A stretch of 64,000 bases of DNA, taken from the NCBI GenBank assembly GCA_030428885.1, contig JAUIEJ010000005.1, forward strand, positions 62,001 to 126,000. The letters are read 5' to 3'. This document shows, in pieces, positions 1-64,000 of this stretch. The position numbers and the translations under genes are program-made. The notes beneath the pieces are model-generated. The model saw only the letters and a program-made list of their open reading frames with translations. It was not told where the DNA came from and did not search any database. Source of the stretch: Gemmatimonadota bacterium. Lineage in GTDB: Bacteria; Gemmatimonadota; Gemmatimonadetes; Longimicrobiales; Gaopeijiaceae. Numbering within the stretch: the first letter of the stretch is position 1; every line of letters begins with the position of its first letter.

Positions 1-2
1 CC

Positions 3-344
3 ATGGTGGTCCGCGTCGTGGCGCGACTGCTGGAGCGTGCGGGCTTCCTGGTCACGGTCCACACCAACCCGCGACAGGCGCTCGAGGCCATTCGAGCCGA
101 CCCCCAGGGGTTCGACGTGCTCCTCACCGACATGACCATGCCCGGCATGTCCGGGATCGAACTGGCCCGGGGCGCCGGCGCCGCCGGGGCCACCATGCCC
201 GTGGTCCTGCTGTCGGGGTGGGTCGACGCCGAAGCCGAGCGTCAGGCCCGTTCCGCCGGAATCGCACGGATCCTCTCCAAGCCCCTCCAGGTCGCCACCC
301 TCGTGGACGTGGTCACCGAGGTGGCGCCCTCGACGCGTCACTGA
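3..344 (+). CDS. Response-regulator receiver domain, C-terminal part (5' end outside window)
   Basis: The readable 113 residues form most of a CheY-like receiver domain: the phospho-acceptor segment LLTDMTMPGMSG, the switch Ser in LLSGW and the conserved Lys in LSKPL are all visible. The first acidic pocket of a complete receiver domain is missing, so the gene begins upstream of the window. The domain ends only about ten residues before the stop, so it is the last domain of its protein. This fits a hybrid histidine kinase or a PAS-REC protein, but the partner domain cannot be seen. The next gene starts 28 bp downstream on the same strand. Confidence 0.8.
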   Translation: MVVRVVARLLERAGFLVTVHTNPRQALEAIRADPQGFDVLLTDMTMPGMSGIELARGAGAAGATMPVVLLSGWVDAEAERQARSAGIARILSKPLQVATLVDVVTEVAPSTRH

Positions 345-372
345 CGCCCGCCGCCGCCCCCACCGCTCGTCC

Positions 373-1074
373 ATGCGCGTTGCCGACCTCGACTGGCGCC
401 GATTGGAGGAGGTGCTCCGCACCGAGGATCGGGTCGTCCTCCCCCTGGGCAGCACCGAGCAACACGCTTCGCTGAGCCTCTGCACCGACGCCATCCTCGC
501 GGAGCGCGTGGCCCTGGAGGCCGCCGAGCCCCTGGGAGTCCCCGTCTTTCCCGCGTTGCCCTACGGCGTGACGCCCTACTTCACCGGGTACCCGGGCACC
601 ATCTCCCTCCGCGTGGAGACGTACCTCCGGGTGGTGGAAGACGTGCTCGACAACCTCGCCCGCATGGGCGGGCGGCGGATCCTCCTGGTGAACGGCCACG
701 GGGGCAACGCCCCGGCCGCCGCCTTCGCCGTGGAGTGGATGGCCCGCACCCCCGGGGTGCGGGTGAAGGTCCACGACTGGTGGAAGGCCCCCCGAACGGC
801 GGCAAAGCGCCAGGAGATCGATCCGGTCGGGTCCCACGCCTCCTGGTCGGAGAACTTCCCCTGGACCCGGCTTCCCGACGTCGCCGCTCCCGAGTCCCCG
901 GCCCCGTCCATCGATCGGGGACGCATGTCCGTCATGACCCCTGCCGAGGTGCGGGAGTACCTGGGCCTGGGCAACATGGGGGGACTGCACCGGCGCCGCG
1001 ACTCCGAGGTGCTGGCGCTGTGGCGGGTGGGGGTGGAGGAGACCCGGGAGCAGTTGGAAGGCCCGTGGGCCTGA
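373..1074 (+). CDS. Creatininase-family metal-dependent amidohydrolase
   Basis: A 233-residue protein of the usual creatininase/MftE length. The metal-site pattern is present: Glu29 and His31 in LGSTEQHASL, Asp39, the HGGN signature (VNGHGGN, near residue 109) and a Glu in SWSENF near residue 158. The family hydrolyses cyclic amides such as creatinine and formylaminopyrimidines, or trims the mycofactocin precursor. No mycofactocin genes are nearby, so the substrate is unassigned. It is followed after 13 bp by an SDR oxidoreductase on the same strand, suggesting a shared small-molecule catabolic transcript. Family assignment is firm; function is not. Confidence 0.85.
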   Translation: MRVADLDWRRLEEVLRTEDRVVLPLGSTEQHASLSLCTDAILAERVALEAAEPLGVPVFPALPYGVTPYFTGYPGTISLRVETYLRVVEDVLDNLARMGGRRILLVNGHGGNAPAAAFAVEWMARTPGVRVKVHDWWKAPRTAAKRQEIDPVGSHASWSENFPWTRLPDVAAPESPAPSIDRGRMSVMTPAEVREYLGLGNMGGLHRRRDSEVLALWRVGVEETREQLEGPWA

Positions 1075-1087
1075 CTTCGCGGGACCC

Positions 1088-1852
1088 GTGAACGTCGCCT
1101 TCGACGGCCGGACGGTGCTGGTCACGGGCGCCGAGCACGGGTTGGGGCGGGAGATCGCTCTGGCCTTCGCGGAGCGGGGCGCCCGGGTGTGGGGGTGCGG
1201 CATCGACCCCGACGGCCTGGCCCGGACCGGTGCGTCGTCCCGGGGGCCGGTCTCCACCCGGACGGCCGATGTGACGGACCCGGACGCTCTGGCGGCCCTG
1301 GTGGCCGAGATCGAGAGCGAGGACGGGGCGGTGGACGTGCTCGTGAACAACGCCGGGGGTGTGCAGGGTCAGATCGGGCGTCCCCTCGAGGACGTCACCG
1401 ACGCCGACTGGGAGGCCATCGTGGCCGTGAACCTCACCGGCACGTTCCGGTGTGCCCGGGCCGTCGTGCCCGGCATGAAGCGGGCGGGGCGGGGGAGCAT
1501 CGTCAACATCTCCAGCGGGGCCGGGCTCGGTGTGAGCCTCACCGGGATCCAGTCGTACGCGTCGGCCAAGGCAGGCCAGATCGGCCTCACGCGCCAGCTC
1601 GCCCACGAACTGGGCCCCTTCGGAATCCGGGTCAACGCGGTGGCCCCGGGCTTCGTGCGATCGAACCCCACGACCGAGCGGCAGTGGCAGGCCTACGGGC
1701 CGGAAGGCCAGGCCGCGGTCCTCGAGTCGATCCACCTGCGGAGTCTGGGGACCCCCGAGGACATCGCGTGGGCCGTGCTGTTCCTGGCGTCGGACCACGC
1801 CCGCTGGATCACCGGTCAGGTGCTTCCGGTGGATGGGGGTCGCGGGCGCTGA
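1088..1852 (+). CDS. Short-chain dehydrogenase/reductase (SDR)
   Basis: A 254-residue classical SDR starting at a GTG codon. It shows the NAD(P)-binding motif TGAEHGLG near residues 14-21, NNAGG in the middle, catalytic Ser in NISSGAG, the YASAK active-site Tyr/Lys pair, and the PGFVRS loop with a GQVLPVDGG-type C-terminus. It acts as an NAD(P)-dependent oxidoreductase on an alcohol or ketone, FabG-like by length and motifs, but no substrate can be read from the sequence. The 3' end overlaps the end of the convergent ketopantoate-reductase-like gene by about 44 bp. That is unusual and implies antisense overlap of the two transcripts. Confidence 0.9.
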   Translation: MNVAFDGRTVLVTGAEHGLGREIALAFAERGARVWGCGIDPDGLARTGASSRGPVSTRTADVTDPDALAALVAEIESEDGAVDVLVNNAGGVQGQIGRPLEDVTDADWEAIVAVNLTGTFRCARAVVPGMKRAGRGSIVNISSGAGLGVSLTGIQSYASAKAGQIGLTRQLAHELGPFGIRVNAVAPGFVRSNPTTERQWQAYGPEGQAAVLESIHLRSLGTPEDIAWAVLFLASDHARWITGQVLPVDGGRGR

Positions 1853-2858
1853 GCGTCCGGAGGTCCTCGAGATTCCGGCGGCCTCGCTCCCGCGCCCCCG
1901 ATTCCACCTCGTGGATCCGCGCCGCGATGGCGTCCACGAGGGGCGTGGGGATCTGGAGCGCTCCACCGCCCTCCATCACCGGACCGAGCTGGGCGTCCAC
2001 CTCCGTGGGCCGCCCGTGCACGGCCAGGTCGCGCCAGATCCCGCTGTGGGTCTTGGCCGAGCCCCGGTTGAAGGCCACCAGCCCGTCGAGGGAGGCGGCG
2101 GCCGCCGCGTCGTCGGCCCCGGGGGCGAAGGCTGCGGGATCGAACCCGTCGAAGGCCTCGAGGCGGATTCCCTTGGCCGTGGCCACCCGACAGACCTCCC
2201 GGGCCAGTCCCACCAGCACCGGCCGCACCTCGGGGTCCTCCAACACGTCGGCGATGGGGTCGTCCGTGAGGGCGGTGGCGAAGAGGAGCGCGGCGTAGGC
2301 CAGCTTGCTCCAGAGGTAGCCGAAGATGTTCCCCGTCCGGAACGCGTCGGGCTCGAAGTCCTGGAGCACGACCAGCAGGTCCCGGAGGCGTTCCCGGGTG
2401 CGGCCGTCGATCTCGCCCACGGCCACCGTGCCCCGGCCTCCCCAGTGGATCCGCCCCGGCCCCACCCGGTCGGCGCCGAAGTTCACGAAGGCGCCCAGCG
2501 TCCGGCTGCTTCCGAGGCGAGCCGCGATGACCGGTTCGCAGAGACCGTTCTGGACCGACACCACGTAGCCGTCGTCGGCCAGGAACGGGGCCAGTTCGTC
2601 GACGGCCGCCTCGGTCTCGTGGGACTTCACGCACAGCAGCACCCGGTCCCACGTCCCCTCCAACTCGTCGGGATGGAGGGCGTCGGCGGCCACGGTGAAC
2701 GCGGCCACGGGGCCGGTGATCTCCAGACCGGCGGTGCGCATGGCCTCGACGTGGGCCCGGTCCCGGTCCACGAAGGTCACCCGGTGCCCGGTGCGCACGA
2801 GGTTCGCACCGATGGTGCCGCCCATGGCGCCGGCGCCCCACACCAGGAGGCCGTTCAA
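1809..2858 (-). CDS. Ketopantoate reductase (PanE/ApbA) family protein
   Basis: The protein begins with a textbook dinucleotide-binding site, GAGAMGGTIGANL, and carries CVKSHET (the conserved Lys region) and a helical C-terminal domain, as in 2-dehydropantoate 2-reductases that make pantoate for CoA. I place the start at a TTG whose bases overlap the stop of the upstream gene (TTGA, 4-bp overlap). Longer readings only add low-complexity residues from another frame. Length is about 349 residues, slightly long for PanE. Many family members act on other 2-oxo acids, so the panE symbol is withheld. It is co-transcribed behind the aldolase-like lipoprotein gene. Confidence 0.82.
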   Translation of the reverse strand: MNGLLVWGAGAMGGTIGANLVRTGHRVTFVDRDRAHVEAMRTAGLEITGPVAAFTVAADALHPDELEGTWDRVLLCVKSHETEAAVDELAPFLADDGYVVSVQNGLCEPVIAARLGSSRTLGAFVNFGADRVGPGRIHWGGRGTVAVGEIDGRTRERLRDLLVVLQDFEPDAFRTGNIFGYLWSKLAYAALLFATALTDDPIADVLEDPEVRPVLVGLAREVCRVATAKGIRLEAFDGFDPAAFAPGADDAAAAASLDGLVAFNRGSAKTHSGIWRDLAVHGRPTEVDAQLGPVMEGGGALQIPTPLVDAIAARIHEVESGARERGRRNLEDLRTLSARDPHPPEAPDR

Positions 2859-3844
2859 CGCCCCGCCCGCTCCCGACCCACGGCCACCGTCTCGAACCCG
2901 GCGTCGCCCCACCCCATGACGAAGACGCTGAATCCCTGGTCCATGCGGAGGGCGATGTCGTCGGGGCCCGCGGGGAATCCGCAGGGCACCTCGAACTCCA
3001 CGCACGCCGCCAGCACCGACTGGATGGAGTTTTCCCAGGCGGCTTCGTCGAGGGTCCGCTCGCCGTCCTCACCGGTGGTGGTGAACAACTGCCTGAGCGT
3101 GCCGGCTCCGGGCCAGAGGACCCCGATGCCCGGCACCGCGGCGATCTCCCGCACGTTGGCCAGCCCTTCGGGCGTTTCCACGATGATCCACGCCACCAAC
3201 TCGCCGTCGGGGTTCAGGGGCCAGAGGTCGGCCCGTTCCCGGTAGGTGTCCACGTCCACGTCCCAGTAGGCCGCCGCCGCGGTGAGATCGGCGTCGGGGC
3301 GCCGACCCCCGGCCGAGGCCCAGCGCATGGACGCCAGCGCCGTCCGCACCTCGTCGGCCGATTCCACCTCCACGAACATGATCCCGCTCACCCCGGTGTC
3401 GAGTTGGCGGGCCGCCTCCCGGGCCGTACGGTCGGCGTCGGTGATCTTGGCCGCCTTCACCACGAACGGATGGGTGCGGGCCGTGGCGCCGGCCTGTCCC
3501 ATGGCGGCGGCGAACGCGGTGAAGGCCGGCAGCGCCGCCTCCACGTCCCGCTCCATGCTGCCGTCGAAGACGAAGTCTCCCGCGTCGAAGGTGAGGGCCT
3601 CGGCGGCGCGGTCGCTCGGGTCCTTCACCGGCGGCGGCGGTTGATCGCCCCGGGCGCGCCCACCGCCGGGGCTCGGGGCGTACAGCCCGAACACGGGCTG
3701 CCCGGCCTCGTGGAGGGCGATCATGGGGTTGAGCCGGGTGGCCGATGACGGGGCGGGACCGTCGTCGGCGGGGGCCTCGTCGCCCGGGGCGCAGGCCGTG
3801 GCCAGGGCGAGGAGGAGGGCCGGCAGGAAACGGCGAAACGGCAT
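2855..3844 (-). CDS. HpcH/HpaI aldolase-like lipoprotein
   Basis: About 329 residues. The N-terminus RRFLPALLLALATAC is a lipoprotein signal with the lipid-attachment Cys at residue 18 when the ATG at 3844 is used; an ATG five codons upstream (3859) is also possible. The mature region resembles HpcH/HpaI class II pyruvate aldolases: IMFVEVES, an Arg-containing loop after ASAGGRRP, and IIVETPEGLANV with the metal-type Glu. The usual GxxDL metal-binding Asp after the GV strand reads LWPGAG, so catalysis may be altered. Export of a cytosolic enzyme fold to the periplasm is odd. The following ketopantoate-reductase-like gene overlaps its stop. Confidence 0.7.
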   Translation of the reverse strand: MPFRRFLPALLLALATACAPGDEAPADDGPAPSSATRLNPMIALHEAGQPVFGLYAPSPGGGRARGDQPPPPVKDPSDRAAEALTFDAGDFVFDGSMERDVEAALPAFTAFAAAMGQAGATARTHPFVVKAAKITDADRTAREAARQLDTGVSGIMFVEVESADEVRTALASMRWASAGGRRPDADLTAAAAYWDVDVDTYRERADLWPLNPDGELVAWIIVETPEGLANVREIAAVPGIGVLWPGAGTLRQLFTTTGEDGERTLDEAAWENSIQSVLAACVEFEVPCGFPAGPDDIALRMDQGFSVFVMGWGDAGFETVAVGRERAGR

Positions 3845-3911
3845 GGCGGGGGACTCCATGGTGGGGGACGGGCCACGGTAGGCCGCCGAATCCCCGGCGG
3901 CAAGCCGCGAC

Positions 3912-4697
3912 TCAGCCCACGTCGGCCACGACGGCGCGGAGCGCCCGGACGCCCTCCACGAGGCGGGGGCCGGGGCGTCCGAGCCAGGCCTCGGGAACGC
4001 AGATCACCCGCCCGTTGCGCACCGCCGCCGTGTCGGCCAGGGCCGGATTGTCCAGGACCACGTCGGGCCGGTACTTGTCCGGGTGCACCCCGCACCACGA
4101 GATCACGATGACGTCGGGGTCCAGGGCGGCCAGTTCGTCGTCGGCCACGGGCCGGCTCTTCACGTCTTCGTGGCCCAGGGGGTTCCGGCCGCCGGCCCGG
4201 TGCAGCACGTCGGTGGTCCAGCTCAGCCGTCCCGGGGCGATGGTGGGCTTGGGCCACCACTGGATCACCACCGACGGTCCGGGCGACCCGGCGGGGTCCG
4301 GGGCGGATCCGAGCTCGGCCTCCATGTGGGCCACCAGCGCCCGGGCCCGATCGTCCACTCCCAGCGCCCGGCCGATGTCCCGTACGTCCCGGTAGACGTC
4401 GACCAGCGATGTGGGTTCCGGGGCCAGATACGGGAGCCCCGCGGCCTCCAGCCGATCCACCACCGCCTCGTGCCCGGGCACCGTCAGCGATGCCAGCACG
4501 AGATCGGGGTTCAGCGCCGCCACCCGGTCGACGTCGATGTCCAGGTCCGGTCCCACGGTGGGGAGTCCCGCCACGAGATCGGCGGGGAAATCGGAGTGGT
4601 CGTCCACCGCCACCAGGCGGTCGCCGCAGCCCAGGGCCGCCACGATCTCGGTGTTGGAACACGCGAGGGAGATCACTCGTCGGGGAGGGAGTTCCAT
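3912..4697 (-). CDS. BtuF-like cobalamin/siderophore ABC substrate-binding protein
   Basis: About 261 residues from the ATG at 4697; longer readings would run into the divergent padR gene. The fold signature of helical-backbone type III binding proteins is clear: RRVISLACSNTEIVAALG at the start, VDDHSDFP, then LNPDLVLAS, and a second lobe with LDPDVIVISW and the C-terminal AVRNGRVICVPE. These proteins bind vitamin B12 or ferric siderophores for BtuCD-type importers. No BtuC or BtuD gene is in the window, and this start has no signal peptide. It may therefore be an orphan, use an upstream unrecognised start, or act inside the cell. Divergent from padR with a 76-bp shared promoter region. Confidence 0.78.
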   Translation of the reverse strand: MELPPRRVISLACSNTEIVAALGCGDRLVAVDDHSDFPADLVAGLPTVGPDLDIDVDRVAALNPDLVLASLTVPGHEAVVDRLEAAGLPYLAPEPTSLVDVYRDVRDIGRALGVDDRARALVAHMEAELGSAPDPAGSPGPSVVIQWWPKPTIAPGRLSWTTDVLHRAGGRNPLGHEDVKSRPVADDELAALDPDVIVISWCGVHPDKYRPDVVLDNPALADTAAVRNGRVICVPEAWLGRPGPRLVEGVRALRAVVADVG

Positions 4698-4773
4698 GAA
4701 CGGACTGGCGTGAACGGGGTTTCCAACCCTATGTAGAGGACGATCATCCAAAGGGCCACAGGAGCGACCGACC

Positions 4774-5103
4774 ATGACCGTCCGACTCACCCATGCAACC
4801 TCACTCATCCTCCGGGCGCTGGCCAGCGGCCTCCGCCACGGCTTCGAGGTCATGGAGGTGTCGGGACTCCCGTCGGGCACGGTCTATCCGGCGCTGCGCC
4901 GGCTGGAGCGGGCCGGATACCTGACGTCGGTGTGGGAGGACGAGGCCCGTGCCCACGGCGAGGGGCGGCCGCGGCGGCGCATCTACCGCCTCACCGCCAC
5001 CGGCGACGCCCTGGCCGATCGGGCGGCGGAGCGGCTGGCCGACGCCGGGCGGTTCCTCGCCTCCGACCCGGGGCTCCGTCCCCGGGGCGAGGGCGGGGGA
5101 TGA
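4774..5103 (+). CDS. PadR-family transcriptional regulator (module 1)
   Basis: 109 residues with the PadR winged-helix: LILRALASGLRHGFEVM, SGTVYPALRRLERAGYL, then the wing with RRIYRLTATG. It is short, lacking the long C-terminal dimerisation helix of full PadR proteins, as is usual for the versions paired with large permeases. The permease gene follows after 4 bp, so the two form a repressor-transporter cassette. The ligand is presumably a compound or envelope signal linked to the permease; none can be inferred from sequence. Confidence 0.88.
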   Translation: MTVRLTHATSLILRALASGLRHGFEVMEVSGLPSGTVYPALRRLERAGYLTSVWEDEARAHGEGRPRRRIYRLTATGDALADRAAERLADAGRFLASDPGLRPRGEGGG

Positions 5104-5107
5104 CTCG

Positions 5108-7765
5108 GTGAGGGTGGGAGACGCGCTGCTCCGCGCACTCCTGCGCGGGGCGCTCGTGGTCGTGCCCCGGGACGAGCGGTCCCGGTGGGGCGAGGAGTGG
5201 CGCGCCGATCTCCGGGACCTGCGGGCCCGGGGCATGACTCTGGGCGAGGGGCTCCGCTGGGTGTGGGGCGTGGCCACGACGGCGGCATTCATGGGACTCG
5301 AGGAGGTGATGATGGACGGGTGGACGAGGGAGATCCGACACGCGGTGCGGGGACTGCTCCGTCAGCCGGGCTTCACCGCGGTGGCGGTGATCACGTTGGG
5401 GCTGGGGATCGGGGCCAACTCGGCCATCTTCAGCGTCGTGAACGGGGTGGTGCTGGAGCCGCTGCCGTACCCCGATTCCGACGAGATCGTCACCGTCTCC
5501 ACCGCCTTTCCGACCCTCGGGTTCGAGACCTTCTGGGTGTCGCCCCCGGAGTTCCTGGAACTGCAGGAGCGGACCCGGTCGCTGGAGGTCGTGGGAGGCT
5601 ATCGGGGGTCCCAGACCAGCATCGGCGGAGGGGAGCGCCCGGAGCGGGTCCAGGGCGCCGTGGCCACCGCCGAGATCTTCCAGGCCCTGGGCGTCGACGC
5701 CCGCCTCGGGCGCACCATTGGCCCCGACGACGACGTGCCCGGCGCCGAGCCCGTGGCGGTGCTTTCCGACGATCTCTGGCGGCGCACCTTCGGCGGCGAC
5801 CCGGGGGTGGTGGGCCGGGGGATCGACGTCGACGGCGTGCGCACCACGGTCATCGGCGTCATGCCCCCGGGCTTCGACCTCAACGACGAAGGCATCGAGA
5901 TCTGGCAGCCCCTGGGCCTGGACCGGGCCCAGCCCGGGGGGCGGGGGTCCCACTACCTGAACCTGGTGGGACGTCTGGCCGAGGGCGTGTCGGTGGTGGG
6001 GGCCCGTCGGGAACTCACCGATCTGGTGGCGGGCTGGCAGGAGGCCACCCCCGGCGCCGGACACGTGCCCAATCCCGAGACCCACCCCATGTCCATGGAG
6101 CCTCTCCACGATCAGGTGGTGGGGCCGGTGAAGGCGGCCCTCTACGTGCTCCTGGGTGCGGTGGGCTTCGTGCTCCTCATCGCCTGCGCCAACGTGGCGA
6201 ACCTCCTCCTGGCCCGGGCCGAGGCCCGGCAGAAGGAGGTGGCGGTGCGGGTGGCCATGGGGGCGGGGCGCGGCCGACTGCTGCGCCAGTTCCTCACCGA
6301 GGGCGCCGTGCTGGGCGCGGTGGGGGGGGTGGTGGGACTCGGCCTGGCGTGGGTCGGCCTCGAAGCCCTACGGGCCCTGGGGCCCGGTGAGCTGCCCCGT
6401 CTTCAGGAGGTGGACCTCGACGGCACCGTCCTGGCGTTCACCGCGGGGATCGCCGTGTTCACCGGCATCCTCTTCGGCCTCGCCCCGGCCCGCTACCTCA
6501 CCGGCGGCGTCATGGCCGGCACGCTCCGAGACGGAGGTCAGCGCTCCACGGCCGGAGGGTCCCGGGTGCGCCTCCGTTCGCTCCTGGTGGTGTCGGAAGT
6601 GGCGCTGGCCCTGATTCTGACCCTGGGTTCGGGACTCCTGATCCGGAGCTTCTCCGAACTCACCGCGGTGGATCCGGGCTTCGAGCCCGAGGGACTCCTC
6701 ACGTTCCAGCTCTTCCTGCCCAATGCGGCCTATCCCGAAGCCGCCGACGCCCCGGGCTTCCACGAGCGCCTCCAGGAGCGGCTGGCCGCCCTGCCCGGCG
6801 TCACCGGTGTGGCGTCCATGGCCGGGCTCCCGCCCCAGCGCGACCTCAACGCCAACGACACGGAGTTCGAGGGGCTGGAGCAGCGGGAGGAGGGCCCGGC
6901 CCACAACGTGGACTACTACCAGACCGTCCACGGCCCCTACCTGGAGACCATGGGCATCGAGGTCGTGGCGGGCCGGGATTTCTCGGGCGCCGATCGGGCC
7001 GACACCCGCCCGGTGGCGTTGGTGAACGAGACGCTGGCCCGGGTCTTCTACGGCGACTCCCGTTCGGCCATGGGCCGTCTGATCCGGCCCTGCTGCGGCG
7101 GGGACGACTGGTTCGAGATCGTGGGCATCGTGGAGGACGTGAAGCAGGGAGGGCTCGACGCCCCCGCCGGCACCGAGCTGTACGTCATCGCCGAGCAGAC
7201 GGCCCAGGTCTTCGGCTTCGCGCCCCGGGCCATGAACGTGGTGCTGCGCACCTCCGGCTCGCCCGAATCCCTGGTGCCCGACGTGCGGCGCGCCGTGGCC
7301 GAACTCGACCCGGCGCTGCCCCTGGCGGGGGTCCGTACCATGGACGAGGTCCTGGCCGGCGCCCGCTCCCGCCCCCGGTTCCTCACGACGCTGTTGGGGG
7401 TCTTCGCCACCGTGGCGCTGGTCCTGGCTGCCGTGGGGACCTACGGGGTCATGTCGTACGCCGTGGCCCAGCGGGCCCGGGAGATGGGCATTCGCATGGC
7501 ACTGGGGGCCGAGGCCGGCACGGTGCGGGGCCTGGTGCTGCGCCGCGGCCTGACGGTGGCCGTGGTGGGCCTGGTCGTGGGGCTGATGGGCGCCTGGTGG
7601 CTCACCGGCCTGATGGAATCCATGCTGTTCGGCGTGGCGGCCCGGGACCCGGTGACCTTCTCCGCAGTCCCCCTTCTCCTCCTGGCCGTGGCCGTGGCGG
7701 CGTCGTGGATTCCCGCGCACCGCGCCACCCGGGTGAACCCGGTGGAGGTCCTCCGGGAGGACTGA
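5108..7765 (+). CDS. ADOP-type MacB/FtsX permease (module 1)
   Basis: About 885 residues from the GTG just after the padR stop. The order is a soluble N-terminal ~60 residues, first membrane helix near residue 90 (FTAVAVITLGLGIGANSA), a MacB-like periplasmic domain, an FtsX core near 345-450 (ACANVANLLLARAEARQKE), a second periplasmic domain, and a second FtsX core from about 757 ending VNPVEVLRED. This doubled-permease plan without a fused ATPase is the acidobacterial duplicated orphan permease (ADOP) family. Substrate is unknown; relatives handle lipoproteins, peptides or antibiotics. No ATPase gene is adjacent. Confidence 0.88.
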   Translation: MRVGDALLRALLRGALVVVPRDERSRWGEEWRADLRDLRARGMTLGEGLRWVWGVATTAAFMGLEEVMMDGWTREIRHAVRGLLRQPGFTAVAVITLGLGIGANSAIFSVVNGVVLEPLPYPDSDEIVTVSTAFPTLGFETFWVSPPEFLELQERTRSLEVVGGYRGSQTSIGGGERPERVQGAVATAEIFQALGVDARLGRTIGPDDDVPGAEPVAVLSDDLWRRTFGGDPGVVGRGIDVDGVRTTVIGVMPPGFDLNDEGIEIWQPLGLDRAQPGGRGSHYLNLVGRLAEGVSVVGARRELTDLVAGWQEATPGAGHVPNPETHPMSMEPLHDQVVGPVKAALYVLLGAVGFVLLIACANVANLLLARAEARQKEVAVRVAMGAGRGRLLRQFLTEGAVLGAVGGVVGLGLAWVGLEALRALGPGELPRLQEVDLDGTVLAFTAGIAVFTGILFGLAPARYLTGGVMAGTLRDGGQRSTAGGSRVRLRSLLVVSEVALALILTLGSGLLIRSFSELTAVDPGFEPEGLLTFQLFLPNAAYPEAADAPGFHERLQERLAALPGVTGVASMAGLPPQRDLNANDTEFEGLEQREEGPAHNVDYYQTVHGPYLETMGIEVVAGRDFSGADRADTRPVALVNETLARVFYGDSRSAMGRLIRPCCGGDDWFEIVGIVEDVKQGGLDAPAGTELYVIAEQTAQVFGFAPRAMNVVLRTSGSPESLVPDVRRAVAELDPALPLAGVRTMDEVLAGARSRPRFLTTLLGVFATVALVLAAVGTYGVMSYAVAQRAREMGIRMALGAEAGTVRGLVLRRGLTVAVVGLVVGLMGAWWLTGLMESMLFGVAARDPVTFSAVPLLLLAVAVAASWIPAHRATRVNPVEVLRED

Positions 7766-7843
7766 CGGGCGCGGGCACGCCCTCGGCCGTGTAGGTTCCC
7801 GGGATTCGCCCCCCGCCGCCCCAGCCCGACCCGAGGACGTTCC

Positions 7844-9127
7844 ATGGGGATCGTCATCCGCGACTGTACCCTCGACGACCGCGTCGTCACCGTCACCCTG
7901 TCCGGGGGTCACATCGCGTCCATCGAGGCCGCCGCTCCCGACGCCGACGGGGGCGCCGGCGCCGGCCCGGATCGGGTCATCGACGGCCGGGGGCTCCATC
8001 TGCTCCCGGCCCTGCGCAACGGGCACACCCACGTCGCCATGGCCCTGCTCCGAGGGTACGGGGACGATCTTCCGCTCCACACCTGGCTGCACGATCGCAT
8101 CTGGCCGGCGGAGGCGCGGCTCACGGGCGACCACATCCACGCGGGTGCGCGCCTGGGCATCCTGGAGATGATCCGCAGCGGCACGGTGTTCTTCAACGAG
8201 ATGTACTGGCACGTGGACCGCATCGCCGAGGCGGCCCGGGAACTCGGCGTGCGGGCGCACCTGGGCTCGGCCTTCTTCGACATGGGCGATCCGGAGCGCG
8301 AGCGCCTGTGGCGGGGCAACGTGGAGCGCGACGTGGAGCGGAGGGACGAACTGGGCGATCTCGTGGAACTCGTCCTGGCCCCCCACGCCATCTACACCGT
8401 GTCGCCCCACAACCTCCGGTGGATCTCCGAGCTGGCTCGGGCCCACGGTCTCCGGCTCCACACCCACCTGTCGGAGACGGAGAAGGAGGTGAGGGACTGC
8501 GTCGACGCCCACGGTCTGCGGCCCACGGCACACCTCGACGCCCACGGTGTGCTGGGCCCCGACCTCACGGTGGCCCACTGCGTGTGGATGGAGCCCGGGG
8601 AGTTCGAGATGCTGGCGCGGCATGGAACGACGGTGGCGCACAATCCGTGCGCCAACCTCAAGCTCTGCACCGGGGGCTTCCTGGACTGGCGCATGGCGAA
8701 GGCGGTGGGGACCCGGATCGTCCTGGGGACCGACGGCGTGGCGTCGAACAACAGTTTCGACCTCTTCGACGAGCTCAAGTTCGCCGCCCTGGTGCACAAG
8801 CACCGCGCCGACGACGCGACCCTCCTTCCGGCGAGGGAGGCCTGGTCGCTGGTGACGTCGGAGCCGTCCCGCGCCTTCGGACTCGGCGCGGGCACGGTGG
8901 AGGTGGGCGAGCCCGCCGACCTGATCCTCGTCGACCTCTCGGGGCCCGAAACCTGTCCGGGACACGACCTGCACTCCGACCTCGTCTACGCGGCCAACGG
9001 ATCGGTGGTGCACACCACCATCTGCGCCGGGCGCGTCCTCATGCACGATCGAACCCTCGAAGTCGCCGACGAGGCCGAGATCCTGCACGGGGCGCGGGAG
9101 GCGGCCCGGGCCATCGTCTCCGGCTGA
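7844..9127 (+). CDS. Amidohydrolase, MtaD/SsnA/TrzA-like deaminase
   Basis: 427 residues with the subtype III amidohydrolase layout: a beta-sandwich N-terminus, metal-binding HxH in RNGHTHVAMALLRGYGDD, HTHLSETEKEV (third His and Glu), VAHCVW (fourth His), and the catalytic Asp in LGTDGVASNN. These features match 5'-methylthioadenosine/S-adenosylhomocysteine deaminases, chlorohydrolases and related amino-heterocycle deaminases. It lies alone, 78 bp after the ADOP gene. The substrate could be a purine nucleoside or guanine-type base. The stop codon falls in a 7-bp tandem repeat. Confidence 0.87.
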   Translation: MGIVIRDCTLDDRVVTVTLSGGHIASIEAAAPDADGGAGAGPDRVIDGRGLHLLPALRNGHTHVAMALLRGYGDDLPLHTWLHDRIWPAEARLTGDHIHAGARLGILEMIRSGTVFFNEMYWHVDRIAEAARELGVRAHLGSAFFDMGDPERERLWRGNVERDVERRDELGDLVELVLAPHAIYTVSPHNLRWISELARAHGLRLHTHLSETEKEVRDCVDAHGLRPTAHLDAHGVLGPDLTVAHCVWMEPGEFEMLARHGTTVAHNPCANLKLCTGGFLDWRMAKAVGTRIVLGTDGVASNNSFDLFDELKFAALVHKHRADDATLLPAREAWSLVTSEPSRAFGLGAGTVEVGEPADLILVDLSGPETCPGHDLHSDLVYAANGSVVHTTICAGRVLMHDRTLEVADEAEILHGAREAARAIVSG

Positions 9128-9149
9128 CGGCTGACGGCTGACGGCTGAC
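9122..9149. repeat. Four tandem copies of GGCTGAC
   Basis: Four exact, uninterrupted 7-bp units cover the stop codon of the amidohydrolase and the start of the short spacer. Slippage within the array would change the C-terminus or the spacer, but the stop would be kept in most registers because each unit contains TGA. Confidence 0.9.
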
Positions 9150-9173
9150 GGCGGTCGGCAGGCAGGAGGCGCG

Positions 9174-10322
9174 TCAGCGCAGCATTCTCCGGAACCGCCA
9201 GACGGCGATGAGGAGTCCCCCTCCGGCCATGACCCCGAGGGCCGCCAACTGCCCCGCCAGATCCCCGGCCCCGGCGCCCTTGAGGAAGATGCCCCGGACG
9301 ATCTCCAGGAAGTGCCGGAGGGGGTTGGCCAGGGTCATGGCCTGGAAGACGTCGGGCATGGTCTCCACCGGGTAGAGGAAGCCCGAGAGGATGATGGCCG
9401 GAAGGATGAACAGGAACATGGTCAGGAAGGCTTCCTGCTGGGTGCGGCTGATGGTGGAGATGAACAGGCCCGCCGACAGTCCCGCGAGAACGAAGAGCAC
9501 CGAGGCCCCCAGCAGGAGGGGGATCGAACCCCGGAGAGGAATCCCGAACCACGCCAGGGCCACGGTCACCACCAGGGCCAACTGGAGAAAGGCGATGACC
9601 GCCACGGGAATGGTCTTGCCCAGCATGAGCTCGCCGGGCCCCAGGGGCGACACCAGGAGCTGGTCCAGCGTCCCCATCTCCCGCTCCCGCACCACGGCCA
9701 TGGCGGTGAGGAGCAGGGACATGAGGAGCACGATCACGCCGCACACCGCGGGCACGTTGTAGACCTGACTCGCCAGCGACGGATTGAACCAGGCCCGGGC
9801 CCGGAGCTCGACGCCCCCGGGGGGGAGGACGCCGTTGGATCGGGCCTGTTCCATGGCGAAGCGCTGGACGATGCGGGTGGCGTAGCCCTGGGCCACGGTG
9901 GCGGTGTTGGAATTGCTGCCGTCCACCAGAATCTGGACCGTGCCCGAGCGGCCGCCTCGGGCGTCGGCGGCGAACCCCGGGGGAATGTGGAGCCCCACCA
10001 CAGCCCGCCCCTGATCCAGGGCGCGACCCAGGGTCGCCGGGTCGTCGGAGGTGTCGGCCACCCGGAAGTAGCCCGACGCGGTGAAGGCGTCCACGAGCCG
10101 CCGGGAGAGGGCGGTGCGGTCGTGGTCCACCACCTGCATGGGCACCTGGCGCACGTCGGTGTTCACCGCGTAGCCGAAGAGCACCAACTGGATCACCGGC
10201 GAGACGAAGATCACCCGCTTGGTCTTGGGGTCGCGGAAGAGTTGCCGCAGTTCCTTCCGGACCAGCGCCCGGATCCGGGCGATGCGCGCCCGGACGCCCC
10301 CCAGGGTCGCCGGCGCGCTCAT
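9174..10322 (-). CDS. ABC-2 permease, YbhR/YhhJ-like (efflux operon, distal)
   Basis: About 382 residues starting at the ATG that overlaps the previous permease stop by 4 bp. One N-terminal membrane helix (VIFVSPVIQLVLFGYAV), a large extracytoplasmic domain, then five helices with the ABC-2 signature near the end (FLYPVETMP, then LRHFLEIVRGIFLKG). This is one half of the membrane channel of a MacAB/YbhGFSR-style exporter, paired with the gene at 10319. Last gene of the operon. Its sister is clearly paralogous (both contain NPLRHF/IPARYF...RGIFLKG), so the channel is a heterodimer. Confidence 0.92.
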   Translation of the reverse strand: MSAPATLGGVRARIARIRALVRKELRQLFRDPKTKRVIFVSPVIQLVLFGYAVNTDVRQVPMQVVDHDRTALSRRLVDAFTASGYFRVADTSDDPATLGRALDQGRAVVGLHIPPGFAADARGGRSGTVQILVDGSNSNTATVAQGYATRIVQRFAMEQARSNGVLPPGGVELRARAWFNPSLASQVYNVPAVCGVIVLLMSLLLTAMAVVREREMGTLDQLLVSPLGPGELMLGKTIPVAVIAFLQLALVVTVALAWFGIPLRGSIPLLLGASVLFVLAGLSAGLFISTISRTQQEAFLTMFLFILPAIILSGFLYPVETMPDVFQAMTLANPLRHFLEIVRGIFLKGAGAGDLAGQLAALGVMAGGGLLIAVWRFRRMLR

Positions 10323-11436
10323 GCGTCGAGCTCCTTCCGGAAGACCCGGGTGGCGAGGCCCAGTCCCAGGACCGCGAACGCCGCCATGAACACCGCCTGG
10401 GGCCAGAGCACGTCCAGGCCCACGCCCTTGAGGAAGATGCCCCGGGTCACCGTCACGAAATACCGCGCGGGGATCAGGTAGGTGACGGCCCGGAGCACCG
10501 GGGGCATGGAGGCGATGTCGAAGAGGAACCCCGACAGGAGGACCGCCGGCAGATAGGTGGCCACCATGGCGATCTGGGTGGCGAGCACCTGCGACTTCAC
10601 CGCCGCCGAGATGAAGATGCCCAGACCCAGGGCGCCGGTGAGGAAGAGCAGGGTGAGGACGGCGAGCTCCACCACGTTGCCGTTGAGGGGAGTGCCGAAG
10701 AGGACCATGCCCGCCACCACCGTCACCGCCACGTCGAAGAGACCGATGGCCAGGTACGGGAGCAGCTTGCCCACCACCACTTCCAGCCGACTCACCGGGG
10801 TCGAGGCCAGTTGCTCCATGGTGCCCCGCTCCCATTCCCGGGCGATGGTGAGGGCCGTGAGCATGGCGGCGATGATGGACATGATCACGGCGATGAGGCC
10901 GGGTACGATCATGTTCCGGGAGGCCAGGGTCGGGTTGTACCAGACTCGGGTCTCGGCGTCCACCGGCAGGTCGACGGTCCGCCCCCGCAGCACCGCGGTG
11001 CGGGCGAAGCGACCTACGATGGCGTCGGCGTAGTTGAGGGCGATGGTGGCGGTGTTGGCGTCGCTCCCGTCGACGAGCATCTGGAGTTCGGCCGTGCGCC
11101 CCCCCGAGAGGTCGGCGGTGAACCCAGAGGGAACGATGAGGATGCCCTTCACCTGTCCCCGGGTCAGGAGCTGGTCGGCGTCCCGCTCCGAGGCCGGGGT
11201 GTGGGTGATGCGGAAGAGGCCGCTGGCCTCCAGGGCCTCGGTGAGCTGTCGGGCCGTGGGCGTGCGGTCGTGGTCCACCAGGGCCAGGCCGATGTCGTCC
11301 ACGTCCCAGGTGATGGCGTAGCCGAAGAAGACCAGGAGAATCAGGGGAAGCACGAAGGCCAGGATCATGCTCCGGGGATCCCGGCGAAGCTGGATCCACT
11401 CCTTGCGGGCCATGGCCCGGAGGCGAGTGAGGCGCA

Positions 11437-11440
<4 letters not shown>
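10319..11440 (-). CDS. ABC-2 permease, YbhS-like
   Basis: 373 residues, ATG start inside the stop of the upstream ATPase gene. Same architecture as its sister permease: N-terminal helix (MILAFVLPLILLVFFGYAI), soluble domain with DHDRTPTARQLTEAL, and a C-terminal helical bundle ending IPARYFVTVTRGIFLKG. Acts with the neighbouring permease and the two ATPases as the inner-membrane part of a drug or cation exporter that hands substrates to the HlyD and TolC proteins encoded in the same operon. Confidence 0.92.
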
Positions 11441-12223
<783 letters not shown>

Positions 12224-12231
<8 letters not shown>

Positions 12232-13189
12232 GGACCGGCTCCGCCGCCTCGGGGGCGCCCCGGGTGACCCGGTGGATGAACACGTCCTCCAGCGATGGGT
12301 CGATGGGGTGGGCGTCTCCCACGGGGAGGCCCGCCCCGCGGAGGGCGTCGGCCACGGAGTCCCAGGACGCGTGGGGTTCCAGGAGGACGTGGAGCGCGTC
12401 GCCGAAGAGGGCCGCCCCGGCCACCCGGGCGTCGCCGCGGAGGGCCTCCCGCGCCCGGCGCGGATCGTCGGCGTGGACCTCCACCATGCTCCCGGGGAGG
12501 GACCGGCGGAGGGCGGTGGGGGTGTCCACGGCCAGGAGGCGTCCCTCGTGGAGGAGCCCCACCCGGTGGCAGCGTTCGGCCTCGTCCATGTACGACGTCG
12601 AAACCACCACGGTGGTGCCGGCCTTCACCATCTCGTCGAGGATCACCCAGAGCTCCCGCCGGGAGATGGGGTCGACTCCGAAGGTGGGCTCGTCCAGCAA
12701 CAGCACCCGGGGTTGATGGATGAGGGCGCAGGAGAGGGCGAGCTTCTGCTTCATGCCCCCCGAGAGGGCGCCGGCCAGGCGGCCCCGGAATTCGTCCAGC
12801 CGGGAGAAGCGGTACAGACGCTCCAGCCGGTCGGGTCGCTCCCGTCGCGGCACCTCGAAGAGATCGGCGTAGAAGGCCAGGTTCTCGGCCACGGTGAGGT
12901 CTTCGTAGAGGCCGAAGCGCTGGGCCATGTAGGCCAGATGGGGCTTGGCCGCTTCGGGGTCGTGGGCCACCGAGACCCCGGCCACCACCGCGTCGCCGGA
13001 GGTGGGGCGGAGCACGCCGGCAAGCATGCGGAGGGTGGTGGTCTTGCCGGCGCCGTCGGGCCCCACCAGGCCGAAGAGTTCGCCCGACTCCACGGAGAGG
13101 GTCAGGGCGTCCACCGCCACCTCGCCGCCGAAGTGCCGGGTCAGTGCCTCGAGGCGCACGCGGCCGTCGGTCGCGACGTGGGTGCTCAC
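12224..13189 (-). CDS. ABC transporter ATPase (first of two)
   Basis: About 321 residues from a GTG that overlaps the HlyD-gene stop by 4 bp. Walker A GPDGAGKTT, canonical signature ALSGGMKQKLALS, Walker B PRVLLLDEPTFGVD, and switch region STSYMDEAE, where the usual His is replaced by Ser or Tyr. A C-terminal ~80-residue extension (VEVHADDPRR onward) resembles the regulatory tail of DrrA/YbhF ATPases. Together with the partner ATPase it would form an asymmetric dimer: this one has the intact signature, the other the intact switch His. Confidence 0.92.
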
Positions 13190-14154
13190 CCGCCTCGCTC
13201 CTCCAGCACCACGTCGGCGGGGAGTCCGGGCTTGAGGGCCAGGGCGTCGTCGCCCACGATCCGCACCTTCACCGGATACACGAGCTGGGTGCGTTCGTCG
13301 GGGGTCTGGACGTTGCGCGGCGTGAACTCGGCCTCGCTGCCGATGAAGGCCACCTCTCCCTCGAAGGTGCGGTCGGGGAAGGCGTCCACCGAGATGGCGG
13401 CGGCCTGCCCCAGCGACACCCGGCCCACCCGGTCTTCCCGGACGTAGATGCGGACCCAGCGGTCGTCGGGGTCCATGGTGGTCACCACCGGCTGGCCCGG
13501 CGACAGGATCTCCCCCGGCTCCCGGTGGCGGACCGTGACCAGGCCCGCCCGGGGGGCGAGGAGCACCGACTGGTCGAGGGTGGCCCGGGCGCGGCGGACC
13601 GCGGCGTCGGCCTGCTCCACCACGGCGCGCTGGGCGGCCCGGGTCTCGGCCCGGGGGCCCTCCTCCGCCAGGGCCAGGGCCTGCTCGGCCTGGGTCGTGG
13701 CGGCCTGGGCGGTCTCCAGGCGGGTGGTGGCCTGCTCCAGGGACTGGGCCGAGAGGGCCCCTCCGTCGTGGAGCCGGCGGGCCCGGTCGGCTTCGCGTCG
13801 AGCCTGGGCTTCGGCTTCCCGGGCGGCGGCCACGGCGGCTCGGGCCGAGGCGAGTTCCTGGGGACGGGCCCCGCCGTCCAGTTCGGCCAGGCGGGCCCGG
13901 GCGGCCGAGGCGGCGGCTTCGGCGCTGGCCACGGCGGCCTCGAGCTCCCCGGCGTCGAGGCGGGCCAGGGTGTCGCCGGCGGCCACGGCGTCGCCCTCCC
14001 GGGGCGTCACGGCGGCGAGACGGCCCGGGATCTGGAAGCCCAGGTCGGCTTCCGTGGCCTCCACGGTGCCCGAGGCTTCCAGGGCGCCGGGGTCGGCGCC
14101 GCCGCACGAGGACAACACGAAGGCGGCCGCCAGGACCGCGATGGAACGGGTCAC
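13186..14154 (-). CDS. HlyD/YbhG-like periplasmic adaptor, lipoprotein
   Basis: About 322 residues from a GTG. A short lipoprotein signal ends FVLSSC with the lipid Cys at residue 17. Then come the biotinyl-lipoyl half motif (GFQIPGRLAAVTPREGD), a long Ala/Arg/Glu-rich coiled-coil hairpin (roughly 75-200), the second lipoyl half (LVTVRHREPGEILSPG) and a beta-barrel domain ending in LPADVVLEE. This is the membrane-fusion protein connecting the ABC-2 permeases to TolC. Length and layout match YbhG. Confidence 0.92.
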   Translation of the reverse strand: MTRSIAVLAAAFVLSSCGGADPGALEASGTVEATEADLGFQIPGRLAAVTPREGDAVAAGDTLARLDAGELEAAVASAEAAASAARARLAELDGGARPQELASARAAVAAAREAEAQARREADRARRLHDGGALSAQSLEQATTRLETAQAATTQAEQALALAEEGPRAETRAAQRAVVEQADAAVRRARATLDQSVLLAPRAGLVTVRHREPGEILSPGQPVVTTMDPDDRWVRIYVREDRVGRVSLGQAAAISVDAFPDRTFEGEVAFIGSEAEFTPRNVQTPDERTQLVYPVKVRIVGDDALALKPGLPADVVLEERGG

Positions 14155-15518
14155 GGGGTCACCTCCAGAAGGGTGTCGATCCAGTCGATGTCGAGCCGCC
14201 CCACGGCCCGCCCCCAGTTGAGGCGGGCCCGGAGCACGGCGTAGCGGGCGTCGGCCAGGCCGGCTCGGGCCTGGAACAGCCCGGCTTCGGCCCTCAGCCA
14301 GTCGGATTGGGTGCCGGCCCCCTCGTCCAGGGCGAGGCGTTCCACCCGGGCGAGTTCGGCGTAGCGGGCCACCGCGGCTTCCAGCGCCTCGACCCGGCTG
14401 CGGGCTTCGATCTCGGCGGTGCGGGCCGCGTCGGCGGCCTGGGCCACATCTTCGCGCACGACGTGGGACTCGGCCCGGACCCGGGCCGCCTCGGCGGCGG
14501 CGCGATCCGCGGCGCCACTGCGGGCGCCCCCGGTGAAGAGGGGGTAGCTGACCTGGACGCCGGCCTGCCACTCGGCTACGGCGTCGACGCCACCGCCGGC
14601 GTACAGGGCGTAGCCCACCTGGGCTTCCACGGTGGGCAGCCACGCCGCCCGGGCCGCCGCCGCACCGGCCTCGGCGGCTCGGGCCGACGAACGGGCCCGG
14701 ACCACCGCCGGCGCGCCGTCGAGCACCCCCGACGCGGCCGTGTCGGTGGGGAGCAGGTCCGGGGGCGGGCCGCCGGGAAGTCCGGGGTCGTCCATGGACG
14801 TGTTGCGGAGCGTGGCGGGGTCCACGTCCAGGAGCCGGCCCAGGGTGGTGAGGGCGAGATCGAAACGTCGACGGGCCGCCTCGCCGTCGGCCACCACCGA
14901 CGACAGTTCGGCCTCGGCTCGGAGCACCTCGAGGCGGGGGGCGGCGCCCTCCGCCAGGAGCTGCCGCGCCCGGTCGACTTCGGCGACCAACGCCGACTCG
15001 CGGCGGGTCTGGGCGGCCACCACCTCCCGGGCCGAGAGCACGGCCAGGTAGGCGTCGGCGGTCCGAAGACCCAGGGCGGCCGCCGCGTCCCGGAGGGCCG
15101 CCCCGGCGGCGTCCCGGGACGCTTCGGCCCCCCGTACGTCGGCACCCCGTCGCCCGCCGTCGAAGAGCGTGTAGCGCGCTCCCACGGTGCCCCGGGCCAG
15201 GGTGGCGTCGAAATCGGGCACCGTCGTGGGGTCGAACCCGTGGAGCGGCGCCACCAGCATGGGTTCCTGGAACCGGGTCACCGAGCCGTCCACGCCCAGG
15301 GACGGCAGCCAGGCGGCCCGGGCCGCCGACAGGCCGGCGTCGGCTGCCCGGGTGGCGGCCGCCGCGGCCTCCATGGACGGGTGCACCTCCAGCGCCCGGC
15401 GTACGGCGGCCGTGAGGGAGGTGGGGGGTGGTTCGGGGCTCTGGGCGGCGGCGGGAACGGCCCCCAGGGCCAGGATGGCGGCCAGGGGCCAGCCGACGGA
15501 AGCGCGGGGCCGGGTCAT
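14151..15518 (-). CDS. TolC-family outer-membrane efflux protein
   Basis: 455 residues with a signal peptide (LAAILALGAVPAAAQS) and two repeats of the long Ala-rich helical plan typical of OEP proteins (LTAAVRRALEVHPSMEAA at the start; AARAAWLPTVEAQVGYAL in the second half). It forms the trimeric outer-membrane and periplasmic exit duct for the exporter encoded downstream. Overlaps both neighbours by 4 bp, so translation is probably coupled. Confidence 0.92.
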   Translation of the reverse strand: MTRPRASVGWPLAAILALGAVPAAAQSPEPPPTSLTAAVRRALEVHPSMEAAAAATRAADAGLSAARAAWLPSLGVDGSVTRFQEPMLVAPLHGFDPTTVPDFDATLARGTVGARYTLFDGGRRGADVRGAEASRDAAGAALRDAAAALGLRTADAYLAVLSAREVVAAQTRRESALVAEVDRARQLLAEGAAPRLEVLRAEAELSSVVADGEAARRRFDLALTTLGRLLDVDPATLRNTSMDDPGLPGGPPPDLLPTDTAASGVLDGAPAVVRARSSARAAEAGAAAARAAWLPTVEAQVGYALYAGGGVDAVAEWQAGVQVSYPLFTGGARSGAADRAAAEAARVRAESHVVREDVAQAADAARTAEIEARSRVEALEAAVARYAELARVERLALDEGAGTQSDWLRAEAGLFQARAGLADARYAVLRARLNWGRAVGRLDIDWIDTLLEVTP

Positions 15519-16144
15519 GGGGCCTCGGCGGGAGAGGAGGACAGGCCGGCCCGGACGAAGCGTCGGGCGTGGGCCACGAGGTGGTCGGAGGCGATGTCCA
15601 CGCCCATGGCGGTGCGGAGCGGCGCGTGGACCAGGGAGAGGTAGACCGGCTGCGCGATGACGCTCAGGGTCATGAGGACCGGATCACCGGGCCGGATGGA
15701 GCCGTCGGCCTGCCCCTCGGCCACGATCCCCGACACGGTCTGGAGCACGGCCCGCATGGTGGCCAGCACCGCCGGCGGCGGGAGCTGGCCCGACGCGATG
15801 CGCTCCACCAGGAAATGGGGCAGGTCGCCGTTGGCCGAGAAGTGGTCGAAGTAGACCTCCACCACGGCCTCGAGGCGGTCCAGGGCGGCCTCGGGCCGGC
15901 GGGCCACGGCCCCGACCCGGTCGCGCATGGGCCGGATCATGGTGGCCACCACTTCGTTGTACAGCTCCTCCTTGGAGCCGAAGTGGTAGGTCACGGCGCC
16001 GAGGTTGGCCCCGGCCCGGGACGTGATGGCCCGTACCGAGGCTCCGTCGTAGCCCCGCTCGGCGAAGAGCGCGCGAGCGGCGGCCACCAGGGTAGCCCGG
16101 GTGTCGTCGGGACGGTCGTCGGGGTGCTCCCTCGAATCATTCAT
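15515..16144 (-). CDS. TetR-family regulator of the efflux operon (CecR-like)
   Basis: 209 residues. The N-terminal TetR helix-turn-helix is plain: LVAAARALFAERGYDGASV, then SRAGANLGAVTYHFGSKEEL. The C-terminal ligand domain has the CecR-like DHFSANGDLPHFLVERI segment. The ATG lies inside an 18-bp palindrome that is the likely operator, so the protein would block its own transcription and that of the six transporter genes downstream. Gene order resembles E. coli cecR-ybhGFSR with tolC added. The ligand is unknown. Confidence 0.9.
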   Translation of the reverse strand: MNDSREHPDDRPDDTRATLVAAARALFAERGYDGASVRAITSRAGANLGAVTYHFGSKEELYNEVVATMIRPMRDRVGAVARRPEAALDRLEAVVEVYFDHFSANGDLPHFLVERIASGQLPPPAVLATMRAVLQTVSGIVAEGQADGSIRPGDPVLMTLSVIAQPVYLSLVHAPLRTAMGVDIASDHLVAHARRFVRAGLSSSPAEAP

Positions 16145-16157
16145 ACGTTCGTATGAA
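16140..16157. promoter_or_regulatory. 18-bp palindrome, probable TetR operator
   Basis: TTCATACGTTCGTATGAA reads as two perfect 8-bp arms around a TT centre. It covers the tetR start codon and lies about 100 bp before the divergently oriented AhpC/TSA-like gene. An operator over the start codon implies a very short leader or leaderless tetR mRNA. Confidence 0.7.
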
Positions 16158-16248
16158 AACGAATCCGGCGCTCCCGCGCAACCCTGGGGCCGTCCGGGGG
16201 TGCAACGAAGGCACCGGTCGAACCGTCCCGCCCCGCCCGAATCCCGCC

Positions 16249-16833
16249 ATGGCCCGCACTCCGTCCACCATGCTCCCCCTGGGCACCGTCATGCCCGCCT
16301 TCGATCTCCCCGACGTGCGCACGGGCGACTCCGTCTCGTCTCGCGATCTCGCGGCGGCCCCGGCGTCGGTGGTGGTGTTCTGGTGCAACCACTGCCCGTT
16401 CGTGAAGCACCTCTCGTCGGCCTTCGTGGCGTTCGCCCGCGAGGTCCGGGCCCTGGGGGTGGAGGTGGTGGCGATCTCGTCCAACGACGTCGAGGCGTAT
16501 CCCCAGGACGGGCCCGGCGCCATGGCGCGACTGGCGGAAGCCGACGGATACGGGTTCCCCTACCTCTTCGACGAGACCCAGGAGGTGGCCCGGGCCTTCG
16601 CCGCGGCGTGCACCCCGGACTTCTACCTCTTCGACGGCCGGGGTCGTCTGGCCTACCGGGGGCAGTTCGACGGCAGCCGACCGGGCAACGACGTGGCGGT
16701 CACCGGGGCCGACCTGCGCCAGGCCGTGGCCCGGGTGCTGGATGGGGAGCGGGTGCCCGACGATCAGCTCCCGTCCCTGGGATGCAACATCAAGTGGAAG
16801 CCCGGGGCCGAGCCCGACTACTACGGGCGCTGA
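16249..16833 (+). CDS. AhpC/TSA-family thioredoxin-fold protein (Prx-like)
   Basis: About 194 residues from the ATG at 16249; an upstream ATG at 16153 would put the TetR palindrome next to its start and adds a low-complexity leader. The redox centre is WCNHCPFVKH (CxxC), with the C-terminal SLGCNIKWKPG motif typical of the PRX-like1 subgroup. No signal peptide. It probably reduces peroxides or disulfides in the cytosol. Convergent with an OsmC-like gene, so two thiol-based detoxifiers lie side by side beside an efflux operon. Confidence 0.85.
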   Translation: MARTPSTMLPLGTVMPAFDLPDVRTGDSVSSRDLAAAPASVVVFWCNHCPFVKHLSSAFVAFAREVRALGVEVVAISSNDVEAYPQDGPGAMARLAEADGYGFPYLFDETQEVARAFAAACTPDFYLFDGRGRLAYRGQFDGSRPGNDVAVTGADLRQAVARVLDGERVPDDQLPSLGCNIKWKPGAEPDYYGR

Positions 16834-16843
16834 GGGTTCGGCG

Positions 16844-17224
16844 TCAGCCCGACACCACGGTCTGGACCGTGATCGCGGGCGGATCGGCCAGGTGGCGCTT
16901 CACCGCGCATTGATCGGCCGCCCGTACCAGGGCTCCGTGGTACTTCTCCGGAAAGTCCGGCGGCACCTCGATGTCGATCTCCAGCGACTCCACCATGTGG
17001 GTCTCCCGATTCGTCCGGGTCCGCTGGAGCACCCGGACGCCGTCGGTGGAGATGCCCCGGTGCCGGCAGAAGCTCACCACGTAGATGCCGGCGCAGGTGG
17101 CGATGGAGGCCAGGAACAGCATGAAGGGCGCCGGGGCCGATCCGTCCTGGTCGGTGTGAATGATCATATCGCCCACTCGGGCGTCGACCCGGTCGCCGCC
17201 GGGAAACGTGACTTCCATCCGCAT
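16844..17224 (-). CDS. OsmC-like peroxidase-fold protein
   Basis: 126 residues from the ATG at 17224. The fold signature is GDMIIHTDQDGSAPAPFMLFL followed by the two conserved Cys, one in SIATCAGIYV and one in ADQCAVKRHL, which form the redox pair of OsmC/Ohr proteins. A third Cys in VSFCRHRG is extra. Members reduce organic hydroperoxides or act on related electrophiles. The stop is 10 bp from the convergent thioredoxin-fold gene. Confidence 0.85.
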   Translation of the reverse strand: MRMEVTFPGGDRVDARVGDMIIHTDQDGSAPAPFMLFLASIATCAGIYVVSFCRHRGISTDGVRVLQRTRTNRETHMVESLEIDIEVPPDFPEKYHGALVRAADQCAVKRHLADPPAITVQTVVSG

Positions 17225-17349
17225 GCTGAGATCTCTCGTGGGGGTCGAACGCGAACTTCGCTCTACTCCATGATCCCACGACGGCCGTCGGGGCACCGTG
17301 GGGAATCCCCCCTCCGCGCCTGTCGGGGGGACTCCCTCCCCGAAACGCG

Positions 17350-17384
17350 GAACGCCGCCGGAGCACGAAGCTCCGACGGCGTTC
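17350..17384 (-). terminator. Strong hairpin, probable (bidirectional) terminator
   Basis: Two 15-nt arms (GAACGCCGTCGGAGC and its partner) pair fully if one G-U is allowed, around a 5-nt UUCGU loop. It lies 70 bp past the tiny ORF read on the minus strand. The U-tract is weak on both sides. Confidence 0.65.
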
Positions 17385-17428
17385 TTCATTCGCGTTCCGA
17401 ACCTGGCGCGATGGCCAACTCCGGCGCG

Positions 17429-17447
17429 AACAGCGTGAATCGCTGTT
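17429..17447 (-). other. Second hairpin after the tiny ORF
   Basis: AACAGCG and CGCTGTT form perfect 7-bp arms with a 5-nt loop, starting about 9 bp after the tiny-ORF stop. With the terminator hairpin it gives a structured 3' region. Confidence 0.6.
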
Positions 17448-17455
17448 ACGACTTG

Positions 17456-17518
17456 TCAGTTGCCGTAGCGGCGACCGCTTGCCCGTGCCAGGCCGGACGG
17501 AATACTGGGACTAGACAA
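17456..17518 (-). CDS. Putative 20-residue peptide with perfect Shine-Dalgarno
   Basis: A TTG-started 21-codon frame encodes a Ser/Pro-rich then Arg-containing peptide ending GRRYGN. The case rests on context: 13 nt directly upstream (AAGGAGGTGATCC, 17520-17532) are an exact complement of the 16S rRNA 3' end at ideal distance, and two hairpins follow the stop. An overlapping ATG frame (29 codons) starts inside this Shine-Dalgarno and is less likely. I do not recognise the peptide. It could be a small ribosome-associated or regulatory peptide, or the stretch could be a highly expressed structured RNA. Confidence 0.45.
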   Translation of the reverse strand: MSSPSIPSGLARASGRRYGN

Positions 17519-17586
17519 GGGATCACCTCCTTCATTCGAGGAAACATCGGGCCTCTCGGGAGCGCACACGGCACCCCCACGGAGAG

Positions 17587-17616
17587 AACGTACACGGCTC
17601 CCCCGCAGGTGTTCAA
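17587..17616 (-). promoter_or_regulatory. Possible promoter for the tiny ORF
   Basis: Minus-strand TTGAAC and TACGTT hexamers are separated by 18 bp and lie about 70-100 bp before the tiny-ORF start. The match to the sigma-70 consensus is weak. Apart from this, the tiny ORF and its hairpins, I see nothing in 17225-17651. Confidence 0.3.
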
Positions 17617-17651
17617 GCGGCGACGACCCCGGGGACTCCGGGCCGCCCGCG

Positions 17652-18323
17652 TCAGGCGTTGCGGTAGGCGCTGCGAATGAGGAGGGCGGCGGCCACGATG
17701 GCCACGCCGATCCAGATCACCCCCCACGCCACCGTGGGCACCCCCGTGAGTTCGGCGAGCATGTGGGCGTCGGATTCCAGACCGGGGCGATCCAGGATGT
17801 CGCTCTTGATGTCGAGGATCGCGTAGAGCACCGAGGTCAGCCCCAGTCCCATGGTGAGCCGCCGACTCCACACGGCCGGAAGCTTGCGGCCCGACACGAC
17901 CAGGCTGGCGCCGAAGACCACGCCGAAGACGAGGCCGAAGGGATTGCGCACGTAGATGGCCGTGAGGGCCAGGACGGCGCCTCCCACCAGGGAGAGCAGG
18001 GTGCCCGATCCCATGCGCCTCCACTGAGCCCCCTTCACCAGCAGCGCGCCGAAGAAGAGGCTTCCCAGATACCCGGCCGACAGGGTCACGAAGGGCCAGC
18101 CGCCGGCCCCCAGGGTCGCCCCACCCTGGCGAGGATCCAGGGTGATATGGTCCACCACGCCGCCGGTGGCCAGGAGCGCCACCGCGTGGCTGACCTCGTG
18201 GAGGAGGACCACGAAGATCTTCAGCGGATAGATCACCGGGGTGTACCAGAGGTACCAGACCGCGGCGAAGTACAGGGCGAAGCCCAGGACGAAATTCAGT
18301 CGACGGCGTGCGGAGGGATTCAT
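17652..18323 (-). CDS. M50B-like membrane metallopeptidase-fold protein
   Basis: About 223 residues, ATG at 18323. Six or so hydrophobic segments; the zinc motif HEVSH sits at residues 42-46 at the end of a membrane helix, as in site-2-protease-type M50 peptidases, and HITLDPRQGG follows. No clear NPDG-type second motif is visible, so it fits the shorter M50B-like group of uncertain activity. The gene is 7 bp downstream of the PpiC lipoprotein gene, so both are likely on one envelope-related transcript. Confidence 0.78.
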   Translation of the reverse strand: MNPSARRRLNFVLGFALYFAAVWYLWYTPVIYPLKIFVVLLHEVSHAVALLATGGVVDHITLDPRQGGATLGAGGWPFVTLSAGYLGSLFFGALLVKGAQWRRMGSGTLLSLVGGAVLALTAIYVRNPFGLVFGVVFGASLVVSGRKLPAVWSRRLTMGLGLTSVLYAILDIKSDILDRPGLESDAHMLAELTGVPTVAWGVIWIGVAIVAAALLIRSAYRNA

Positions 18324-18330
18324 GCCTTCA

Positions 18331-19572
18331 CTACGCCCCGGGTCCGGGCGGAGTTTCCCCGACCCGGATCTCCCGCCAGCGATGCAGCAGCCCGCCCCAC
18401 TCGGAGCGGAGGCCGTCGCGGGCCAGCGCCGCGTTCTGGCCCGTGGTCGACAGGGCCGCCAACGCACCTCGGCGCACCGCGTCCAGGCTCAGGCCCGGCG
18501 CGAACCCGAGTTGGAGGCCCCACTGCTCGCCCCGGTCCTGGAATTCCCGGGCGAAGACGGCCCGATCCGCCTCGTCGGCGGCCATGCCCCCGGCGTCGGC
18601 CCGGGCCGATCCCACGGCCCGGCGCACGGCGGCCTCCAGGGCGTCCCGGATCACCGTCGGGTCGTCGGCCAGGCGGCGCCACCCATCGTACGGCAGGAGG
18701 GCGGCGGCGTCTCGCACGTCGCCCAGGGTGACGGCCCACCCCGATCCCTGGACCCACGGGGTGTCGTCGCCGGCGGCGGGGTCGAAGAGCGTCGCGGCGT
18801 CGGGCGGAGTGGGCAGGTCGTCGGGGAGGGGCGGGGGCGCCACGTCGCCGGCCCGGAGTCCCATGAGCTGGGCCACGTCCAGGGCCACACGGGGGCGGGC
18901 CTCGGCGAAAGGCACCGTGTCCCGGGCCTCCAGCCTGAGCACGTGGAAGCCATACTGGGTCTCTACCACCGGGCTGATCTCGCCGGGGGAAAGGGCGGTG
19001 GCCGCCGCCCAGAATTCGGGCACCCAGGCCCCTTCGCGGCCCGGGGTCAGGAGGCCCTCCCGGCTCTCGGCGCCGGGTTCCTCGCTCACCTCGGCGGCCA
19101 CCTGGGGAAACGGTTCTCCAGCTCGGATGCGCGCCAGCGCCGCCTCGGCCTTCTCCCGGGCCGCGGCCCGGGTGGCGTCGGTCTCGTACCGGGCCGAGAA
19201 CACCAGGAGGTGTCGGACCGTGAGCTCGAGTTCGGGCGCCGTGCGGTACCGCGCCTCCAGCACGTCGTCGCCCACGCCCGCCGAGTCCAGGGCGGCCTGG
19301 GCCTGGATCCGGCGCCAGCGGAGGTCGGCGGTGCGGGCGTCGATCCAGGGTCGGCCCAGCGACTCCAGGGCCGAGTCCGCCACGGCCACGCCGAACACCG
19401 CCAGTTCCCCCAGGAGGCGGAGCCGGTCCTCGGGGAGCCCCAGGACCTCGTCGGCGGCGAACCCCAGCGGGCCCGCGGTGACGGCGAGGGGGGCGTCGGA
19501 GCCGCAGCCCGTGAGGATGGCGAGACCGGCCAGGAGGGGGGCGAGGGACGTCGGTCGACGAGTGGGGCGCAT
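18331..19572 (-). CDS. PpiC/SurA-type peptidyl-prolyl isomerase lipoprotein
   Basis: 413 residues. Lipoprotein signal with Cys23 in AILTGC; then a helical chaperone-like region with a long SurA-type segment (LGELAVFGVAVADSALESL), and a parvulin domain: ELTVRHLLVFSARYET, AALARIRAGEPFPQVAAEVSEEPG, FWAAATALSPGEISPVVETQYGFHVLRLE. Acts as a periplasmic folding factor. The C-terminal 150 residues repeat helical SurA-like features. Standing beside an M50-like protease suggests an envelope-quality pair. Confidence 0.85.
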   Translation of the reverse strand: MRPTRRPTSLAPLLAGLAILTGCGSDAPLAVTAGPLGFAADEVLGLPEDRLRLLGELAVFGVAVADSALESLGRPWIDARTADLRWRRIQAQAALDSAGVGDDVLEARYRTAPELELTVRHLLVFSARYETDATRAAAREKAEAALARIRAGEPFPQVAAEVSEEPGAESREGLLTPGREGAWVPEFWAAATALSPGEISPVVETQYGFHVLRLEARDTVPFAEARPRVALDVAQLMGLRAGDVAPPPLPDDLPTPPDAATLFDPAAGDDTPWVQGSGWAVTLGDVRDAAALLPYDGWRRLADDPTVIRDALEAAVRRAVGSARADAGGMAADEADRAVFAREFQDRGEQWGLQLGFAPGLSLDAVRRGALAALSTTGQNAALARDGLRSEWGGLLHRWREIRVGETPPGPGA

Positions 19573-19704
19573 GGCGGGCGGGGACGGGATCGGACGGGGG
19601 CGACGACGGGAGCAAGGTAGCGCCGCCGACGGCGCCGCGGGGATCCCGGGGCGGGGGAACGGTGTTCCACGGACGGCTCTCCCAGCCCCCCGACCCCCGG
19701 CTCC

Positions 19705-20730
19705 ATGTTCAGAACCGACCTGCCGCTCTGGGCGGTGGCCCTGGCCGCGCTCCTTTCAGGAACCGCGGCGAAGGCCGCCGAACCCGCGGGATCCGGTGCC
19801 GTGCCCGCGCCGATTCTCGACGCCACCCTGGAGCCGGTCCGCCGTGACGGGGCCCGTCGCTTCGATCCCCGACCGGCCCCCTTCGTCCTCACCGTCGACG
19901 GGGGGTCCGTGCCCCACGACGTCCTGGCCATCACCGTGCTCCCGGGCGAGACGGTGCGGCTGGCGACCGGGGGTCCCCGACTTCCGGGATACGAGATGCG
20001 CTTCGGCGCGGGACGGGCCGTGGCCGAGGCCCAGGGCGAGTGGGACTGGACCGCGCCGGAGTCACCGGGGGTGGTGCCCGTCACAATCTCGGCGCCCGGC
20101 GGAGCATCGGTGCGCCTCAACGTGCTGGTGGCCCATCCGGCCGCCTCGATCCGGGACGGCCTCCTGGGGGAGTACCGCATCGGAGCCTACCGGTCGACCC
20201 CTCTCCGGGGCGATCCGGCCTACCTGCCGCCCCGGGGCTTCATCGAGGTGTCGCCCGCCGACGAGGACGTGCTGGTGTCGCCCCACTTCACCCTGGGCGA
20301 GTTCCTCTGCAAGCAGCCGGGCCTGCCTCGTTATCTCGCCCTGAGCACCCCTCTGGTGCTCAAGCTCGAAGCGGTCCTGGAGGCGGCCAACGCCCGGGGC
20401 ATCGACGCTCCGGGCCTCACGGTGATGTCGGGTTTCCGTACCCCGTGGTACAACCGGGCCATCGGCAACACCACCGACTACTCCCGGCACCTGTGGGGAG
20501 ACGCCGCCGACGTCTTCGTGGACGCCGACGGCGACGGCGACATGGACGACCTGAACGGAGACGGTCGGGCCGACCTCTCCGACGCCCGGATCCTGGCGTC
20601 GGTGGTGGACGAGGTGGAGCGTGGAGGCCACTCCCACGTGGTGGTGGGGGGCGTGGGGTTGTACCGGAGGAATGCGGCCCACGGACCCTTCGTGCACGTG
20701 GACGCCCGGGGCACGCCGGCCCGCTGGTAG
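19705..20730 (+). CDS. Secreted M15-type peptidase with Ca-binding-like loop
   Basis: 341 residues with a signal peptide (LWAVALAALLSGTAAKAA). An N-terminal Ig-like region is followed by the peptidase_M15 core: FTLGEFLC, VMSGFRTPWYN, zinc ligands in SRHLWGDAADV (His262, Asp269) and FVHVD (His331). Between them, at 273-292, is an EF-hand/dockerin-like acidic stretch (DADGDGDMDDLNGDGRAD). The family cleaves D,D- or L,D-peptide cross-links in peptidoglycan. The acidic insert may bind calcium. Divergent from the PpiC gene across 132 bp. Confidence 0.8.
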   Translation: MFRTDLPLWAVALAALLSGTAAKAAEPAGSGAVPAPILDATLEPVRRDGARRFDPRPAPFVLTVDGGSVPHDVLAITVLPGETVRLATGGPRLPGYEMRFGAGRAVAEAQGEWDWTAPESPGVVPVTISAPGGASVRLNVLVAHPAASIRDGLLGEYRIGAYRSTPLRGDPAYLPPRGFIEVSPADEDVLVSPHFTLGEFLCKQPGLPRYLALSTPLVLKLEAVLEAANARGIDAPGLTVMSGFRTPWYNRAIGNTTDYSRHLWGDAADVFVDADGDGDMDDLNGDGRADLSDARILASVVDEVERGGHSHVVVGGVGLYRRNAAHGPFVHVDARGTPARW

Positions 20731-20750
20731 CGTCGGATTCTCCGGGCCTC

Positions 20751-21044
20751 TCAGCGGCCCGACGAACCGGCGCCGTCGCCCGGGGTGAGCTGCCGCTCGA
20801 ACTCCGCGGCGGCCCGCAGTCGATCCATCTCCTCGTCCACGTCCAGGAGCCGCTCCTCGAGTCGCGCCAGACGATGCTCCGTGGGCGGCTCCAGCATGCG
20901 CTCACTCCGGTCCCGGTAGGCCTCCAGCATGTCCTGGATCAGGGGCTTCAGCACGAAGCGGAGCACCATCCCCGTGGTGAGGGTGAAGACGGACAGGCCC
21001 AGGAAGGCGAACCAGACGAGTTCGGCGATGGCGCGGAAGTCCAT
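20751..21044 (-). CDS. Small membrane protein with C-terminal coiled coil
   Basis: 97 residues from the ATG at 21044. One membrane helix (AELVWFAFLGLSVFTLTTGMV) is followed by a charged heptad-rich region (RLARLEERLLDVDEEMDRL). No family is recognised. Topology resembles small divisome or phage-shock-type envelope proteins, but this is only shape similarity. Confidence 0.65.
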   Translation of the reverse strand: MDFRAIAELVWFAFLGLSVFTLTTGMVLRFVLKPLIQDMLEAYRDRSERMLEPPTEHRLARLEERLLDVDEEMDRLRAAAEFERQLTPGDGAGSSGR

Positions 21045-21149
21045 GGCTTGCGACGGAGGGGGGGACGGATCGGGTCGTCCCCCCCTACGGCGCCCCGCCG
21101 CCGGTCGTTTCGACTGTCCTCCGGACGGGTCGCGGCCTATTCTTGAGGT

Positions 21150-21989
21150 ATGCCCCTCGCACCTGCGATTCGTCGCGCCCTTCGTGAACTCGAAGAATCC
21201 GCTCCCGGCAACGGGGGGATTCAACTCGTGCGCTGGTCCCCGTCGCCGTGGGTGGTCCGGTGGTCCCTGGGGGCCGTGCCGGACCTCGATCTTTCGGCCC
21301 GGGATCTGGACCGGGCGCCGGCGTCGCTCTGGACCCGTATCGTGGCATCGGACCGCGACGCCCTCCGGTCGTCGTTCGCCGGCCTGGGCGATGCGGCGGT
21401 GGTGGAGTACCGCCTGGAGGTCGGGGGCGGAGTGCGGTGGGTCCGGGAGTCGATCCGCCGGGTCGACCTGGGCGACGACGGATCGGCGTTCGTGTCGTAC
21501 CTCCGGGACGTGACCTCCGCCCGGGCCCTGGCCGACGAGGTTCCGCCTCCGTCGGCGGGATTGCCGACGGTGGTGGACTCGGGGCCCCGCGCCCTGGTGG
21601 TGGAAGACGATCCCCAGGTGCGATCGGTCATGGCCCGCATCCTCCGCCGGGCCGGCTACGGCGTGCTGGAGGCCGCGTCGTCGGGAGAGGCCCTCCGGAT
21701 CTGGGAGGGCACGCCGGAGCGCATCGCGGTCCTGGTGGCCGACGTGATCCTGCCCGACCGGGCGGGGCCCGAACTGGCCCGGGCGCTTCTGCGCAGGGAT
21801 CCGGGACTCCGGGTCGTCTTCGTCTCGGGATACTCGGTGGACGACCTGCGGGCGCGGGTGCGACTACCCCCCGACGTGACCTTCCTGGCCAAGCCGTTCC
21901 ATCCCCGCGACCTCGCCGACGCGGTGCGGGAAGCCCGGGATCGGGCGGGAGGTGGCGGAGCCATCGAGGGTCCTCGCTCAGCCGTCTGA
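21150..21989 (+). CDS. PAS-REC protein (kinase-less response regulator)
   Basis: 279 residues. Residues ~1-125 look like a PAS_3-type sensor domain (VVEYRLEVGGGVRWVRESIRRV is the PAC-like part). Residues ~148-265 are a receiver: ALVVEDDPQVRSVMARIL, VADVILPDRAG with the phospho-Asp, VSGYS and LAKPF. There is no histidine-kinase or output domain, so it would be a phosphate sink or an adaptor. The following gene starts 4 bp after its stop. Confidence 0.75.
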   Translation: MPLAPAIRRALRELEESAPGNGGIQLVRWSPSPWVVRWSLGAVPDLDLSARDLDRAPASLWTRIVASDRDALRSSFAGLGDAAVVEYRLEVGGGVRWVRESIRRVDLGDDGSAFVSYLRDVTSARALADEVPPPSAGLPTVVDSGPRALVVEDDPQVRSVMARILRRAGYGVLEAASSGEALRIWEGTPERIAVLVADVILPDRAGPELARALLRRDPGLRVVFVSGYSVDDLRARVRLPPDVTFLAKPFHPRDLADAVREARDRAGGGGAIEGPRSAV

Positions 21990-21993
21990 GGAC

Positions 21994-23013
21994 GTGTACA
22001 CCACCTGCATGTTCTGCAACAAGGATCTCGGTCGGAACGAACTGATCGAGTCCTTTCCCGTGGGACGCCGTCTCGCGTTCGACGAAGCCCGGGGCCGGCT
22101 GTGGGTCGTCTGCCGGCACTGCGAGCGCTGGAACCTCACCCCGCTGGAGGAACGGTGGGAGGCGGTGGAGGCGTGCGAACGCATCTTCCGGGACACCCGA
22201 CTCCGGGCCCAGACCGAAAACGTGGGCCTGGCCCGAACGTCCGAGGGACTGGAACTGGTGCGCATCGGCCAGCCGCTCCGGGAGGAGTTCGCGGCCTGGC
22301 GCTACGGCGACCAGTTCGGCCGGCGGCGACGCAAGGCGATTCTCTACGGCGTGGGCGTCGGGGCGGCGGTGGCCGGTCTCGCCATCGGCGGGGTGGCCAC
22401 GGGCGTGATCAGCGGCGCCTTCGTGGGCCAGTTCGGCAACTTCATCAACATCTGGAACAACACCCGGACCCGCGCGCGGCTGAAGATGCCCGACGGTGAG
22501 GTGACGAAGGTGAAGACCCCCATGCTGTCCCGCATGGCCCTGATCGAGGCCGATGACGATCTGGGGTGGGCACTCCAGGTCAAGCCGGGCAAGAAGGTGA
22601 AAGAGCCCCTGATCCTCCATGGGGAGGAGGCCCGCCGGGCCGCCACGGTCCTCCTGCCCGCCGTCAACGCGGCCGGCGGGAACCGGGAGAAGGTGCGCCT
22701 GGCCGTGAGCGCCCTGGAGGAAGCCGGGCACCCCGAGGAGTTCCTGCGGAGGGCGCCGTCGGTAGAGCCCACCTCGGGGCGGTGGAAGGCCGACAAGGGT
22801 CCGCCCCCCCTGGTGCGGCTCCCCGCTCCCACCCGGCTCGCCTTGGAAATGGCCCTCCACGAGGAGCAGGAGATGCGGGCCATGCAGGGGGAGCTGTGGC
22901 GGCTCGAGCGGGCGTGGGAGGAGGCCGAGGAGATCGCCGGCATCGCCGACGACCTCCTCCTCCCCGAGTCCACCGACGAGCGGCTGGACGAACTGCGGTC
23001 CGGGGGGGGCTGA
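21994..23013 (+). CDS. Zinc-ribbon membrane protein of unknown function
   Basis: About 339 residues using the GTG just after the previous stop, which keeps the first Cys pair. Two CxxC knuckles (Cys5/Cys8 and Cys40/Cys43 in VVCRHCERW) form a likely zinc ribbon. A Gly/Ala-rich membrane hairpin lies at about 116-142. The rest is soluble with a helical C-terminus (LALEMALHEEQEMRAMQGEL). I do not recognise the family. Tight coupling to the PAS-REC gene suggests they function together. Confidence 0.7.
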   Translation: MYTTCMFCNKDLGRNELIESFPVGRRLAFDEARGRLWVVCRHCERWNLTPLEERWEAVEACERIFRDTRLRAQTENVGLARTSEGLELVRIGQPLREEFAAWRYGDQFGRRRRKAILYGVGVGAAVAGLAIGGVATGVISGAFVGQFGNFINIWNNTRTRARLKMPDGEVTKVKTPMLSRMALIEADDDLGWALQVKPGKKVKEPLILHGEEARRAATVLLPAVNAAGGNREKVRLAVSALEEAGHPEEFLRRAPSVEPTSGRWKADKGPPPLVRLPAPTRLALEMALHEEQEMRAMQGELWRLERAWEEAEEIAGIADDLLLPESTDERLDELRSGGG

Positions 23014-23031
23014 CCACGCCCTCGGCCCCCG

Positions 23032-25668
23032 TCACTCGCTCCTCAGGGCCACCATGGGATCCACCCGGGTGGCCCGCAGGGCGGGCACCAGACTCGCCGC
23101 CACTCCCACGGCCACGATGACCGCCACCACGCCGGCGAAGACGAGGGGATCCCGGGGGTCGACCTGGTACATGAGGATCCCCACCACCCGGGACACACCC
23201 CAGGCCAGGACGAGGCCGATGAGGAGTCCCACCACCACCTGGAGCGCCCCCTGGCGAAGGATCAGGGACCGCACCTCCCGGCCCCCGGCGCCCAGGGCCA
23301 TGCGGATGCCCATCTCCTGGGTGCGGCGACTCACGCTGAACGACAGCACGCCGTAGAGCCCCACCGACGCCATGAAGAGGGCCGCCAGGCCGAAGACCAC
23401 GAACACCGACCCGAACACCGAATAGAACCACGACGCCTCCCAGACCGCCCGATCGGCGGTCTGGACGTCGTAGAGGGGGAGGTTGGGGTCGATCTCCCGC
23501 ACCACCCGGCGGAGATCCGGGGCCAGCGTCTCGGGTGCACCGGAGGATGCGCGGACGAGGAAGGTGAGGAACGCCGGGTCCATCTGGCGCAGGGGGCGGT
23601 AGAAGCCGTACGGCGCGGACGACGGCGAGCCCGTGGGTTGGAACCCCTGCATGTTCAGGTCGTCCACGACCCCGACGACGGTGATCCACGGGACCGAGTC
23701 GGCCACGCCGCCTCGGAACCGTCGGCCCACCGCCGAACCGTCGGGCCAGAATTCCTCGACGAACGAACGGTTCACGATGGCCACGGGCGGGGCGTCGGCG
23801 TCGTGGGCATCGGTGAACCCTTCACCCTCGAGGAGCGATTCGCCCAGAAAGGCGAAGAACCCCGGCGTCACGTAGTCGACGTGGCTCCGAGGGCGGTCCG
23901 ACGGCTCGGGATACTCCCGCCCCTCGAGTCGGATGAACGTGCCCGAGGAGTTGGTCCCGGGGACCGTGTTGGCCAGGGCCACGCCGGAGACGCCGGGGAG
24001 GGCGAGCATGCGCCGCTCGGCTTCCTCGAAGAACCGCTGCCGGTCTTCCCGGGTCGGGTAGTCGACCTGAACGAGCCCCACCCGGGCGGTGAGCATCCCC
24101 TCGGTGTCGTAGGGCAACTCGTAGCGGGCGAGCTGCACCATGCTCCTGGTCATGAGGCCCGCGCCCACCAGGAGGGCCACCGAGAGAGCCACCTCCACGG
24201 TGACCAGGGCCCGGCTGAGGCGTCCCATGTGGAGGCTCGACGAGCCCCGGGATTCGTCTTTCAGGATCGTGTTGACGTCGGCCCGGGAGACCTGGAGCGC
24301 CGGCGCGATCCCCGCCACCAGGGCCGTGAATCCCGTCACCCCCACCACCCAGAGAAGCACGGGGAGGTCGACCTTGAACTCCATGAAGTAGGGGCGGCCG
24401 GTGAGGGGAGTGGCGGTGGCCTGGTCGAAGAGGTGCACCGCCACGTACGCCAATCCCGTGCCCAGGAGGGCGCCGGCGGCGGCCAGCACCAGGGACTCGG
24501 CCAGGAACGGGACGATGACCCGGGTTCGCCCGGCGCCCAGGGCGACGCGAACCCCCGCCTCCCGCATGCGGGTGGCGGCTCGAGCCAGGAGGAGGTTGGC
24601 CACGTTGGCGCAGGCCACCAGCAGGACGAACAGCACCGCCACCATCATGGCCGTGAAGAGCACCGCCAGTTCGTCGCCGTTCTGGGACTCGGAGACGGTG
24701 ACGAGGCGCGCCGTGAGTCCCTCGTTCTCGTCGGGATGCTCGGCTTCGAAGCGGGCGGCCAGACGGGCCACGTCGGCCCCGGCCCGGTCCCTGTCCACGC
24801 CCTCGGCCAGTCGGCCCATCACCTGATAGAATCGTCCCTCCCGCCGGACTTCGTTGTGGGGGTCGTCGTCCATGGTGATCCAGACGTCGTGGTTCGACGG
24901 CCAGCGAAAGCCCTCGGGCATCACCCCCACCACCGTACCCTGGCGGCCGTTCACCCGCACCAGGCTCCCGAGCACCCCGGGGTCACCGTCGTATCGGTCG
25001 CGCCACACTCCGTGGCCCAGGATCACCGCCGGGGACGAGTCCGGGGCGTCCTCCCCTTCCACGAACCCCCGACCCAGGGCGGGCTGGAGTCCCAGGACGT
25101 CGAAGGCGTTGGCCGTGACCCACAGGCCCTGCAATCGCACCGGCTCGTCGTCGTCGGCGAGATTGACGGTGCCCCCGTAGTAGCCCGCCAACCCATCGAA
25201 CGAGCGGGACTGCTCCCGGAAGTCGAGATAGTCGGCGCTGGAGACCCCCACCTCGTCGCCCGACTCGGTCTGGATGCTCTGGAGCACCACGAGGCGGTGG
25301 GGGTCGGGTACGTCGAGAGAGCGGAAGAACACCCCGTAGACGAGGCTGAACATGAAGGTGGAGAGGCCGATGCCCAGGGCCAGGATGAGCACCGAGATCA
25401 CGGCGGACCCGGGTTGGCGAGCGAGGGATCGGATGCCGCGGCGGAGGTCCTTCACGACGGTGTCCATGAGGGTGTCCCCGAGGTAGGGCCCGGCGATGGC
25501 CAGGGCGTGGATCCAGTAGCGGGCGCGGGGAAAGGGGTGGCCGTCCCGGCACCATTGGGCGAACTCTTCCCGGGCGTCGCCGACGATGCTGCGTCCCACC
25601 GTCCCGGCGGGAAGGCAGGCGGCGAGCCATCGCTCGGCGAGGCGGGGTGGAGCGGGGGGGCGCCTCAC
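23032..25668 (-). CDS. ADOP-type MacB/FtsX permease (module 2)
   Basis: About 878 residues from a GTG overlapping the padR stop by 4 bp; the upstream part of the open frame is padR read out of frame. N-terminal soluble helix bundle (AERWLAACLPAGTVGRSIVGDAREEF), first membrane helix (AVISVLILALGIGLSTFMF), MacB-like periplasmic domain, FtsX core near 340 (ACANVANLLLARAATRMRE), second periplasmic domain and FtsX core from about 752, ending VDPMVALRSE. No ATPase is encoded nearby. Substrate unknown. Confidence 0.88.
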   Translation of the reverse strand: MRRPPAPPRLAERWLAACLPAGTVGRSIVGDAREEFAQWCRDGHPFPRARYWIHALAIAGPYLGDTLMDTVVKDLRRGIRSLARQPGSAVISVLILALGIGLSTFMFSLVYGVFFRSLDVPDPHRLVVLQSIQTESGDEVGVSSADYLDFREQSRSFDGLAGYYGGTVNLADDDEPVRLQGLWVTANAFDVLGLQPALGRGFVEGEDAPDSSPAVILGHGVWRDRYDGDPGVLGSLVRVNGRQGTVVGVMPEGFRWPSNHDVWITMDDDPHNEVRREGRFYQVMGRLAEGVDRDRAGADVARLAARFEAEHPDENEGLTARLVTVSESQNGDELAVLFTAMMVAVLFVLLVACANVANLLLARAATRMREAGVRVALGAGRTRVIVPFLAESLVLAAAGALLGTGLAYVAVHLFDQATATPLTGRPYFMEFKVDLPVLLWVVGVTGFTALVAGIAPALQVSRADVNTILKDESRGSSSLHMGRLSRALVTVEVALSVALLVGAGLMTRSMVQLARYELPYDTEGMLTARVGLVQVDYPTREDRQRFFEEAERRMLALPGVSGVALANTVPGTNSSGTFIRLEGREYPEPSDRPRSHVDYVTPGFFAFLGESLLEGEGFTDAHDADAPPVAIVNRSFVEEFWPDGSAVGRRFRGGVADSVPWITVVGVVDDLNMQGFQPTGSPSSAPYGFYRPLRQMDPAFLTFLVRASSGAPETLAPDLRRVVREIDPNLPLYDVQTADRAVWEASWFYSVFGSVFVVFGLAALFMASVGLYGVLSFSVSRRTQEMGIRMALGAGGREVRSLILRQGALQVVVGLLIGLVLAWGVSRVVGILMYQVDPRDPLVFAGVVAVIVAVGVAASLVPALRATRVDPMVALRSE

Positions 25669-25994
25669 CCGCGGAACACCGGGTCGAGCCCGTCCCAGAG
25701 GCGCTCCAGGGCCTCCCGGGACGTGCGCAACACCTCCACCCCCTCGGGGGTGACCCGGAATCTCCGGCGGGGATGCCCACCCCGGTCCGGGCCCGTGGCC
25801 TCCCGGGTCCAGGCCACCCATCCCTTCGATTCCATGCGATCCAGGGTCTTGTAGAGGGCCCCCCGGGAGAGACTTCGCTGTGCCTTCCGGTCCAGTTCCC
25901 GGAGGATCGGGAGGGCGAACGCCTCGTCACGCAGGCGGAGGACGGCGAGGAGGATCATCTGCTCCAACTCACCGGGAAAGTGTCCGGGGGCCAT
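25665..25994 (-). CDS. PadR-family transcriptional regulator (module 2)
   Basis: 109 residues from the ATG at 25994, chosen because a good GGAGAGG ribosome site lies 6 nt upstream and because the longer reading would encode the promoter repeats. Winged helix: EQMILLAVLRLRDEAFALPIL, SRGALYKTLDRMESKGWV, RRRFRVTPEGVEVL. It should repress its own operon with the ADOP permease, using the repeats just upstream. Confidence 0.88.
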   Translation of the reverse strand: MAPGHFPGELEQMILLAVLRLRDEAFALPILRELDRKAQRSLSRGALYKTLDRMESKGWVAWTREATGPDRGGHPRRRFRVTPEGVEVLRTSREALERLWDGLDPVFRG

Positions 25995-26007
25995 GGCCCG
26001 CCTCTCC

Positions 26008-26054
26008 GATGTAGACGATGTAGACATCGACCGATGTGTACGATGTCGACATCG
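26008..26054. promoter_or_regulatory. Repeat cluster, probable PadR operator
   Basis: Four 9-bp units of the form GATGTnnAC (26008, 26017, 26033, 26042) are packed in 47 bp; the last is part of a perfect 12-bp palindrome GATGTCGACATC (26042-26053). The cluster starts 13 bp before the padR ATG. Confidence 0.65.
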
Positions 26055-26093
26055 AGATCTACGGCGAAAGGCCGCGAGAGGTTTCGGAGGGGC

Positions 26094-27308
26094 CTACCCG
26101 GCCACGATGTGGAGGTGGGCGGCGATGTGTTCGGCCATGCGACGGGTGGTGGCCAGGTCGGGGTGACGAACCACAACGAGGCCGTCGCCCACCAGCACCT
26201 GGCGCCAATCCCGGCGTCCGGATCCGATGGGGTTCAGGTCGATCTCCACGATGTGGGGACCGAACTCGGTGAGGATCGCCTCGAGTCCCTCGTAGCGCTG
26301 GATGCGCCCGTGGCCCCGGGCCCGCTTGTAGATCCAGGCGGCGTTGTACTTCCGCTCCACCACCTGGCTGAACCGCCCGTGGACCACACACTCGGCCCAC
26401 CCCGTGTAGGTGTCGATGTCCGAGGCGTAGTTGATGAGGTCGACGAGTCCCGCCCCGGGCGAGCGGGCCCCGATCTCGCCGAAGACCGCCTCGCCGGCGG
26501 GGGTGCGGTACCACTCCATGTGGGTGTAGCCCGTCTGGAATCCCAGGGCCTTCAGCACCTGGAAACCCATCTCCCGCCCCGCCGCGAGTTCGGGCCGATC
26601 CGGGTCGCGGTACACGAGGGTGATGGGGCTCACCCACTCGTTCTCCTTCATGAAGAGCGCCCGGGGGATGTAGGTCGAGATGTTGTAGTGCTGCACCTCG
26701 CCGTTCACGCAGAGGGTGTCGAAGGTCATGTCCTCGCCCTCCACGAACTCCTCGACGCTCACCTCGGTCACCGAACGGAGCGCCGGCAGGATTCCGTCGA
26801 GCTCGTCCCGGGACCGCACCTTGTACGTGCTTTCCGAACCGGCCCCGGCGATGGGCTTCACGATGACCGGATACCCGATGGTCTCGGCGGCCTCGATCAC
26901 CCCGGCCGCGGTGGTGGCGCTGTAGTGGTGGGGCGTGCGAATCCCCGCCGCGTCCAGCACCCGCTTCATGACTTCTTTGTCCCGGTACGGAATCGTGGCC
27001 TGGACCGTGAGCCCCGGCAGGCCCAGGCGCTCCCGGATCCGGGCCGCCAGGATCATGTAGGGCTCCCAGAGGCACTCCACCCGGTGGATGGGCACCCGCT
27101 GGGCGAAGTTGGCCACCTGCTCCACGATGGCGGCGTCGTCGCCGAAGGCCACGTGGAGGTGGGCCGACAACGCCTCGGCCGCCGGACCCGGAAGCCGCTC
27201 CCGGGGCTGATCGCCCAAACCGATCACGGTGGCGCCCTGGGCCGCGAGCCCCCGGGTGAAGAACTGCATCTCCCGTGGGAATCCCGGCGAGATCATGAGG
27301 ACGTTCAC
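26094..27308 (-). CDS. ATP-grasp ligase A
   Basis: 404 residues from a GTG. A Rossmann-like pre-ATP-grasp domain (MNVLMISPGFPREMQFFTRG) is followed by the ATP-grasp core: YPVIVKPIAGAGSES (ATP Lys near 151), VEEFVEGEDMTFD, and the metal/phosphate segment FGEIGARSPGAG near 276-288. A C-terminal VVVRHPD tail is shared with two other ligases of this cluster. ATP-grasp enzymes join a carboxylate to an amine, thiol or hydroxyl through an acyl phosphate. Second gene of a two-ligase minus-strand transcript, 43 bp after ligase B. Substrate unknown. Confidence 0.85.
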   Translation of the reverse strand: MNVLMISPGFPREMQFFTRGLAAQGATVIGLGDQPRERLPGPAAEALSAHLHVAFGDDAAIVEQVANFAQRVPIHRVECLWEPYMILAARIRERLGLPGLTVQATIPYRDKEVMKRVLDAAGIRTPHHYSATTAAGVIEAAETIGYPVIVKPIAGAGSESTYKVRSRDELDGILPALRSVTEVSVEEFVEGEDMTFDTLCVNGEVQHYNISTYIPRALFMKENEWVSPITLVYRDPDRPELAAGREMGFQVLKALGFQTGYTHMEWYRTPAGEAVFGEIGARSPGAGLVDLINYASDIDTYTGWAECVVHGRFSQVVERKYNAAWIYKRARGHGRIQRYEGLEAILTEFGPHIVEIDLNPIGSGRRDWRQVLVGDGLVVVRHPDLATTRRMAEHIAAHLHIVAG

Positions 27309-27351
27309 TGTGCGGTGCTCCGTGGGAACGGCGGGAAAGGGGAACCGGGGG

Positions 27352-28572
27352 TCAACCGAGCTCGACCCGCAGGCGGGTCACCAGCGTCCAGAGGGCTTCC
27401 TTCACCACGTCGGTGTCGGGGTGCCGCACGATGACGAAGCCGTCGCCTTCGTAGGCGCCCGAGGTCTTCTGCCCCGGCCGGGGCAGGCGCGACTCCACGA
27501 CCAGGTCGCCCAGGTCGGCCGCCACCGCCTGGAGCCCTTCGACCCCGCGGATCGTGCCCTCGCCCTGGGGGCGGAGGTAGGCGGCGCCTGCGGCGTAGGG
27601 GCGCTCCCGGGGCTCGAATCGGCCGAACACCATGGCCCGGGCCCAGGCGGCGAAGAGGTCGAAGTCGTGGGCCCAGGAGATGAGGTGCATGAAGCGGGCG
27701 CCGGGGGGCCGGGCACCCACCTCCGAGATGGCCACCGAGCCGTCGGGCCGCCGGAACCACTCCATGTGGCTGAGCCCCCGATCCATGCCCAGGGCCTTCA
27801 GGGCGGGGCCCGCGGCGGCACGGATCCCCGCGTACGCCGGATCGTGGGCCTCCCGGGGCAGGAGCACGCACCACTGGATCCACGGCTCCCGCACCACCTC
27901 CAGGGCCGACGGGAAGTAGTGGTTGATGGAGTGCCAGACCATCTGGCCGTCGAGGGTCATGGAGTCGAACGAGTGTTCGTCGCCCACGACGAACTCCTCC
28001 AGGAGAAGCGGGCGCTCCGGGGTGGGGGGCATCTGGGCCAGGAGATGGGCGAGTTCCACGCCGCTGGAGATCCGGAACGTGCCCCGGGAGCCCGAGCCCG
28101 CCGGGGGTTTGGCGATGAGTGGGTATCCCACCTCGCCGGCGAACACCCCGGCCTCCACGTCGCGGGTGGCGAGGCGGTGTCGGGCGCAGGGAAGTCCGTG
28201 GGCCCGGAGCACGTCCTTCATGCGGGACTTGTCCCGGAAGTTCTCCGCCGTGGCCGCGCCCATGCCCGGGAGTCCCAGATGATCCCGCACCTGCCCCAGG
28301 GGCACCTGGAGCTCCTCGAAGGTGCCCAGGAGCTGGTCCACCGCCTGCCCCCGTCGCCGAAGGGTGCCCACCGCCCCGGCGATCTGGCCGGCGTCGAGTC
28401 CGTCGGCCACCTGCACGTGGTCGGCGAGACGCCCCCGCAGGCCCTCGGGCATCCGGTCGGACGGATCCTGGCTGATGACGCTGGTGCGCACGCCCTCCAG
28501 CCGCGACAGCGCGGAAATGAACCGGAGGGTGGTCTCGGCGAAGAACGGGGCGACGAAGGTGACGTCGGGCAT
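27352..28572 (-). CDS. ATP-grasp ligase B
   Basis: 406 residues, ATG start. Parallel in layout to ligase A: N-terminal Rossmann-like domain (MPDVTFVAPFFAETTLRF), RDKSRMKDVLRAHGLP, YPLIAKPPAGSGSRGTF, LEEFVVGDEHSFDSM, HMEWFRRPDG, ISEVGARPPGA, and VIVRHPD near the end. A and B are paralogs, not copies; identity is confined to the motifs and scaffold, so each probably attaches a different building block. Divergent from the AMP-forming ligase gene over about 116 bp, likely a shared regulatory region. Confidence 0.85.
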   Translation of the reverse strand: MPDVTFVAPFFAETTLRFISALSRLEGVRTSVISQDPSDRMPEGLRGRLADHVQVADGLDAGQIAGAVGTLRRRGQAVDQLLGTFEELQVPLGQVRDHLGLPGMGAATAENFRDKSRMKDVLRAHGLPCARHRLATRDVEAGVFAGEVGYPLIAKPPAGSGSRGTFRISSGVELAHLLAQMPPTPERPLLLEEFVVGDEHSFDSMTLDGQMVWHSINHYFPSALEVVREPWIQWCVLLPREAHDPAYAGIRAAAGPALKALGMDRGLSHMEWFRRPDGSVAISEVGARPPGARFMHLISWAHDFDLFAAWARAMVFGRFEPRERPYAAGAAYLRPQGEGTIRGVEGLQAVAADLGDLVVESRLPRPGQKTSGAYEGDGFVIVRHPDTDVVKEALWTLVTRLRVELG

Positions 28573-28688
28573 GCACGAACCTACGGCGCCGGGCCGTCGC
28601 CGGACACCGGATCCTTGTCCACGACCCGGTTGGGGCCGACCGTGCCCCTCGTCGCCCCTCGGTCGTGTCCCCCGTCCCGGATTCCCAG

Positions 28689-30260
28689 ATGCTGAATCTC
28701 GCCACCCTGCTCGAAGAGACCGCCCGCCGGCATCCGGACCGCGTGGCGGTGGTCTTCGGCGATACGCGCACCACCTACCGGGAGCTGGACGGGGCCGCCG
28801 CCCGAGTCGCGGGCGGTCTGGTGTCCATGGGCGTGAAGCCGGGAGATCGTGTAGCGCTGAGCTGCCCGAACCTGCCGTGGTTTCCCGTGGTCTACTACGG
28901 AATCCTGAAGGCGGGCGCCGTGGTGGTACCGCTGAACGTACTCCTCAAGGGGCGGGAGATCGGCGAGCACCTCCGGGACTGCGGGGCCGGCGTGTACGTG
29001 GGCTTCGAGGGCACCGACGCCCTTCCCATGGGGCGGTTCGGGTCCGAGGGGTTCGCGACCGCTCCCCATTGCCGACACCGGGTGGTGATCACCGCCGACC
29101 CCGCGGCGCCCTCGCCCTACGAGGGCGCCTCGACGCTGGGCGCTCTCATGGCGGGGGCCCCCGAGACGTTCGACACCGTGGACACCGGGGCCGACGACAC
29201 GGCGGTGGTGCTCTATACCAGCGGCACCACGGGGGTGCCGAAGGGCGCCGAGCTGACCCACTCCAACATGGTCCTCAACGCCCGCCTGGCCGACAACCAG
29301 CTCTTCAACCTCCAGGAGCACGACCGGTATCTGGTGGCCCTGCCCCTCTTCCACTCGTTCGGCCAGACGGTGCTGATGAACATGGGGTTCTACACGGGCG
29401 CGACCCTGACCCTCATGGCCCGCTTCGACGCCGGCCACGCGCTGGAGCTCATGGAGCGCCACGGGATCACCTTCTTCGCCGGCGTTCCCACCATGTACTG
29501 GGCGCTCCTCAACCACCCCGCCCTGGCGTCGTTCGATCTGGCGTCCATCGCCCGCACCCTGACGTCCACGGTGTCGGGAGGCGCGGCCATGCCGGTGGAA
29601 CTCATGCGGGCGTTCAACGAGCGGTTCGCCGTGAAGATCCTGGAGGGGTACGGTCTGTCCGAGACCAGTCCCGTGGCGACCTTCAACCACTTTCCCCGGC
29701 CCGTGAAGGCCGGAACCGTGGGCCAGCCCGTCTGGGGCACCGGCGTGCGGGTGGCCGATCCCGAGACGGGGGCGCCGCGGGGGCCCGGCGAGACGGGCGA
29801 GATCCTCCTGAAGGGGCACCACGTCATGAAGGGCTACCTGGGGCGTCCCGACGAGACGGCGGCGGCCATGCGGGGCGACTGGTTCCGCACCGGAGACGTG
29901 GGCCAACTCGACGGCGACGGCTACCTGACCATCACCGACCGGGTCAAGGACGTGGTGATCCGGGGCGGCTTCAACGTGTATCCCCGGGAGGTGGAAGAGG
30001 TGTTCATGACCCACCCGGCGGTGAGCCTGGTGGCGGTCATCGGCGTGCCCCACGACGCCCTGGGCGAGGAAGTGGAGGCGTACGTGATCCTCGCCGACGG
30101 CCACGCGCCCGCCCCCGACGAGCTCGTGGCGTGGGGGCGTGAGCAACTGGCCGCCCACAAGTACCCGCGGCGGGTGGAGATCGTCGAGTCCCTGCCCATG
30201 ACGGCCACGGGAAAGATCCTGAAACGGGAACTCCGGGCCCGCCGGGCGGCCGAAGGGTAG
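28689..30260 (+). CDS. AMP-forming acyl-CoA ligase (ANL superfamily)
   Basis: About 523 residues from the ATG at 28689; a GTG at 28665 would add eight residues. The P-loop motif VVLYTSGTTGVPKGAELTH, GYGLSETSPV, the TGD segment WFRTGDVG and the C-terminal Lys in PMTATGKILKREL are all intact. It activates a carboxylic acid as its adenylate and normally transfers it to CoA, resembling medium/long-chain fatty acid CoA ligases. Its divergent position next to ATP-grasp ligases B and A makes acyl activation for the same pathway possible but unproven. Confidence 0.88.
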   Translation: MLNLATLLEETARRHPDRVAVVFGDTRTTYRELDGAAARVAGGLVSMGVKPGDRVALSCPNLPWFPVVYYGILKAGAVVVPLNVLLKGREIGEHLRDCGAGVYVGFEGTDALPMGRFGSEGFATAPHCRHRVVITADPAAPSPYEGASTLGALMAGAPETFDTVDTGADDTAVVLYTSGTTGVPKGAELTHSNMVLNARLADNQLFNLQEHDRYLVALPLFHSFGQTVLMNMGFYTGATLTLMARFDAGHALELMERHGITFFAGVPTMYWALLNHPALASFDLASIARTLTSTVSGGAAMPVELMRAFNERFAVKILEGYGLSETSPVATFNHFPRPVKAGTVGQPVWGTGVRVADPETGAPRGPGETGEILLKGHHVMKGYLGRPDETAAAMRGDWFRTGDVGQLDGDGYLTITDRVKDVVIRGGFNVYPREVEEVFMTHPAVSLVAVIGVPHDALGEEVEAYVILADGHAPAPDELVAWGREQLAAHKYPRRVEIVESLPMTATGKILKRELRARRAAEG

Positions 30261-30306
30261 GGCCTCCACCCGGCGCCCCTTGTGGCGGCCGCTCCCGACA
30301 CCCTTA

Positions 30307-30324
30307 TTACGAAGATTGTCGTAA
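30307..30324. promoter_or_regulatory. Inverted repeat before the beta-propeller gene
   Basis: TTACGA and TCGTAA are perfect 6-bp arms around a 6-bp spacer, about 20 bp before the ATG at 30344. Position and symmetry suit a repressor dimer. BlaI/MecI-type repressors use sites of similar build, but none is encoded in the window. Confidence 0.5.
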
Positions 30325-30343
30325 CTCGGGGTCCGGAGGGGAC

Positions 30344-31504
30344 ATGGGGCGGACGAAGGGCAGCGGCCGGCGGCCGATCGAGTCGTGGGCGGTGACGGCG
30401 GGACTGGTTCTGGCCACTGCAGCGGTGGGCCCCGCGCCGGGATTCGGCCAGGACCGGAGGGTCGTGGCCGACGCCGACGCCCGGGCTCCCGAGGGCCTGA
30501 TCCACGTGTTCGACGTGGGCGAACTGCCCGACGGGCGGGTTGTCGTCACCGATTCCCGCGAGCCGGCGATTCTCGTGTGGGACCCCGCGGCGGGCACCCT
30601 CGAGCGCATCGGTCGGGAGGGGCAGGGGCCGCGGGAGTACCTGGGCGCGTTCAGCCTCGTGCCGACGGCCGACGGCGGATTCGGCGTCTACGATGCCCGC
30701 CAGGCTCGGCTCACCATCGTGTCCGCCGACGGGGCGGTGACGGGAGTCGAGTCGTTCGTGCGGCCGCCCACCAGCGGCCTGGCGCCCCCCCGGGGCGGCG
30801 GCACCGACGGCCGGGGCCTCATCGCCCTCCGGAGCGTCGACCCCGACCGGGGGCTGCGCCGGGCGTCCGTCGTCTATCGATGGAATCTGGCCACGGGCGA
30901 GGCCGACTCCCTGGGGGTGGTCATGACCTACGCCCGGGGCCAGGAGGGGCGGGGCATCACGCCCATGCCCCGGGGCGACGCCTGGACGGCTGGGCCCGAC
31001 GGGTCGTGGGCCCGCATCGTGGCCGACGACTACCACGTGGAGTGGACGGGGGGCGCCCGGGGCGACGTCGTGGGGCGTCCCATTCCCCACGAGCCCCGCG
31101 CCCCCACCGACGCCGATCGCGACGCGTGGGTCCGTCAGATGCTGGCCCGCTCGCCGGCCTCGGTCTCCTTCGGCGGCGAGGGAGGGGGAGGCGTGTCGGA
31201 TGCGGCCGTACGCCGGTACCGAACCGAGCTCGACGCCGACCGGTACCCGGACCGGCTGCCCCTCTTCGAGCCCGACTTCGTGCCGTCGTCGCCCCGGGGC
31301 GAGATCTGGCTCCAGCGCCTCGACCTCTCCGACGACACCCGCACCGTCTTCGACGTCATCGATCGCATGGGCCGACGCACCGGCCAGCGAGAGGTCCCGG
31401 GTCGGGCCCGGGTTGTGGGATTCGGGGCCGAAGCCGTCTATCTGGTCCGCATCGACGACGTCGACCTGGAGTGGCTGGAGCGGGTCCCCCTCGACGCGGG
31501 CTGA
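30344..31504 (+). CDS. 6-bladed beta-propeller protein, secreted
   Basis: 386 residues. A hydrophobic signal (AVTAGLVLATAAVGPAPGFG) is followed by repeated propeller blades; the diagnostic first blade reads VWDPAAGTLERIGREGQGPREYLG. The last blade contains IWLQRLDLSDDTRTVFDVID. Such proteins are abundant in Gemmatimonadota and act in the periplasm or at the surface, usually in unknown binding roles. It precedes the ligase-esterase operon by 82 bp in the same direction and could be co-regulated, but a separate promoter palindrome lies upstream. Confidence 0.75.
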   Translation: MGRTKGSGRRPIESWAVTAGLVLATAAVGPAPGFGQDRRVVADADARAPEGLIHVFDVGELPDGRVVVTDSREPAILVWDPAAGTLERIGREGQGPREYLGAFSLVPTADGGFGVYDARQARLTIVSADGAVTGVESFVRPPTSGLAPPRGGGTDGRGLIALRSVDPDRGLRRASVVYRWNLATGEADSLGVVMTYARGQEGRGITPMPRGDAWTAGPDGSWARIVADDYHVEWTGGARGDVVGRPIPHEPRAPTDADRDAWVRQMLARSPASVSFGGEGGGGVSDAAVRRYRTELDADRYPDRLPLFEPDFVPSSPRGEIWLQRLDLSDDTRTVFDVIDRMGRRTGQREVPGRARVVGFGAEAVYLVRIDDVDLEWLERVPLDAG

Positions 31505-31586
31505 GGCCCGCGCCCCTCGCGGCACCGCGGCGAACGCCTACATTCGGGGCACCCGGCATCCGGTCTCCTCCCGCCCCCCCTTCGCC

Positions 31587-32810
31587 ATGCACGTCGTCTT
31601 CATCGAGCCGTCGTTTCCCGCGAATCAGAAGCAGTTCGTGCGGGGACTCCGCCAGGCCGGGGCCGAGGTCACGGGGATCGGGGAGCGGCCGAAGGAGTCC
31701 CTGGACGACGACGTGAAGCGCTGGCTCCTGCACTACGAACAGGTGCCCACGGTGGTGGACGCGGGGCGCCTCGTCGACACCGTGCGGTGGATCGCCTCGA
31801 AGAAGCCCGTGGACCGCCTGGAGACGACGGTCGAAGCCCACGTCCTCGCCGCAGCCCAGGCCCGGGAGACGCTGGGAATTCCCGGGACGTCGGTCCGCAC
31901 GGCCTGGCTCTGCCGCGACAAGCCGGCCATGAAGGACGTGCTCCGGGAGGGCGGGGTGGCCACGGCGGCGTCCATGGGGAGCGGCTCGGTGGACGAGATC
32001 GTGGCCTTCGCCCACACCGTGGGCTACCCCCTCATCGTGAAGCCCCGCTCCGGAGCCGGGGCCTCCGGGACGGAGCGGGTGGACTCCGACGACGCCCTCC
32101 GGGGGGCGTTGGAACGGGCCGGAGTGGGGCGGGGCGGCGACGTGGCGGTGGAGGAATTCGTGGAGGGCCACGAGGGGTTCTACGACACCATCTCCATCGG
32201 CGGGCGCGTGGCCCACGACTTCGTGAGCCACTACTACCCCAACGTTCTCGAAGCCATGCGCACCCGGTGGATCTCGCCCCAGATCGTCACGACCAACCGG
32301 GTGGACTCGGCGTCCGACTACCAGGAGGTCCGGGCCCTGGGCCAGCGGGTGAACGACCTGCTGGGGATCGGGACCAGCGCCACCCACATGGAGTGGTTCT
32401 TCGGTCCCAAGGGACTGCGCTTCAGCGAGGTGGGGTGCCGGCCCCCGGGCGTGCGCACCTGGGACCTCTACTCGGCCGCCAACGACGTGGACCTCTACGA
32501 GGAGTGGGCCCTGGCGGTGCTCTACGGACGCACCGGCCGGCCCCTCTCCCGCTCCCACGCCGCGGGTCTGGTGGCGCTGCGTCCCGATCGCGACGGGCGC
32601 ATCACCCACTGCGAGGGCCTGGACGAGGTGCATCGCCGGTTCGGTCGTTGGGTCATCGACGCCCACATTCCCCCGGGCGGCACGCCCACCCAGCCCGTGG
32701 AGGGCGGCTTCATGGCCAACGCCTGGATTCGCATGCGGCATCCCGACTACGACGAGTTGCGTTCCATGCTGAGCACCATCGGCGAGATCGCCCAGTTGAG
32801 GGCCGAATGA
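31587..32810 (+). CDS. ATP-grasp ligase C (first gene of the core operon)
   Basis: About 407 residues from the ATG at 31587; the longer frame upstream is the beta-propeller gene read out of frame. Third paralog of ligases A and B: MHVVFIEPSFPANQKQFVRG, CRDKPAMKDVLREGGV, YPLIVKPRSGAGASG, VEEFVEGHEGFYDT, HMEWFFGPKG, FSEVGCRPPGV and IRMRHPD near the end. ATP-dependent carboxylate ligase; the acceptor is unknown. The next gene starts within its stop codon (ATGA), so synthesis of the two proteins is coupled. Confidence 0.85.
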   Translation: MHVVFIEPSFPANQKQFVRGLRQAGAEVTGIGERPKESLDDDVKRWLLHYEQVPTVVDAGRLVDTVRWIASKKPVDRLETTVEAHVLAAAQARETLGIPGTSVRTAWLCRDKPAMKDVLREGGVATAASMGSGSVDEIVAFAHTVGYPLIVKPRSGAGASGTERVDSDDALRGALERAGVGRGGDVAVEEFVEGHEGFYDTISIGGRVAHDFVSHYYPNVLEAMRTRWISPQIVTTNRVDSASDYQEVRALGQRVNDLLGIGTSATHMEWFFGPKGLRFSEVGCRPPGVRTWDLYSAANDVDLYEEWALAVLYGRTGRPLSRSHAAGLVALRPDRDGRITHCEGLDEVHRRFGRWVIDAHIPPGGTPTQPVEGGFMANAWIRMRHPDYDELRSMLSTIGEIAQLRAE

Positions 32811-33733
32811 GCGTCGTGCTCCTGGGACCCCTGGACGACCGCTCCCTCGTGGGGGTCGAAGTGGCCCGGCTCCGAGGAGCCGGGCGGGTGGGTCTCATCA
32901 CCGCCGGGTGGCAGGAGTGGGAGGACCAGGATCACTGGCTGCGGGAGGCGGTGGGGGGCGCCGTGGTGAACCTCGAACTCTACCGACGGGCCGAGACCGT
33001 TTGGGCCCACGACCGGGAGTTCGCCGAAGCCCACGCCGCCCTCCAGCACCGGGTGCGACTCCTGCGTCGGGCCTACAACGCCCGGCTCGAGCGGGCCATG
33101 GACGCGTGGATCGCCCTGGAGCGGTGGCACGGCGACGAGGGCGTCCTGGCGGACGAGCGGGAGGCGGCCCGGAGCGCCGTGGCCGATCTGGACCGGCACC
33201 ACCTGGACCGTATCGGCGAGTTCCGGGGCGAGTTCGACGCCCGCTGGCGTCCTACGGAGCGGGAGCTTGTGGCCCGGGAACGCCACGCGGTGGCGGGTCT
33301 GCTGGACGGCGTCGACGTGGTGGTGGTGGCCGGTGGCCACGTCCCTCTGCTGTTGAACCGCCTCCGCCTCTTCGACCTGGCCCCCCTTCTGGAGGGCCGG
33401 CACGTGGTGGCGTGGTCCGGCGGCGCCATGGCCCTGACGGAGCGGATCGTGCTCTTCCACGACTCGCCCCCCTGGGGCCCGGGCCACGCCGAAGTGGGCG
33501 AGGTGGGATTGGGCCGGGTGCCGGGCGTCGTGGCCCTTCCCGACGGCCGCCGCCGTCTGCGCCTGGACGATCCCGGGCGGGTGGGGCGCATGGCCCGACG
33601 GTTCGCGCCCGACGCCTGTCTGGTCCTGGATCCCGGCGCCCGGGCCGAGTGGTCCCGGAACGGGTGGAGCGTGGGCCAGGCTCTGCGCCTCGCGCCCGAC
33701 GGCGCGGTCGCGCCGGCGAGAGACGTGGCATGA
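32807..33733 (+). CDS. S51/class I amidotransferase-like protein
   Basis: 308 residues. An N-terminal strand-turn (MSVVLLGPLDDRSLVGVE), a charged helical insert (~70-165), then VVVVAGGHVPLLLNRL (residues 171-186, like the GGN turn of S51) and VAWSGGAMAL with a Ser204 at the nucleophile elbow, as in dipeptidase E/cyanophycinase. His218 in LFHDSP is a candidate partner. S51 enzymes cleave Asp-containing dipeptides or the ligase-made polymer cyanophycin, which makes its place between two ATP-grasp ligases notable. Assignment is from motifs only. Confidence 0.6.
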   Translation: MSVVLLGPLDDRSLVGVEVARLRGAGRVGLITAGWQEWEDQDHWLREAVGGAVVNLELYRRAETVWAHDREFAEAHAALQHRVRLLRRAYNARLERAMDAWIALERWHGDEGVLADEREAARSAVADLDRHHLDRIGEFRGEFDARWRPTERELVARERHAVAGLLDGVDVVVVAGGHVPLLLNRLRLFDLAPLLEGRHVVAWSGGAMALTERIVLFHDSPPWGPGHAEVGEVGLGRVPGVVALPDGRRRLRLDDPGRVGRMARRFAPDACLVLDPGARAEWSRNGWSVGQALRLAPDGAVAPARDVA

Positions 33734-34932
33734 GGTGGGTGCCCGAGGCTCCCGAGGCCACCGCCGGGACCCCACCCGACGTGGAGGGGTTGGCCATCGA
33801 GTCCCTGGTGCGGGCCGCCGCCGCGGGCGCGCCCCCCGACGGGGGCGCCGTGGACGCCTTTCTCGAGGGGCGCGACGTCCCCGTGGTGGAGGGCTCCCGG
33901 GTCACCTTCCTCTACCGGGGCACGGCCGACGACGTGCGGCTCCGGCATTGGGTGTACGGGCTTCCCACCGAGGGGTCCCTCCATCGCCTGCCGGGCACCG
34001 ACCTCTGGTACGACGTGCTGGACCTGCCCGAGGGATCCCGCATGGAGTACAAGTTCGAGGTGGTGCGGGGCCAGGACGTGGAGTGGATCCACGACCCCCT
34101 GAATCCGCACCTGGCCCGGGATCCGTTCGGAGCCAACTCGGTCTGTCACGGCGCGGGCTACTCCGTGCCCGAATGGACCCTCCCCGATCCCGCGGCGGCG
34201 AGGGGGTCCCTCGAAGATCGGGTGTTCCGCAGCCGGGCCCTGGGGGGGGCGCGCCGGGTCACGATCTACCGCCCGGCCCGCTTCCGGAAGACCCGGCGCT
34301 ACCCTCTGCTCCTGGTCCACGACGGGGGCGACTACCTGGCGTATGCGGGCCTCCAGACGGTGTTGGACAACCTGATCCACCGCCTCGAGATCCCGGGGCT
34401 GATCGCCGCCCTCATGCATCCGCCCGACCGAATGGAGCAGTACCGGGGCTCGGAGGCCCATTCCCGGTTCCTGGTGGAGGAGTTGATTCCCGATCTGGAG
34501 CGTTCTCTGCCGCTCCGGGGCACGCCGGCGAGCCGGTGCCTCATGGGGGCGAGCCTGGGAGCCGTGGCCACGCTCTCCACCGCGGTGCGGTATCCCCGGA
34601 CCTTCGGGCACCTGCTGCTGCAGTCGGGGTCGTTCGCCTTCAGCGACATCGGAGGCCACGGACGAGGCCCGGTGTTCGACCCCATCGCCGAGTTCGTCAA
34701 CGACTATCGGCGGTCCCCCGGAAAGGTGGCCGACAAGGTGTTCGTGAGCTGCGGCATGTACGAGTCCCTCATCTACGAAAACCGCTCGCTGGTGCCCGTG
34801 CTGGAGCGCACCGGCATGGACGTGCGGTTCGTGGAGGCGCGGGACGGGCACAACTGGGAAAACTGGCGGGACCGTCTCCGGGAGGGGCTGTCGTGGCTCC
34901 TGCCCGGCCCTCTCTGGCTGGTCTACGACTGA
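33730..34932 (+). CDS. Enterochelin-esterase-like (Fes-type) hydrolase
   Basis: 400 residues, ATG overlapping the previous stop. Residues ~55-140 form the CBM48/early-set domain seen in Fes (VTFLYRGTADDVRLRHWVYG). The catalytic part has HDGGDYL (197-203), the nucleophile elbow GASLGA with Ser275, and the His of DGHNWENW at 374. Fes enzymes hydrolyse ester bonds of siderophores such as enterobactin. No siderophore synthetase or TonB receptor is adjacent, so it more likely acts on the product of the ligases in the same operon. Confidence 0.8.
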   Translation: MRWVPEAPEATAGTPPDVEGLAIESLVRAAAAGAPPDGGAVDAFLEGRDVPVVEGSRVTFLYRGTADDVRLRHWVYGLPTEGSLHRLPGTDLWYDVLDLPEGSRMEYKFEVVRGQDVEWIHDPLNPHLARDPFGANSVCHGAGYSVPEWTLPDPAAARGSLEDRVFRSRALGGARRVTIYRPARFRKTRRYPLLLVHDGGDYLAYAGLQTVLDNLIHRLEIPGLIAALMHPPDRMEQYRGSEAHSRFLVEELIPDLERSLPLRGTPASRCLMGASLGAVATLSTAVRYPRTFGHLLLQSGSFAFSDIGGHGRGPVFDPIAEFVNDYRRSPGKVADKVFVSCGMYESLIYENRSLVPVLERTGMDVRFVEARDGHNWENWRDRLREGLSWLLPGPLWLVYD

Positions 34933-34949
34933 CGACTTCCGAGGACTCC

Positions 34950-36197
34950 ATGGCCGACGTGACGAAAACTATCGGGCTCTCCCTGGGCGCCGACATCTGC
35001 TGGCCCATCGCCTTCACCGAGATCCTGAAGCGCATGGATCTGGCGATTCCCGTGGGTGGCGACGAGGTGCGCTTCGAGGTGGAGCGCATGACCATCGACC
35101 CCTTCGACCTCCGGGAGCCGAAGAAGTACGACGTGGTGGTGGACCGCCTCACCCACTGGTATCACACGCGGCGGGAGTGGATCAAGAAGGCGGTCCTCAT
35201 CGACGACGTCTACGTGTTCAACAACCCGTGGTCGGTGCAGTCGGTGGAGAAACTTTCGGCCTACGCCGGCATGATTCGCCTGGGGTTCCCGATCCCCCGG
35301 ACGTGGCTCGTACCACCCCATTCCTACGAGCCCATGGACGACCTGGAGTACACCCTCCAGACCTACGCCCGGCACTTCGACCTCGGCGCCATCGGCCGGG
35401 ACCTGGGCTACCCCATGTACATCAAGCCCTACGACGGGGGTGGATGGCGCGCCGTGTCGCGGCTCGAAGACGAGGGGCAGCTCCGCTCCACCTACGATCA
35501 GAGCGGCAAACTGGTCATGACCCTGCAGGAAGCCATCGAGCCCTTCGATCACTTCGTACGCTGCATCGGTCTGGGTCCCCAGACCCATATCGTGCGCTAC
35601 GATCCAAAGGCGCCCCACCACGACCGCTACACCGAGACGCGCCCCGAGGAGTTCCTCTCGGACGACGACCGGAAGGTCATCGAAAGCACGACGCTGATCA
35701 TCAACGCGTTCTTCGGGTGGGACTTCAATTCGTGCGAGATGCTGCACCAGGAGGGCACCTGGTACCCCATCGACTTCGCCAACCCGTGCCCCGATTCCCA
35801 GGTGACCTCGACCCACTACCACTTCCCGTGGATCATCGAGGCCAACCTGCGCTGGGCCCTCTTCGCCGCCGCCACCGGCCGCACGGTGAAGCGCATCGAC
35901 TGGGACGCCTTCATCCGGAAGGTGGATCCGGAGATGACCCTGATGGAACGGATCGATATCTTGATGCCGGTGGTCCACGAGCGGTTCGACACCCCGGCGT
36001 TCGAGGACTTCTGCGCCGAGCATCTCTCCCATCTGCACGCCGTCACCCACGAGTGGTTCGGCACGGACGACGCTCGGGACGCCGTACGACGCAAAGTGGC
36101 CGCCGTCTTCCCTCCCCATGAAGTGGACGAGTTCACGGAGCTCTTCTTCTCCCGCGTGCAGCACTGGCGGGATCACAACCCGGTGGAGGAAGCGTGA
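34950..36197 (+). CDS. ATP-grasp ligase D (RimK/glutathione-synthetase-like)
   Basis: 415 residues from the ATG at 34950, 17 bp after the esterase gene. Not a close paralog of A-C: it starts MADVTKTIGLSLGADICWP, holds FNNPWSVQSVEKLSAYAGM (lid-type domain), YPMYIKPYDGGGWRAV for ATP binding, and ends with a helical domain after PIDFANPCPDS and STHYHFPW. The DFANPCPD stretch replaces the common EINPR metal motif. Probably ligates a small carboxylate to an amine. The downstream esterase overlaps its stop by 4 bp (GTGA). Confidence 0.78.
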   Translation: MADVTKTIGLSLGADICWPIAFTEILKRMDLAIPVGGDEVRFEVERMTIDPFDLREPKKYDVVVDRLTHWYHTRREWIKKAVLIDDVYVFNNPWSVQSVEKLSAYAGMIRLGFPIPRTWLVPPHSYEPMDDLEYTLQTYARHFDLGAIGRDLGYPMYIKPYDGGGWRAVSRLEDEGQLRSTYDQSGKLVMTLQEAIEPFDHFVRCIGLGPQTHIVRYDPKAPHHDRYTETRPEEFLSDDDRKVIESTTLIINAFFGWDFNSCEMLHQEGTWYPIDFANPCPDSQVTSTHYHFPWIIEANLRWALFAAATGRTVKRIDWDAFIRKVDPEMTLMERIDILMPVVHERFDTPAFEDFCAEHLSHLHAVTHEWFGTDDARDAVRRKVAAVFPPHEVDEFTELFFSRVQHWRDHNPVEEA

Positions 36198-36934
36198 AGC
36201 GACGCGAGACGTGGTATTCGGAACGGCTGGGCAGGGACGTCACCATGGCCCGATGGGGCGACTTCGGTGCGCCCTTCCTGATCTTCCCCACGGCCGGAGG
36301 CGACGCCGAGGAGATCGAGCGGTTCCACATCATCGGGACCCTGAAGCGGTCGGTGGAAGAGGGTCGCATCAAGATCTACTCCTGCGACAGCGTGGCCGGG
36401 CGGGCCATGCTCACCGAGGAAGGTTCGCCCCAGCACCGCATGTGGGTCATGAACCAGTACCAGGAGTACATCCGCCACGAAGTCGTTCCGGCGATCCGCA
36501 TGGACTGCGAATCCGACGACATCCCCGTGGTGGTGGGCGGCGCGTCCATCGGGGCCTTCCAGGCGCTGGCGGCGGTCTGCCGCTACCCGGACGTCTTCAC
36601 CAAGGCGCTCTGCATGAGCGGCACCTACGACCTGATCCGCTTCCTCGAGGCCGCGCCCAACCACGACTACCACCTGGCCTCGCCCCTGAACTTCGTGCCC
36701 GGCCTGGAGGGCCCCCACCTGGACCTGCTGCGGGAGCGCTTCGTCCTCCTGGCCTCGGGCGAGGGCGAAGCCGAAAACATCGGCCAGTCGTGGAACGTGG
36801 CCCGGGTGCTGGGCGACAAGGGCATCCCCAACCGCGTGGACTCCTGGGGCCCCGAGTGGAAGCACGACTGGCCCCTCTGGCGCAACATGGTGCTGGCGTA
36901 CCTGGACGAACTGTTCCCGGTGGTGCCGGGGTAG
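36194..36934 (+). CDS. Esterase D-like alpha/beta hydrolase
   Basis: 246 residues from a GTG inside the stop of ligase D. Compact alpha/beta hydrolase: FPTAGGDAEEIERF as the oxyanion turn, GGASIGAFQAL with nucleophile Ser118, and a late His in WKHDWPLW. No signal peptide. Esterase family members hydrolyse S-formylglutathione, siderophores or acyl esters. Last gene of the five-gene ligase-hydrolase operon; the 243 bp after it (36935-37177) hold only a GC-rich stretch followed by AT-richer DNA without a recognised element. Confidence 0.8.
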   Translation: MKRRETWYSERLGRDVTMARWGDFGAPFLIFPTAGGDAEEIERFHIIGTLKRSVEEGRIKIYSCDSVAGRAMLTEEGSPQHRMWVMNQYQEYIRHEVVPAIRMDCESDDIPVVVGGASIGAFQALAAVCRYPDVFTKALCMSGTYDLIRFLEAAPNHDYHLASPLNFVPGLEGPHLDLLRERFVLLASGEGEAENIGQSWNVARVLGDKGIPNRVDSWGPEWKHDWPLWRNMVLAYLDELFPVVPG

Positions 36935-37177
36935 GGGGGGGCTTGGTGGGCCGACGCCCCCGCCCGCTCACTCGGCGGGTCGCAGCATATGCGGATAGTT
37001 TCAGTGAGCGAATCGTGTGGATGATGGTGGATCGCGAGTTCAGATCGACGTTGTGGCTAGATATGATCAGAATCGCCGCCTGAACTCTCGCCTGATTCAG
37101 CGAATCGCCGGTTTCGATCAATAGCGAGCAGAACCGCGCGGGTGAACTCGGTGGGTCGAACCATCCGTACGTTTCGC

Positions 37178-38176
37178 TCACCCCGGGTCGGTGGAACGTC
37201 TTCGAGCGGCCGCCGACGGTGGGGACACCTCTCCGCGGGCGGGCCGCCCCTGCCCGCCTCGCCGCTCGCTCGCCCGGGCGAGGGCCTGAGCCACTTCGAC
37301 CACCGTCCGGATCGCCTCCTTCGTGATCTGGCGCCAGGTAGTGCGGATCACGATATAGCCGCGAGCTGAAAGCCAGGCGTCTTTCCGGCGATCTCCTTCG
37401 AAGCGTGCCCGGATGCCATGAGTGCCGAACCCGTCGACCTCCACAACAACGCGCTCCTCCGGCCAGAGGAAGTCGGCTTCGTAGGGACCTATGGAGACGT
37501 TGGCCGATGGCGCCGGGAGGCCCGCCTCGCGCACGAGTTGGAGGAACCGTGCCTCGGCTTCGGAACGGATGAGGGCGGGGCCGCCCTCGACTTGAAGGAC
37601 GGCGCGAAGCGCCGCCACGCCCGGGCGTCTCCGGTAGCGGAGGGGGAGGGCCCGGAGCGCCTCTTCGGAGATGTGGGCGTCTCGGCGAGCGCGGGACACC
37701 ATTCGTTCCACGTCGCGGAGGCCCAACAGGGCCGCAGCGTCCACCATCGTTCGTCCCGCCCCCGTCACCGGGAAGCCCATTCGTTTGCCACGCTCCGCCG
37801 GGTCGAGGGGGCGCGACTCGTGGATTCGGAGTCCTGCGCGGCTCCGTACCCGCACCCCTTCGACCACTAGGTGTACCGGCCCCTCGGGTGGTGAGGTCGG
37901 GTCGGTGCCGATCCACCCCCAGAGCCTGGCGGCGCTGAGATGACTCAGGTGGGCGGCGGGCCCGGCCGCGAGCACGGCCCCCGCCGCCCACTCCAGAGGC
38001 GCGGCCACAGCGCCGATCCGATAGACGCCTCGATAGAGCCGCACCCATTCCCCCTCCTTCAGGCGACGTCCGACCTTCGCGGGGGTGAGGCCGGCCTCGA
38101 GGGCCTGGGCGCGGGTCGCGACGCCCCGTTGGGCGGCGGCGCGCGCGAAGAGGCGGGAGATGGGGGTCGCCGGCAT
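37178..38176 (-). CDS. AbiEi-like wHTH + DUF559 nuclease-fold fusion
   Basis: 332 residues from the ATG at 38176 (GGGAGG upstream). The N-terminal ~95 residues match the AbiEi-type winged helix (ISRLFARAAAQRGVATRAQALEAGLT, WVRLYRGVYRIG). The C-terminal part has the DUF559/Vsr-like nuclease features: ERVVVEVDGFGTHG with Glu/Asp, a DRRKDAWLSARGYIVIRTTW block. The tail is Arg/Pro-rich. The AbiEi antitoxin normally pairs with AbiEii, absent here. The protein may be a stand-alone DNA-binding nuclease of defence type. Confidence 0.75.
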   Translation of the reverse strand: MPATPISRLFARAAAQRGVATRAQALEAGLTPAKVGRRLKEGEWVRLYRGVYRIGAVAAPLEWAAGAVLAAGPAAHLSHLSAARLWGWIGTDPTSPPEGPVHLVVEGVRVRSRAGLRIHESRPLDPAERGKRMGFPVTGAGRTMVDAAALLGLRDVERMVSRARRDAHISEEALRALPLRYRRRPGVAALRAVLQVEGGPALIRSEAEARFLQLVREAGLPAPSANVSIGPYEADFLWPEERVVVEVDGFGTHGIRARFEGDRRKDAWLSARGYIVIRTTWRQITKEAIRTVVEVAQALARASERRGGQGRPARGEVSPPSAAARRRSTDPG

Positions 38177-38313
38177 TGTCCCTCCCATGAGGGGGGTCGG
38201 GGTGGGGACCTATGCTCCCTCGTCGCCTCGGGCTAGTCCATGGTGCAATGGGCCCGACACCGGAGCCGCCAGGCGGGGACCAGGGCACACCGCCGGGACC
38301 CTCCCCCCCGATC

Positions 38314-38559
38314 TCACCCGCGCGGCGGCTCCGCGGCGGGTGGTGGGGTGTGGGACTCCTCCCGCATGCGCTTCAGCGCTTCGGCTTCGGGGAGGTCGGA
38401 CAGCCTCTGCGCTGCATCGAGGTGCCGCCCGCAGAACCACGCGAGGCCCCGGGGATGGCCCACGAGGCCGTCGGGGAGCGGCTCGTAGTCGGCGAATCGG
38501 ACGGTGGCGGCGTCGGGGTCGAAGCGGGCGCCGCACAGGTCGCAGATGGGGGGTCTCAT
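38314..38559 (-). CDS. Small Cys/His zinc-binding protein
   Basis: 81 residues beginning MRPPICDLCGARFDP, with Cys6/Cys9 and a later CGRHLDAA that supplies a further Cys and His; the pattern suggests a zinc knuckle. Overlaps the end of the LOG-like gene by 4 bp (ATGA). No known family. Translational coupling suggests it serves the LOG-like protein, for example as a small partner. Confidence 0.6.
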   Translation of the reverse strand: MRPPICDLCGARFDPDAATVRFADYEPLPDGLVGHPRGLAWFCGRHLDAAQRLSDLPEAEALKRMREESHTPPPAAEPPRG

Positions 38560-39137
38560 GGGGGGAGATTCCGGTCGAGGAACGCCGTGACCTCGTCCAG
38601 GCTCGTGGCGACGCGAGCACCGTCGTCCCGAGCGCCGTGCCGAGATCCGGCCGGGTGGTAGACGATCACCGGACGCCCGTAGCGCACAGCCAGTTCGATC
38701 TCGCTGGCGGTCCCGAGGCCGCCGGGGAGGGCCACGACGACGTCGGACGACAGCACGTTCACGTGGTTGCGCGACTCGGGCGAGGTCCCCTGATCGCCTC
38801 GCGCCGAAAGGTGGGTGCGGATCGGTAGCTCGATCCAGGGGTTCGGGTACCCGGCCGGGGGTGCCGCCGAAGCGACCGATGTCGCCGCGTCTTCGGCCGG
38901 CAGAACGGCGAGGACCAATCCCCGTCGAGGGTCCACGGCGTGAAAGGCGCGGCTCACGGACTCCATGACGCCCCGCCCGCCTCCGGTGAGCAGGTGAACG
39001 CCCCGTCGCGCGAGCCAGCGCCCCAGGGGCGCCGCCAGGTCGTCGTGTTCGGCCGACCCCGAGCCCATGACGCCCACCACGGGGAGAGCGCGGGACGGGC
39101 GGCGCGGGCCCACGTCGGGGTCGTCCGGGCCGTTCAC
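38556..39137 (-). CDS. LOG/TIGR00725-like nucleotide-binding protein
   Basis: 193 residues, GTG start. Contains the lysine-decarboxylase-like (LOG) signatures GGGRGVM and PGGLGTASE around a Rossmann core. Canonical LOG enzymes release cytokinin-type bases from nucleotides; the TIGR00725 branch here lacks an assigned reaction. Followed by the small zinc protein. Confidence 0.8.
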   Translation of the reverse strand: MNGPDDPDVGPRRPSRALPVVGVMGSGSAEHDDLAAPLGRWLARRGVHLLTGGGRGVMESVSRAFHAVDPRRGLVLAVLPAEDAATSVASAAPPAGYPNPWIELPIRTHLSARGDQGTSPESRNHVNVLSSDVVVALPGGLGTASEIELAVRYGRPVIVYHPAGSRHGARDDGARVATSLDEVTAFLDRNLPP

Positions 39138-39156
39138 GGTGCCCCTCTCTGGATTC

Positions 39157-39197
39157 CCTCATGGGGTCCCCTCATCAGGTCCCCCTCATGGGGTCCC
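39157..39197. repeat. Short 13-14-bp degenerate tandem repeat
   Basis: Three units of the form CCTCATnnGGTCCC run across the 3' end of the barrel-protein gene and the spacer; the second unit has CATCAGG in place of CATGGGG. The stop codon lies in the third unit. Confidence 0.7.
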
Positions 39198-39923
39198 TCC
39201 GGGGCCGCCCCGCGCTTCCCCTCCCGCGTCCACGGCGGTGCGGAGGGTCAGGCCGAGGCGCAGTCCCCAACGCAAGGCGTGGCCGCCGGTGCCGGGAATC
39301 ACGCCGGAGTCTCCGCGACGGTCGCGGGACCACTGCCAGGCGGCGTCGAGGCCCGCCAGGAGTCCCAGACGTTCGGACATGGGGACGACGACCCCCAACT
39401 CGGGCCCCAGGGCGAGAGCGTCCTGCGTCGGATCCGGGCCCGTCGCCGACCCATCGAGCCGATGGAGCCCGGCCCGGATCTGAAGAAACGGGTGGGGTCG
39501 ATCCGGATTCCCGAGGGCCCACCGGGCGGCGAGGGCCACTCCGAACTCGCTCACCACCCGCCGGGTGCCGTCGGGCGTGAACCGTCCGTAGACGACCTCG
39601 AGGGCGAAGTGCCGGCGGGGCGTCGAGGCCCCGAACGCCGCGAGGCCGAACCGGGGACCCGCCGGCAGGTCACTTCCCGGCCCCGACGCCCACGCTCCGG
39701 CGCCGCCCCACAGTTCGAGTCCCTCGACGACGTGGTCCTGCGCCCCCCCCGCTCCGGGAAGGACGGCGGCGGCGACGGTGGCCGCCAGTGCGGGGATCAG
39801 GATCGCCCGGAGAGGCGGGGCGGCCGGGGGAGGGAGTCGCGGGCGCCCCCGCTGCCGGGCACCCGGTGTCCCGGCTCCCGAGGAGGGAGTCGAGAGGGTC
39901 TCTCGCGGAGCGGGTCGAGACAT
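39186..39923 (-). CDS. Outer-membrane beta-barrel-like protein
   Basis: 245 residues. After a Pro-rich start comes a membrane-targeting helix (ILIPALAATVAAAVLPGAGG), then alternating hydrophobic strands such as HFALEVVYGRFTP and LRWGLRLGLTLRTAV typical of an 8-stranded barrel. No family recognised. Its start is uncertain; an internal start nearer the hydrophobic helix is possible. Confidence 0.55.
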   Translation of the reverse strand: MSRPAPRETLSTPSSGAGTPGARQRGRPRLPPPAAPPLRAILIPALAATVAAAVLPGAGGAQDHVVEGLELWGGAGAWASGPGSDLPAGPRFGLAAFGASTPRRHFALEVVYGRFTPDGTRRVVSEFGVALAARWALGNPDRPHPFLQIRAGLHRLDGSATGPDPTQDALALGPELGVVVPMSERLGLLAGLDAAWQWSRDRRGDSGVIPGTGGHALRWGLRLGLTLRTAVDAGGEARGGPGGTP

Positions 39924-40014
39924 GGGCGGGGATGGGTGGCCGGGGACGACGGGGGCCCCGGCGTGGGCGGGAGTGGATCGACCGCCCCAGTATGGGTGCG
40001 AGACCCGCGCTACG

Positions 40015-40917
40015 TCACGCGATTCGGCACCATGCCGCCACCACGGGCCACCCCACGAGGACGCCGCGCGAGGCCACGGTTTCCGATCGGAGGTCGGCGG
40101 CGAGGGTGGCGACGGAGGCTTCGTCGAAGCCGTCGATGCCGAGGTCCCGGGCCCGTGGGAGCATGCTGGTGACGCTCTCCTGGATGTAGGCGTACCACGG
40201 GGTGTTCTCCCCGCCTTCCACGTGGGCGTGAAAGCGAACCCGTGGTTCGGGAAGCCCGGCGTCGAGGAACACGCGACGCAGCCGCAGGCCCGCTTCGAGG
40301 TCGGCTCCGGATCCCCGGACCACCGCCGACTTCCAGCGCACGATCCGGTCGTACAGCGGAGAGAAGGGAAGGGAGTGGACGCCCTGGGTCAGGCTCGTCA
40401 TGGAGGACTCCAGGAAGGCCACGGCGGCCCCCGGGCGGGCGTGGACCTGCGCCGCCCGAAGCACGGCGGCCGGGTCGGGTTGGTGCATGAGAATGAAGCG
40501 CCCCACCACCGCGTCGAAGGGCGACTCGTCCGAGAGTTCAGTGGGCGGGGCGTCGAGAGACGCTTCCACGAACCGCACCCGATCCAGCCCCTTTTGGGCC
40601 GCCCGAGCCCGGGCCGCCGCCACCGTCGACGGATCCCGCTCGAGACCCACCACCTCGCCCCCGGACCCCGCCACCAGCTCGTGGGCGAGGAAGGCCACGT
40701 CGCCCGATCCGCTGCCCAGGTCCAGGACCCGGTGGCCCGGGGCCAGGCCGGCCTCCACGAAGAGCTCTCGGGTGAAGGCCCGGTAGAGCGCGCCCTGGTT
40801 GTCGAGGCGATCGAGCTCCCGGGCCGAATGCCCCAGCACGTAGTCTTCGGCGTCGGGCCGGAGGGGGCCGTCGCGGCCCGCCTCGCCCGGTGGCCCGCCG
40901 CCCGCCTCCGGGCTCAC
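40015..40917 (-). CDS. SAM-dependent methyltransferase
   Basis: About 300 residues from a GTG that overlaps the MarR-GNAT stop by 4 bp. SAM-binding motif I is VLDLGSGSGDVAFLA, followed by VVGLERDPSTV and a motif II-like FDAVVGRFILMHQPDP, the class I methyltransferase pattern. The C-terminal cap (ENTPWYAYIQESVTSML) is probably the acceptor site. It is translated with a MarR-acetyltransferase fusion, so both might modify the same small molecule, for example a toxic compound sensed by the MarR part. Confidence 0.85.
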   Translation of the reverse strand: MSPEAGGGPPGEAGRDGPLRPDAEDYVLGHSARELDRLDNQGALYRAFTRELFVEAGLAPGHRVLDLGSGSGDVAFLAHELVAGSGGEVVGLERDPSTVAAARARAAQKGLDRVRFVEASLDAPPTELSDESPFDAVVGRFILMHQPDPAAVLRAAQVHARPGAAVAFLESSMTSLTQGVHSLPFSPLYDRIVRWKSAVVRGSGADLEAGLRLRRVFLDAGLPEPRVRFHAHVEGGENTPWYAYIQESVTSMLPRARDLGIDGFDEASVATLAADLRSETVASRGVLVGWPVVAAWCRIA

Positions 40918-41831
40918 AGGTCGCGCTCCCATCGCTGGCTCGCCCGCTCCTCGCCCCACAGGACCTCGGGCGTCGACTCCACCAGGGCGAAGCCCGCCTC
41001 CTCGTAGAGATGCCGGGCGGCGTGGAGCCCGTCCACCGTCCACAACATCATGCGCCTGTACCCCACGTCCCGGGCGAAGTCGATGCAGGTGGTGACGAGG
41101 CGGCGTCCGATCCCCAGGCCCCGAGCCGAGGGATCGACGATGAGACAGCGCAACTGGGCCGTGTCGTCGTCGCTGCGAACCGCCATGACGCACCCCACGT
41201 TGTCGCCGTGGCGTTCGGCGATCCAGCACCGTTCCGTCGCCGGATCGTGGGTGCGGGCGTAGTCGGCGACAATCTCGGCCACCAGAGCCTCGAAGGTGGC
41301 GTCGAACCCGTACTCCCGGGCGTAGAGTGCGCCGTGGGCGCGAACGATCCACCCCAGGTCGCCGGGAGCGGGGGGGCGAAGAAGCCAGGTCCGGTCGTCC
41401 GCGCCCTGGTCCAGCACGGAGCGGGCGGCATCGAGGTGGGCGACGAGACGCTCCTGGAGGGTGTCGGGCAGAGGGTCCAGGAGCCCGGCGATCTCGCGAC
41501 ACGACGCGTCATCGATGGCCTCGAACCCGGCGCGTCCCGCCTCGGTCAGGGAGAGGATCGAGCTGCGACCGTCGTCCGGGTCGGGGTGCTTCGCCAGGTC
41601 GCCGCGCTTTGCCAGGCGCCGCACCAGGCGGCTCATGTAGCCTGCGTCCAGACCCAGGTCCCGGGCGAGGTCGGCGGCGGTGGCCGATCCGCGGTGGGCG
41701 AGTTCCCAGATCACCCGGCCCTCGGACAACGAATAGGGACTGTGGAGCAGGCGCTCCTCCAGGAGGCCGATCCTTCGGGTGTACGAGCGCGAGAACGCCC
41801 GGATCCGGGCGATACGATCGTCGAGGGGCAT
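40914..41831 (-). CDS. MarR-GNAT fusion: regulator and N-acetyltransferase
   Basis: 305 residues from the ATG at 41831 (GGAGGT 7 nt upstream). Residues ~1-145 are a MarR winged helix (LSEGRVIWELAHRGSATAADLARDLGLDAGYMSRLVRRL, cut short here as motifs LSEGRV and DAGYMSRL). Residues ~155-305 are a GNAT domain with acetyl-CoA loop RGLGIGRRLV and GYRRMMLWTV. The protein could acetylate the ligand that it senses. It likely autoregulates through twin TTGCCGACGGCA operators upstream and controls the methyltransferase gene. Confidence 0.85.
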   Translation of the reverse strand: MPLDDRIARIRAFSRSYTRRIGLLEERLLHSPYSLSEGRVIWELAHRGSATAADLARDLGLDAGYMSRLVRRLAKRGDLAKHPDPDDGRSSILSLTEAGRAGFEAIDDASCREIAGLLDPLPDTLQERLVAHLDAARSVLDQGADDRTWLLRPPAPGDLGWIVRAHGALYAREYGFDATFEALVAEIVADYARTHDPATERCWIAERHGDNVGCVMAVRSDDDTAQLRCLIVDPSARGLGIGRRLVTTCIDFARDVGYRRMMLWTVDGLHAARHLYEEAGFALVESTPEVLWGEERASQRWERDL

Positions 41832-41907
41832 GGCGGCACCTCCCTTCCTCCCACGGGCCGCGGGAGCCGGAAGGGGGGGCGACATCCGGGTCCCGCGGCC
41901 GATTCAC

Positions 41908-41941
41908 TTGCCGACGGCACGAGAATAGTTGCCGACGGCAA
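41908..41941. promoter_or_regulatory. Twin palindromic operators plus promoter for MarR-GNAT
   Basis: TTGCCGACGGCAc (41908-41920) and TTGCCGACGGCAA (41929-41941) are 21 bp apart, two helical turns. The second is a perfect 13-bp palindrome. On the minus strand TTGCGA, an 18-bp spacer and TATTCT form a plausible -35/-10 pair, with one operator in the spacer and the other just past the -10. Confidence 0.75.
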
Positions 41942-41961
41942 GGAATCGCAAGCTCGGCGGC

Positions 41962-44571
41962 TCAGTCGCTCCGAAGCACCTGGGCCGGGGGCAGCCGGCC
42001 GGCGCGCACCGCGGGAATCCAGGCCGCCAGGGCCGCCGTGGCCAGGAGGACCGCCACGGGTCCCACGAACGTGCCCGGGGACAGGGGGGCGGCGTCCACC
42101 ACGGCCGCTCGCAGGAAGCGTCCGGCCCAGAGAGCGGCGCCGCATCCCAGAGCCACGCCCAGAGCGGCCCATCCCACGCCCGAGCGCACCACGGCCCCCA
42201 CCACCCGCCCCCGGGGCGCGCCCAGGGCCATGCGCACGCCCAGTGCACGGGCGTTGGCCGCCACGTGATGGGCGAGCACGGCGTAGGTGCCCAGAGCCCC
42301 CAGCGCCGTGGCCAGGACGGCCAGGAGTCCCAGGAGACCCATGAGCACCCACGACGTGGCATAGGCGGCCCGCACCACGTCGGGCATGTCGGAGACCGAA
42401 CGCACGGGCACCAGGGGGGCCACCTCGGCCACGAGCCGTCGCAGGTCGGGTCCCAGGGAGGCGGCGTCGGCGCCCCCGGCGGTGCGAAGCACCAGCGTCA
42501 TCTCCATGGACGGCTGCTCGGCCAGCGACAGGTAGAAGGCCGGTTCGGTGGGCCCCGACAGGTCCCGGGCCCGCACGTCGTCCACGATACCCACGATGGG
42601 CACGAAGCGCCCCCAGGCATGGGGGTCCACGGCCACCCGCTGGCCCACGGCGTCGCCGGCGGGCCAGAGGGCGTCGGCCAGGGCCCGGTTCACCACCACC
42701 ACGCTGGGCGAGTCCAGGGCCACGTCCCGGGGATCCACGGCCCGTCCCTCCAGCACCTCGACGTCGAACACGTCGAAGAAGCCCGGATCCACCCGGTGCA
42801 TGGTGGCCTTGAAGGCCTCCCGGGGGTCCACGGGGTTGGACTCCAGGTTCAGCCCGGCGCCCATCTGCGTGTCCCGCAGGGGGAGGCGCGCGACCCATCC
42901 GGCCGACACGACGCCCGGGAGTCCCCCGGCTTCCTCCACGAGTCGCTCGCTCCAGGGCCGGGACTCCACCGTCGACGCCACGAGGTCGGCGGGAGGGGAG
43001 AGTTCCACGGCCACCAGTCCCTCGGGTTCGAACCCCAGAGGGACCTGGCGCAGTCCGTCCACCGTGGCCACGAAGAGCGTCGCCGATACCAGGAGCAGCG
43101 TGGCCAGCGCCGCCTGGACCGTGACCAGAATGCGCTGGATACCGCCCCCGGCGTCACCGGCGAAGGAGAGCCCGGTGCGGTGCGAGCGGAGGAAATGGAG
43201 CACGGGGACTCCGTTCAGGACGACCCCGGCCACCACCGCCAGGACGCCGGCGAACAGCAGCACCCCGGGCGAGAGGATGGGCGAGGCGGCCACCACGGGC
43301 TCCTCCACGAAGAGCGCCGTGATCCAGCGGGCTCCGGCGGTGGCCACGGCCAGGCCCAGGAGGAGTCCCATGGCGGTGAACACCGCGCCCTCCATGAGGA
43401 GCTGTCGCACGATGCGTCCCCGCCCGGCGCCCACCGAGCGGCGGATCGCGAGCTCCCGCCGGCGATCGATGGCCCGGCCCAGAAGCAGGTTGCCCACGTT
43501 CACCGCGGTGAGGAGCACCAGGAGCGCCGTGCCCCCGAGCAGGAGCAGCAGAGGGGACTCGATGCTGCGCCGTTGGGCCGCGTCGGCGCGGGCCACGTTG
43601 GCCAGCCCCGCGGCCCAGTCCTCGGGATAGAAGGCGGGAAACATGTTGGAGAGGCGCTGGGTGAAGGTCTCGAGATCGGCCTGACCGTCGGCGAGGCCCA
43701 CGCCGTCGCGGAGCACCCCCACCATGGTCTTGTCCACGGCCTTCCAGAAATCGTCGTCCCGGGGGTCCATGAAGAGGGGCAGCCAGACCTCCGCCCGCCC
43801 CCCGGGCGCCCGTCCCGCGGCGGGCTGCACGCCGACGATCCGCACCGCCGCCCCGTTGATGCGCACCGTGGATCCCACCACGTCGGGGTCGGCTCCGAAG
43901 AGGCGGCGCCACAATCCCTCGCCCACCACGGCCACGGGCTCGGCCCCGAAGGTCGCGTCGTCGTCGGCCAGGGCCCGGCCCAGCATGGGCTGGACGGCCA
44001 GTTCCCGGAACAGGCCCGGGGTGATCCACACCCCGTTCACGCTCCGGCTGGTGCCGTCTGTGCCCTCCAGGGCGTAGGCCCGCTCCACGTATTCGCCCAC
44101 CACCTCGTACGCCGCCTGCTCCTCTTCGTAGAGCTGGAGGTTTCCGAACGACCAGGTGCGCTCGGGCCAGACCGTCAGGGTGCGCTCGGGCTGGTCCCAC
44201 CACGAGGCGTTGGCCACCGTGCCGTCCACCACCGACCACACGGCGGTATTGGCCCCGAACCCCAGTCCCAGGACCCCCACCACGCCCAGGGCGAACCCGG
44301 GCCGGCGGGCCATGGACCGGAACGACCAGCGCAGATCCACCAGGGCCGCGTGGCTGGAGCCGCTGTGGGTGCCGCTCCCCGAGACGGCCCGGTAGGTCAG
44401 GAGGGAGGCGGCCTGGGCCAGATACCACATCCGGGCCCGGAGGGGTGAGGTGCCGGCGCGGCGATCGAACTCCTCGGCCAGGTCGCCCAAGGTGCCCTCG
44501 CCCGAGAGCCCCTCGGGAAGGGCCCGCTCCAGCACGGACTCGATCCAGCGTGGAGGACGGCGGGTGCTCAT
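41962..44571 (-). CDS. ADOP-type MacB/FtsX permease (module 3)
   Basis: About 869 residues from the ATG overlapping the padR stop (ATGA). N-terminal soluble helices (WIESVLERALPEG), first membrane helix (FALGVVGVLGLGFGANTAV), periplasmic domain, FtsX core near 344 (AVNVGNLLLGRAIDRRRE), second periplasmic domain and second FtsX core from about 743, ending LPPAQVLRSD. Same plan as modules 1, 2 and 4 but clearly diverged. Third gene of a retropepsin-like/padR/permease transcript. Confidence 0.87.
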   Translation of the reverse strand: MSTRRPPRWIESVLERALPEGLSGEGTLGDLAEEFDRRAGTSPLRARMWYLAQAASLLTYRAVSGSGTHSGSSHAALVDLRWSFRSMARRPGFALGVVGVLGLGFGANTAVWSVVDGTVANASWWDQPERTLTVWPERTWSFGNLQLYEEEQAAYEVVGEYVERAYALEGTDGTSRSVNGVWITPGLFRELAVQPMLGRALADDDATFGAEPVAVVGEGLWRRLFGADPDVVGSTVRINGAAVRIVGVQPAAGRAPGGRAEVWLPLFMDPRDDDFWKAVDKTMVGVLRDGVGLADGQADLETFTQRLSNMFPAFYPEDWAAGLANVARADAAQRRSIESPLLLLLGGTALLVLLTAVNVGNLLLGRAIDRRRELAIRRSVGAGRGRIVRQLLMEGAVFTAMGLLLGLAVATAGARWITALFVEEPVVAASPILSPGVLLFAGVLAVVAGVVLNGVPVLHFLRSHRTGLSFAGDAGGGIQRILVTVQAALATLLLVSATLFVATVDGLRQVPLGFEPEGLVAVELSPPADLVASTVESRPWSERLVEEAGGLPGVVSAGWVARLPLRDTQMGAGLNLESNPVDPREAFKATMHRVDPGFFDVFDVEVLEGRAVDPRDVALDSPSVVVVNRALADALWPAGDAVGQRVAVDPHAWGRFVPIVGIVDDVRARDLSGPTEPAFYLSLAEQPSMEMTLVLRTAGGADAASLGPDLRRLVAEVAPLVPVRSVSDMPDVVRAAYATSWVLMGLLGLLAVLATALGALGTYAVLAHHVAANARALGVRMALGAPRGRVVGAVVRSGVGWAALGVALGCGAALWAGRFLRAAVVDAAPLSPGTFVGPVAVLLATAALAAWIPAVRAGRLPPAQVLRSD

Positions 44572-44894
44572 CGGTCCAGGGCCGTCTCGAGACCGTCCCA
44601 CAGCGCCAGCAGGCGGTGGCGCGATTCCTGGAGGAGGGCGTGGCCCTCGGCGGTGACCCCCACGTAGCGGCGTCGACGCCCGCCGCGGTTGCCGCCGGGC
44701 TCGCCGGCCTCGGACGTGAGGAGTCCCTTCTGTTCGAGGCGGTCCAGGGTGGTGTACAACGATCCACTCGAGGGACGGCGCCCCGCCACCTCTTCCATCT
44801 CGTTGCGAATGGCGAGGCCGTAGGCGTCGTGCCCGAGGCGGAGAATGCAGAGCAGAACCATCTGCTCGAACTCCCCCAGGTAGTCCTGGCTCAT
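44568..44894 (-). CDS. PadR-family transcriptional regulator (module 3)
   Basis: 108 residues from the ATG that overlaps the upstream gene stop by 4 bp. Winged helix: EQMVLLCILRLGHDAYGLAI, SSGSLYTTLDRLEQKGLL, RRRYVGVTAEGHALL. It stands between a secreted protein gene and the ADOP permease, in a three-gene operon. The palindromes at 45752-45773 are the probable operator of the whole unit. Confidence 0.87.
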   Translation of the reverse strand: MSQDYLGEFEQMVLLCILRLGHDAYGLAIRNEMEEVAGRRPSSGSLYTTLDRLEQKGLLTSEAGEPGGNRGGRRRRYVGVTAEGHALLQESRHRLLALWDGLETALDR

Positions 44895-45712
44895 CGCACG
44901 CACGTCCGGAGTTCCTGGTGCACGTAGCTGATGGAGAGGGCGCAGTCGGCGGCCAGGGCGGCGCCGAACGACACGAAGCCGGCGGCGTCGGGATCCCAGC
45001 GGGCCAGGACCGGGGTCTGCTCCACGGCGAAGGTGAGGCTGCGATCGACGCCGCCGAAGGTGACCGTGGCCGGCGCGTCCGGGCGAACGCCCGCGTCGTG
45101 GACCACGCCGGCGTTCACCACGTTGCGGGGCGTGGCCAGGTCCAGGGTGGCGCCGTAGGGCCGGCCCTCGACTTCGATTTCCAGCCGCAGGGCGACCCCG
45201 TGGTACACGCGCAACGTGGCGGGCGCCGACAGGGTCGTGCCGGGCCACTCCACCGCCCGCCCGATGGGCTTCAGGGCGAAGCGGCCACCGGGGGCGTCGA
45301 TGAGCAGATCCACGTCGCCCAGGGCGCTCGTCAGCACGAAGCCGTCGACCCGCTGACCGTCGACCACGAGGGCCTCGTCGGGGATCGCCTCGACGGCGGT
45401 CAGCGCGACGTCGGTGCCGGCGAGGTGGAGTCCCAGGGCGGCGGGGTCGTCGCCCGCCACCGACGCGGCCACCATGGCCGTGGGGATCGCCGTGTGCAGC
45501 GCGAAGCGCAGCGTGCGGCCATCGGCCGTCTCCACGGGCACGATGAGTCGGCCGGCGGCCCCCACTTCCAGGGGCACCTCGGTGATGCCCGCCTGAACGG
45601 CCGCCGCCGCAGGTCGCGCCGTGGCCCCCAGGAGGGCCGTCGCTCCCGCCACGGCCAACACCACCGCTCCCACGGCCCCACCCTTCCGGAGTCCTTCGAC
45701 CACACCTCGCAT
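44891..45712 (-). CDS. Secreted protein, degenerate retropepsin-like double domain
   Basis: 273 residues from the ATG at 45712 (GGAGGG upstream). Signal helix (AVGAVVLAVAGATALLGATA). Two repeated domains resemble aspartyl-protease-like modules with vxvxxxxgr layout, RFALHTAIP and GATLDLATP, but the catalytic DTG triad is changed (HTA and DLA). So it is probably non-enzymatic. Family assignment is tentative. First gene of the operon with padR and permease module 3. Confidence 0.55.
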   Translation of the reverse strand: MRGVVEGLRKGGAVGAVVLAVAGATALLGATARPAAAAVQAGITEVPLEVGAAGRLIVPVETADGRTLRFALHTAIPTAMVAASVAGDDPAALGLHLAGTDVALTAVEAIPDEALVVDGQRVDGFVLTSALGDVDLLIDAPGGRFALKPIGRAVEWPGTTLSAPATLRVYHGVALRLEIEVEGRPYGATLDLATPRNVVNAGVVHDAGVRPDAPATVTFGGVDRSLTFAVEQTPVLARWDPDAAGFVSFGAALAADCALSISYVHQELRTCVR

Positions 45713-45751
45713 GATCCCTCCCTCGCTCTGGAGTCCCCCCACCATCCTCGA

Positions 45752-45773
45752 ATTGTGATGCTCACAATGTGAG
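45752..45773. promoter_or_regulatory. Overlapping palindromes, probable PadR operator
   Basis: ATTGTGATGCTCACAAT (45752-45768) is a perfect 17-bp palindrome, and CTCACAATGTGAG (45761-45773) is a second 13-bp one sharing a half-site. They lie about 40-60 bp before the operon start at 45712. Confidence 0.65.
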
Positions 45774-45907
45774 AATGGTTGCCGGCGCACAAGAGACCAC
45801 TGGGCGGGGGTCCTGCCGACCACGGGTCGTGGGCATGGCCCGGTGTCCCCCGAACCCCCGATCCCCTACCGTTCGAGACCGCCCCCTCCACGCACCGGGA
45901 CCGCGCC

Positions 45908-48730
45908 ATGAGCCGCTGGGAAGGACTGGACATCGAGAGCGAAGGCACGGGCATCTCCCGCCCCCTGAGCGAGCAGGTGAACCTGTTGGGCGCCGTGCTC
46001 GGCGACGCGATCCGGCGCCGGTACGGAGCCGACGCCCTGGAGCGCGTCGAGACCCTGCGTGCCCTGTGCAAGGACGCCGAAGCCACCGGCGAACCGGGGC
46101 CCCGGGAGCGAGCCGCGGCCCTCATCGCCGACGCCTCGCTCCCCGAGATCCGCCAACTCGTGCAGGCGTTCACGGCCTTCTTCCATCTCGTGAACCAGGC
46201 CGAGAAGCAGGAGATCGTGCGGATCAACCGGGAGCGGTCCCGGAAGGGGGTGCGCCCGGAATCGCTGTGGGACGCGGTGCAGCGGCTCCACGACGAGGGC
46301 GTGGACCTGGGCGAACTCCGGCGGCGAATCCGCGCCCTCGACATCCAGCCGACCCTCACGGCCCACCCCACGGAAGCGCGCCCCCCGGCGGTTCTGGCCA
46401 AGCAGCGCCGGCTCAGCGCCCTGCTCCTGGAACTGGCTCGCACCGACCCCACGCCGGGCGAGCGGGATCGCATTCTCGACGCCATCGACACCGAGGTCAC
46501 CCTCCTCCTCGCCACCGACGAGGTCCGGCGGGAGCGGCCGTCGGTCATGGACGAGGTGGACCAGGGGCTCCACTTCCTGCTCGGGGCGATCTGGGACGTC
46601 GTTCCCCAGATCCACGAGGACCTCGTACGGGCCGTCGAGGCCGTCTACGGCGAGACCCTCGATCCCGGGCCGTTCCTGCGCTACCGGTCGTGGATCGGCA
46701 GCGACCGGGACGGCAATCCGTTCGTCACCGCCGAGGTGACGCGCGACACGCTGCGGCGCCAGCGGCGGCGGGTGCTGCGACGGTACCGGGGACTCCTGGC
46801 CGACCTCGGCGAGGAACTGACGGTGAGCGACCGGCAGGTGGCGGTGCCCGAGGCCCTCACGGCGTCGATCCAGCGCGATCTCGAGTCCATGGGACTCCGG
46901 GCCGACGACGCGGCCGACGAGCTCGGGGCCGCCACCCACCAGCCGTTCCAGCTGAAGATCGCCCTGATGCGCCGGAGGCTCCGGGGCCTGATCGACGCGG
47001 CCCGGGACCCCGCGGGCGACGCGCCGCATCCGCCGGGCTACGACGCCCGCGCCTTCCGCTCCGACCTCGCCCTCCTCGCCGACTCCCTCGACGCCGTCGG
47101 CCTGGGCCGCATCGCCGAGCGGGGCCGCCTCGCGCCTCTCCGTGTGCAGGCCCGCACCTTCGGCTTCCACCTGGCCACCCTCGACGTGCGTCAGCACAGC
47201 GAGGTGCACGAGAAGGCCGTGGCCGCGCTCCTCGCCGCCGCCGGCGTGGAGGCCGACTACGGGGCCCTCGACGAAGACGCCCGCCTGGCGGCGCTGGAGT
47301 CGGCCCTCCGCCGCGACGGCCCCCTGGTGGCCGACGCTGCCGAGCGCCCCGACGACGCCCGGTCGGTGCTCGAGGCCTTCGAAGTGGTGCGCGAGGCGCT
47401 CGCGCGGGAGCCCGAGTCCATCGGGAGCTGGATCATCTCCATGACCCACGACGTCAGCGACGTCCTCGAGCCCATGCTCCTGGCCAAGGAGGTGGGGCTC
47501 TGGAGCGTCGACGGCGAGGGCCGGGTGACGTGCCCCCTCGACATCGTGCCGCTCTTCGAGACCATCGAGGACCTGGCCGAGTCGGGCCGCCGCACCGACG
47601 CCCTCTACGCCCACCCGCTGTACCGAAGCCATCTGGAGTCCCGGGAGAACCTGCAGGAGGTCATGCTCGGGTACTCCGACAGCGACAAGGACGGCGGCTA
47701 CTGGATGGCCAATCATGCGCTGCACCGGGCCCAGGCGGCGCTGGGGGCCTCGGCGCGGGAGGCCGGGGTCACGCTCCGGCTCTTTCACGGCCGGGGCGGC
47801 ACGGTGGGGCGGGGCGGGGGGCGGGCCAACCGGGCGATCCTGGCCATGCCCGCCGCGGCCCGAAACGGCCGGATCCGGTTCACCGAGCAGGGCGAGGTGA
47901 TCACGTTCCGCTACGGTCTGGCCCCTCTGGCCCGGCGCCACGTGGAGCAGATCGTGGGGGCCATGCTGCTCGGGTACGTGGACGACGGGGCGGTGGCCGA
48001 ATCCGCCCAGGAGTCCCATGGAGATTCCCCACGCCTCCATGCCTGGATGGACCGGGTGGCCGGTCGCTCCATGGAGGTGTACCGGGCGCTGCTGGACGAT
48101 CCCGATTTCTGGCCGTGGTTCCTCCGGGTCACGCCCATCGAATGCATCAGCGGACTGCCCATCGGCTCCCGCCCCACGAGTCGCACCGGAGGGCTTTCGT
48201 TTGCGGGACTCCGTGCGATTCCGTGGGTGTTCTCCTGGACCCAGATCCGGGCCATCGTGCCCGGCTGGTACGGCGCCGGCACGGCGCTCCACGACCTCAT
48301 GACCGCCGAGCCCGAGTCCCGCGACGCCCTGCGCCAGGCCTACGGCGAGTGGCCGTTTCTCAAGGCGGTGGTCGACAACGCGCTGCGTGAGATGGCCCGA
48401 AGTCGCATGGTGATCGCCCGCCTCTACGCTGCGCGCCTGGGCGAGGAAGGTGACGAGGCTATGCTGGGCCGTCTCCTGGAGGACTTCGCCAAGGCCCGCG
48501 ACACGCTCCTGTCACTCAGCGGAGAGACGGAACTCCTCGACCGCACGCCCGTGATCCGGAAGTCGATCCAGCTCCGGAACCCCTACACCGACGTGCTCAA
48601 CCTGCTGCAGGTGGAACTGCTGGAGCGGGCCCGTTCGGGGGACTGCGGAGCCGACGAGGCCACGGCCCTGACGGAGGCGCTGCTGGCCAGCGTGAACGGC
48701 GTGGCGGCGGCGATGCAGAGCACGGGGTAG
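45908..48730 (+). CDS. ppc: Phosphoenolpyruvate carboxylase
   Basis: About 940 residues, the normal length. Catalytic His is His153 in LTAHPTEA; GSDRDGNPFV binds PEP and metal, YSDSDKDGGYW holds a second active-site loop, FHGRGGTVGRGGG (626-638) is the mobile catalytic loop, and the C-terminus ends STG like the conserved QNTG end. Makes oxaloacetate from PEP and bicarbonate to refill the TCA cycle. The start at 45908 is chosen over an upstream in-frame codon because the reading before it is not conserved-looking. Confidence 0.97.
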   Translation: MSRWEGLDIESEGTGISRPLSEQVNLLGAVLGDAIRRRYGADALERVETLRALCKDAEATGEPGPRERAAALIADASLPEIRQLVQAFTAFFHLVNQAEKQEIVRINRERSRKGVRPESLWDAVQRLHDEGVDLGELRRRIRALDIQPTLTAHPTEARPPAVLAKQRRLSALLLELARTDPTPGERDRILDAIDTEVTLLLATDEVRRERPSVMDEVDQGLHFLLGAIWDVVPQIHEDLVRAVEAVYGETLDPGPFLRYRSWIGSDRDGNPFVTAEVTRDTLRRQRRRVLRRYRGLLADLGEELTVSDRQVAVPEALTASIQRDLESMGLRADDAADELGAATHQPFQLKIALMRRRLRGLIDAARDPAGDAPHPPGYDARAFRSDLALLADSLDAVGLGRIAERGRLAPLRVQARTFGFHLATLDVRQHSEVHEKAVAALLAAAGVEADYGALDEDARLAALESALRRDGPLVADAAERPDDARSVLEAFEVVREALAREPESIGSWIISMTHDVSDVLEPMLLAKEVGLWSVDGEGRVTCPLDIVPLFETIEDLAESGRRTDALYAHPLYRSHLESRENLQEVMLGYSDSDKDGGYWMANHALHRAQAALGASAREAGVTLRLFHGRGGTVGRGGGRANRAILAMPAAARNGRIRFTEQGEVITFRYGLAPLARRHVEQIVGAMLLGYVDDGAVAESAQESHGDSPRLHAWMDRVAGRSMEVYRALLDDPDFWPWFLRVTPIECISGLPIGSRPTSRTGGLSFAGLRAIPWVFSWTQIRAIVPGWYGAGTALHDLMTAEPESRDALRQAYGEWPFLKAVVDNALREMARSRMVIARLYAARLGEEGDEAMLGRLLEDFAKARDTLLSLSGETELLDRTPVIRKSIQLRNPYTDVLNLLQVELLERARSGDCGADEATALTEALLASVNGVAAAMQSTG

Positions 48731-48843
48731 GGTGGTTGCGGCGGGACTGCGCTGCCACTTGGTCCGGGGCGGCCGCCTCCGGGAGCCCTGCCACACCCCA
48801 AGATCCTGGCGGCGAAACGACCGGCGTAGGAGCAGCCCCGGGG

Positions 48844-49746
48844 TCAACTCCCGATGGCGAAGATGGCCACCACCAGCATCGCGGCCTGGAGAACGCGCCC
48901 GAGGACCCCGCGGCCCGAACTCTCGCCGTCGTCGTCCTCCTCCTGATCGCCCGAGGGCGCCGGAGCGTCGAGCCCACGTCGGGTCCACAGGAGGATCCCA
49001 CCGCAGGGGTTCACGCCGAACTCCACCGGGAGCTGGAAGCCGTGGTAGACCTCCAGAGCCTCCATGGCCTGTGGCGTCACGAGCCCGTCGATGTTCGGCG
49101 TGCCGAGGCCCACACCGTCGAGCCAGACGCCCGGCTGGCACTGGTTGCGGAGAAGGAGCCGGTACCCGCCCGTGCCGTTGGGGAGCAGCATGCCCCCGGG
49201 TACAGTGCTCAACATCTCCGAAACGAACCGGGGGTTGGCCTCCAGGATCTCCTCCCGGGTGACCAGGAAGCCCGACCCGCCTCGCCGGCGGCGCCCCCGA
49301 TAGTCCCGGGCGCCTTCCCGTCCCGGATCGTTGGTGATGGCCCGCGGCTCCACCGAGCCCCGACCTTTGGTGAGGGGCAGGATGAAGTGGTAGTCCGATC
49401 CCTCCACGATCGGGAGGGAATCCACCATCGGATCGTATCCCTCGGCGCGGACCACGACGTTGTACACGCCTTCCGGCACGTCCGTGAACTCGAACCCTCC
49501 GTCTCGATCGGTCACCCGGGACCCCGGACTGCTCGTCCCGGAGCGATGGGTCTCGAGTTCGACCACGGCGCCCTCGACGGGCCGTCCGGTGTCGTCGTCG
49601 ATGACCTCACCTCCCACCGCGACGAACACCGTGTCGGTCCGCTCCTCCTGGCCCTGAACTCCCGCCGGCGCGAGGAAGGTCGGTGCGACGGCGAGGGCGA
49701 CGGGGACCAGAGCGAGGAGGCGGCGGTACACGATACGACCCTCCAT
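48844..49746 (-). CDS. Secreted CarboxypepD_reg + TonB-plug protein without barrel
   Basis: 300 residues. Signal peptide (LVPVALAVAPTFLAPAGVQG), a carboxypeptidase regulatory-like Ig domain (VGGEVIDDDTGRPVEGAVVELE ... GGFEFTDVPEGVYNVVV, cut to motifs GGFEFTD and VPEGVYN), then a TonB-plug-like region (EEILEANPRFVSEMLSTVPG, VWLDGVGL) and an acidic spacer ending in a membrane helix (VLQAAMLVVAIFAIG). It lacks the beta-barrel of a receptor, so is a truncated or adaptor form. Convergent with ppc and downstream of susD. Confidence 0.72.
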   Translation of the reverse strand: MEGRIVYRRLLALVPVALAVAPTFLAPAGVQGQEERTDTVFVAVGGEVIDDDTGRPVEGAVVELETHRSGTSSPGSRVTDRDGGFEFTDVPEGVYNVVVRAEGYDPMVDSLPIVEGSDYHFILPLTKGRGSVEPRAITNDPGREGARDYRGRRRRGGSGFLVTREEILEANPRFVSEMLSTVPGGMLLPNGTGGYRLLLRNQCQPGVWLDGVGLGTPNIDGLVTPQAMEALEVYHGFQLPVEFGVNPCGGILLWTRRGLDAPAPSGDQEEDDDGESSGRGVLGRVLQAAMLVVAIFAIGS

Positions 49747-49902
49747 GGAGGCGGTATGGATGCGACACGGCGCATGCGGATTCTACTCCACCGACTACGC
49801 GGAGTTCGCCCCGGCCTTTCCGAGGCGGGCGGGTGAGGGAGCGGCCTCCGACCGGGTCCGTGGACGGATCCGGTCGGCGATCAGGGGTCCGGAACGAAGA
49901 AA

Positions 49903-49928
49903 CCCGCAGGGAGTCGCCTCCCTGCGGG
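49903..49928 (-). terminator. Rho-independent terminator after susD
   Basis: CCCGCAGGGAG and CTCCCTGCGGG arms pair perfectly over 11 bp around a 4-nt loop. In the minus direction a TTTCTTCGTT run follows. About 70 bp past the susD stop. Confidence 0.85.
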
Positions 49929-50000
49929 CCCTTCCCTCTGCGAGCGGGCACTCCCGGGTGGGGCTCGACGAGCCCTCACCCGGAGTGTCCCTTCAACGCG

Positions 50001-51407
50001 TCAGTATCCCGCGTTCTGCTGCATGTTGGAGTTCGTGTCCGTCTCCGGCTGCGGGATCGGCAGCACGCAGAAGTTGCACGGATAGGCCATGAAGGCCACG
50101 TCGCCGGTCACATCCACGCGGGTGATGTCCTGCTTGTACCGCATCAGGTCGTGGATCCGGTGACCCTCGTAGCCGAGTTCGATGCGGCGCTCGAGGAGAA
50201 TCGCATCCAGCAACGCCTGACCGTCGGCGTCCGAATCCGCCACACCGGCCCGTGAGCGGATCATGTTCAGATCCGCCCGGGCGCCCGCGTCGTCACCCAT
50301 CTGGGCTCTTGCCTCGGCCCGGTTCAGGTAGACCTCGGACAGACGGATGACCGGGATGTTGTCGGTGCTCTGATTCGTCGGCCACTTGTGAACGCGGTGG
50401 CTCGCGTAGGCACCCGTGAGGAGGGGGTCCGTCACGAACATCCCCCACCTCAGGTCGCCGGCCTCGATCTGGTCCAGCAGGTCTCTCGCCGGAAGGTAGT
50501 CGCCGTAGCCGGACGCCCGGTACATCCCACCCAGGCTGTCACTGCCCCGGTTGTCGATGTCGGTGTGTTGAATCTCGAAGATGGCCTCCGACGATCCACC
50601 GTTGGCGAACTGGTCGATGTAGGACTGTCCCTGGACCAGCGAGTACTTGCCGCTGTTGATGACCGAAGTCGCCATGCTCTCGGCGTTGGACCAGTCTTCC
50701 ATGTAGAGGTAGATCCGCGAGAGAATCGCCTGAGCGGCCTCACGGGTCATCATGTATGGACCCCGCCGCGTCTCGCTCATCATGGAGATGCCGGTGGTCA
50801 GGTCGGAAATCGCCTGCTGGTAGACCTCTCCCACCGAATTCCGCGCCGGCAGCGCCGTCACGTCGGGCTCGAGCACGATCGCCACGCCGGGATGCGAGGC
50901 GTCGGCCGTGAACGTGTAGTGCTGCCCGTACATCCGGACCAGATCGAAGAAGATCAGGCCCCGCATGGCGAGGGCCTCACCCATGATCTGCTCGAAGTCG
51001 CCGGCCACACCCGAGGGGGGGGTGAAGTCGGCGGCGATCATCTCGTTGATCATGTTGATCGCTTCGTACGCCTCGGCCCACAGTTCCGTCTCGTAGTCGT
51101 GGCCCGTCACGATCTGGCCTTCGAAGTCGGCGAACTCCTGGTATCGATTCGCCGAGCCGGCCTGCTTCACATCTTCACCCATGATGTCCGACATGAGGTG
51201 GATGCTGCGGCCGTAGTAGTCCGCGATGGAGATCTGATCGTACACGCCGACGATGGCGGCCTCGAAGTCTCCGATCGTGTTGAAGAACGCGTCGTTGGAC
51301 ACTTCCGCGTAGGGTTCCAGTGCGAGGTCCTGGCAACCGATTGTGGCCGCAGCCACCGCCAGCACCGCCACGGACCTTGAAGTCTTGTAGAAACGCATTG
51401 TCGTCAC
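50001..51407 (-). CDS. SusD/RagB-family outer-membrane lipoprotein
   Basis: 468 residues with lipoprotein Cys25 in AAATIGC. TPR-rich SusD fold: EVSNDAFFNTIGDFEAAIVGVYD at the start, ALAMRGLIFFDLVRMYG, GEVYQQAISDL, RLSEVYLNRAEARAQMGD (motif RLSEVYLNRAEA) and ERRIELGYEGHRIHD near the end. It binds the nutrient on the cell surface and opens the partner SusC channel. The ligand (glycan or peptide) cannot be told from sequence. 6 bp after susC. Confidence 0.93.
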   Translation of the reverse strand: MTTMRFYKTSRSVAVLAVAAATIGCQDLALEPYAEVSNDAFFNTIGDFEAAIVGVYDQISIADYYGRSIHLMSDIMGEDVKQAGSANRYQEFADFEGQIVTGHDYETELWAEAYEAINMINEMIAADFTPPSGVAGDFEQIMGEALAMRGLIFFDLVRMYGQHYTFTADASHPGVAIVLEPDVTALPARNSVGEVYQQAISDLTTGISMMSETRRGPYMMTREAAQAILSRIYLYMEDWSNAESMATSVINSGKYSLVQGQSYIDQFANGGSSEAIFEIQHTDIDNRGSDSLGGMYRASGYGDYLPARDLLDQIEAGDLRWGMFVTDPLLTGAYASHRVHKWPTNQSTDNIPVIRLSEVYLNRAEARAQMGDDAGARADLNMIRSRAGVADSDADGQALLDAILLERRIELGYEGHRIHDLMRYKQDITRVDVTGDVAFMAYPCNFCVLPIPQPETDTNSNMQQNAGY

Positions 51408-51413
51408 CTTTTC

Positions 51414-54400
51414 CTAGAAGCCCATGGTGAAGCCGAAGCTGAACGTGCGCGAGTTGGGCGTCCCCGTGTTGTAGACGCCGCTCACGATCTGCTCGGGATC
51501 GAAGCGGAGGTTCTCGTCCGCCACCCAGGTCCAGGCGTTGGTGACGTTGAGCTGTGCCTGCAGGGAACTGAGCCGCACCATGTTGGCGAACGCCTCCGGG
51601 AACCGATAGGAGAGGGTAACGTCCTTGAAGCGGATGTAGTCGCCCTTGAAGAGCCAGCGGTCGGCGTCGGAGGGCTGGGAGCTGTTCACGCCCCCCCAGG
51701 AGAAGCGCGGGAAGAGCGCCTGGTCACCCGGGTTGCGCCACGCGTTCTCGTACGCGAACTGCGACGTGGAGCGCGGCAGATAGCGGCCGTCTCCGTGGTA
51801 GAAACGGGCGGCACTCTCGTAGAGGTGGTGGCCAAACATGTAGGTGGCCAGAGTGCTGAGCGAGAGGCTCTTGTACCGCCCCGAGAAGCCGAAGCTACCC
51901 AGGTGCGACGGCGTGGCCGTCTTTCCGTCATAGAAGCGCTCGGCCTCGCTCAGGTTGCTCGTGGTTGTCGTCTTGGACGCGTCGGTGTACCAGAGGGGGT
52001 CGCCGTTGTCCGGATTCACCCCGGCCCACCCGTAGAGGTAGTACTCCTGGTAGTCCCGACCTTCTTCGCGGCGCTTGGTGCCGTCGACGATGGGCTCCTG
52101 GAGCTTCGTGATCTCGTTGGACTGCGTGGTGATACTGAAGTTCAGCGAGAAGTCGTAGTCCTGGGCCCGGACGACGTCCGCGGCCAGGGAGAACTCGATT
52201 CCCGAGTTCTCCATGTCGCCGAAGTTCTGGAGCGTGCTCCGGAAGCCGGTCGTCAGCGAGGTCGGCACGTTCAGGAGAAGATCGGTGGACGACTTCTTGT
52301 AGTACTCGACCGTACCGGTGAGCCGACTGTCCAGCATGGCGTAGTCGAAGCCCAGGTTGAAGGACCCCTGGGACTCCCAGGTGAGCGCCGGGTTGGACAC
52401 ACCGGTCGGCGAAGCACCGGGCAGGCCGTCGTAGTCCCGGGCGAACCCGTAGAGACCCTGCCAGGCGTAGTTCCCGATCTCGGCGTTCCCCACCTCACCG
52501 TAGCTGCCCCGCAGCTTCAGGTAGTCGAAGACGGGCAGCTCGCCGAGGACCCCGTTGGTCAGGGTCAGACCTACACCCACCGACCAGAAGTCACCCCACC
52601 GCTGCTCGGGACCGAAACGCGACGATCCGTCGCGGCGGAAAGCGCCGGAGAGGAAGTAGGTCCGGTCGTAGTCGTAGTTCACCCGCCCGAAGTACGATTC
52701 GAAGGCGTACTCGGACTTCGTCGTCGTTCCGTTGGGGATCGCCGCGCTGGTCACCTGCTTCAGATCGGGGTGCGCGAAGCCCTCACCCCAGGCGTTGGTG
52801 CGCTCGCGGTCGTTCTTGCTGGCCTCGTAGCCCGCCACCGCGTTGATGCTGTGAATGCCGCTCAGGAGGTCGTCGAAGGTCAGGGTGTGGGTGGTCTGCC
52901 AGTTCATGGCGTCGACACGCGAGTCGTCGACGAAGCCGCCGGTGTTGCGGCCGTCACCGAAGAACATGTTCTGGTAGACGTAGTCGTGGATGTTGTAGAG
53001 GTCGACCGAGAACGATGACGAAGCCGTGAACTGGTCGTTGAACCGGTAGGTTCCCGAGAGATTCTCCACGAGCCGCTGGGTTTCGCGCTCCTTGGGGTTC
53101 TCGTAGAGGCCGCCCACCGGGTGGTTCGCACCCATGACGTTGGTGTGGCGGTGGTACCAGTACCCGTCGTCGTCGTACATCGGCAGCAGGGGCGGCATGA
53201 AGACGGCCATGTAGAAGGGGGCCTCCCACGCCGAGCCGTCGTTGATGCCGTTCTGGTCCGTGTACGACACGCTCAGGTTGTTGGACAGGGTGAAGTTGTC
53301 CGTCAGCCGAGCCGTCAGGTTCGCCCGGGAAGACCACCGGGTGAAGAACTGCTGATCGACGTTGCCCTCCTGGTCGAAGCGACCGGCGGACAGGAAGTAG
53401 GTGAATCGGTCCGTCCCGCCGGTGGCGCTCAGGTCGAGCTGGTTGCTGACGCCGTTGCGGGCGATCAGGTCGGACCACCGGTTGTCGACCCCGTCGGAGA
53501 CGGGCCACTGGTTGTCGAGCTGGGCCTGGGCGTCGGCCAGCGACATGCCGTCGTTCTGGCGCGCCGTGAGGTAGTAATCCCGGTACTGCTCGGCCGTGAG
53601 CCCAGTCAGGAGGTTGTTGTGGGCGAAGTTGGAGACACCCACCTGGGAGCGGAGCGTGAACTGGGGCTCGGTCGACCAGATGGGGCTACCGGCCACACCG
53701 CCCTTGGTGGTGATGAGGACCACGCCGTTGGCGCCGCGGGAGCCGTAGATGGCCGTGGATGCGGCGTCCTTCAGGACGACGATACTCTCGATGTCGTTGG
53801 GGTTGAACGAGGCCATGGTGTTCCCCGTTCGGCCTCCGTTGCCCACCTCGGTTCCGGCGTCCTGGTTGTTGAACATGGGGACGCCGTCGACCACGTAGAG
53901 CGGCTCGGCCCCGGCCGTGATGGAGCCCTGGCCGCGCACGCGAATGTCGAAACCGGCGCCGGGAGCGCCGTCCAGGGACGTTACCAGCACCCCGGGGCTC
54001 CCCTGGATCACGTCCTGGAAGGTCGTCGTCGTGGGGAGTTCGAGTTGCGTTGCGGCAATGGAGACGATGGAGCCCGTGAGCTCCTCCTTCCGCGCCGTTC
54101 CGTATCCCGTCACCACGATCTCGTCGAGGGCCAGGGGGTCGAGGTCCAGTGCCACGTTGGCGACAGCCGTCTCCCCGGCCAACACTGTGACATCCACCTC
54201 GCTGTCGGCGTAGCCGATGGAGGTCACCTGAAGGGTGTACGACCCGGGGGGCACATTGCGAACCGTGAACCGCCCCTGAGCATTGGTCAGGGCTCCCAGG
54301 CCGGTGCCGCCGACCTGCACGGTAGCGCTGGCCAGGGGCTGACCGGTATCTCCTGCGGTCACGGCCCCGACCACGGTGCCGAAACTTTGCTGCGCGGCAG

Positions 54401-54482
54401 CACTCATCGGCAGAGCGCCGAAGGCGAGTACCGCCGCCAACCCGAGCACACTTGGGTGCTTCAACGAACGATTGTGGAGCAT
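51414..54482 (-). CDS. SusC/RagA-type TonB-linked outer-membrane transporter
   Basis: About 1022 residues from the ATG at 54482 (GGGAGGGAG upstream). Signal peptide, CarboxypepD_reg domain (GTVVGAVTAGDTGQPLASA), the SusC signature DEIVVTGYGTARKEELTGS, plug domain with GIRG-like FDIRVRGQGSI and YVVDGVPMF, then the 22-strand barrel ending FSFGFTMGF. Works with the SusD lipoprotein to import a nutrient using TonB energy. No degradative enzyme gene is adjacent, so the substrate is open. Confidence 0.94.
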   Translation of the reverse strand: MLHNRSLKHPSVLGLAAVLAFGALPMSAAAQQSFGTVVGAVTAGDTGQPLASATVQVGGTGLGALTNAQGRFTVRNVPPGSYTLQVTSIGYADSEVDVTVLAGETAVANVALDLDPLALDEIVVTGYGTARKEELTGSIVSIAATQLELPTTTTFQDVIQGSPGVLVTSLDGAPGAGFDIRVRGQGSITAGAEPLYVVDGVPMFNNQDAGTEVGNGGRTGNTMASFNPNDIESIVVLKDAASTAIYGSRGANGVVLITTKGGVAGSPIWSTEPQFTLRSQVGVSNFAHNNLLTGLTAEQYRDYYLTARQNDGMSLADAQAQLDNQWPVSDGVDNRWSDLIARNGVSNQLDLSATGGTDRFTYFLSAGRFDQEGNVDQQFFTRWSSRANLTARLTDNFTLSNNLSVSYTDQNGINDGSAWEAPFYMAVFMPPLLPMYDDDGYWYHRHTNVMGANHPVGGLYENPKERETQRLVENLSGTYRFNDQFTASSSFSVDLYNIHDYVYQNMFFGDGRNTGGFVDDSRVDAMNWQTTHTLTFDDLLSGIHSINAVAGYEASKNDRERTNAWGEGFAHPDLKQVTSAAIPNGTTTKSEYAFESYFGRVNYDYDRTYFLSGAFRRDGSSRFGPEQRWGDFWSVGVGLTLTNGVLGELPVFDYLKLRGSYGEVGNAEIGNYAWQGLYGFARDYDGLPGASPTGVSNPALTWESQGSFNLGFDYAMLDSRLTGTVEYYKKSSTDLLLNVPTSLTTGFRSTLQNFGDMENSGIEFSLAADVVRAQDYDFSLNFSITTQSNEITKLQEPIVDGTKRREEGRDYQEYYLYGWAGVNPDNGDPLWYTDASKTTTTSNLSEAERFYDGKTATPSHLGSFGFSGRYKSLSLSTLATYMFGHHLYESAARFYHGDGRYLPRSTSQFAYENAWRNPGDQALFPRFSWGGVNSSQPSDADRWLFKGDYIRFKDVTLSYRFPEAFANMVRLSSLQAQLNVTNAWTWVADENLRFDPEQIVSGVYNTGTPNSRTFSFGFTMGF

Positions 54483-55045
54483 GGGTGCTCCCTCCCTCGG
54501 GGGAAGTAATGGGCCCGGTGCACGGAAATGCGCCGGAACGAACGGGGGGCGCGGCGGCGTGACGACGGCCCGCAGGCGCGCGCGGCAACTGCCGCCGATA
54601 CCGGGGCGGGACGATGGGCCGGAGGAACCATGCCCCCGCGGAACCACTCCGGGTCTTCCTGACCTCGTCATCCCTACCTCGCCACACAGTGTCCGCGCCG
54701 AGTCGGATTGCTCCCACTCCGCGCGGCTGGATCTCGCACCGCGAGCGCGAAGACGCGGGAACGGCTCCGAGTCTCCTGGACCGCACCACGTCGATCGCCT
54801 CACCGGCTCGTCGCGAGGGGGGGGGCACTCGCGACGAAGCTCTCCCGACGCCAACCTAAGCGGGGAGCAGGAAACGGGCAAACGTCGCGGCGTTGGGCGC
54901 GAACGACCGGCTACCGGACCCGGGCGGAGGGGGACTATTGCCCGCCGATGGCGGCCAGGCGGCCGGCGTCAGGGCGCACCCGCACTCGGTACGCGCCTTG
55001 CGTCTCTGCTTCCCGCAGACGGTCTCCCAGCGGAGAGGAGCGGGC
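54483..55045. other. Gene-free upstream region of susC
   Basis: About 560 bp without a convincing gene; both strands show only short frames lacking family motifs. It must hold the susC promoter, but no hexamers or repeats stand out. Confidence 0.5.
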
Positions 55046-55237
55046 TTGGACTGGATCGCGAACGACCTGAAGGTGCTCTGGACGGTTCCCTTCACGGCCC
55101 TGGGGATCTACGTCGTCCTCATCGTGGCGACCCGGATGGCGGGGCTCCGCAGCTTCTCGAAGATGTCGAGCTTCGACTTCGCCATGACCGTCGCCGCGGG
55201 TTCGGTGGTGGCGACGGCCATCGCGGGATCCACGACG
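55046..55237 (+). pseudogene. DUF421 (YetF-like) gene fragment
   Basis: A TTG preceded by a GGAGAGGAG ribosome site opens about 64 residues: a membrane helix (WTVPFTALGIYVVLIVATR) and the typical DUF421 turn SSFDFAMTVAAGSVVATAI. Homology then stops and the frame continues as unrelated sequence, so the gene is cut off after its first helices. Intact DUF421 proteins have 150-230 residues. Confidence 0.65.
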
Positions 55238-55250
55238 GTGTCGTCCGGGT

Positions 55251-55646
55251 CTACTCCGACCACGGCGCCGGGTGGCCAGCGGGGGCGTCGCCCTCCGGAA
55301 GACCCACGGTGGAAGGCGACCCGGGGGCCGCCGGTTCGGCCCCGCCGCCGGCGGGCATGCCCCGCCCCAGCAGCTCCACCATGCCGTCGCGGAACGCCAG
55401 GAGCGCTTCGACGTTCCAGACCCGGCCGGCGGTGCGACGGTGGTCGGGTGGGATCCAGCCCGGGTCCCGGTGGGCGTCCAGGGCGTCGATCACCACCCGT
55501 CGCAGAGCCCGGGGCACCTCATCGGCGGCGCGGCCTCGCGGAGGGCCCCGCGAAGGATGCGGAGATAGTCGGCGAGGATGCGTCCGAGGAGGATGGGGTC
55601 GTGGGTGAGGTAGGGCCGCAGCCGCTTGGGCAGTGAGAGCACCCAC
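55251..55646 (-). pseudogene. Unidentified gene remnant
   Basis: An open minus-strand frame whose part RRVVIDALDAHRDPGWIPP and EALLAFRDGMVELLG looks like real protein, but I recognise no family. Flanked by a truncated DUF421 gene and an IS91-like remnant; it probably is the 3' end of another broken gene. Confidence 0.3.
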
Positions 55647-55865
55647 TGGCGTGCGAGCACGTGAGGGATCACCTGATCGGTCAGGTGGGCGGCGACCTCT
55701 CCCATGCTGCGGGTGGTGCAGGAGGGGCAGACGCCGCGGCCCTTGCGGCTGAAAGCGAGAAGTCGCTCCTGGGCGCAGGCGTCACAGCGCAGGCGGGCGA
55801 AGCCGTGGGCGAATATCCCGGGTGAGGTAGCGTCGGAAGTCGTCCTCGACCCAGGGTCGGACGCC
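55530..55865 (-). pseudogene. IS91-family transposase N-terminal fragment
   Basis: The zinc-binding N-terminus of IS91/IS801-type Y2 transposases is recognisable: AHGFARLRCDACAQERLL, GRGVCPSCTTR, and VLARQWVLSLPKRLRPYL. The first part (VEDDFRRYLT) is in another frame, so there is a frameshift near 55820. The catalytic HUH/Tyr part is missing. Confidence 0.75.
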
Positions 55866-55872
55866 GCGGCGA

Positions 55873-56499
55873 TCACCGCAGCGTCACGCTCCCATTGGGC
55901 GTGTCGAACGTCGCGATCAGCGCCGGGGCGTCGCCTGCGCCGACGTCCCGGAGTCCCAGATTGCGGAAGATGGGTGACAGCCGGGCGTGGTCGGGGTGCT
56001 CCAGGCGGAAGTCGGCCAGGGTCACCCCCGAGGCGTCGGCACCGGGGTGGGTCGAGCTCTCCCAGTCGATGACGAGCGGGAGCAGCCCGTCCAGCACCTG
56101 CACGTGGGGATCGGTGATGCGCCACGCGAGGGTGCCGCCCCCGTCGAGCTCCCGCCGGCCCTCGGTCACTTCGCCGGGAATGAAGCCCGCCGCCTCGAAC
56201 TCGCCGCAGGTGAGGGGCATGAGGAACGGCCGCACGGCCCACCACGCGAGTCGCGGCTCGTCGAGACGGTCGACCCCGAGGATCCGGTTGCCGGCGGCGT
56301 CGGGCTGATTCTCATCGGGCCCGATCACCTCGAGGTAGAGGCGCCCGCCCAGGGGCAGAATCCGGTTGCGGGTGCCCCAGCCGGGATGCCGTCCCCCGGC
56401 GCGAAACGTCGCGCCGAAGCGGGACTCCAGGTCGGCCACCGTGGCGTCGACGTCGGGAGTGGCGTAGAGCAGGTGGTCGAGCTCGAGGGGTTCGTTCAT
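55873..56499 (-). CDS. VOC/glyoxalase-like domain protein
   Basis: 208 residues. Glyoxalase-like fold of the PF13468 type: LDHLLYATPDVDATVADLESRFG, GRLYLEVIGPDENQ, and a second half VIDWESSTHPGADASG. Metal-binding positions are plausible (His in LDHLL, Glu in LEVIG) but the function is unknown. Its stop is next to the transposase remnant. Confidence 0.8.
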   Translation of the reverse strand: MNEPLELDHLLYATPDVDATVADLESRFGATFRAGGRHPGWGTRNRILPLGGRLYLEVIGPDENQPDAAGNRILGVDRLDEPRLAWWAVRPFLMPLTCGEFEAAGFIPGEVTEGRRELDGGGTLAWRITDPHVQVLDGLLPLVIDWESSTHPGADASGVTLADFRLEHPDHARLSPIFRNLGLRDVGAGDAPALIATFDTPNGSVTLR

Positions 56500-56598
56500 G
56501 GTTTCGGGTCGGGGCGGGCGGAAGGTGCGGGAGGACGCCGCAAACCTGGCACGGGTGGGCCCGAAGGGCTACCCGGAACCGAAACCGGCTGGCCGACG

Positions 56599-56618
56599 TA
56601 GCACACGTGTGCTATTCT
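56599..56618. promoter_or_regulatory. 16-bp palindrome at the toxin-antitoxin promoter
   Basis: TAGCACACGTGTGCTA (56599-56614) is a perfect palindrome. Its end overlaps a TATTCT -10 (56613-56618), 35 bp before the antitoxin ATG. Typical place for antitoxin autorepression. Confidence 0.7.
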
Positions 56619-56652
56619 TGAACCGTCGGCCTCTATCAACCTGGGGGTTTTT

Positions 56653-56880
56653 ATGGTACGCACGGTGACTCTACGGAAGATGGGTGGCTCCATCGGAGCG
56701 ACCCTTCCCAAGGACCTGGCGGAGCGGCTGCATCTCGATGCCGGGGACGAGGTGTTCGTGGTGGAGACTGAGCGAGGCCTCTTCATCACACCCTACGACC
56801 CCACGTTCGACGCGGCGATGGCGGCCTACCGTCGGGGTGCCAGGAAGTACAAGAACGCACTGCGCGAACTCGCCAAGTAA
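56653..56880 (+). CDS. AbrB/MazE-type antitoxin
   Basis: 75 residues. Swapped-hairpin AbrB domain (VTLRKMGGSIGATLPKDLAERLHLDAGDEVFVVE, read by motifs SIGATLPKDL and GDEVFVVE), then an Arg/Lys-rich C-terminus (YRRGARKYKNALREL) that would thread into the toxin. Binds DNA and neutralises the Doc protein; ends 9 bp before it. Confidence 0.88.
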   Translation: MVRTVTLRKMGGSIGATLPKDLAERLHLDAGDEVFVVETERGLFITPYDPTFDAAMAAYRRGARKYKNALRELAK

Positions 56881-56889
56881 GCCACGATC

Positions 56890-57288
56890 GTGTCGAACGA
56901 ACCGCTGTGGCTCGACCGCGGAATCGTGGAGGCCCTTCATGCAGACCAGATTGCCGAGCACGGAGGGAGTCTGGGACTCCGCGACGAGGCTCTGCTCGAG
57001 TCGGCCCTTTCGCGCGCCCCGCAACGAAGGCATTACGAACCGAGCTCCGACCTCGCGACCCTCGGCGCCGCCTACTGCTACGGGTTGGTGAAGAACCACC
57101 CGTTCGTGGACGGAAACAAGCGCGTGTCCCTCGTGACGATGTACACGTTTCTGGCACTTAACGGCCAGGACCTCGACGCACCGGAGCCCGAGGCCGTCAA
57201 CGTGATCGTGGGCGTGGCAGGGAGCACGATGACCGAAGACCAACTTGCCGATTGGATCCGTGCTCACCTCATCCCCTGGGTCGACTGA
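56890..57288 (+). CDS. doc: Doc-type Fic toxin
   Basis: 132 residues from a GTG. Carries the Doc motif HPFVDGNKR and the preceding YCYGLVKN helix. Doc kinases phosphorylate elongation factor EF-Tu (Lys in place of the second Gly of Fic), stopping translation. Paired with the AbrB-type antitoxin gene just upstream; this pairing replaces the more usual Phd. Convergent with the ADOP gene at 6 bp. Confidence 0.92.
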   Translation: MSNEPLWLDRGIVEALHADQIAEHGGSLGLRDEALLESALSRAPQRRHYEPSSDLATLGAAYCYGLVKNHPFVDGNKRVSLVTMYTFLALNGQDLDAPEPEAVNVIVGVAGSTMTEDQLADWIRAHLIPWVD

Positions 57289-57294
57289 CCCCCC

Positions 57295-60033
57295 TCACTC
57301 CGCCCGCAGCGTCTCCATCGGGTCCGCCCGGGAGGCCCGGGCCGCCGGCAGTCCCGCCGCCACCAGGCACACGGCCAGGAGCATCGCGGCGGCTGCGGCG
57401 AACACCCTCGGGTCCCGCGGTGACGTGTCGAAGAGCAGGGGCGCCAGCCGGGGGCTCGCGAACGCGGCGAGGAGGAGTCCCATACCGGCGCCCACCACCA
57501 CGGACCGGATCGCCTGCGCGATGACCCGTGACACCAGGGTGCCCTCGGTGGCCCCCAGCGCCCGGCGGATGCCCAGTTCGAAGCGTCGCCGGGCCACGTC
57601 GAACGCGAGCAGGCCGTACATGCCGATGCCGGCCACGACCACGGCCAGGAGTCCGAAGGCTCCGAACAGGGTGGCGCCGAGCTTCCACGAGCGGGCCTCG
57701 GCCCCGATCTCGGAAGCCATGGGCATGAGGTCCACGTAGCGGATCGACGGATCCAGCCCCGTCACCTCGGCCCGGATCGCGGCGACCTGCTCCGCGGCGG
57801 GGCCAAGGGTGCGCACGGCCACGCCCGACACTCCCCGGATCGCCGCCGAGCCGATGGGCACCCAGACGCTCATCACCGGGTCTTCCCGGAGCTCGGACTG
57901 CAGGTGCTGGGCGGCGACCCCCACGATCTGTGAGCACGGGGCCTCGTCGCCCCCCACGTGGATGCACCGGCCCAGGGCGTCGCTCGTGGGAAACACGAAG
58001 TCGGCGAACGACTCGTTGACCACCACCGCGGGGGCCGCGCCGTCGCCCAGGTCGGCATCCGTGAATTCCCGCCCCCGCAGGATGTCCTGCCCCATGGTGC
58101 GGAAGAAGCCCGGGGCCACGGCCCCCACCACCGGGTTGCCCGAGGCCGGATGGCGCGGCGTGGAGTCGGAGCCCGGCACCCGGATGTCGAGGGAGAAGCG
58201 GAGCCAGAACGGCATCGAGACCGTGCGCGCGGCGCTCTCCACTCCGGGCAGCCGCGCCAGGGCCGTCTCGACCTCGGCGTAGATCTCGGCCGTGCTCCGG
58301 GTGTCGGCGCTCTCGTCGTCGACCTGGCTCAGGGCCAGAAGCGGCGCGGTGCTCTGGTCGCGCTCCACGCGCACGAACACGACGCGGTCGGCGTCGAAGC
58401 CCACGTCCACGGCGCCGGCCTCGCGGAGGCTCGCCAGGAACAGTCCGGCCCCCACCAGGAGCACGGCCGAAAGGGCGGCCTGGGCGATGACCAGCACCTC
58501 GCGAATGCGCAGCCGGGACTCGGCCACCGACCGGTTGCCGGAGCGCAGGATCGGCGCCGGCGCGGCCCGGCTCGCCCGGAGCGCCGGAAGAAGCCCCGCC
58601 AGCAGTGCGGCCAGCCCCGCGGCGCCGGCGGTGAAGGCGAAGAGCCGCACCCCCGCCACCGGCCCCGGCTGCACTTCGGGCAGCAGGGTGGGGAAGAGCA
58701 CCCGGCTCCCCAGCACCGCCAGGCCCACCGCCACCACCCCGGCCAGCGCCGCCAGCACCGCACTCTCGGCCAGGAAGGCCGCGATCATGCGCCGCCGCGA
58801 GCTGCCCAGGGCCACGCGCACCGCCAGGTCGCCCCGACGCCGGAGCACCTGGGCCAGCCAGAGGTTGGCCACGTTGGCGCAGGCCACGATCAGCACGAGG
58901 AGCGCCACGCCGGCGAGCCAGCGCGACACTCGGGCCTCGGCGCTGGGGCGGGGGCCCAGGGCGTCGATCACGGGGGCCAGGAGCACCCGGGCCTCGGTGT
59001 CGTAGTCTCCGATGTCGGCCCGGGCGGCGCGATGCACGGCGGTGGCCTGGTCCTCGGCTACCCGGTCCGGGGCATCGGGCGCCATGCGCACCGCGGCACT
59101 CAGCCACCACCAGCCTCGGGAGTCGGGCCAGTCCTCGCCCATCTCGGCGGCGCCGCCGGGAAAGAGGGGAAGCCAGACGTCGGTCTTCGAGAGGTCGAGT
59201 CCCGTGAACCCGGGTTCGGCCACCCCCACCACCTCGTAGGTGCCGTCGCCGATGTGGAGCACCTCGCCCAGCACCCCGGGGTCGCCGCCGAAACGGCGCT
59301 GCCAGAACTCCCACGAGAGCACGGCCGTGCCCGGGGCACCGGGGGCGTCTTCGTCGGGCGTGAAGAAGCGACCGATACGGGGGCGGGCGCCGAGGAGCGT
59401 GAAGAGTTCGGCCTCGGCGATGGTGGCCTGGATGCGCAGCGTGTTGGGCGGCTCGCCCAGGGTGACGTCGTTGCTGTTCGACCACGCGGCCACGGTGCGG
59501 AAGGCGTCGACGCTCCGGAGGTCTTCGACGTCGAGCCACGTCATGGCGCGGCTCGGGGCGGGGGCCTCGTTCGGTCCCTCGCGACGCTCCACCCACACCC
59601 GGCGCACGCCGGCGGGGCCTTCGATGCCCGAGGGCGCCCGCAGCAGCAGGCGGTCGATGACGCCGAAGATGGTGGCGTTGGCGCCGATCCCCAGTCCCAG
59701 CGTGGCCACCACCGCCAGGGCGAAGCCCGGATGCCGTCTCAGGCGTCGCAGCGATTCGACGAATCCCGTGCGCAGTCCCCCGAACCACTCCATCGTCCGC
59801 CTCCTCGTCCGCCGCCCCCGATCCCGACGCACCAGCCTGTTGCGGTGCCGTCGCACGTCGCCGAAGCGCCGGAGCGCCTCGTCTTTCGCCTCCGCCTCGG
59901 TCATGCCCCGGTCCATCAGGAGCTCGACCGTGCCCTCGATGTGGGACTCGATCTCGGCCGCGATCTCGTCTTCGGCCCGAGCATCGGGGTCGGGCGAGAG
60001 CGACGGGTCGAGCCCCCGGGGCCGCTCACTCAC
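57295..60033 (-). CDS. ADOP-type MacB/FtsX permease (module 4)
   Basis: About 912 residues from the GTG at 60033, preceded by GGAGGT at 10 nt; a GTG at 60045 is an alternative. A charged N-terminal helical domain with the ADOP hallmark DEIAAEIESHIEG and EAKDEALRRFGD; first membrane helix (FALAVVATLGLGIGANATIF); FtsX core near 374 (VACANVANLWLAQVLRRRG); second FtsX core from about 784, ending ADPMETLRAE. Overlaps the padR stop by 8 bp. No ATPase gene nearby. Confidence 0.88.
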   Translation of the reverse strand: MSERPRGLDPSLSPDPDARAEDEIAAEIESHIEGTVELLMDRGMTEAEAKDEALRRFGDVRRHRNRLVRRDRGRRTRRRTMEWFGGLRTGFVESLRRLRRHPGFALAVVATLGLGIGANATIFGVIDRLLLRAPSGIEGPAGVRRVWVERREGPNEAPAPSRAMTWLDVEDLRSVDAFRTVAAWSNSNDVTLGEPPNTLRIQATIAEAELFTLLGARPRIGRFFTPDEDAPGAPGTAVLSWEFWQRRFGGDPGVLGEVLHIGDGTYEVVGVAEPGFTGLDLSKTDVWLPLFPGGAAEMGEDWPDSRGWWWLSAAVRMAPDAPDRVAEDQATAVHRAARADIGDYDTEARVLLAPVIDALGPRPSAEARVSRWLAGVALLVLIVACANVANLWLAQVLRRRGDLAVRVALGSSRRRMIAAFLAESAVLAALAGVVAVGLAVLGSRVLFPTLLPEVQPGPVAGVRLFAFTAGAAGLAALLAGLLPALRASRAAPAPILRSGNRSVAESRLRIREVLVIAQAALSAVLLVGAGLFLASLREAGAVDVGFDADRVVFVRVERDQSTAPLLALSQVDDESADTRSTAEIYAEVETALARLPGVESAARTVSMPFWLRFSLDIRVPGSDSTPRHPASGNPVVGAVAPGFFRTMGQDILRGREFTDADLGDGAAPAVVVNESFADFVFPTSDALGRCIHVGGDEAPCSQIVGVAAQHLQSELREDPVMSVWVPIGSAAIRGVSGVAVRTLGPAAEQVAAIRAEVTGLDPSIRYVDLMPMASEIGAEARSWKLGATLFGAFGLLAVVVAGIGMYGLLAFDVARRRFELGIRRALGATEGTLVSRVIAQAIRSVVVGAGMGLLLAAFASPRLAPLLFDTSPRDPRVFAAAAAMLLAVCLVAAGLPAARASRADPMETLRAE

Positions 60034-60385
60034 CCGCCGCCGCACCTCCGGCGCGGAAGACCTTGGCCACCGCCGCCGCGTACCGCGTCCACTCGGCCTG
60101 TCCCCGCTCCAGTTCCGCCCGTCCCGCCGTGGTCAGCGTGTAGAACTTCGCCCGGCGCCCCTTCTCGGAGACGCCCCACTCGGCGGCGAGGAATCCCCGG
60201 TCCCGGAGGCGGTGCAGGGAGCCGTAGAGGGCCCCGTCTTCGACCTGGAGGGCGTCGTCGGTGACGCTCCGGATCCAGTCGGCGATGCCGTAGCCGTGCA
60301 CCGGCCCGGCCTCCAGCGCCTGGAGGATCAGCATGTCGAGGGTGCCGCGGAGGAGGTCCATGGGCGGGCCGGGTGCCGTTGTCAT
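60026..60385 (-). CDS. PadR-family transcriptional regulator (module 4)
   Basis: 119 residues from the ATG at 60385, which is set by the operator repeats; an ATG at 60361 is the other option. Winged helix: LDMLILQALEAGPVHGYGIADWI, VEDGALYGSLHRLRDRGFL, KFYTLTTAGRAELER. It probably represses its own transcript with the ADOP permease. No good ribosome site precedes either ATG, so a leaderless mRNA is possible. Confidence 0.85.
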   Translation of the reverse strand: MTTAPGPPMDLLRGTLDMLILQALEAGPVHGYGIADWIRSVTDDALQVEDGALYGSLHRLRDRGFLAAEWGVSEKGRRAKFYTLTTAGRAELERGQAEWTRYAAAVAKVFRAGGAAAGE

Positions 60386-60436
60386 CAGGTTCTGAGGTAT
60401 GGGACGGAATGTTGGCCTCAGGTTCTGAGGTGTCAA
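60385..60436 (-). promoter_or_regulatory. PadR promoter with two operator copies
   Basis: On the minus strand TTGACA (60436-60431) is a consensus -35. ACCTCAGAACCTGA occurs twice, 33 bp apart (60418-60431 and 60385-60398); the first lies between -35 and the weak -10, the second reaches the start codon. The core CCTCAG-CTGAGG is palindromic. Confidence 0.8.
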
Positions 60437-60649
60437 GGGGGGGGCGGCAGCAACTGTCCTCGGGGGCCGCGCACAGCCCGCCGAGTTCCTCCAGGCGGGA
60501 GATGACGCGTGCGGATTCCCGTCGCGTCGGTCGCGATGGCCGTGACCGTGGCGGGCTCTGGGCGCGCCCCCGAGTCGGGTCGGGCGTCATCCGGTTCGGA
60601 CGCGCGGTGCAGGGGGCCGGCGAGGTGGGTCCCTGCCTGACGTTCGGCG

Positions 60650-61310
60650 AGTCGGCCGGCGGTGCCCTCCTGGCCATGACTTGTCCAGCCGGCAGATCTA
60701 TCGTTGGGACCGGACCGGGAGTTGGGCGGGAGCACTGCGCTTGGTCTTGCGGCACGAGTTTCGGCTGGTGGAGCCCGAGGGTGCTGAGCAAACGGACGTA
60801 CGGTTCCATGTCGGAGGACCTCCCGAGCCGCTCCCAGGTGGGTCGACTCATCTGGCGGCGGCTCGGGGACGGAGTGGTGGCGCCCCGCTCCGATCGACCC
60901 GTCTTCAAGGTGCTCGAGGACGGCGGATTGATGCGGCGGATCAGCCGACCGTGGTCCCGCTGCTCGGTGACAGGGGCCGATGCCCTTGCCGCTCAGCATG
61001 GGCCCGATTGGTCGCGCTTTTCGGACTGGGCCGATGGGCTTGTTCAAGGATCTGGTTGCGGTGGAAGACTCGGTCTTTGCCGTCTGCCAGACCACGGTGT
61101 GGTGCGCCGCCGAAGACGTCGCCCAGGTCCCGGCCGAAGCCTGGTGGCGCCTCTTCAGCACCCGGGGCGAGTCTCTGGGCGCAGTCCCCCTTCCCGACGA
61201 CTCGCGTCCTGAGCAGGTGGCCCGATGAGGCGATCCGGGTGCGGGTGTTGGACGAGAACGGTGTGCCCGAGCTAGGGGAGCGGGGCTGGTCGGGTGGAAG
61301 AATGGGGTGC
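60650..61310 (+). pseudogene. Decayed 6-bladed beta-propeller gene
   Basis: No continuous gene exists in this stretch, but propeller-like pieces appear in three plus frames: GRLIWRRLGDGVVAPRS with RPVFKVLEDGG (frame of ~60800-60955), LFSTRGESLGAVPLPDDSRPEQV (about 61130-61225, given by motif RGESLGAVPLPDD) and IRVRVLDENGVPELG (about 61230-61290). At least two frameshifts are required. No active gene is annotated between 60386 and 61486. Confidence 0.4.
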
Positions 61311-61486
61311 CGCCATGAGGGAGTCCCGCTTGGGCGATCTGAGCACTGAAGTCGGCTGCAAGGGCCGCCACGAACCGCATGTGGCATAACAACATGTCAG
61401 AAAGACCTTGCGGAACGCCGTCAATGGGTAGTGTATTCCTTCTGCCCCCCCTTGGTCCCGTCGCAGCCTTTTTCCTGGAGGTGGAG

Positions 61487-62410
61487 ATGCGGATACTGAG
61501 GGCAGTAACAGTTCTGGTGGTGGGCGTACTTCTAGCCGCGTGCTCAGAGGCTTCGGTAGTCGACACGGTGGACCGTGAGACGGTTCTGACACCAACTCTC
61601 CAAGGGCCCAATGTGGTCCGGAGGACCGTGCTTCCTGAGACTGGTCGGGTCGTGGTGACCGGTCAGCGAACCGAAGACGGTGGCTGCGCCGCGGAGCACA
61701 CCGTGACCTTGGGGCCCGAGGATCCCAGCATCGTGTTCGAAAGCGTAGTCGAATACGACCCAGATACCTGCCGCTACGTCGTGGCAAGGCATCCTGGCGG
61801 ACTAGCGCCTGTTCCACAACGCAAGCCGATGGACCCTCCCGGTGTTGGCGGAGGAAGACCGGATCTGGTTCCGAACCCATCCTCGTCGGCGGATCAGATC
61901 ATCTCCACGAAGACGCACGAGTATGAGGGCGGCGGAGGCGGAGGTGGTCCGCTTGCTCCCTCCAGACAGTCCGGCCCCCCTTGCACAGAGGAGATCGGAT
62001 TGCTGGGCTCTGCGTACCAGAATCTCTGGACCATTGATCCGATCGGCCTGAAGGTTACTGAGTCGAATCATCAGGTGGACTATTCCTATCACCCGGACCT
62101 GTGTGTCAACTGGCTGGGGAGTCAACTTGAGTCTAGGTGGCTCAGCGCCTCCGGATGGTATATGTACACATGGGAGCATCAGCATTTTACGCCGTACTGG
62201 CAGTTAAACTACGAAGCGTTGGCAGGTGAGGGCATCCAGACGATGCACAACAACACGTTTTGTGTACCGGTTCCGACCACGAAGTCGAAGTATGGGAACA
62301 AGATCGTGGCATGGGATGATGGATGGCCTTCCTACTCATGGGGAATCACGAATAGCGGGGGATGCAGCTCCCTCCTGTTCGGCATGAGGGCGTTTGGAAG
62401 GTACTACTAG
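61487..62410 (+). CDS. Lipoprotein of unknown function, low GC
   Basis: 307 residues from the ATG at 61487 with GGAGGTGG before it. Lipobox VLLAAC with Cys19. A Gly-rich linker (EYEGGGGGGGPLAP) divides an N-terminal region from a Trp/Tyr-rich C-terminal domain (YMYTWEHQHFTPYW, with four Cys). I recognise no family. Base composition is much nearer 50% GC than the rest of the window, which suggests import from elsewhere. Confidence 0.6.
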   Translation: MRILRAVTVLVVGVLLAACSEASVVDTVDRETVLTPTLQGPNVVRRTVLPETGRVVVTGQRTEDGGCAAEHTVTLGPEDPSIVFESVVEYDPDTCRYVVARHPGGLAPVPQRKPMDPPGVGGGRPDLVPNPSSSADQIISTKTHEYEGGGGGGGPLAPSRQSGPPCTEEIGLLGSAYQNLWTIDPIGLKVTESNHQVDYSYHPDLCVNWLGSQLESRWLSASGWYMYTWEHQHFTPYWQLNYEALAGEGIQTMHNNTFCVPVPTTKSKYGNKIVAWDDGWPSYSWGITNSGGCSSLLFGMRAFGRYY

Positions 62411-62435
62411 TGTAAGGCCGCAACCGATCAACGGG

Positions 62436-62693
62436 ATGTTTGCACCCCGACTGACACTCGCATTCCTCGGCTCTTTCGCGGCGCTTTGGTTGTCGAGTGT
62501 CCATTGGATTGGAGCCCTGGGCCCGATTATGGCTCTTGTCGGCGTGCCTGCGTATTACATCACGGGCCTGCTGGCCGTGATCTTGCCGACGACGATCTCG
62601 TTTCTGGCCCCGGTCATCGTAGCGGCTGTACTGCTCTGGATCGATTGGAAGGTCGGGGCGATGGGAATGGTGGGCCGTCGGGATTCTCCGTAG
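62436..62693 (+). CDS. Small membrane protein
   Basis: 85 residues from the ATG at 62436. Two to three hydrophobic helices (LTLAFLGSFAALWLSSVHW; ITGLLAVILPTTISFLAPV). No family recognised. Begins 26 bp after the lipoprotein gene and shares its lower GC, so the two may be one imported unit. Confidence 0.5.
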   Translation: MFAPRLTLAFLGSFAALWLSSVHWIGALGPIMALVGVPAYYITGLLAVILPTTISFLAPVIVAAVLLWIDWKVGAMGMVGRRDSP

Positions 62694-62732
62694 GCTCGAC
62701 GGTTCACCTCCCATTGCCACGCCGGACAGCGG

Positions 62733-64000
62733 TTATCGGTCCTCGCGCACAAGACCATTCGATCGAGTGCGCCACCACCCTGCGAAGACCTCGATCCGCT
62801 GCTCCACGCTCGCGGCCTCGAGGGCCGCCATGTACTCGGCCCGGTCCTCCACGCGGATCACCGTCCACGGATAGCCGCCCGAGGCCAGCATCGCGTTCAT
62901 GAGGAATCGGGCGACCCGCCCGTTGCCGTCCGGGAAGGGGTGGATGTAGCCGAACATCCAGTGGCCCAGCACCGCTCGCGCCCCCGCGTGGCGTTCCCCT
63001 TCGAGGAGATCGAACAGGGCGGGCATCGCATCGCGGACGCTCTCCGACCGCGGCGGGACGTGGCGCGAGTTCTGGATGTAGACCGGATTCGTGCGGTAGC
63101 CGGCGAGTTGGGCCGGCTGGATCAGGCCGGCGGCCACGGCGGGCTGGAAGAGGTCGCGATACCAGGCCCGGTGCTGCTCCCTCACGAGGCCGGGGGCGGA
63201 CTCCGGATCGGCCAGGATTCGCTCGATGGTGTCTCTCACTCCCTGAAACGCGAGCCAGTACCCGCGGGCCGCGAGTGCGTCGCGGCTTTCGCGGTCGGTC
63301 GGGTTCTCCCGAGGATCCCAGGCCCCGGCGCGGACCCGCTCCACGAGGTCGGGCGTGACCCGGTAGCCTTCGATGGAGAGGGAGTGGTAGGCGTCCTGGT
63401 CGTACAGGGCGGCCACCCGCTCCAGATACGCCGTCGGGGCGACCGGGCGGGTGGGGGGCTCGGGGAAGGCCTCCTCCACCGGCCCGCGCATCGCCTGCCA
63501 CAGGCCCTGCAGACGGGCGACGATCGCGGGTGTGCGCGGGCCGATCTCCGGGAGGGGTCGATCGGGCTGGAAGGGGTCGCTCTCCCGCACCCGATAACCC
63601 GCTCGAGACATAGTGCCGGCGATCTCGTCGGCCATGTCCGGACGGCCCAGGCGCCGAAGGGCGCCGGCCAGCCGTCCGGCCGCAGCGACGTGATCGCCCT
63701 CGAGCAGCACGGCCAGCAGATCGGACGCGTCGCGGATCCGGGACAGCGCGACCTGCGCCTCCACGGGCCGTTGCTCGAAGAAGCTAGGCTGTGCCCGAAC
63801 GAGCGAAGCCGGCAGGGTGAGCAGCCGCACGCCGTCTCGTTCGTCGCGCTGGGCGTCGGCGGGGAGGGAGTCCACCCCGTAGTCGAACACGCTCGTACCG
63901 AACGGAAGGTCGATCGTGTTGTTCGATCCGCCGGGCGTGTGCACGACGACCTGGCGGGGCACGTCCGTGGCCTCGGCGTGGAGCAGGATCGATAGCTCAG
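62733..64000 (-). CDS. Fic-family AMP-transferase, 5' end outside window
   Basis: At least 422 residues; the frame stays open through the window edge, and the GTG at 63962 is not certain to be the start because the residues before it (ILLHAEATDVPRQ) look coding. C-terminal Fic domain with the full motif HPFPDGNGRVARFL; an inhibitory helix motif SLSIEG precedes it, as in class II Fic proteins kept silent by their own helix. The N-terminal 150 residues are probably a DNA-binding-type extension. Fic proteins transfer AMP from ATP to hydroxyls on target proteins. Confidence 0.85.
   Translation of the reverse strand, partial: ELSILLHAEATDVPRQVVVHTPGGSNNTIDLPFGTSVFDYGVDSLPADAQRDERDGVRLLTLPASLVRAQPSFFEQRPVEAQVALSRIRDASDLLAVLLEGDHVAAAGRLAGALRRLGRPDMADEIAGTMSRAGYRVRESDPFQPDRPLPEIGPRTPAIVARLQGLWQAMRGPVEEAFPEPPTRPVAPTAYLERVAALYDQDAYHSLSIEGYRVTPDLVERVRAGAWDPRENPTDRESRDALAARGYWLAFQGVRDTIERILADPESAPGLVREQHRAWYRDLFQPAVAAGLIQPAQLAGYRTNPVYIQNSRHVPPRSESVRDAMPALFDLLEGERHAGARAVLGHWMFGYIHPFPDGNGRVARFLMNAMLASGGYPWTVIRVEDRAEYMAALEAASVEQRIEVFAGWWRTRSNGLVREDR

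Follow-up and report, generated by a model that had tools for sequence, protein, structure and literature searches.

What would a bacterium do with four ATP-grasp ligases, a protein resembling the S51 peptidases and two esterases, all encoded side by side? This combination occurs in the window, by which we mean the whole 64,000-nucleotide stretch of Gemmatimonadota DNA analysed here. Its seven genes have stayed neighbours in seven or more bacterial phyla, frequently in one operon with the gene for glycogen synthase, and this pattern is an indication of an unstudied pathway that would connect amino-acid chemistry with glycogen, the storage sugar.

All nine genes described at this locus by the initial annotation are present at the positions collected in Table 1, and the close packing it reported on the plus strand is likewise there: C and the S51-like gene, the S51-like gene and FES, and D and EST each overlap by 4 bp, and a gap of 17 bp separates FES from D. 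Pfam contains no match for the S51-like protein or for D, and none of the seven core proteins reaches a curated-level match in NCBIfam.

Table 1. Genes and domain of the ligase-esterase locus, in coordinates of the window
Feature	Coordinates	Strand	Basis
Ligase A, 404 aa, GTG start, ATP-grasp, L-amino-acid-ligase type	26094..27308	-	Pfam ATP-grasp
Ligase B, 406 aa, ATP-grasp, L-amino-acid-ligase type	27352..28572	-	Weak Pfam ATP-grasp and LAL_C2
Acyl-CoA ligase	28665/28689-30260	+	Pfam AMP-binding
Beta-propeller	30344-31504	+	
Ligase C, 407 aa, ATP-grasp, L-amino-acid-ligase type	31587..32810	+	Pfam ATP-grasp
S51-like protein, 308 aa, predicted cyanophycinase/peptidase E fold	32807..33733	+	AF2 and Foldseek
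FES, 400 aa, alpha/beta-hydrolase esterase with N-terminal E-set domain	33730..34932	+	PF00756
FES N-terminal E-set domain, between Fes N-domain and starch/glycogen-binding modules	33865..34170	+	Pfam profile matches
Ligase D, 415 aa, divergent ATP-grasp, distantly RimK/LysX-like	34950..36197	+	Weak NCBIfam
EST, 246 aa, GTG start, EstD-like esterase	36194..36934	+	PF00756, 40.4 bits (cut-off 22)

The cluster is real and has seven members: A and B on the minus strand, and the coupled run of C, the S51-like gene, FES, D and EST on the plus strand. A relative from the same genus carries all seven in identical order and orientation, with approximately 83% identity for most of the proteins and 63% for the S51-like protein. 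Three loci from another family of the phylum encode the seven proteins at about 60% identity (43-50% for the S51-like protein), and in other families and phyla the identity is mostly 40-66% and the gene order is the same. Homology at these levels, with the order kept, marks the open reading frames as real genes and not chance products of GC-rich DNA. In the same-genus relative, gene D is read in two frames.

The acyl-CoA ligase and the beta-propeller, which the initial annotation had counted into the cluster, are ruled out as members. B and C stand divergently, about 0.1-0.3 kb apart, in most Gemmatimonadota relatives, without the two genes between them, and one locus has a different insertion at the same point, consisting of permease and PadR genes; the pair are therefore local passengers. 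The functional neighbourhood nevertheless extends beyond the genes of the window, as relatives add glycogen genes, further amidoligases and hydrolases. A search of the window's genome for the GCS2 ligase of these relatives, run without a positive control, did not find it.

When 84,980 species genomes (GTDB) were scanned for gene D, 316 relatives were recovered, of which the best 80 were analysed. These 80 belong to the Gemmatimonadota, Myxococcota, Acidobacteriota, Planctomycetota, Pseudomonadota, Actinomycetota and Eisenbacteria, so that at least these seven phyla have kept the whole set or its core. The run from C to EST occurs in most loci with sufficient flank, usually with A and B nearby, and short gaps or 4 bp overlaps are recurrent (median -4 for both S51/FES and D/EST). 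The S51-like gene is missing from the Actinomycetota loci seen. Whereas the initial annotation had allowed that the homologues might almost never occur together, the set is syntenic, and its order kept, across phyla. Most carriers are metagenome-assembled genomes, in which a single linkage could be an assembly error but a pattern repeated across phyla could not. A comparison of gene D with 72,556 plasmids gave no match, and viral contigs contained no relative that could be confirmed; an origin from either was rejected. A role in anti-phage defence was likewise set aside, PADLOC-DB giving zero matches for the seven proteins.

The ligases themselves offer the first indication of chemistry. In a tree of 77 ligases, A, B and C separate into three groups, every one of which has 100/100 support and members from seven phyla (25 rows over 7 phyla for the A lineage). 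Separation on this scale implies distinct and long-kept roles for the three enzymes, and departs from the outcome, entertained by the initial annotation, that all of the ligases group with one known pathway enzyme. K151, E186/E187, E265, E278 and R282, which include the catalytic lysine, the Mg-binding glutamate pair and the substrate arginine, are invariant in the 77 A, B and C proteins; the catalytic K, E, E and R are invariant in 25 of 25 rows for A and again for B. Judged by profile comparison, A, B and C are closest among solved proteins to the L-amino acid ligases, the best PDB matches being 4wd3 (E 2e-33), 3vot (E 7e-29, aligned to profile positions 51-404 of 407) and 3wo1 (E 1e-23). 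Long versions of A at three loci resemble an upstream start-codon choice by a simple gene caller, and we rejected fusion proteins as a clue to function.

Ligase D is more divergent. Its NCBIfam matches to LysX and RimK are weak and below cut-off (18.3 bits for rimK_fam, against a threshold of 143.4), and K159, E263, D275 and N278 are invariant (101/101). D also carries a C-terminal extension of approximately 90 residues that is missing from a shorter group, D', with about 32% identity to D. D' is found in other Gemmatimonadota families together with FES and EST homologues, and often with A and B. In D' loci, C and the S51-like gene are replaced by a weakly CP-ATP-grasp-like protein, a YbdK-type GCS2 carboxylate-amine ligase and a C26 gamma-glutamyl-hydrolase-type protein, and FES seems to have no N-domain, its matches starting at about residue 154 or later. 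With the core shared and the ligase-hydrolase modules exchangeable, this arrangement is suggestive of a single pathway whose amino-acid branches vary.

An unexpected candidate partner of the set became apparent from the surrounding genes. In an unbiased clustering of all neighbour genes, glycogen synthase (GlgA) was the commonest non-core neighbour, with 43 loci; a GCS2-CBS protein came second with 31. At 23 loci the gene directly preceding an A/B/C-family ligase (C in most cases) in the same orientation is that of GlgA; the median gap is 6 bp, and in four cases the two genes overlap by 4 bp. By phylum, GlgA is nearby in 12 of 36 Gemmatimonadota, 22 of 34 Myxococcota, three of five Acidobacteriota, one of five Planctomycetota and two of 10 Pseudomonadota loci, many of the loci in these counts being incomplete. 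Genes for GlgB, GlgC, GlgP (alpha-glucan phosphorylase) and GH57 proteins also recur nearby. The window itself gives no sign of the link, because the glycogen synthase of its genome is encoded on another contig; the gene is unlinked likewise in its genus. In the Actinomycetota, the genes occur at loci with no glg gene in the vicinity.

Co-occurrence extends the association beyond physical linkage. GlgA was found in 39 of 41 D-carrying genomes; the other two had no strict GlgA match, nor did some further D-carriers such as those of family f3. Within a Myxococcota sample, GlgA was present in 45/45 genomes with D versus 54/96 without it (Fisher p 4e-9), and within the Gemmatimonadota in 70/91 versus 73/207 (Fisher p 2e-11), both p values ignoring shared ancestry; at least 38 Gemmatimonadota genomes have GlgA no more than 20 kb from D. 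A tree of 70 GlgA proteins, which excludes six unlinked copies dropped by a reading-frame filter, places 28 in a single clade with 100/100 support, all of them from D-carrying genomes of several phyla and 26 from within the D loci examined. The second GlgA copies of Myxococcota carriers (those that could be included) and the GlgA of sampled Myxococcota without D fall outside this clade. GlgA of the Gemmatimonadota, including the unlinked copy from the window's genome, forms another group in which linked and unlinked genes are mixed, and five carriers have GlgA proteins only outside the 28-protein clade.

Our preferred reading, to which we give a probability of roughly 45%, is that the locus encodes a conserved, uncharacterized pathway in which A, B, C and D join amino acids or carboxylates at the expense of ATP, in partnership with GT5 alpha-glucan synthesis. 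The observations beneath it are the gene set and its order, the intact active sites of the ligases and esterases, the conservation across phyla, and the link to GlgA by operon structure and co-occurrence. Its components are not equally secure: the pathway very likely works together with alpha-glucan metabolism, and its product is likely to be derived from amino acids, whilst physical attachment of that product to the glucan is doubtful. The attachment that we favour is only slightly more likely than a free metabolite or a single glucosylation.

The ligases might accordingly make a free small molecule, such as an oligopeptide, a compatible solute or a signalling compound, that is only co-regulated with carbon storage, GlgA belonging to the same nutrient response or adding one glucose. 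The L-amino acid ligases, as the nearest solved relatives, are known for dipeptides, the clustering of neighbour genes revealed no conserved transporter or secretion gene in the set, and GlgA is unlinked in some lineages, all of which fits such a product. However, the tight and repeated coupling of GlgA to a ligase gene, a lineage of GlgA that our sample shows only in carriers, and the additional glg genes exceed what shared regulation would need, and FES resembles carbohydrate esterases; we regard this alternative as rather unlikely. It is improbable that A-B and the run from C to EST are independent modules that are neighbours by chance, only the second of which constitutes a pathway. A and B do lie several kilobases from the C-to-EST run, and in other orientations, in the Myxococcota, but they are near the rest in most phyla with adequate flank and also accompany the D' variant.

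The AF2 model of the S51-like protein (pLDDT 94) matches 3en0, 7uqw and 6a4r with a Foldseek probability of 1.0 and a TM-score to the target of up to 0.67, and so predicts a cyanophycinase/peptidase E fold, with an extra long helical hairpin inserted at approximately residues 58-147. Ser204, at the nucleophile position, is kept in 35 of 48 homologues and is Ala, Cys, Gly or Thr in the other 13. As a general claim, an active S51-like peptidase was therefore rejected. The initial annotation had proposed that the ligases build a peptide-like or ester-linked product that is recycled by hydrolysis; the general idea, of ligases acting with hydrolases on such a product, is still the best frame for the cluster, whereas the S51-like protein is not supported as the recycling peptidase. 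The same fold would lend itself to a cyanophycin-like reserve polymer of nitrogen and carbon, made by the ligases and degraded by the S51-like protein as its cyanophycinase, with glycogen, likewise a reserve, as its companion. We consider this very improbable: the set has no cyanophycin synthetase with a Mur-ligase half (its ligases, 404-415 aa long, each consist of one ATP-grasp protein and match no Mur ligase), 13 of the 48 S51-like homologues have another residue in place of the cyanophycinase serine, and the two esterases would be left without explanation.

Both esterases retain their catalytic residues: the serine triad of FES (S275, E345 and H374) is present in all 44 of 44 homologues, and S118 and H224 of EST in 27 of 27. 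When the AF2 model of FES (pLDDT 92) was searched with Foldseek, CBM48-CE1 esterases were best by E-value and enterobactin esterases by whole-length TM-score, and comparison with 3mga (TM-score about 0.7) indicated the two-domain fold of Fes. Among 25 members, the N-terminal domain matched Enterochelin_N in 25, scoring best, and starch- or glycogen-binding modules weakly: CBM_20 in 20 (best 0.0035), CBM_48 in 14 (best 7e-4) and AMPK1_CBM in three. W74, K108, W119 and N136, retained in 38, 42, 32 and 44 of 44 FES homologues, respectively, align by eye with the residues through which AMPK beta is known to contact glycogen. A siderophore-type pathway in which FES would serve as ferric-siderophore esterase, suggested by the match to enterobactin esterase in sequence and fold, is barely credible and was rejected on gene context: the recurrent neighbours are glycogen enzymes, with no siderophore synthesis or iron-uptake gene among them. 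The FES score of 96.5 bits also falls below the curated cut-off of the Fes equivalog NF007758, which is 222.

The partnership with alpha-glucan synthesis can be taken a step further, to an amino-acyl- or peptidyl-modified glycogen in at least seven phyla, in which A to D build a group on, or for, the glucan of a dedicated glycogen synthase, whilst FES and EST attach or remove the ester-linked group. This extended version is, in our estimation, unlikely. For the preferred reading itself, the mechanism that we consider most likely is the following. The ligases would assemble a small group of amino-acid or peptide nature, probably of Glu/Asp type given the GCS2, C26, AstE and formylglutamate-hydrolase-like partners in relatives, and this group would decorate, cap or prime the alpha-glucan. 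FES, via its starch-binding-like N-domain, and EST would then transfer or remove the ester-linked group, and the S51-like protein would bind the peptide part rather than hydrolyse it.

Several observations were counted against a glucan reading. GlgA is unlinked in the window's genome and genus, the Actinomycetota have no glg gene close by, and some carriers have no strict GlgA. On the side of FES, the starch-module matches are weak, Enterochelin_N scores best, and the D' form seemingly has no N-domain.

Bacterial glycogen is usually viewed as a plain glucose polymer, and there is no full agreement on how it is primed in the absence of glycogenin. If four ligases and two esterases are coupled to glycogen synthase in a widespread operon, the product would be a glycogen carrying a modification or else a new metabolite that depends on the glucan; if real, amino-acyl or peptidyl glycogen would represent a storage or primer polymer of a new class, and a function would be assigned to two protein groups absent from Pfam, D and the S51-like protein. 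We know of no pathway with this gene set, although its enzymes belong to known superfamilies. The initial annotation had recognized none either, and no description emerged from the literature searched, the reach of which stopped short of the 2009 amidoligase survey. Keyword searches of PMC8939145 and PMC4431377 gave no mention of the cluster.

How the locus relates to characterized systems can be set out protein by protein. A, B and C share fold family, length and catalytic residues with L-amino acid ligases of the RizA/BL00235/BacD type, whereas here three paralogous lineages are found with esterases, a fourth ligase and a link to glycogen synthase; the BacD equivalog is not matched (36 bits for ligase A, cut-off 850). 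D has the ATP-grasp core and the E/D/N metal residues of the RimK/LysX family, but differs in having no Pfam match and in falling under the rimK_fam cut-off. FES has the E-set N-domain, esterase domain and serine triad of the enterochelin esterase Fes and of the CBM48-CE1 feruloyl/acetyl-xylan esterases, yet adjoins genes for glycogen enzymes instead of siderophore or xylan genes. With cyanophycinase and peptidase E (MEROPS S51) the S51-like protein has its predicted fold in common, from which its added helical hairpin and variable nucleophile serine set it apart. Lastly, the amidoligase neighbourhoods surveyed by Iyer and colleagues in 2009 are said to place ATP-grasp or GCS2 ligases alongside peptidases, a ligase and peptidase theme to which this cluster also conforms.

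The promoter region shared by the divergent ligase genes B and C seems prone to insertions, because a Gemmatimonadota relative (L058) carries a permease gene and a PadR gene at the very point that the acyl-CoA ligase and beta-propeller genes occupy in the window. At the same locus, the run from ligase C to the PF00756 esterase EST is flanked by two pairs, each of a long gene and a PadR-like regulator gene.

Features of the window
Feature	Position	Strand	Remark
Acyl-CoA ligase and secreted beta-propeller genes	28665-31504		Between divergent ligases B and C
AbiEi-type antitoxin-like protein, DUF559 nuclease-like C-terminus	37178-38188	-	Adjoins EST
Small antitoxin-like gene, then Doc/Fic-like gene	56680-57288	+	Toxin-antitoxin pair by eye
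Long gene	5114-7765	+	PadR-like regulator gene adjoins
Long gene	23032-25821	-	PadR-like regulator gene adjoins; ADOP-type MacB-like permease by eye
Long gene	41962-44535	-	PadR-like regulator gene adjoins
Long gene	57295-60045	-	PadR-like regulator gene adjoins

Relatives of the AbiEi-type protein (45-53%) lie at the equivalent place in L039 and L057. L039 belongs to G069, the nearest of the relatives whose chromosome is complete; there the gene for ligase D, distantly RimK/LysX-like, is broken into two frames (L039 9809-11149), reflecting either a sequencing error or a decaying gene.

Loci L046-L056 hold a variant of the system with D', a short form of D, together with a CP-ATP-grasp-like protein, a YbdK-type GCS2 ligase and a C26 hydrolase; GH57 and glycogen synthase (GlgA) genes adjoin this set. 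At 30 loci (within L066-L131, comprising Myxococcota and a few others), EST is followed, at a median gap of 10 bp, by a GCS2-like ligase, often accompanied by an AstE-like hydrolase. The CBS domains to which this ligase is fused suggest adenylate-sensing control.
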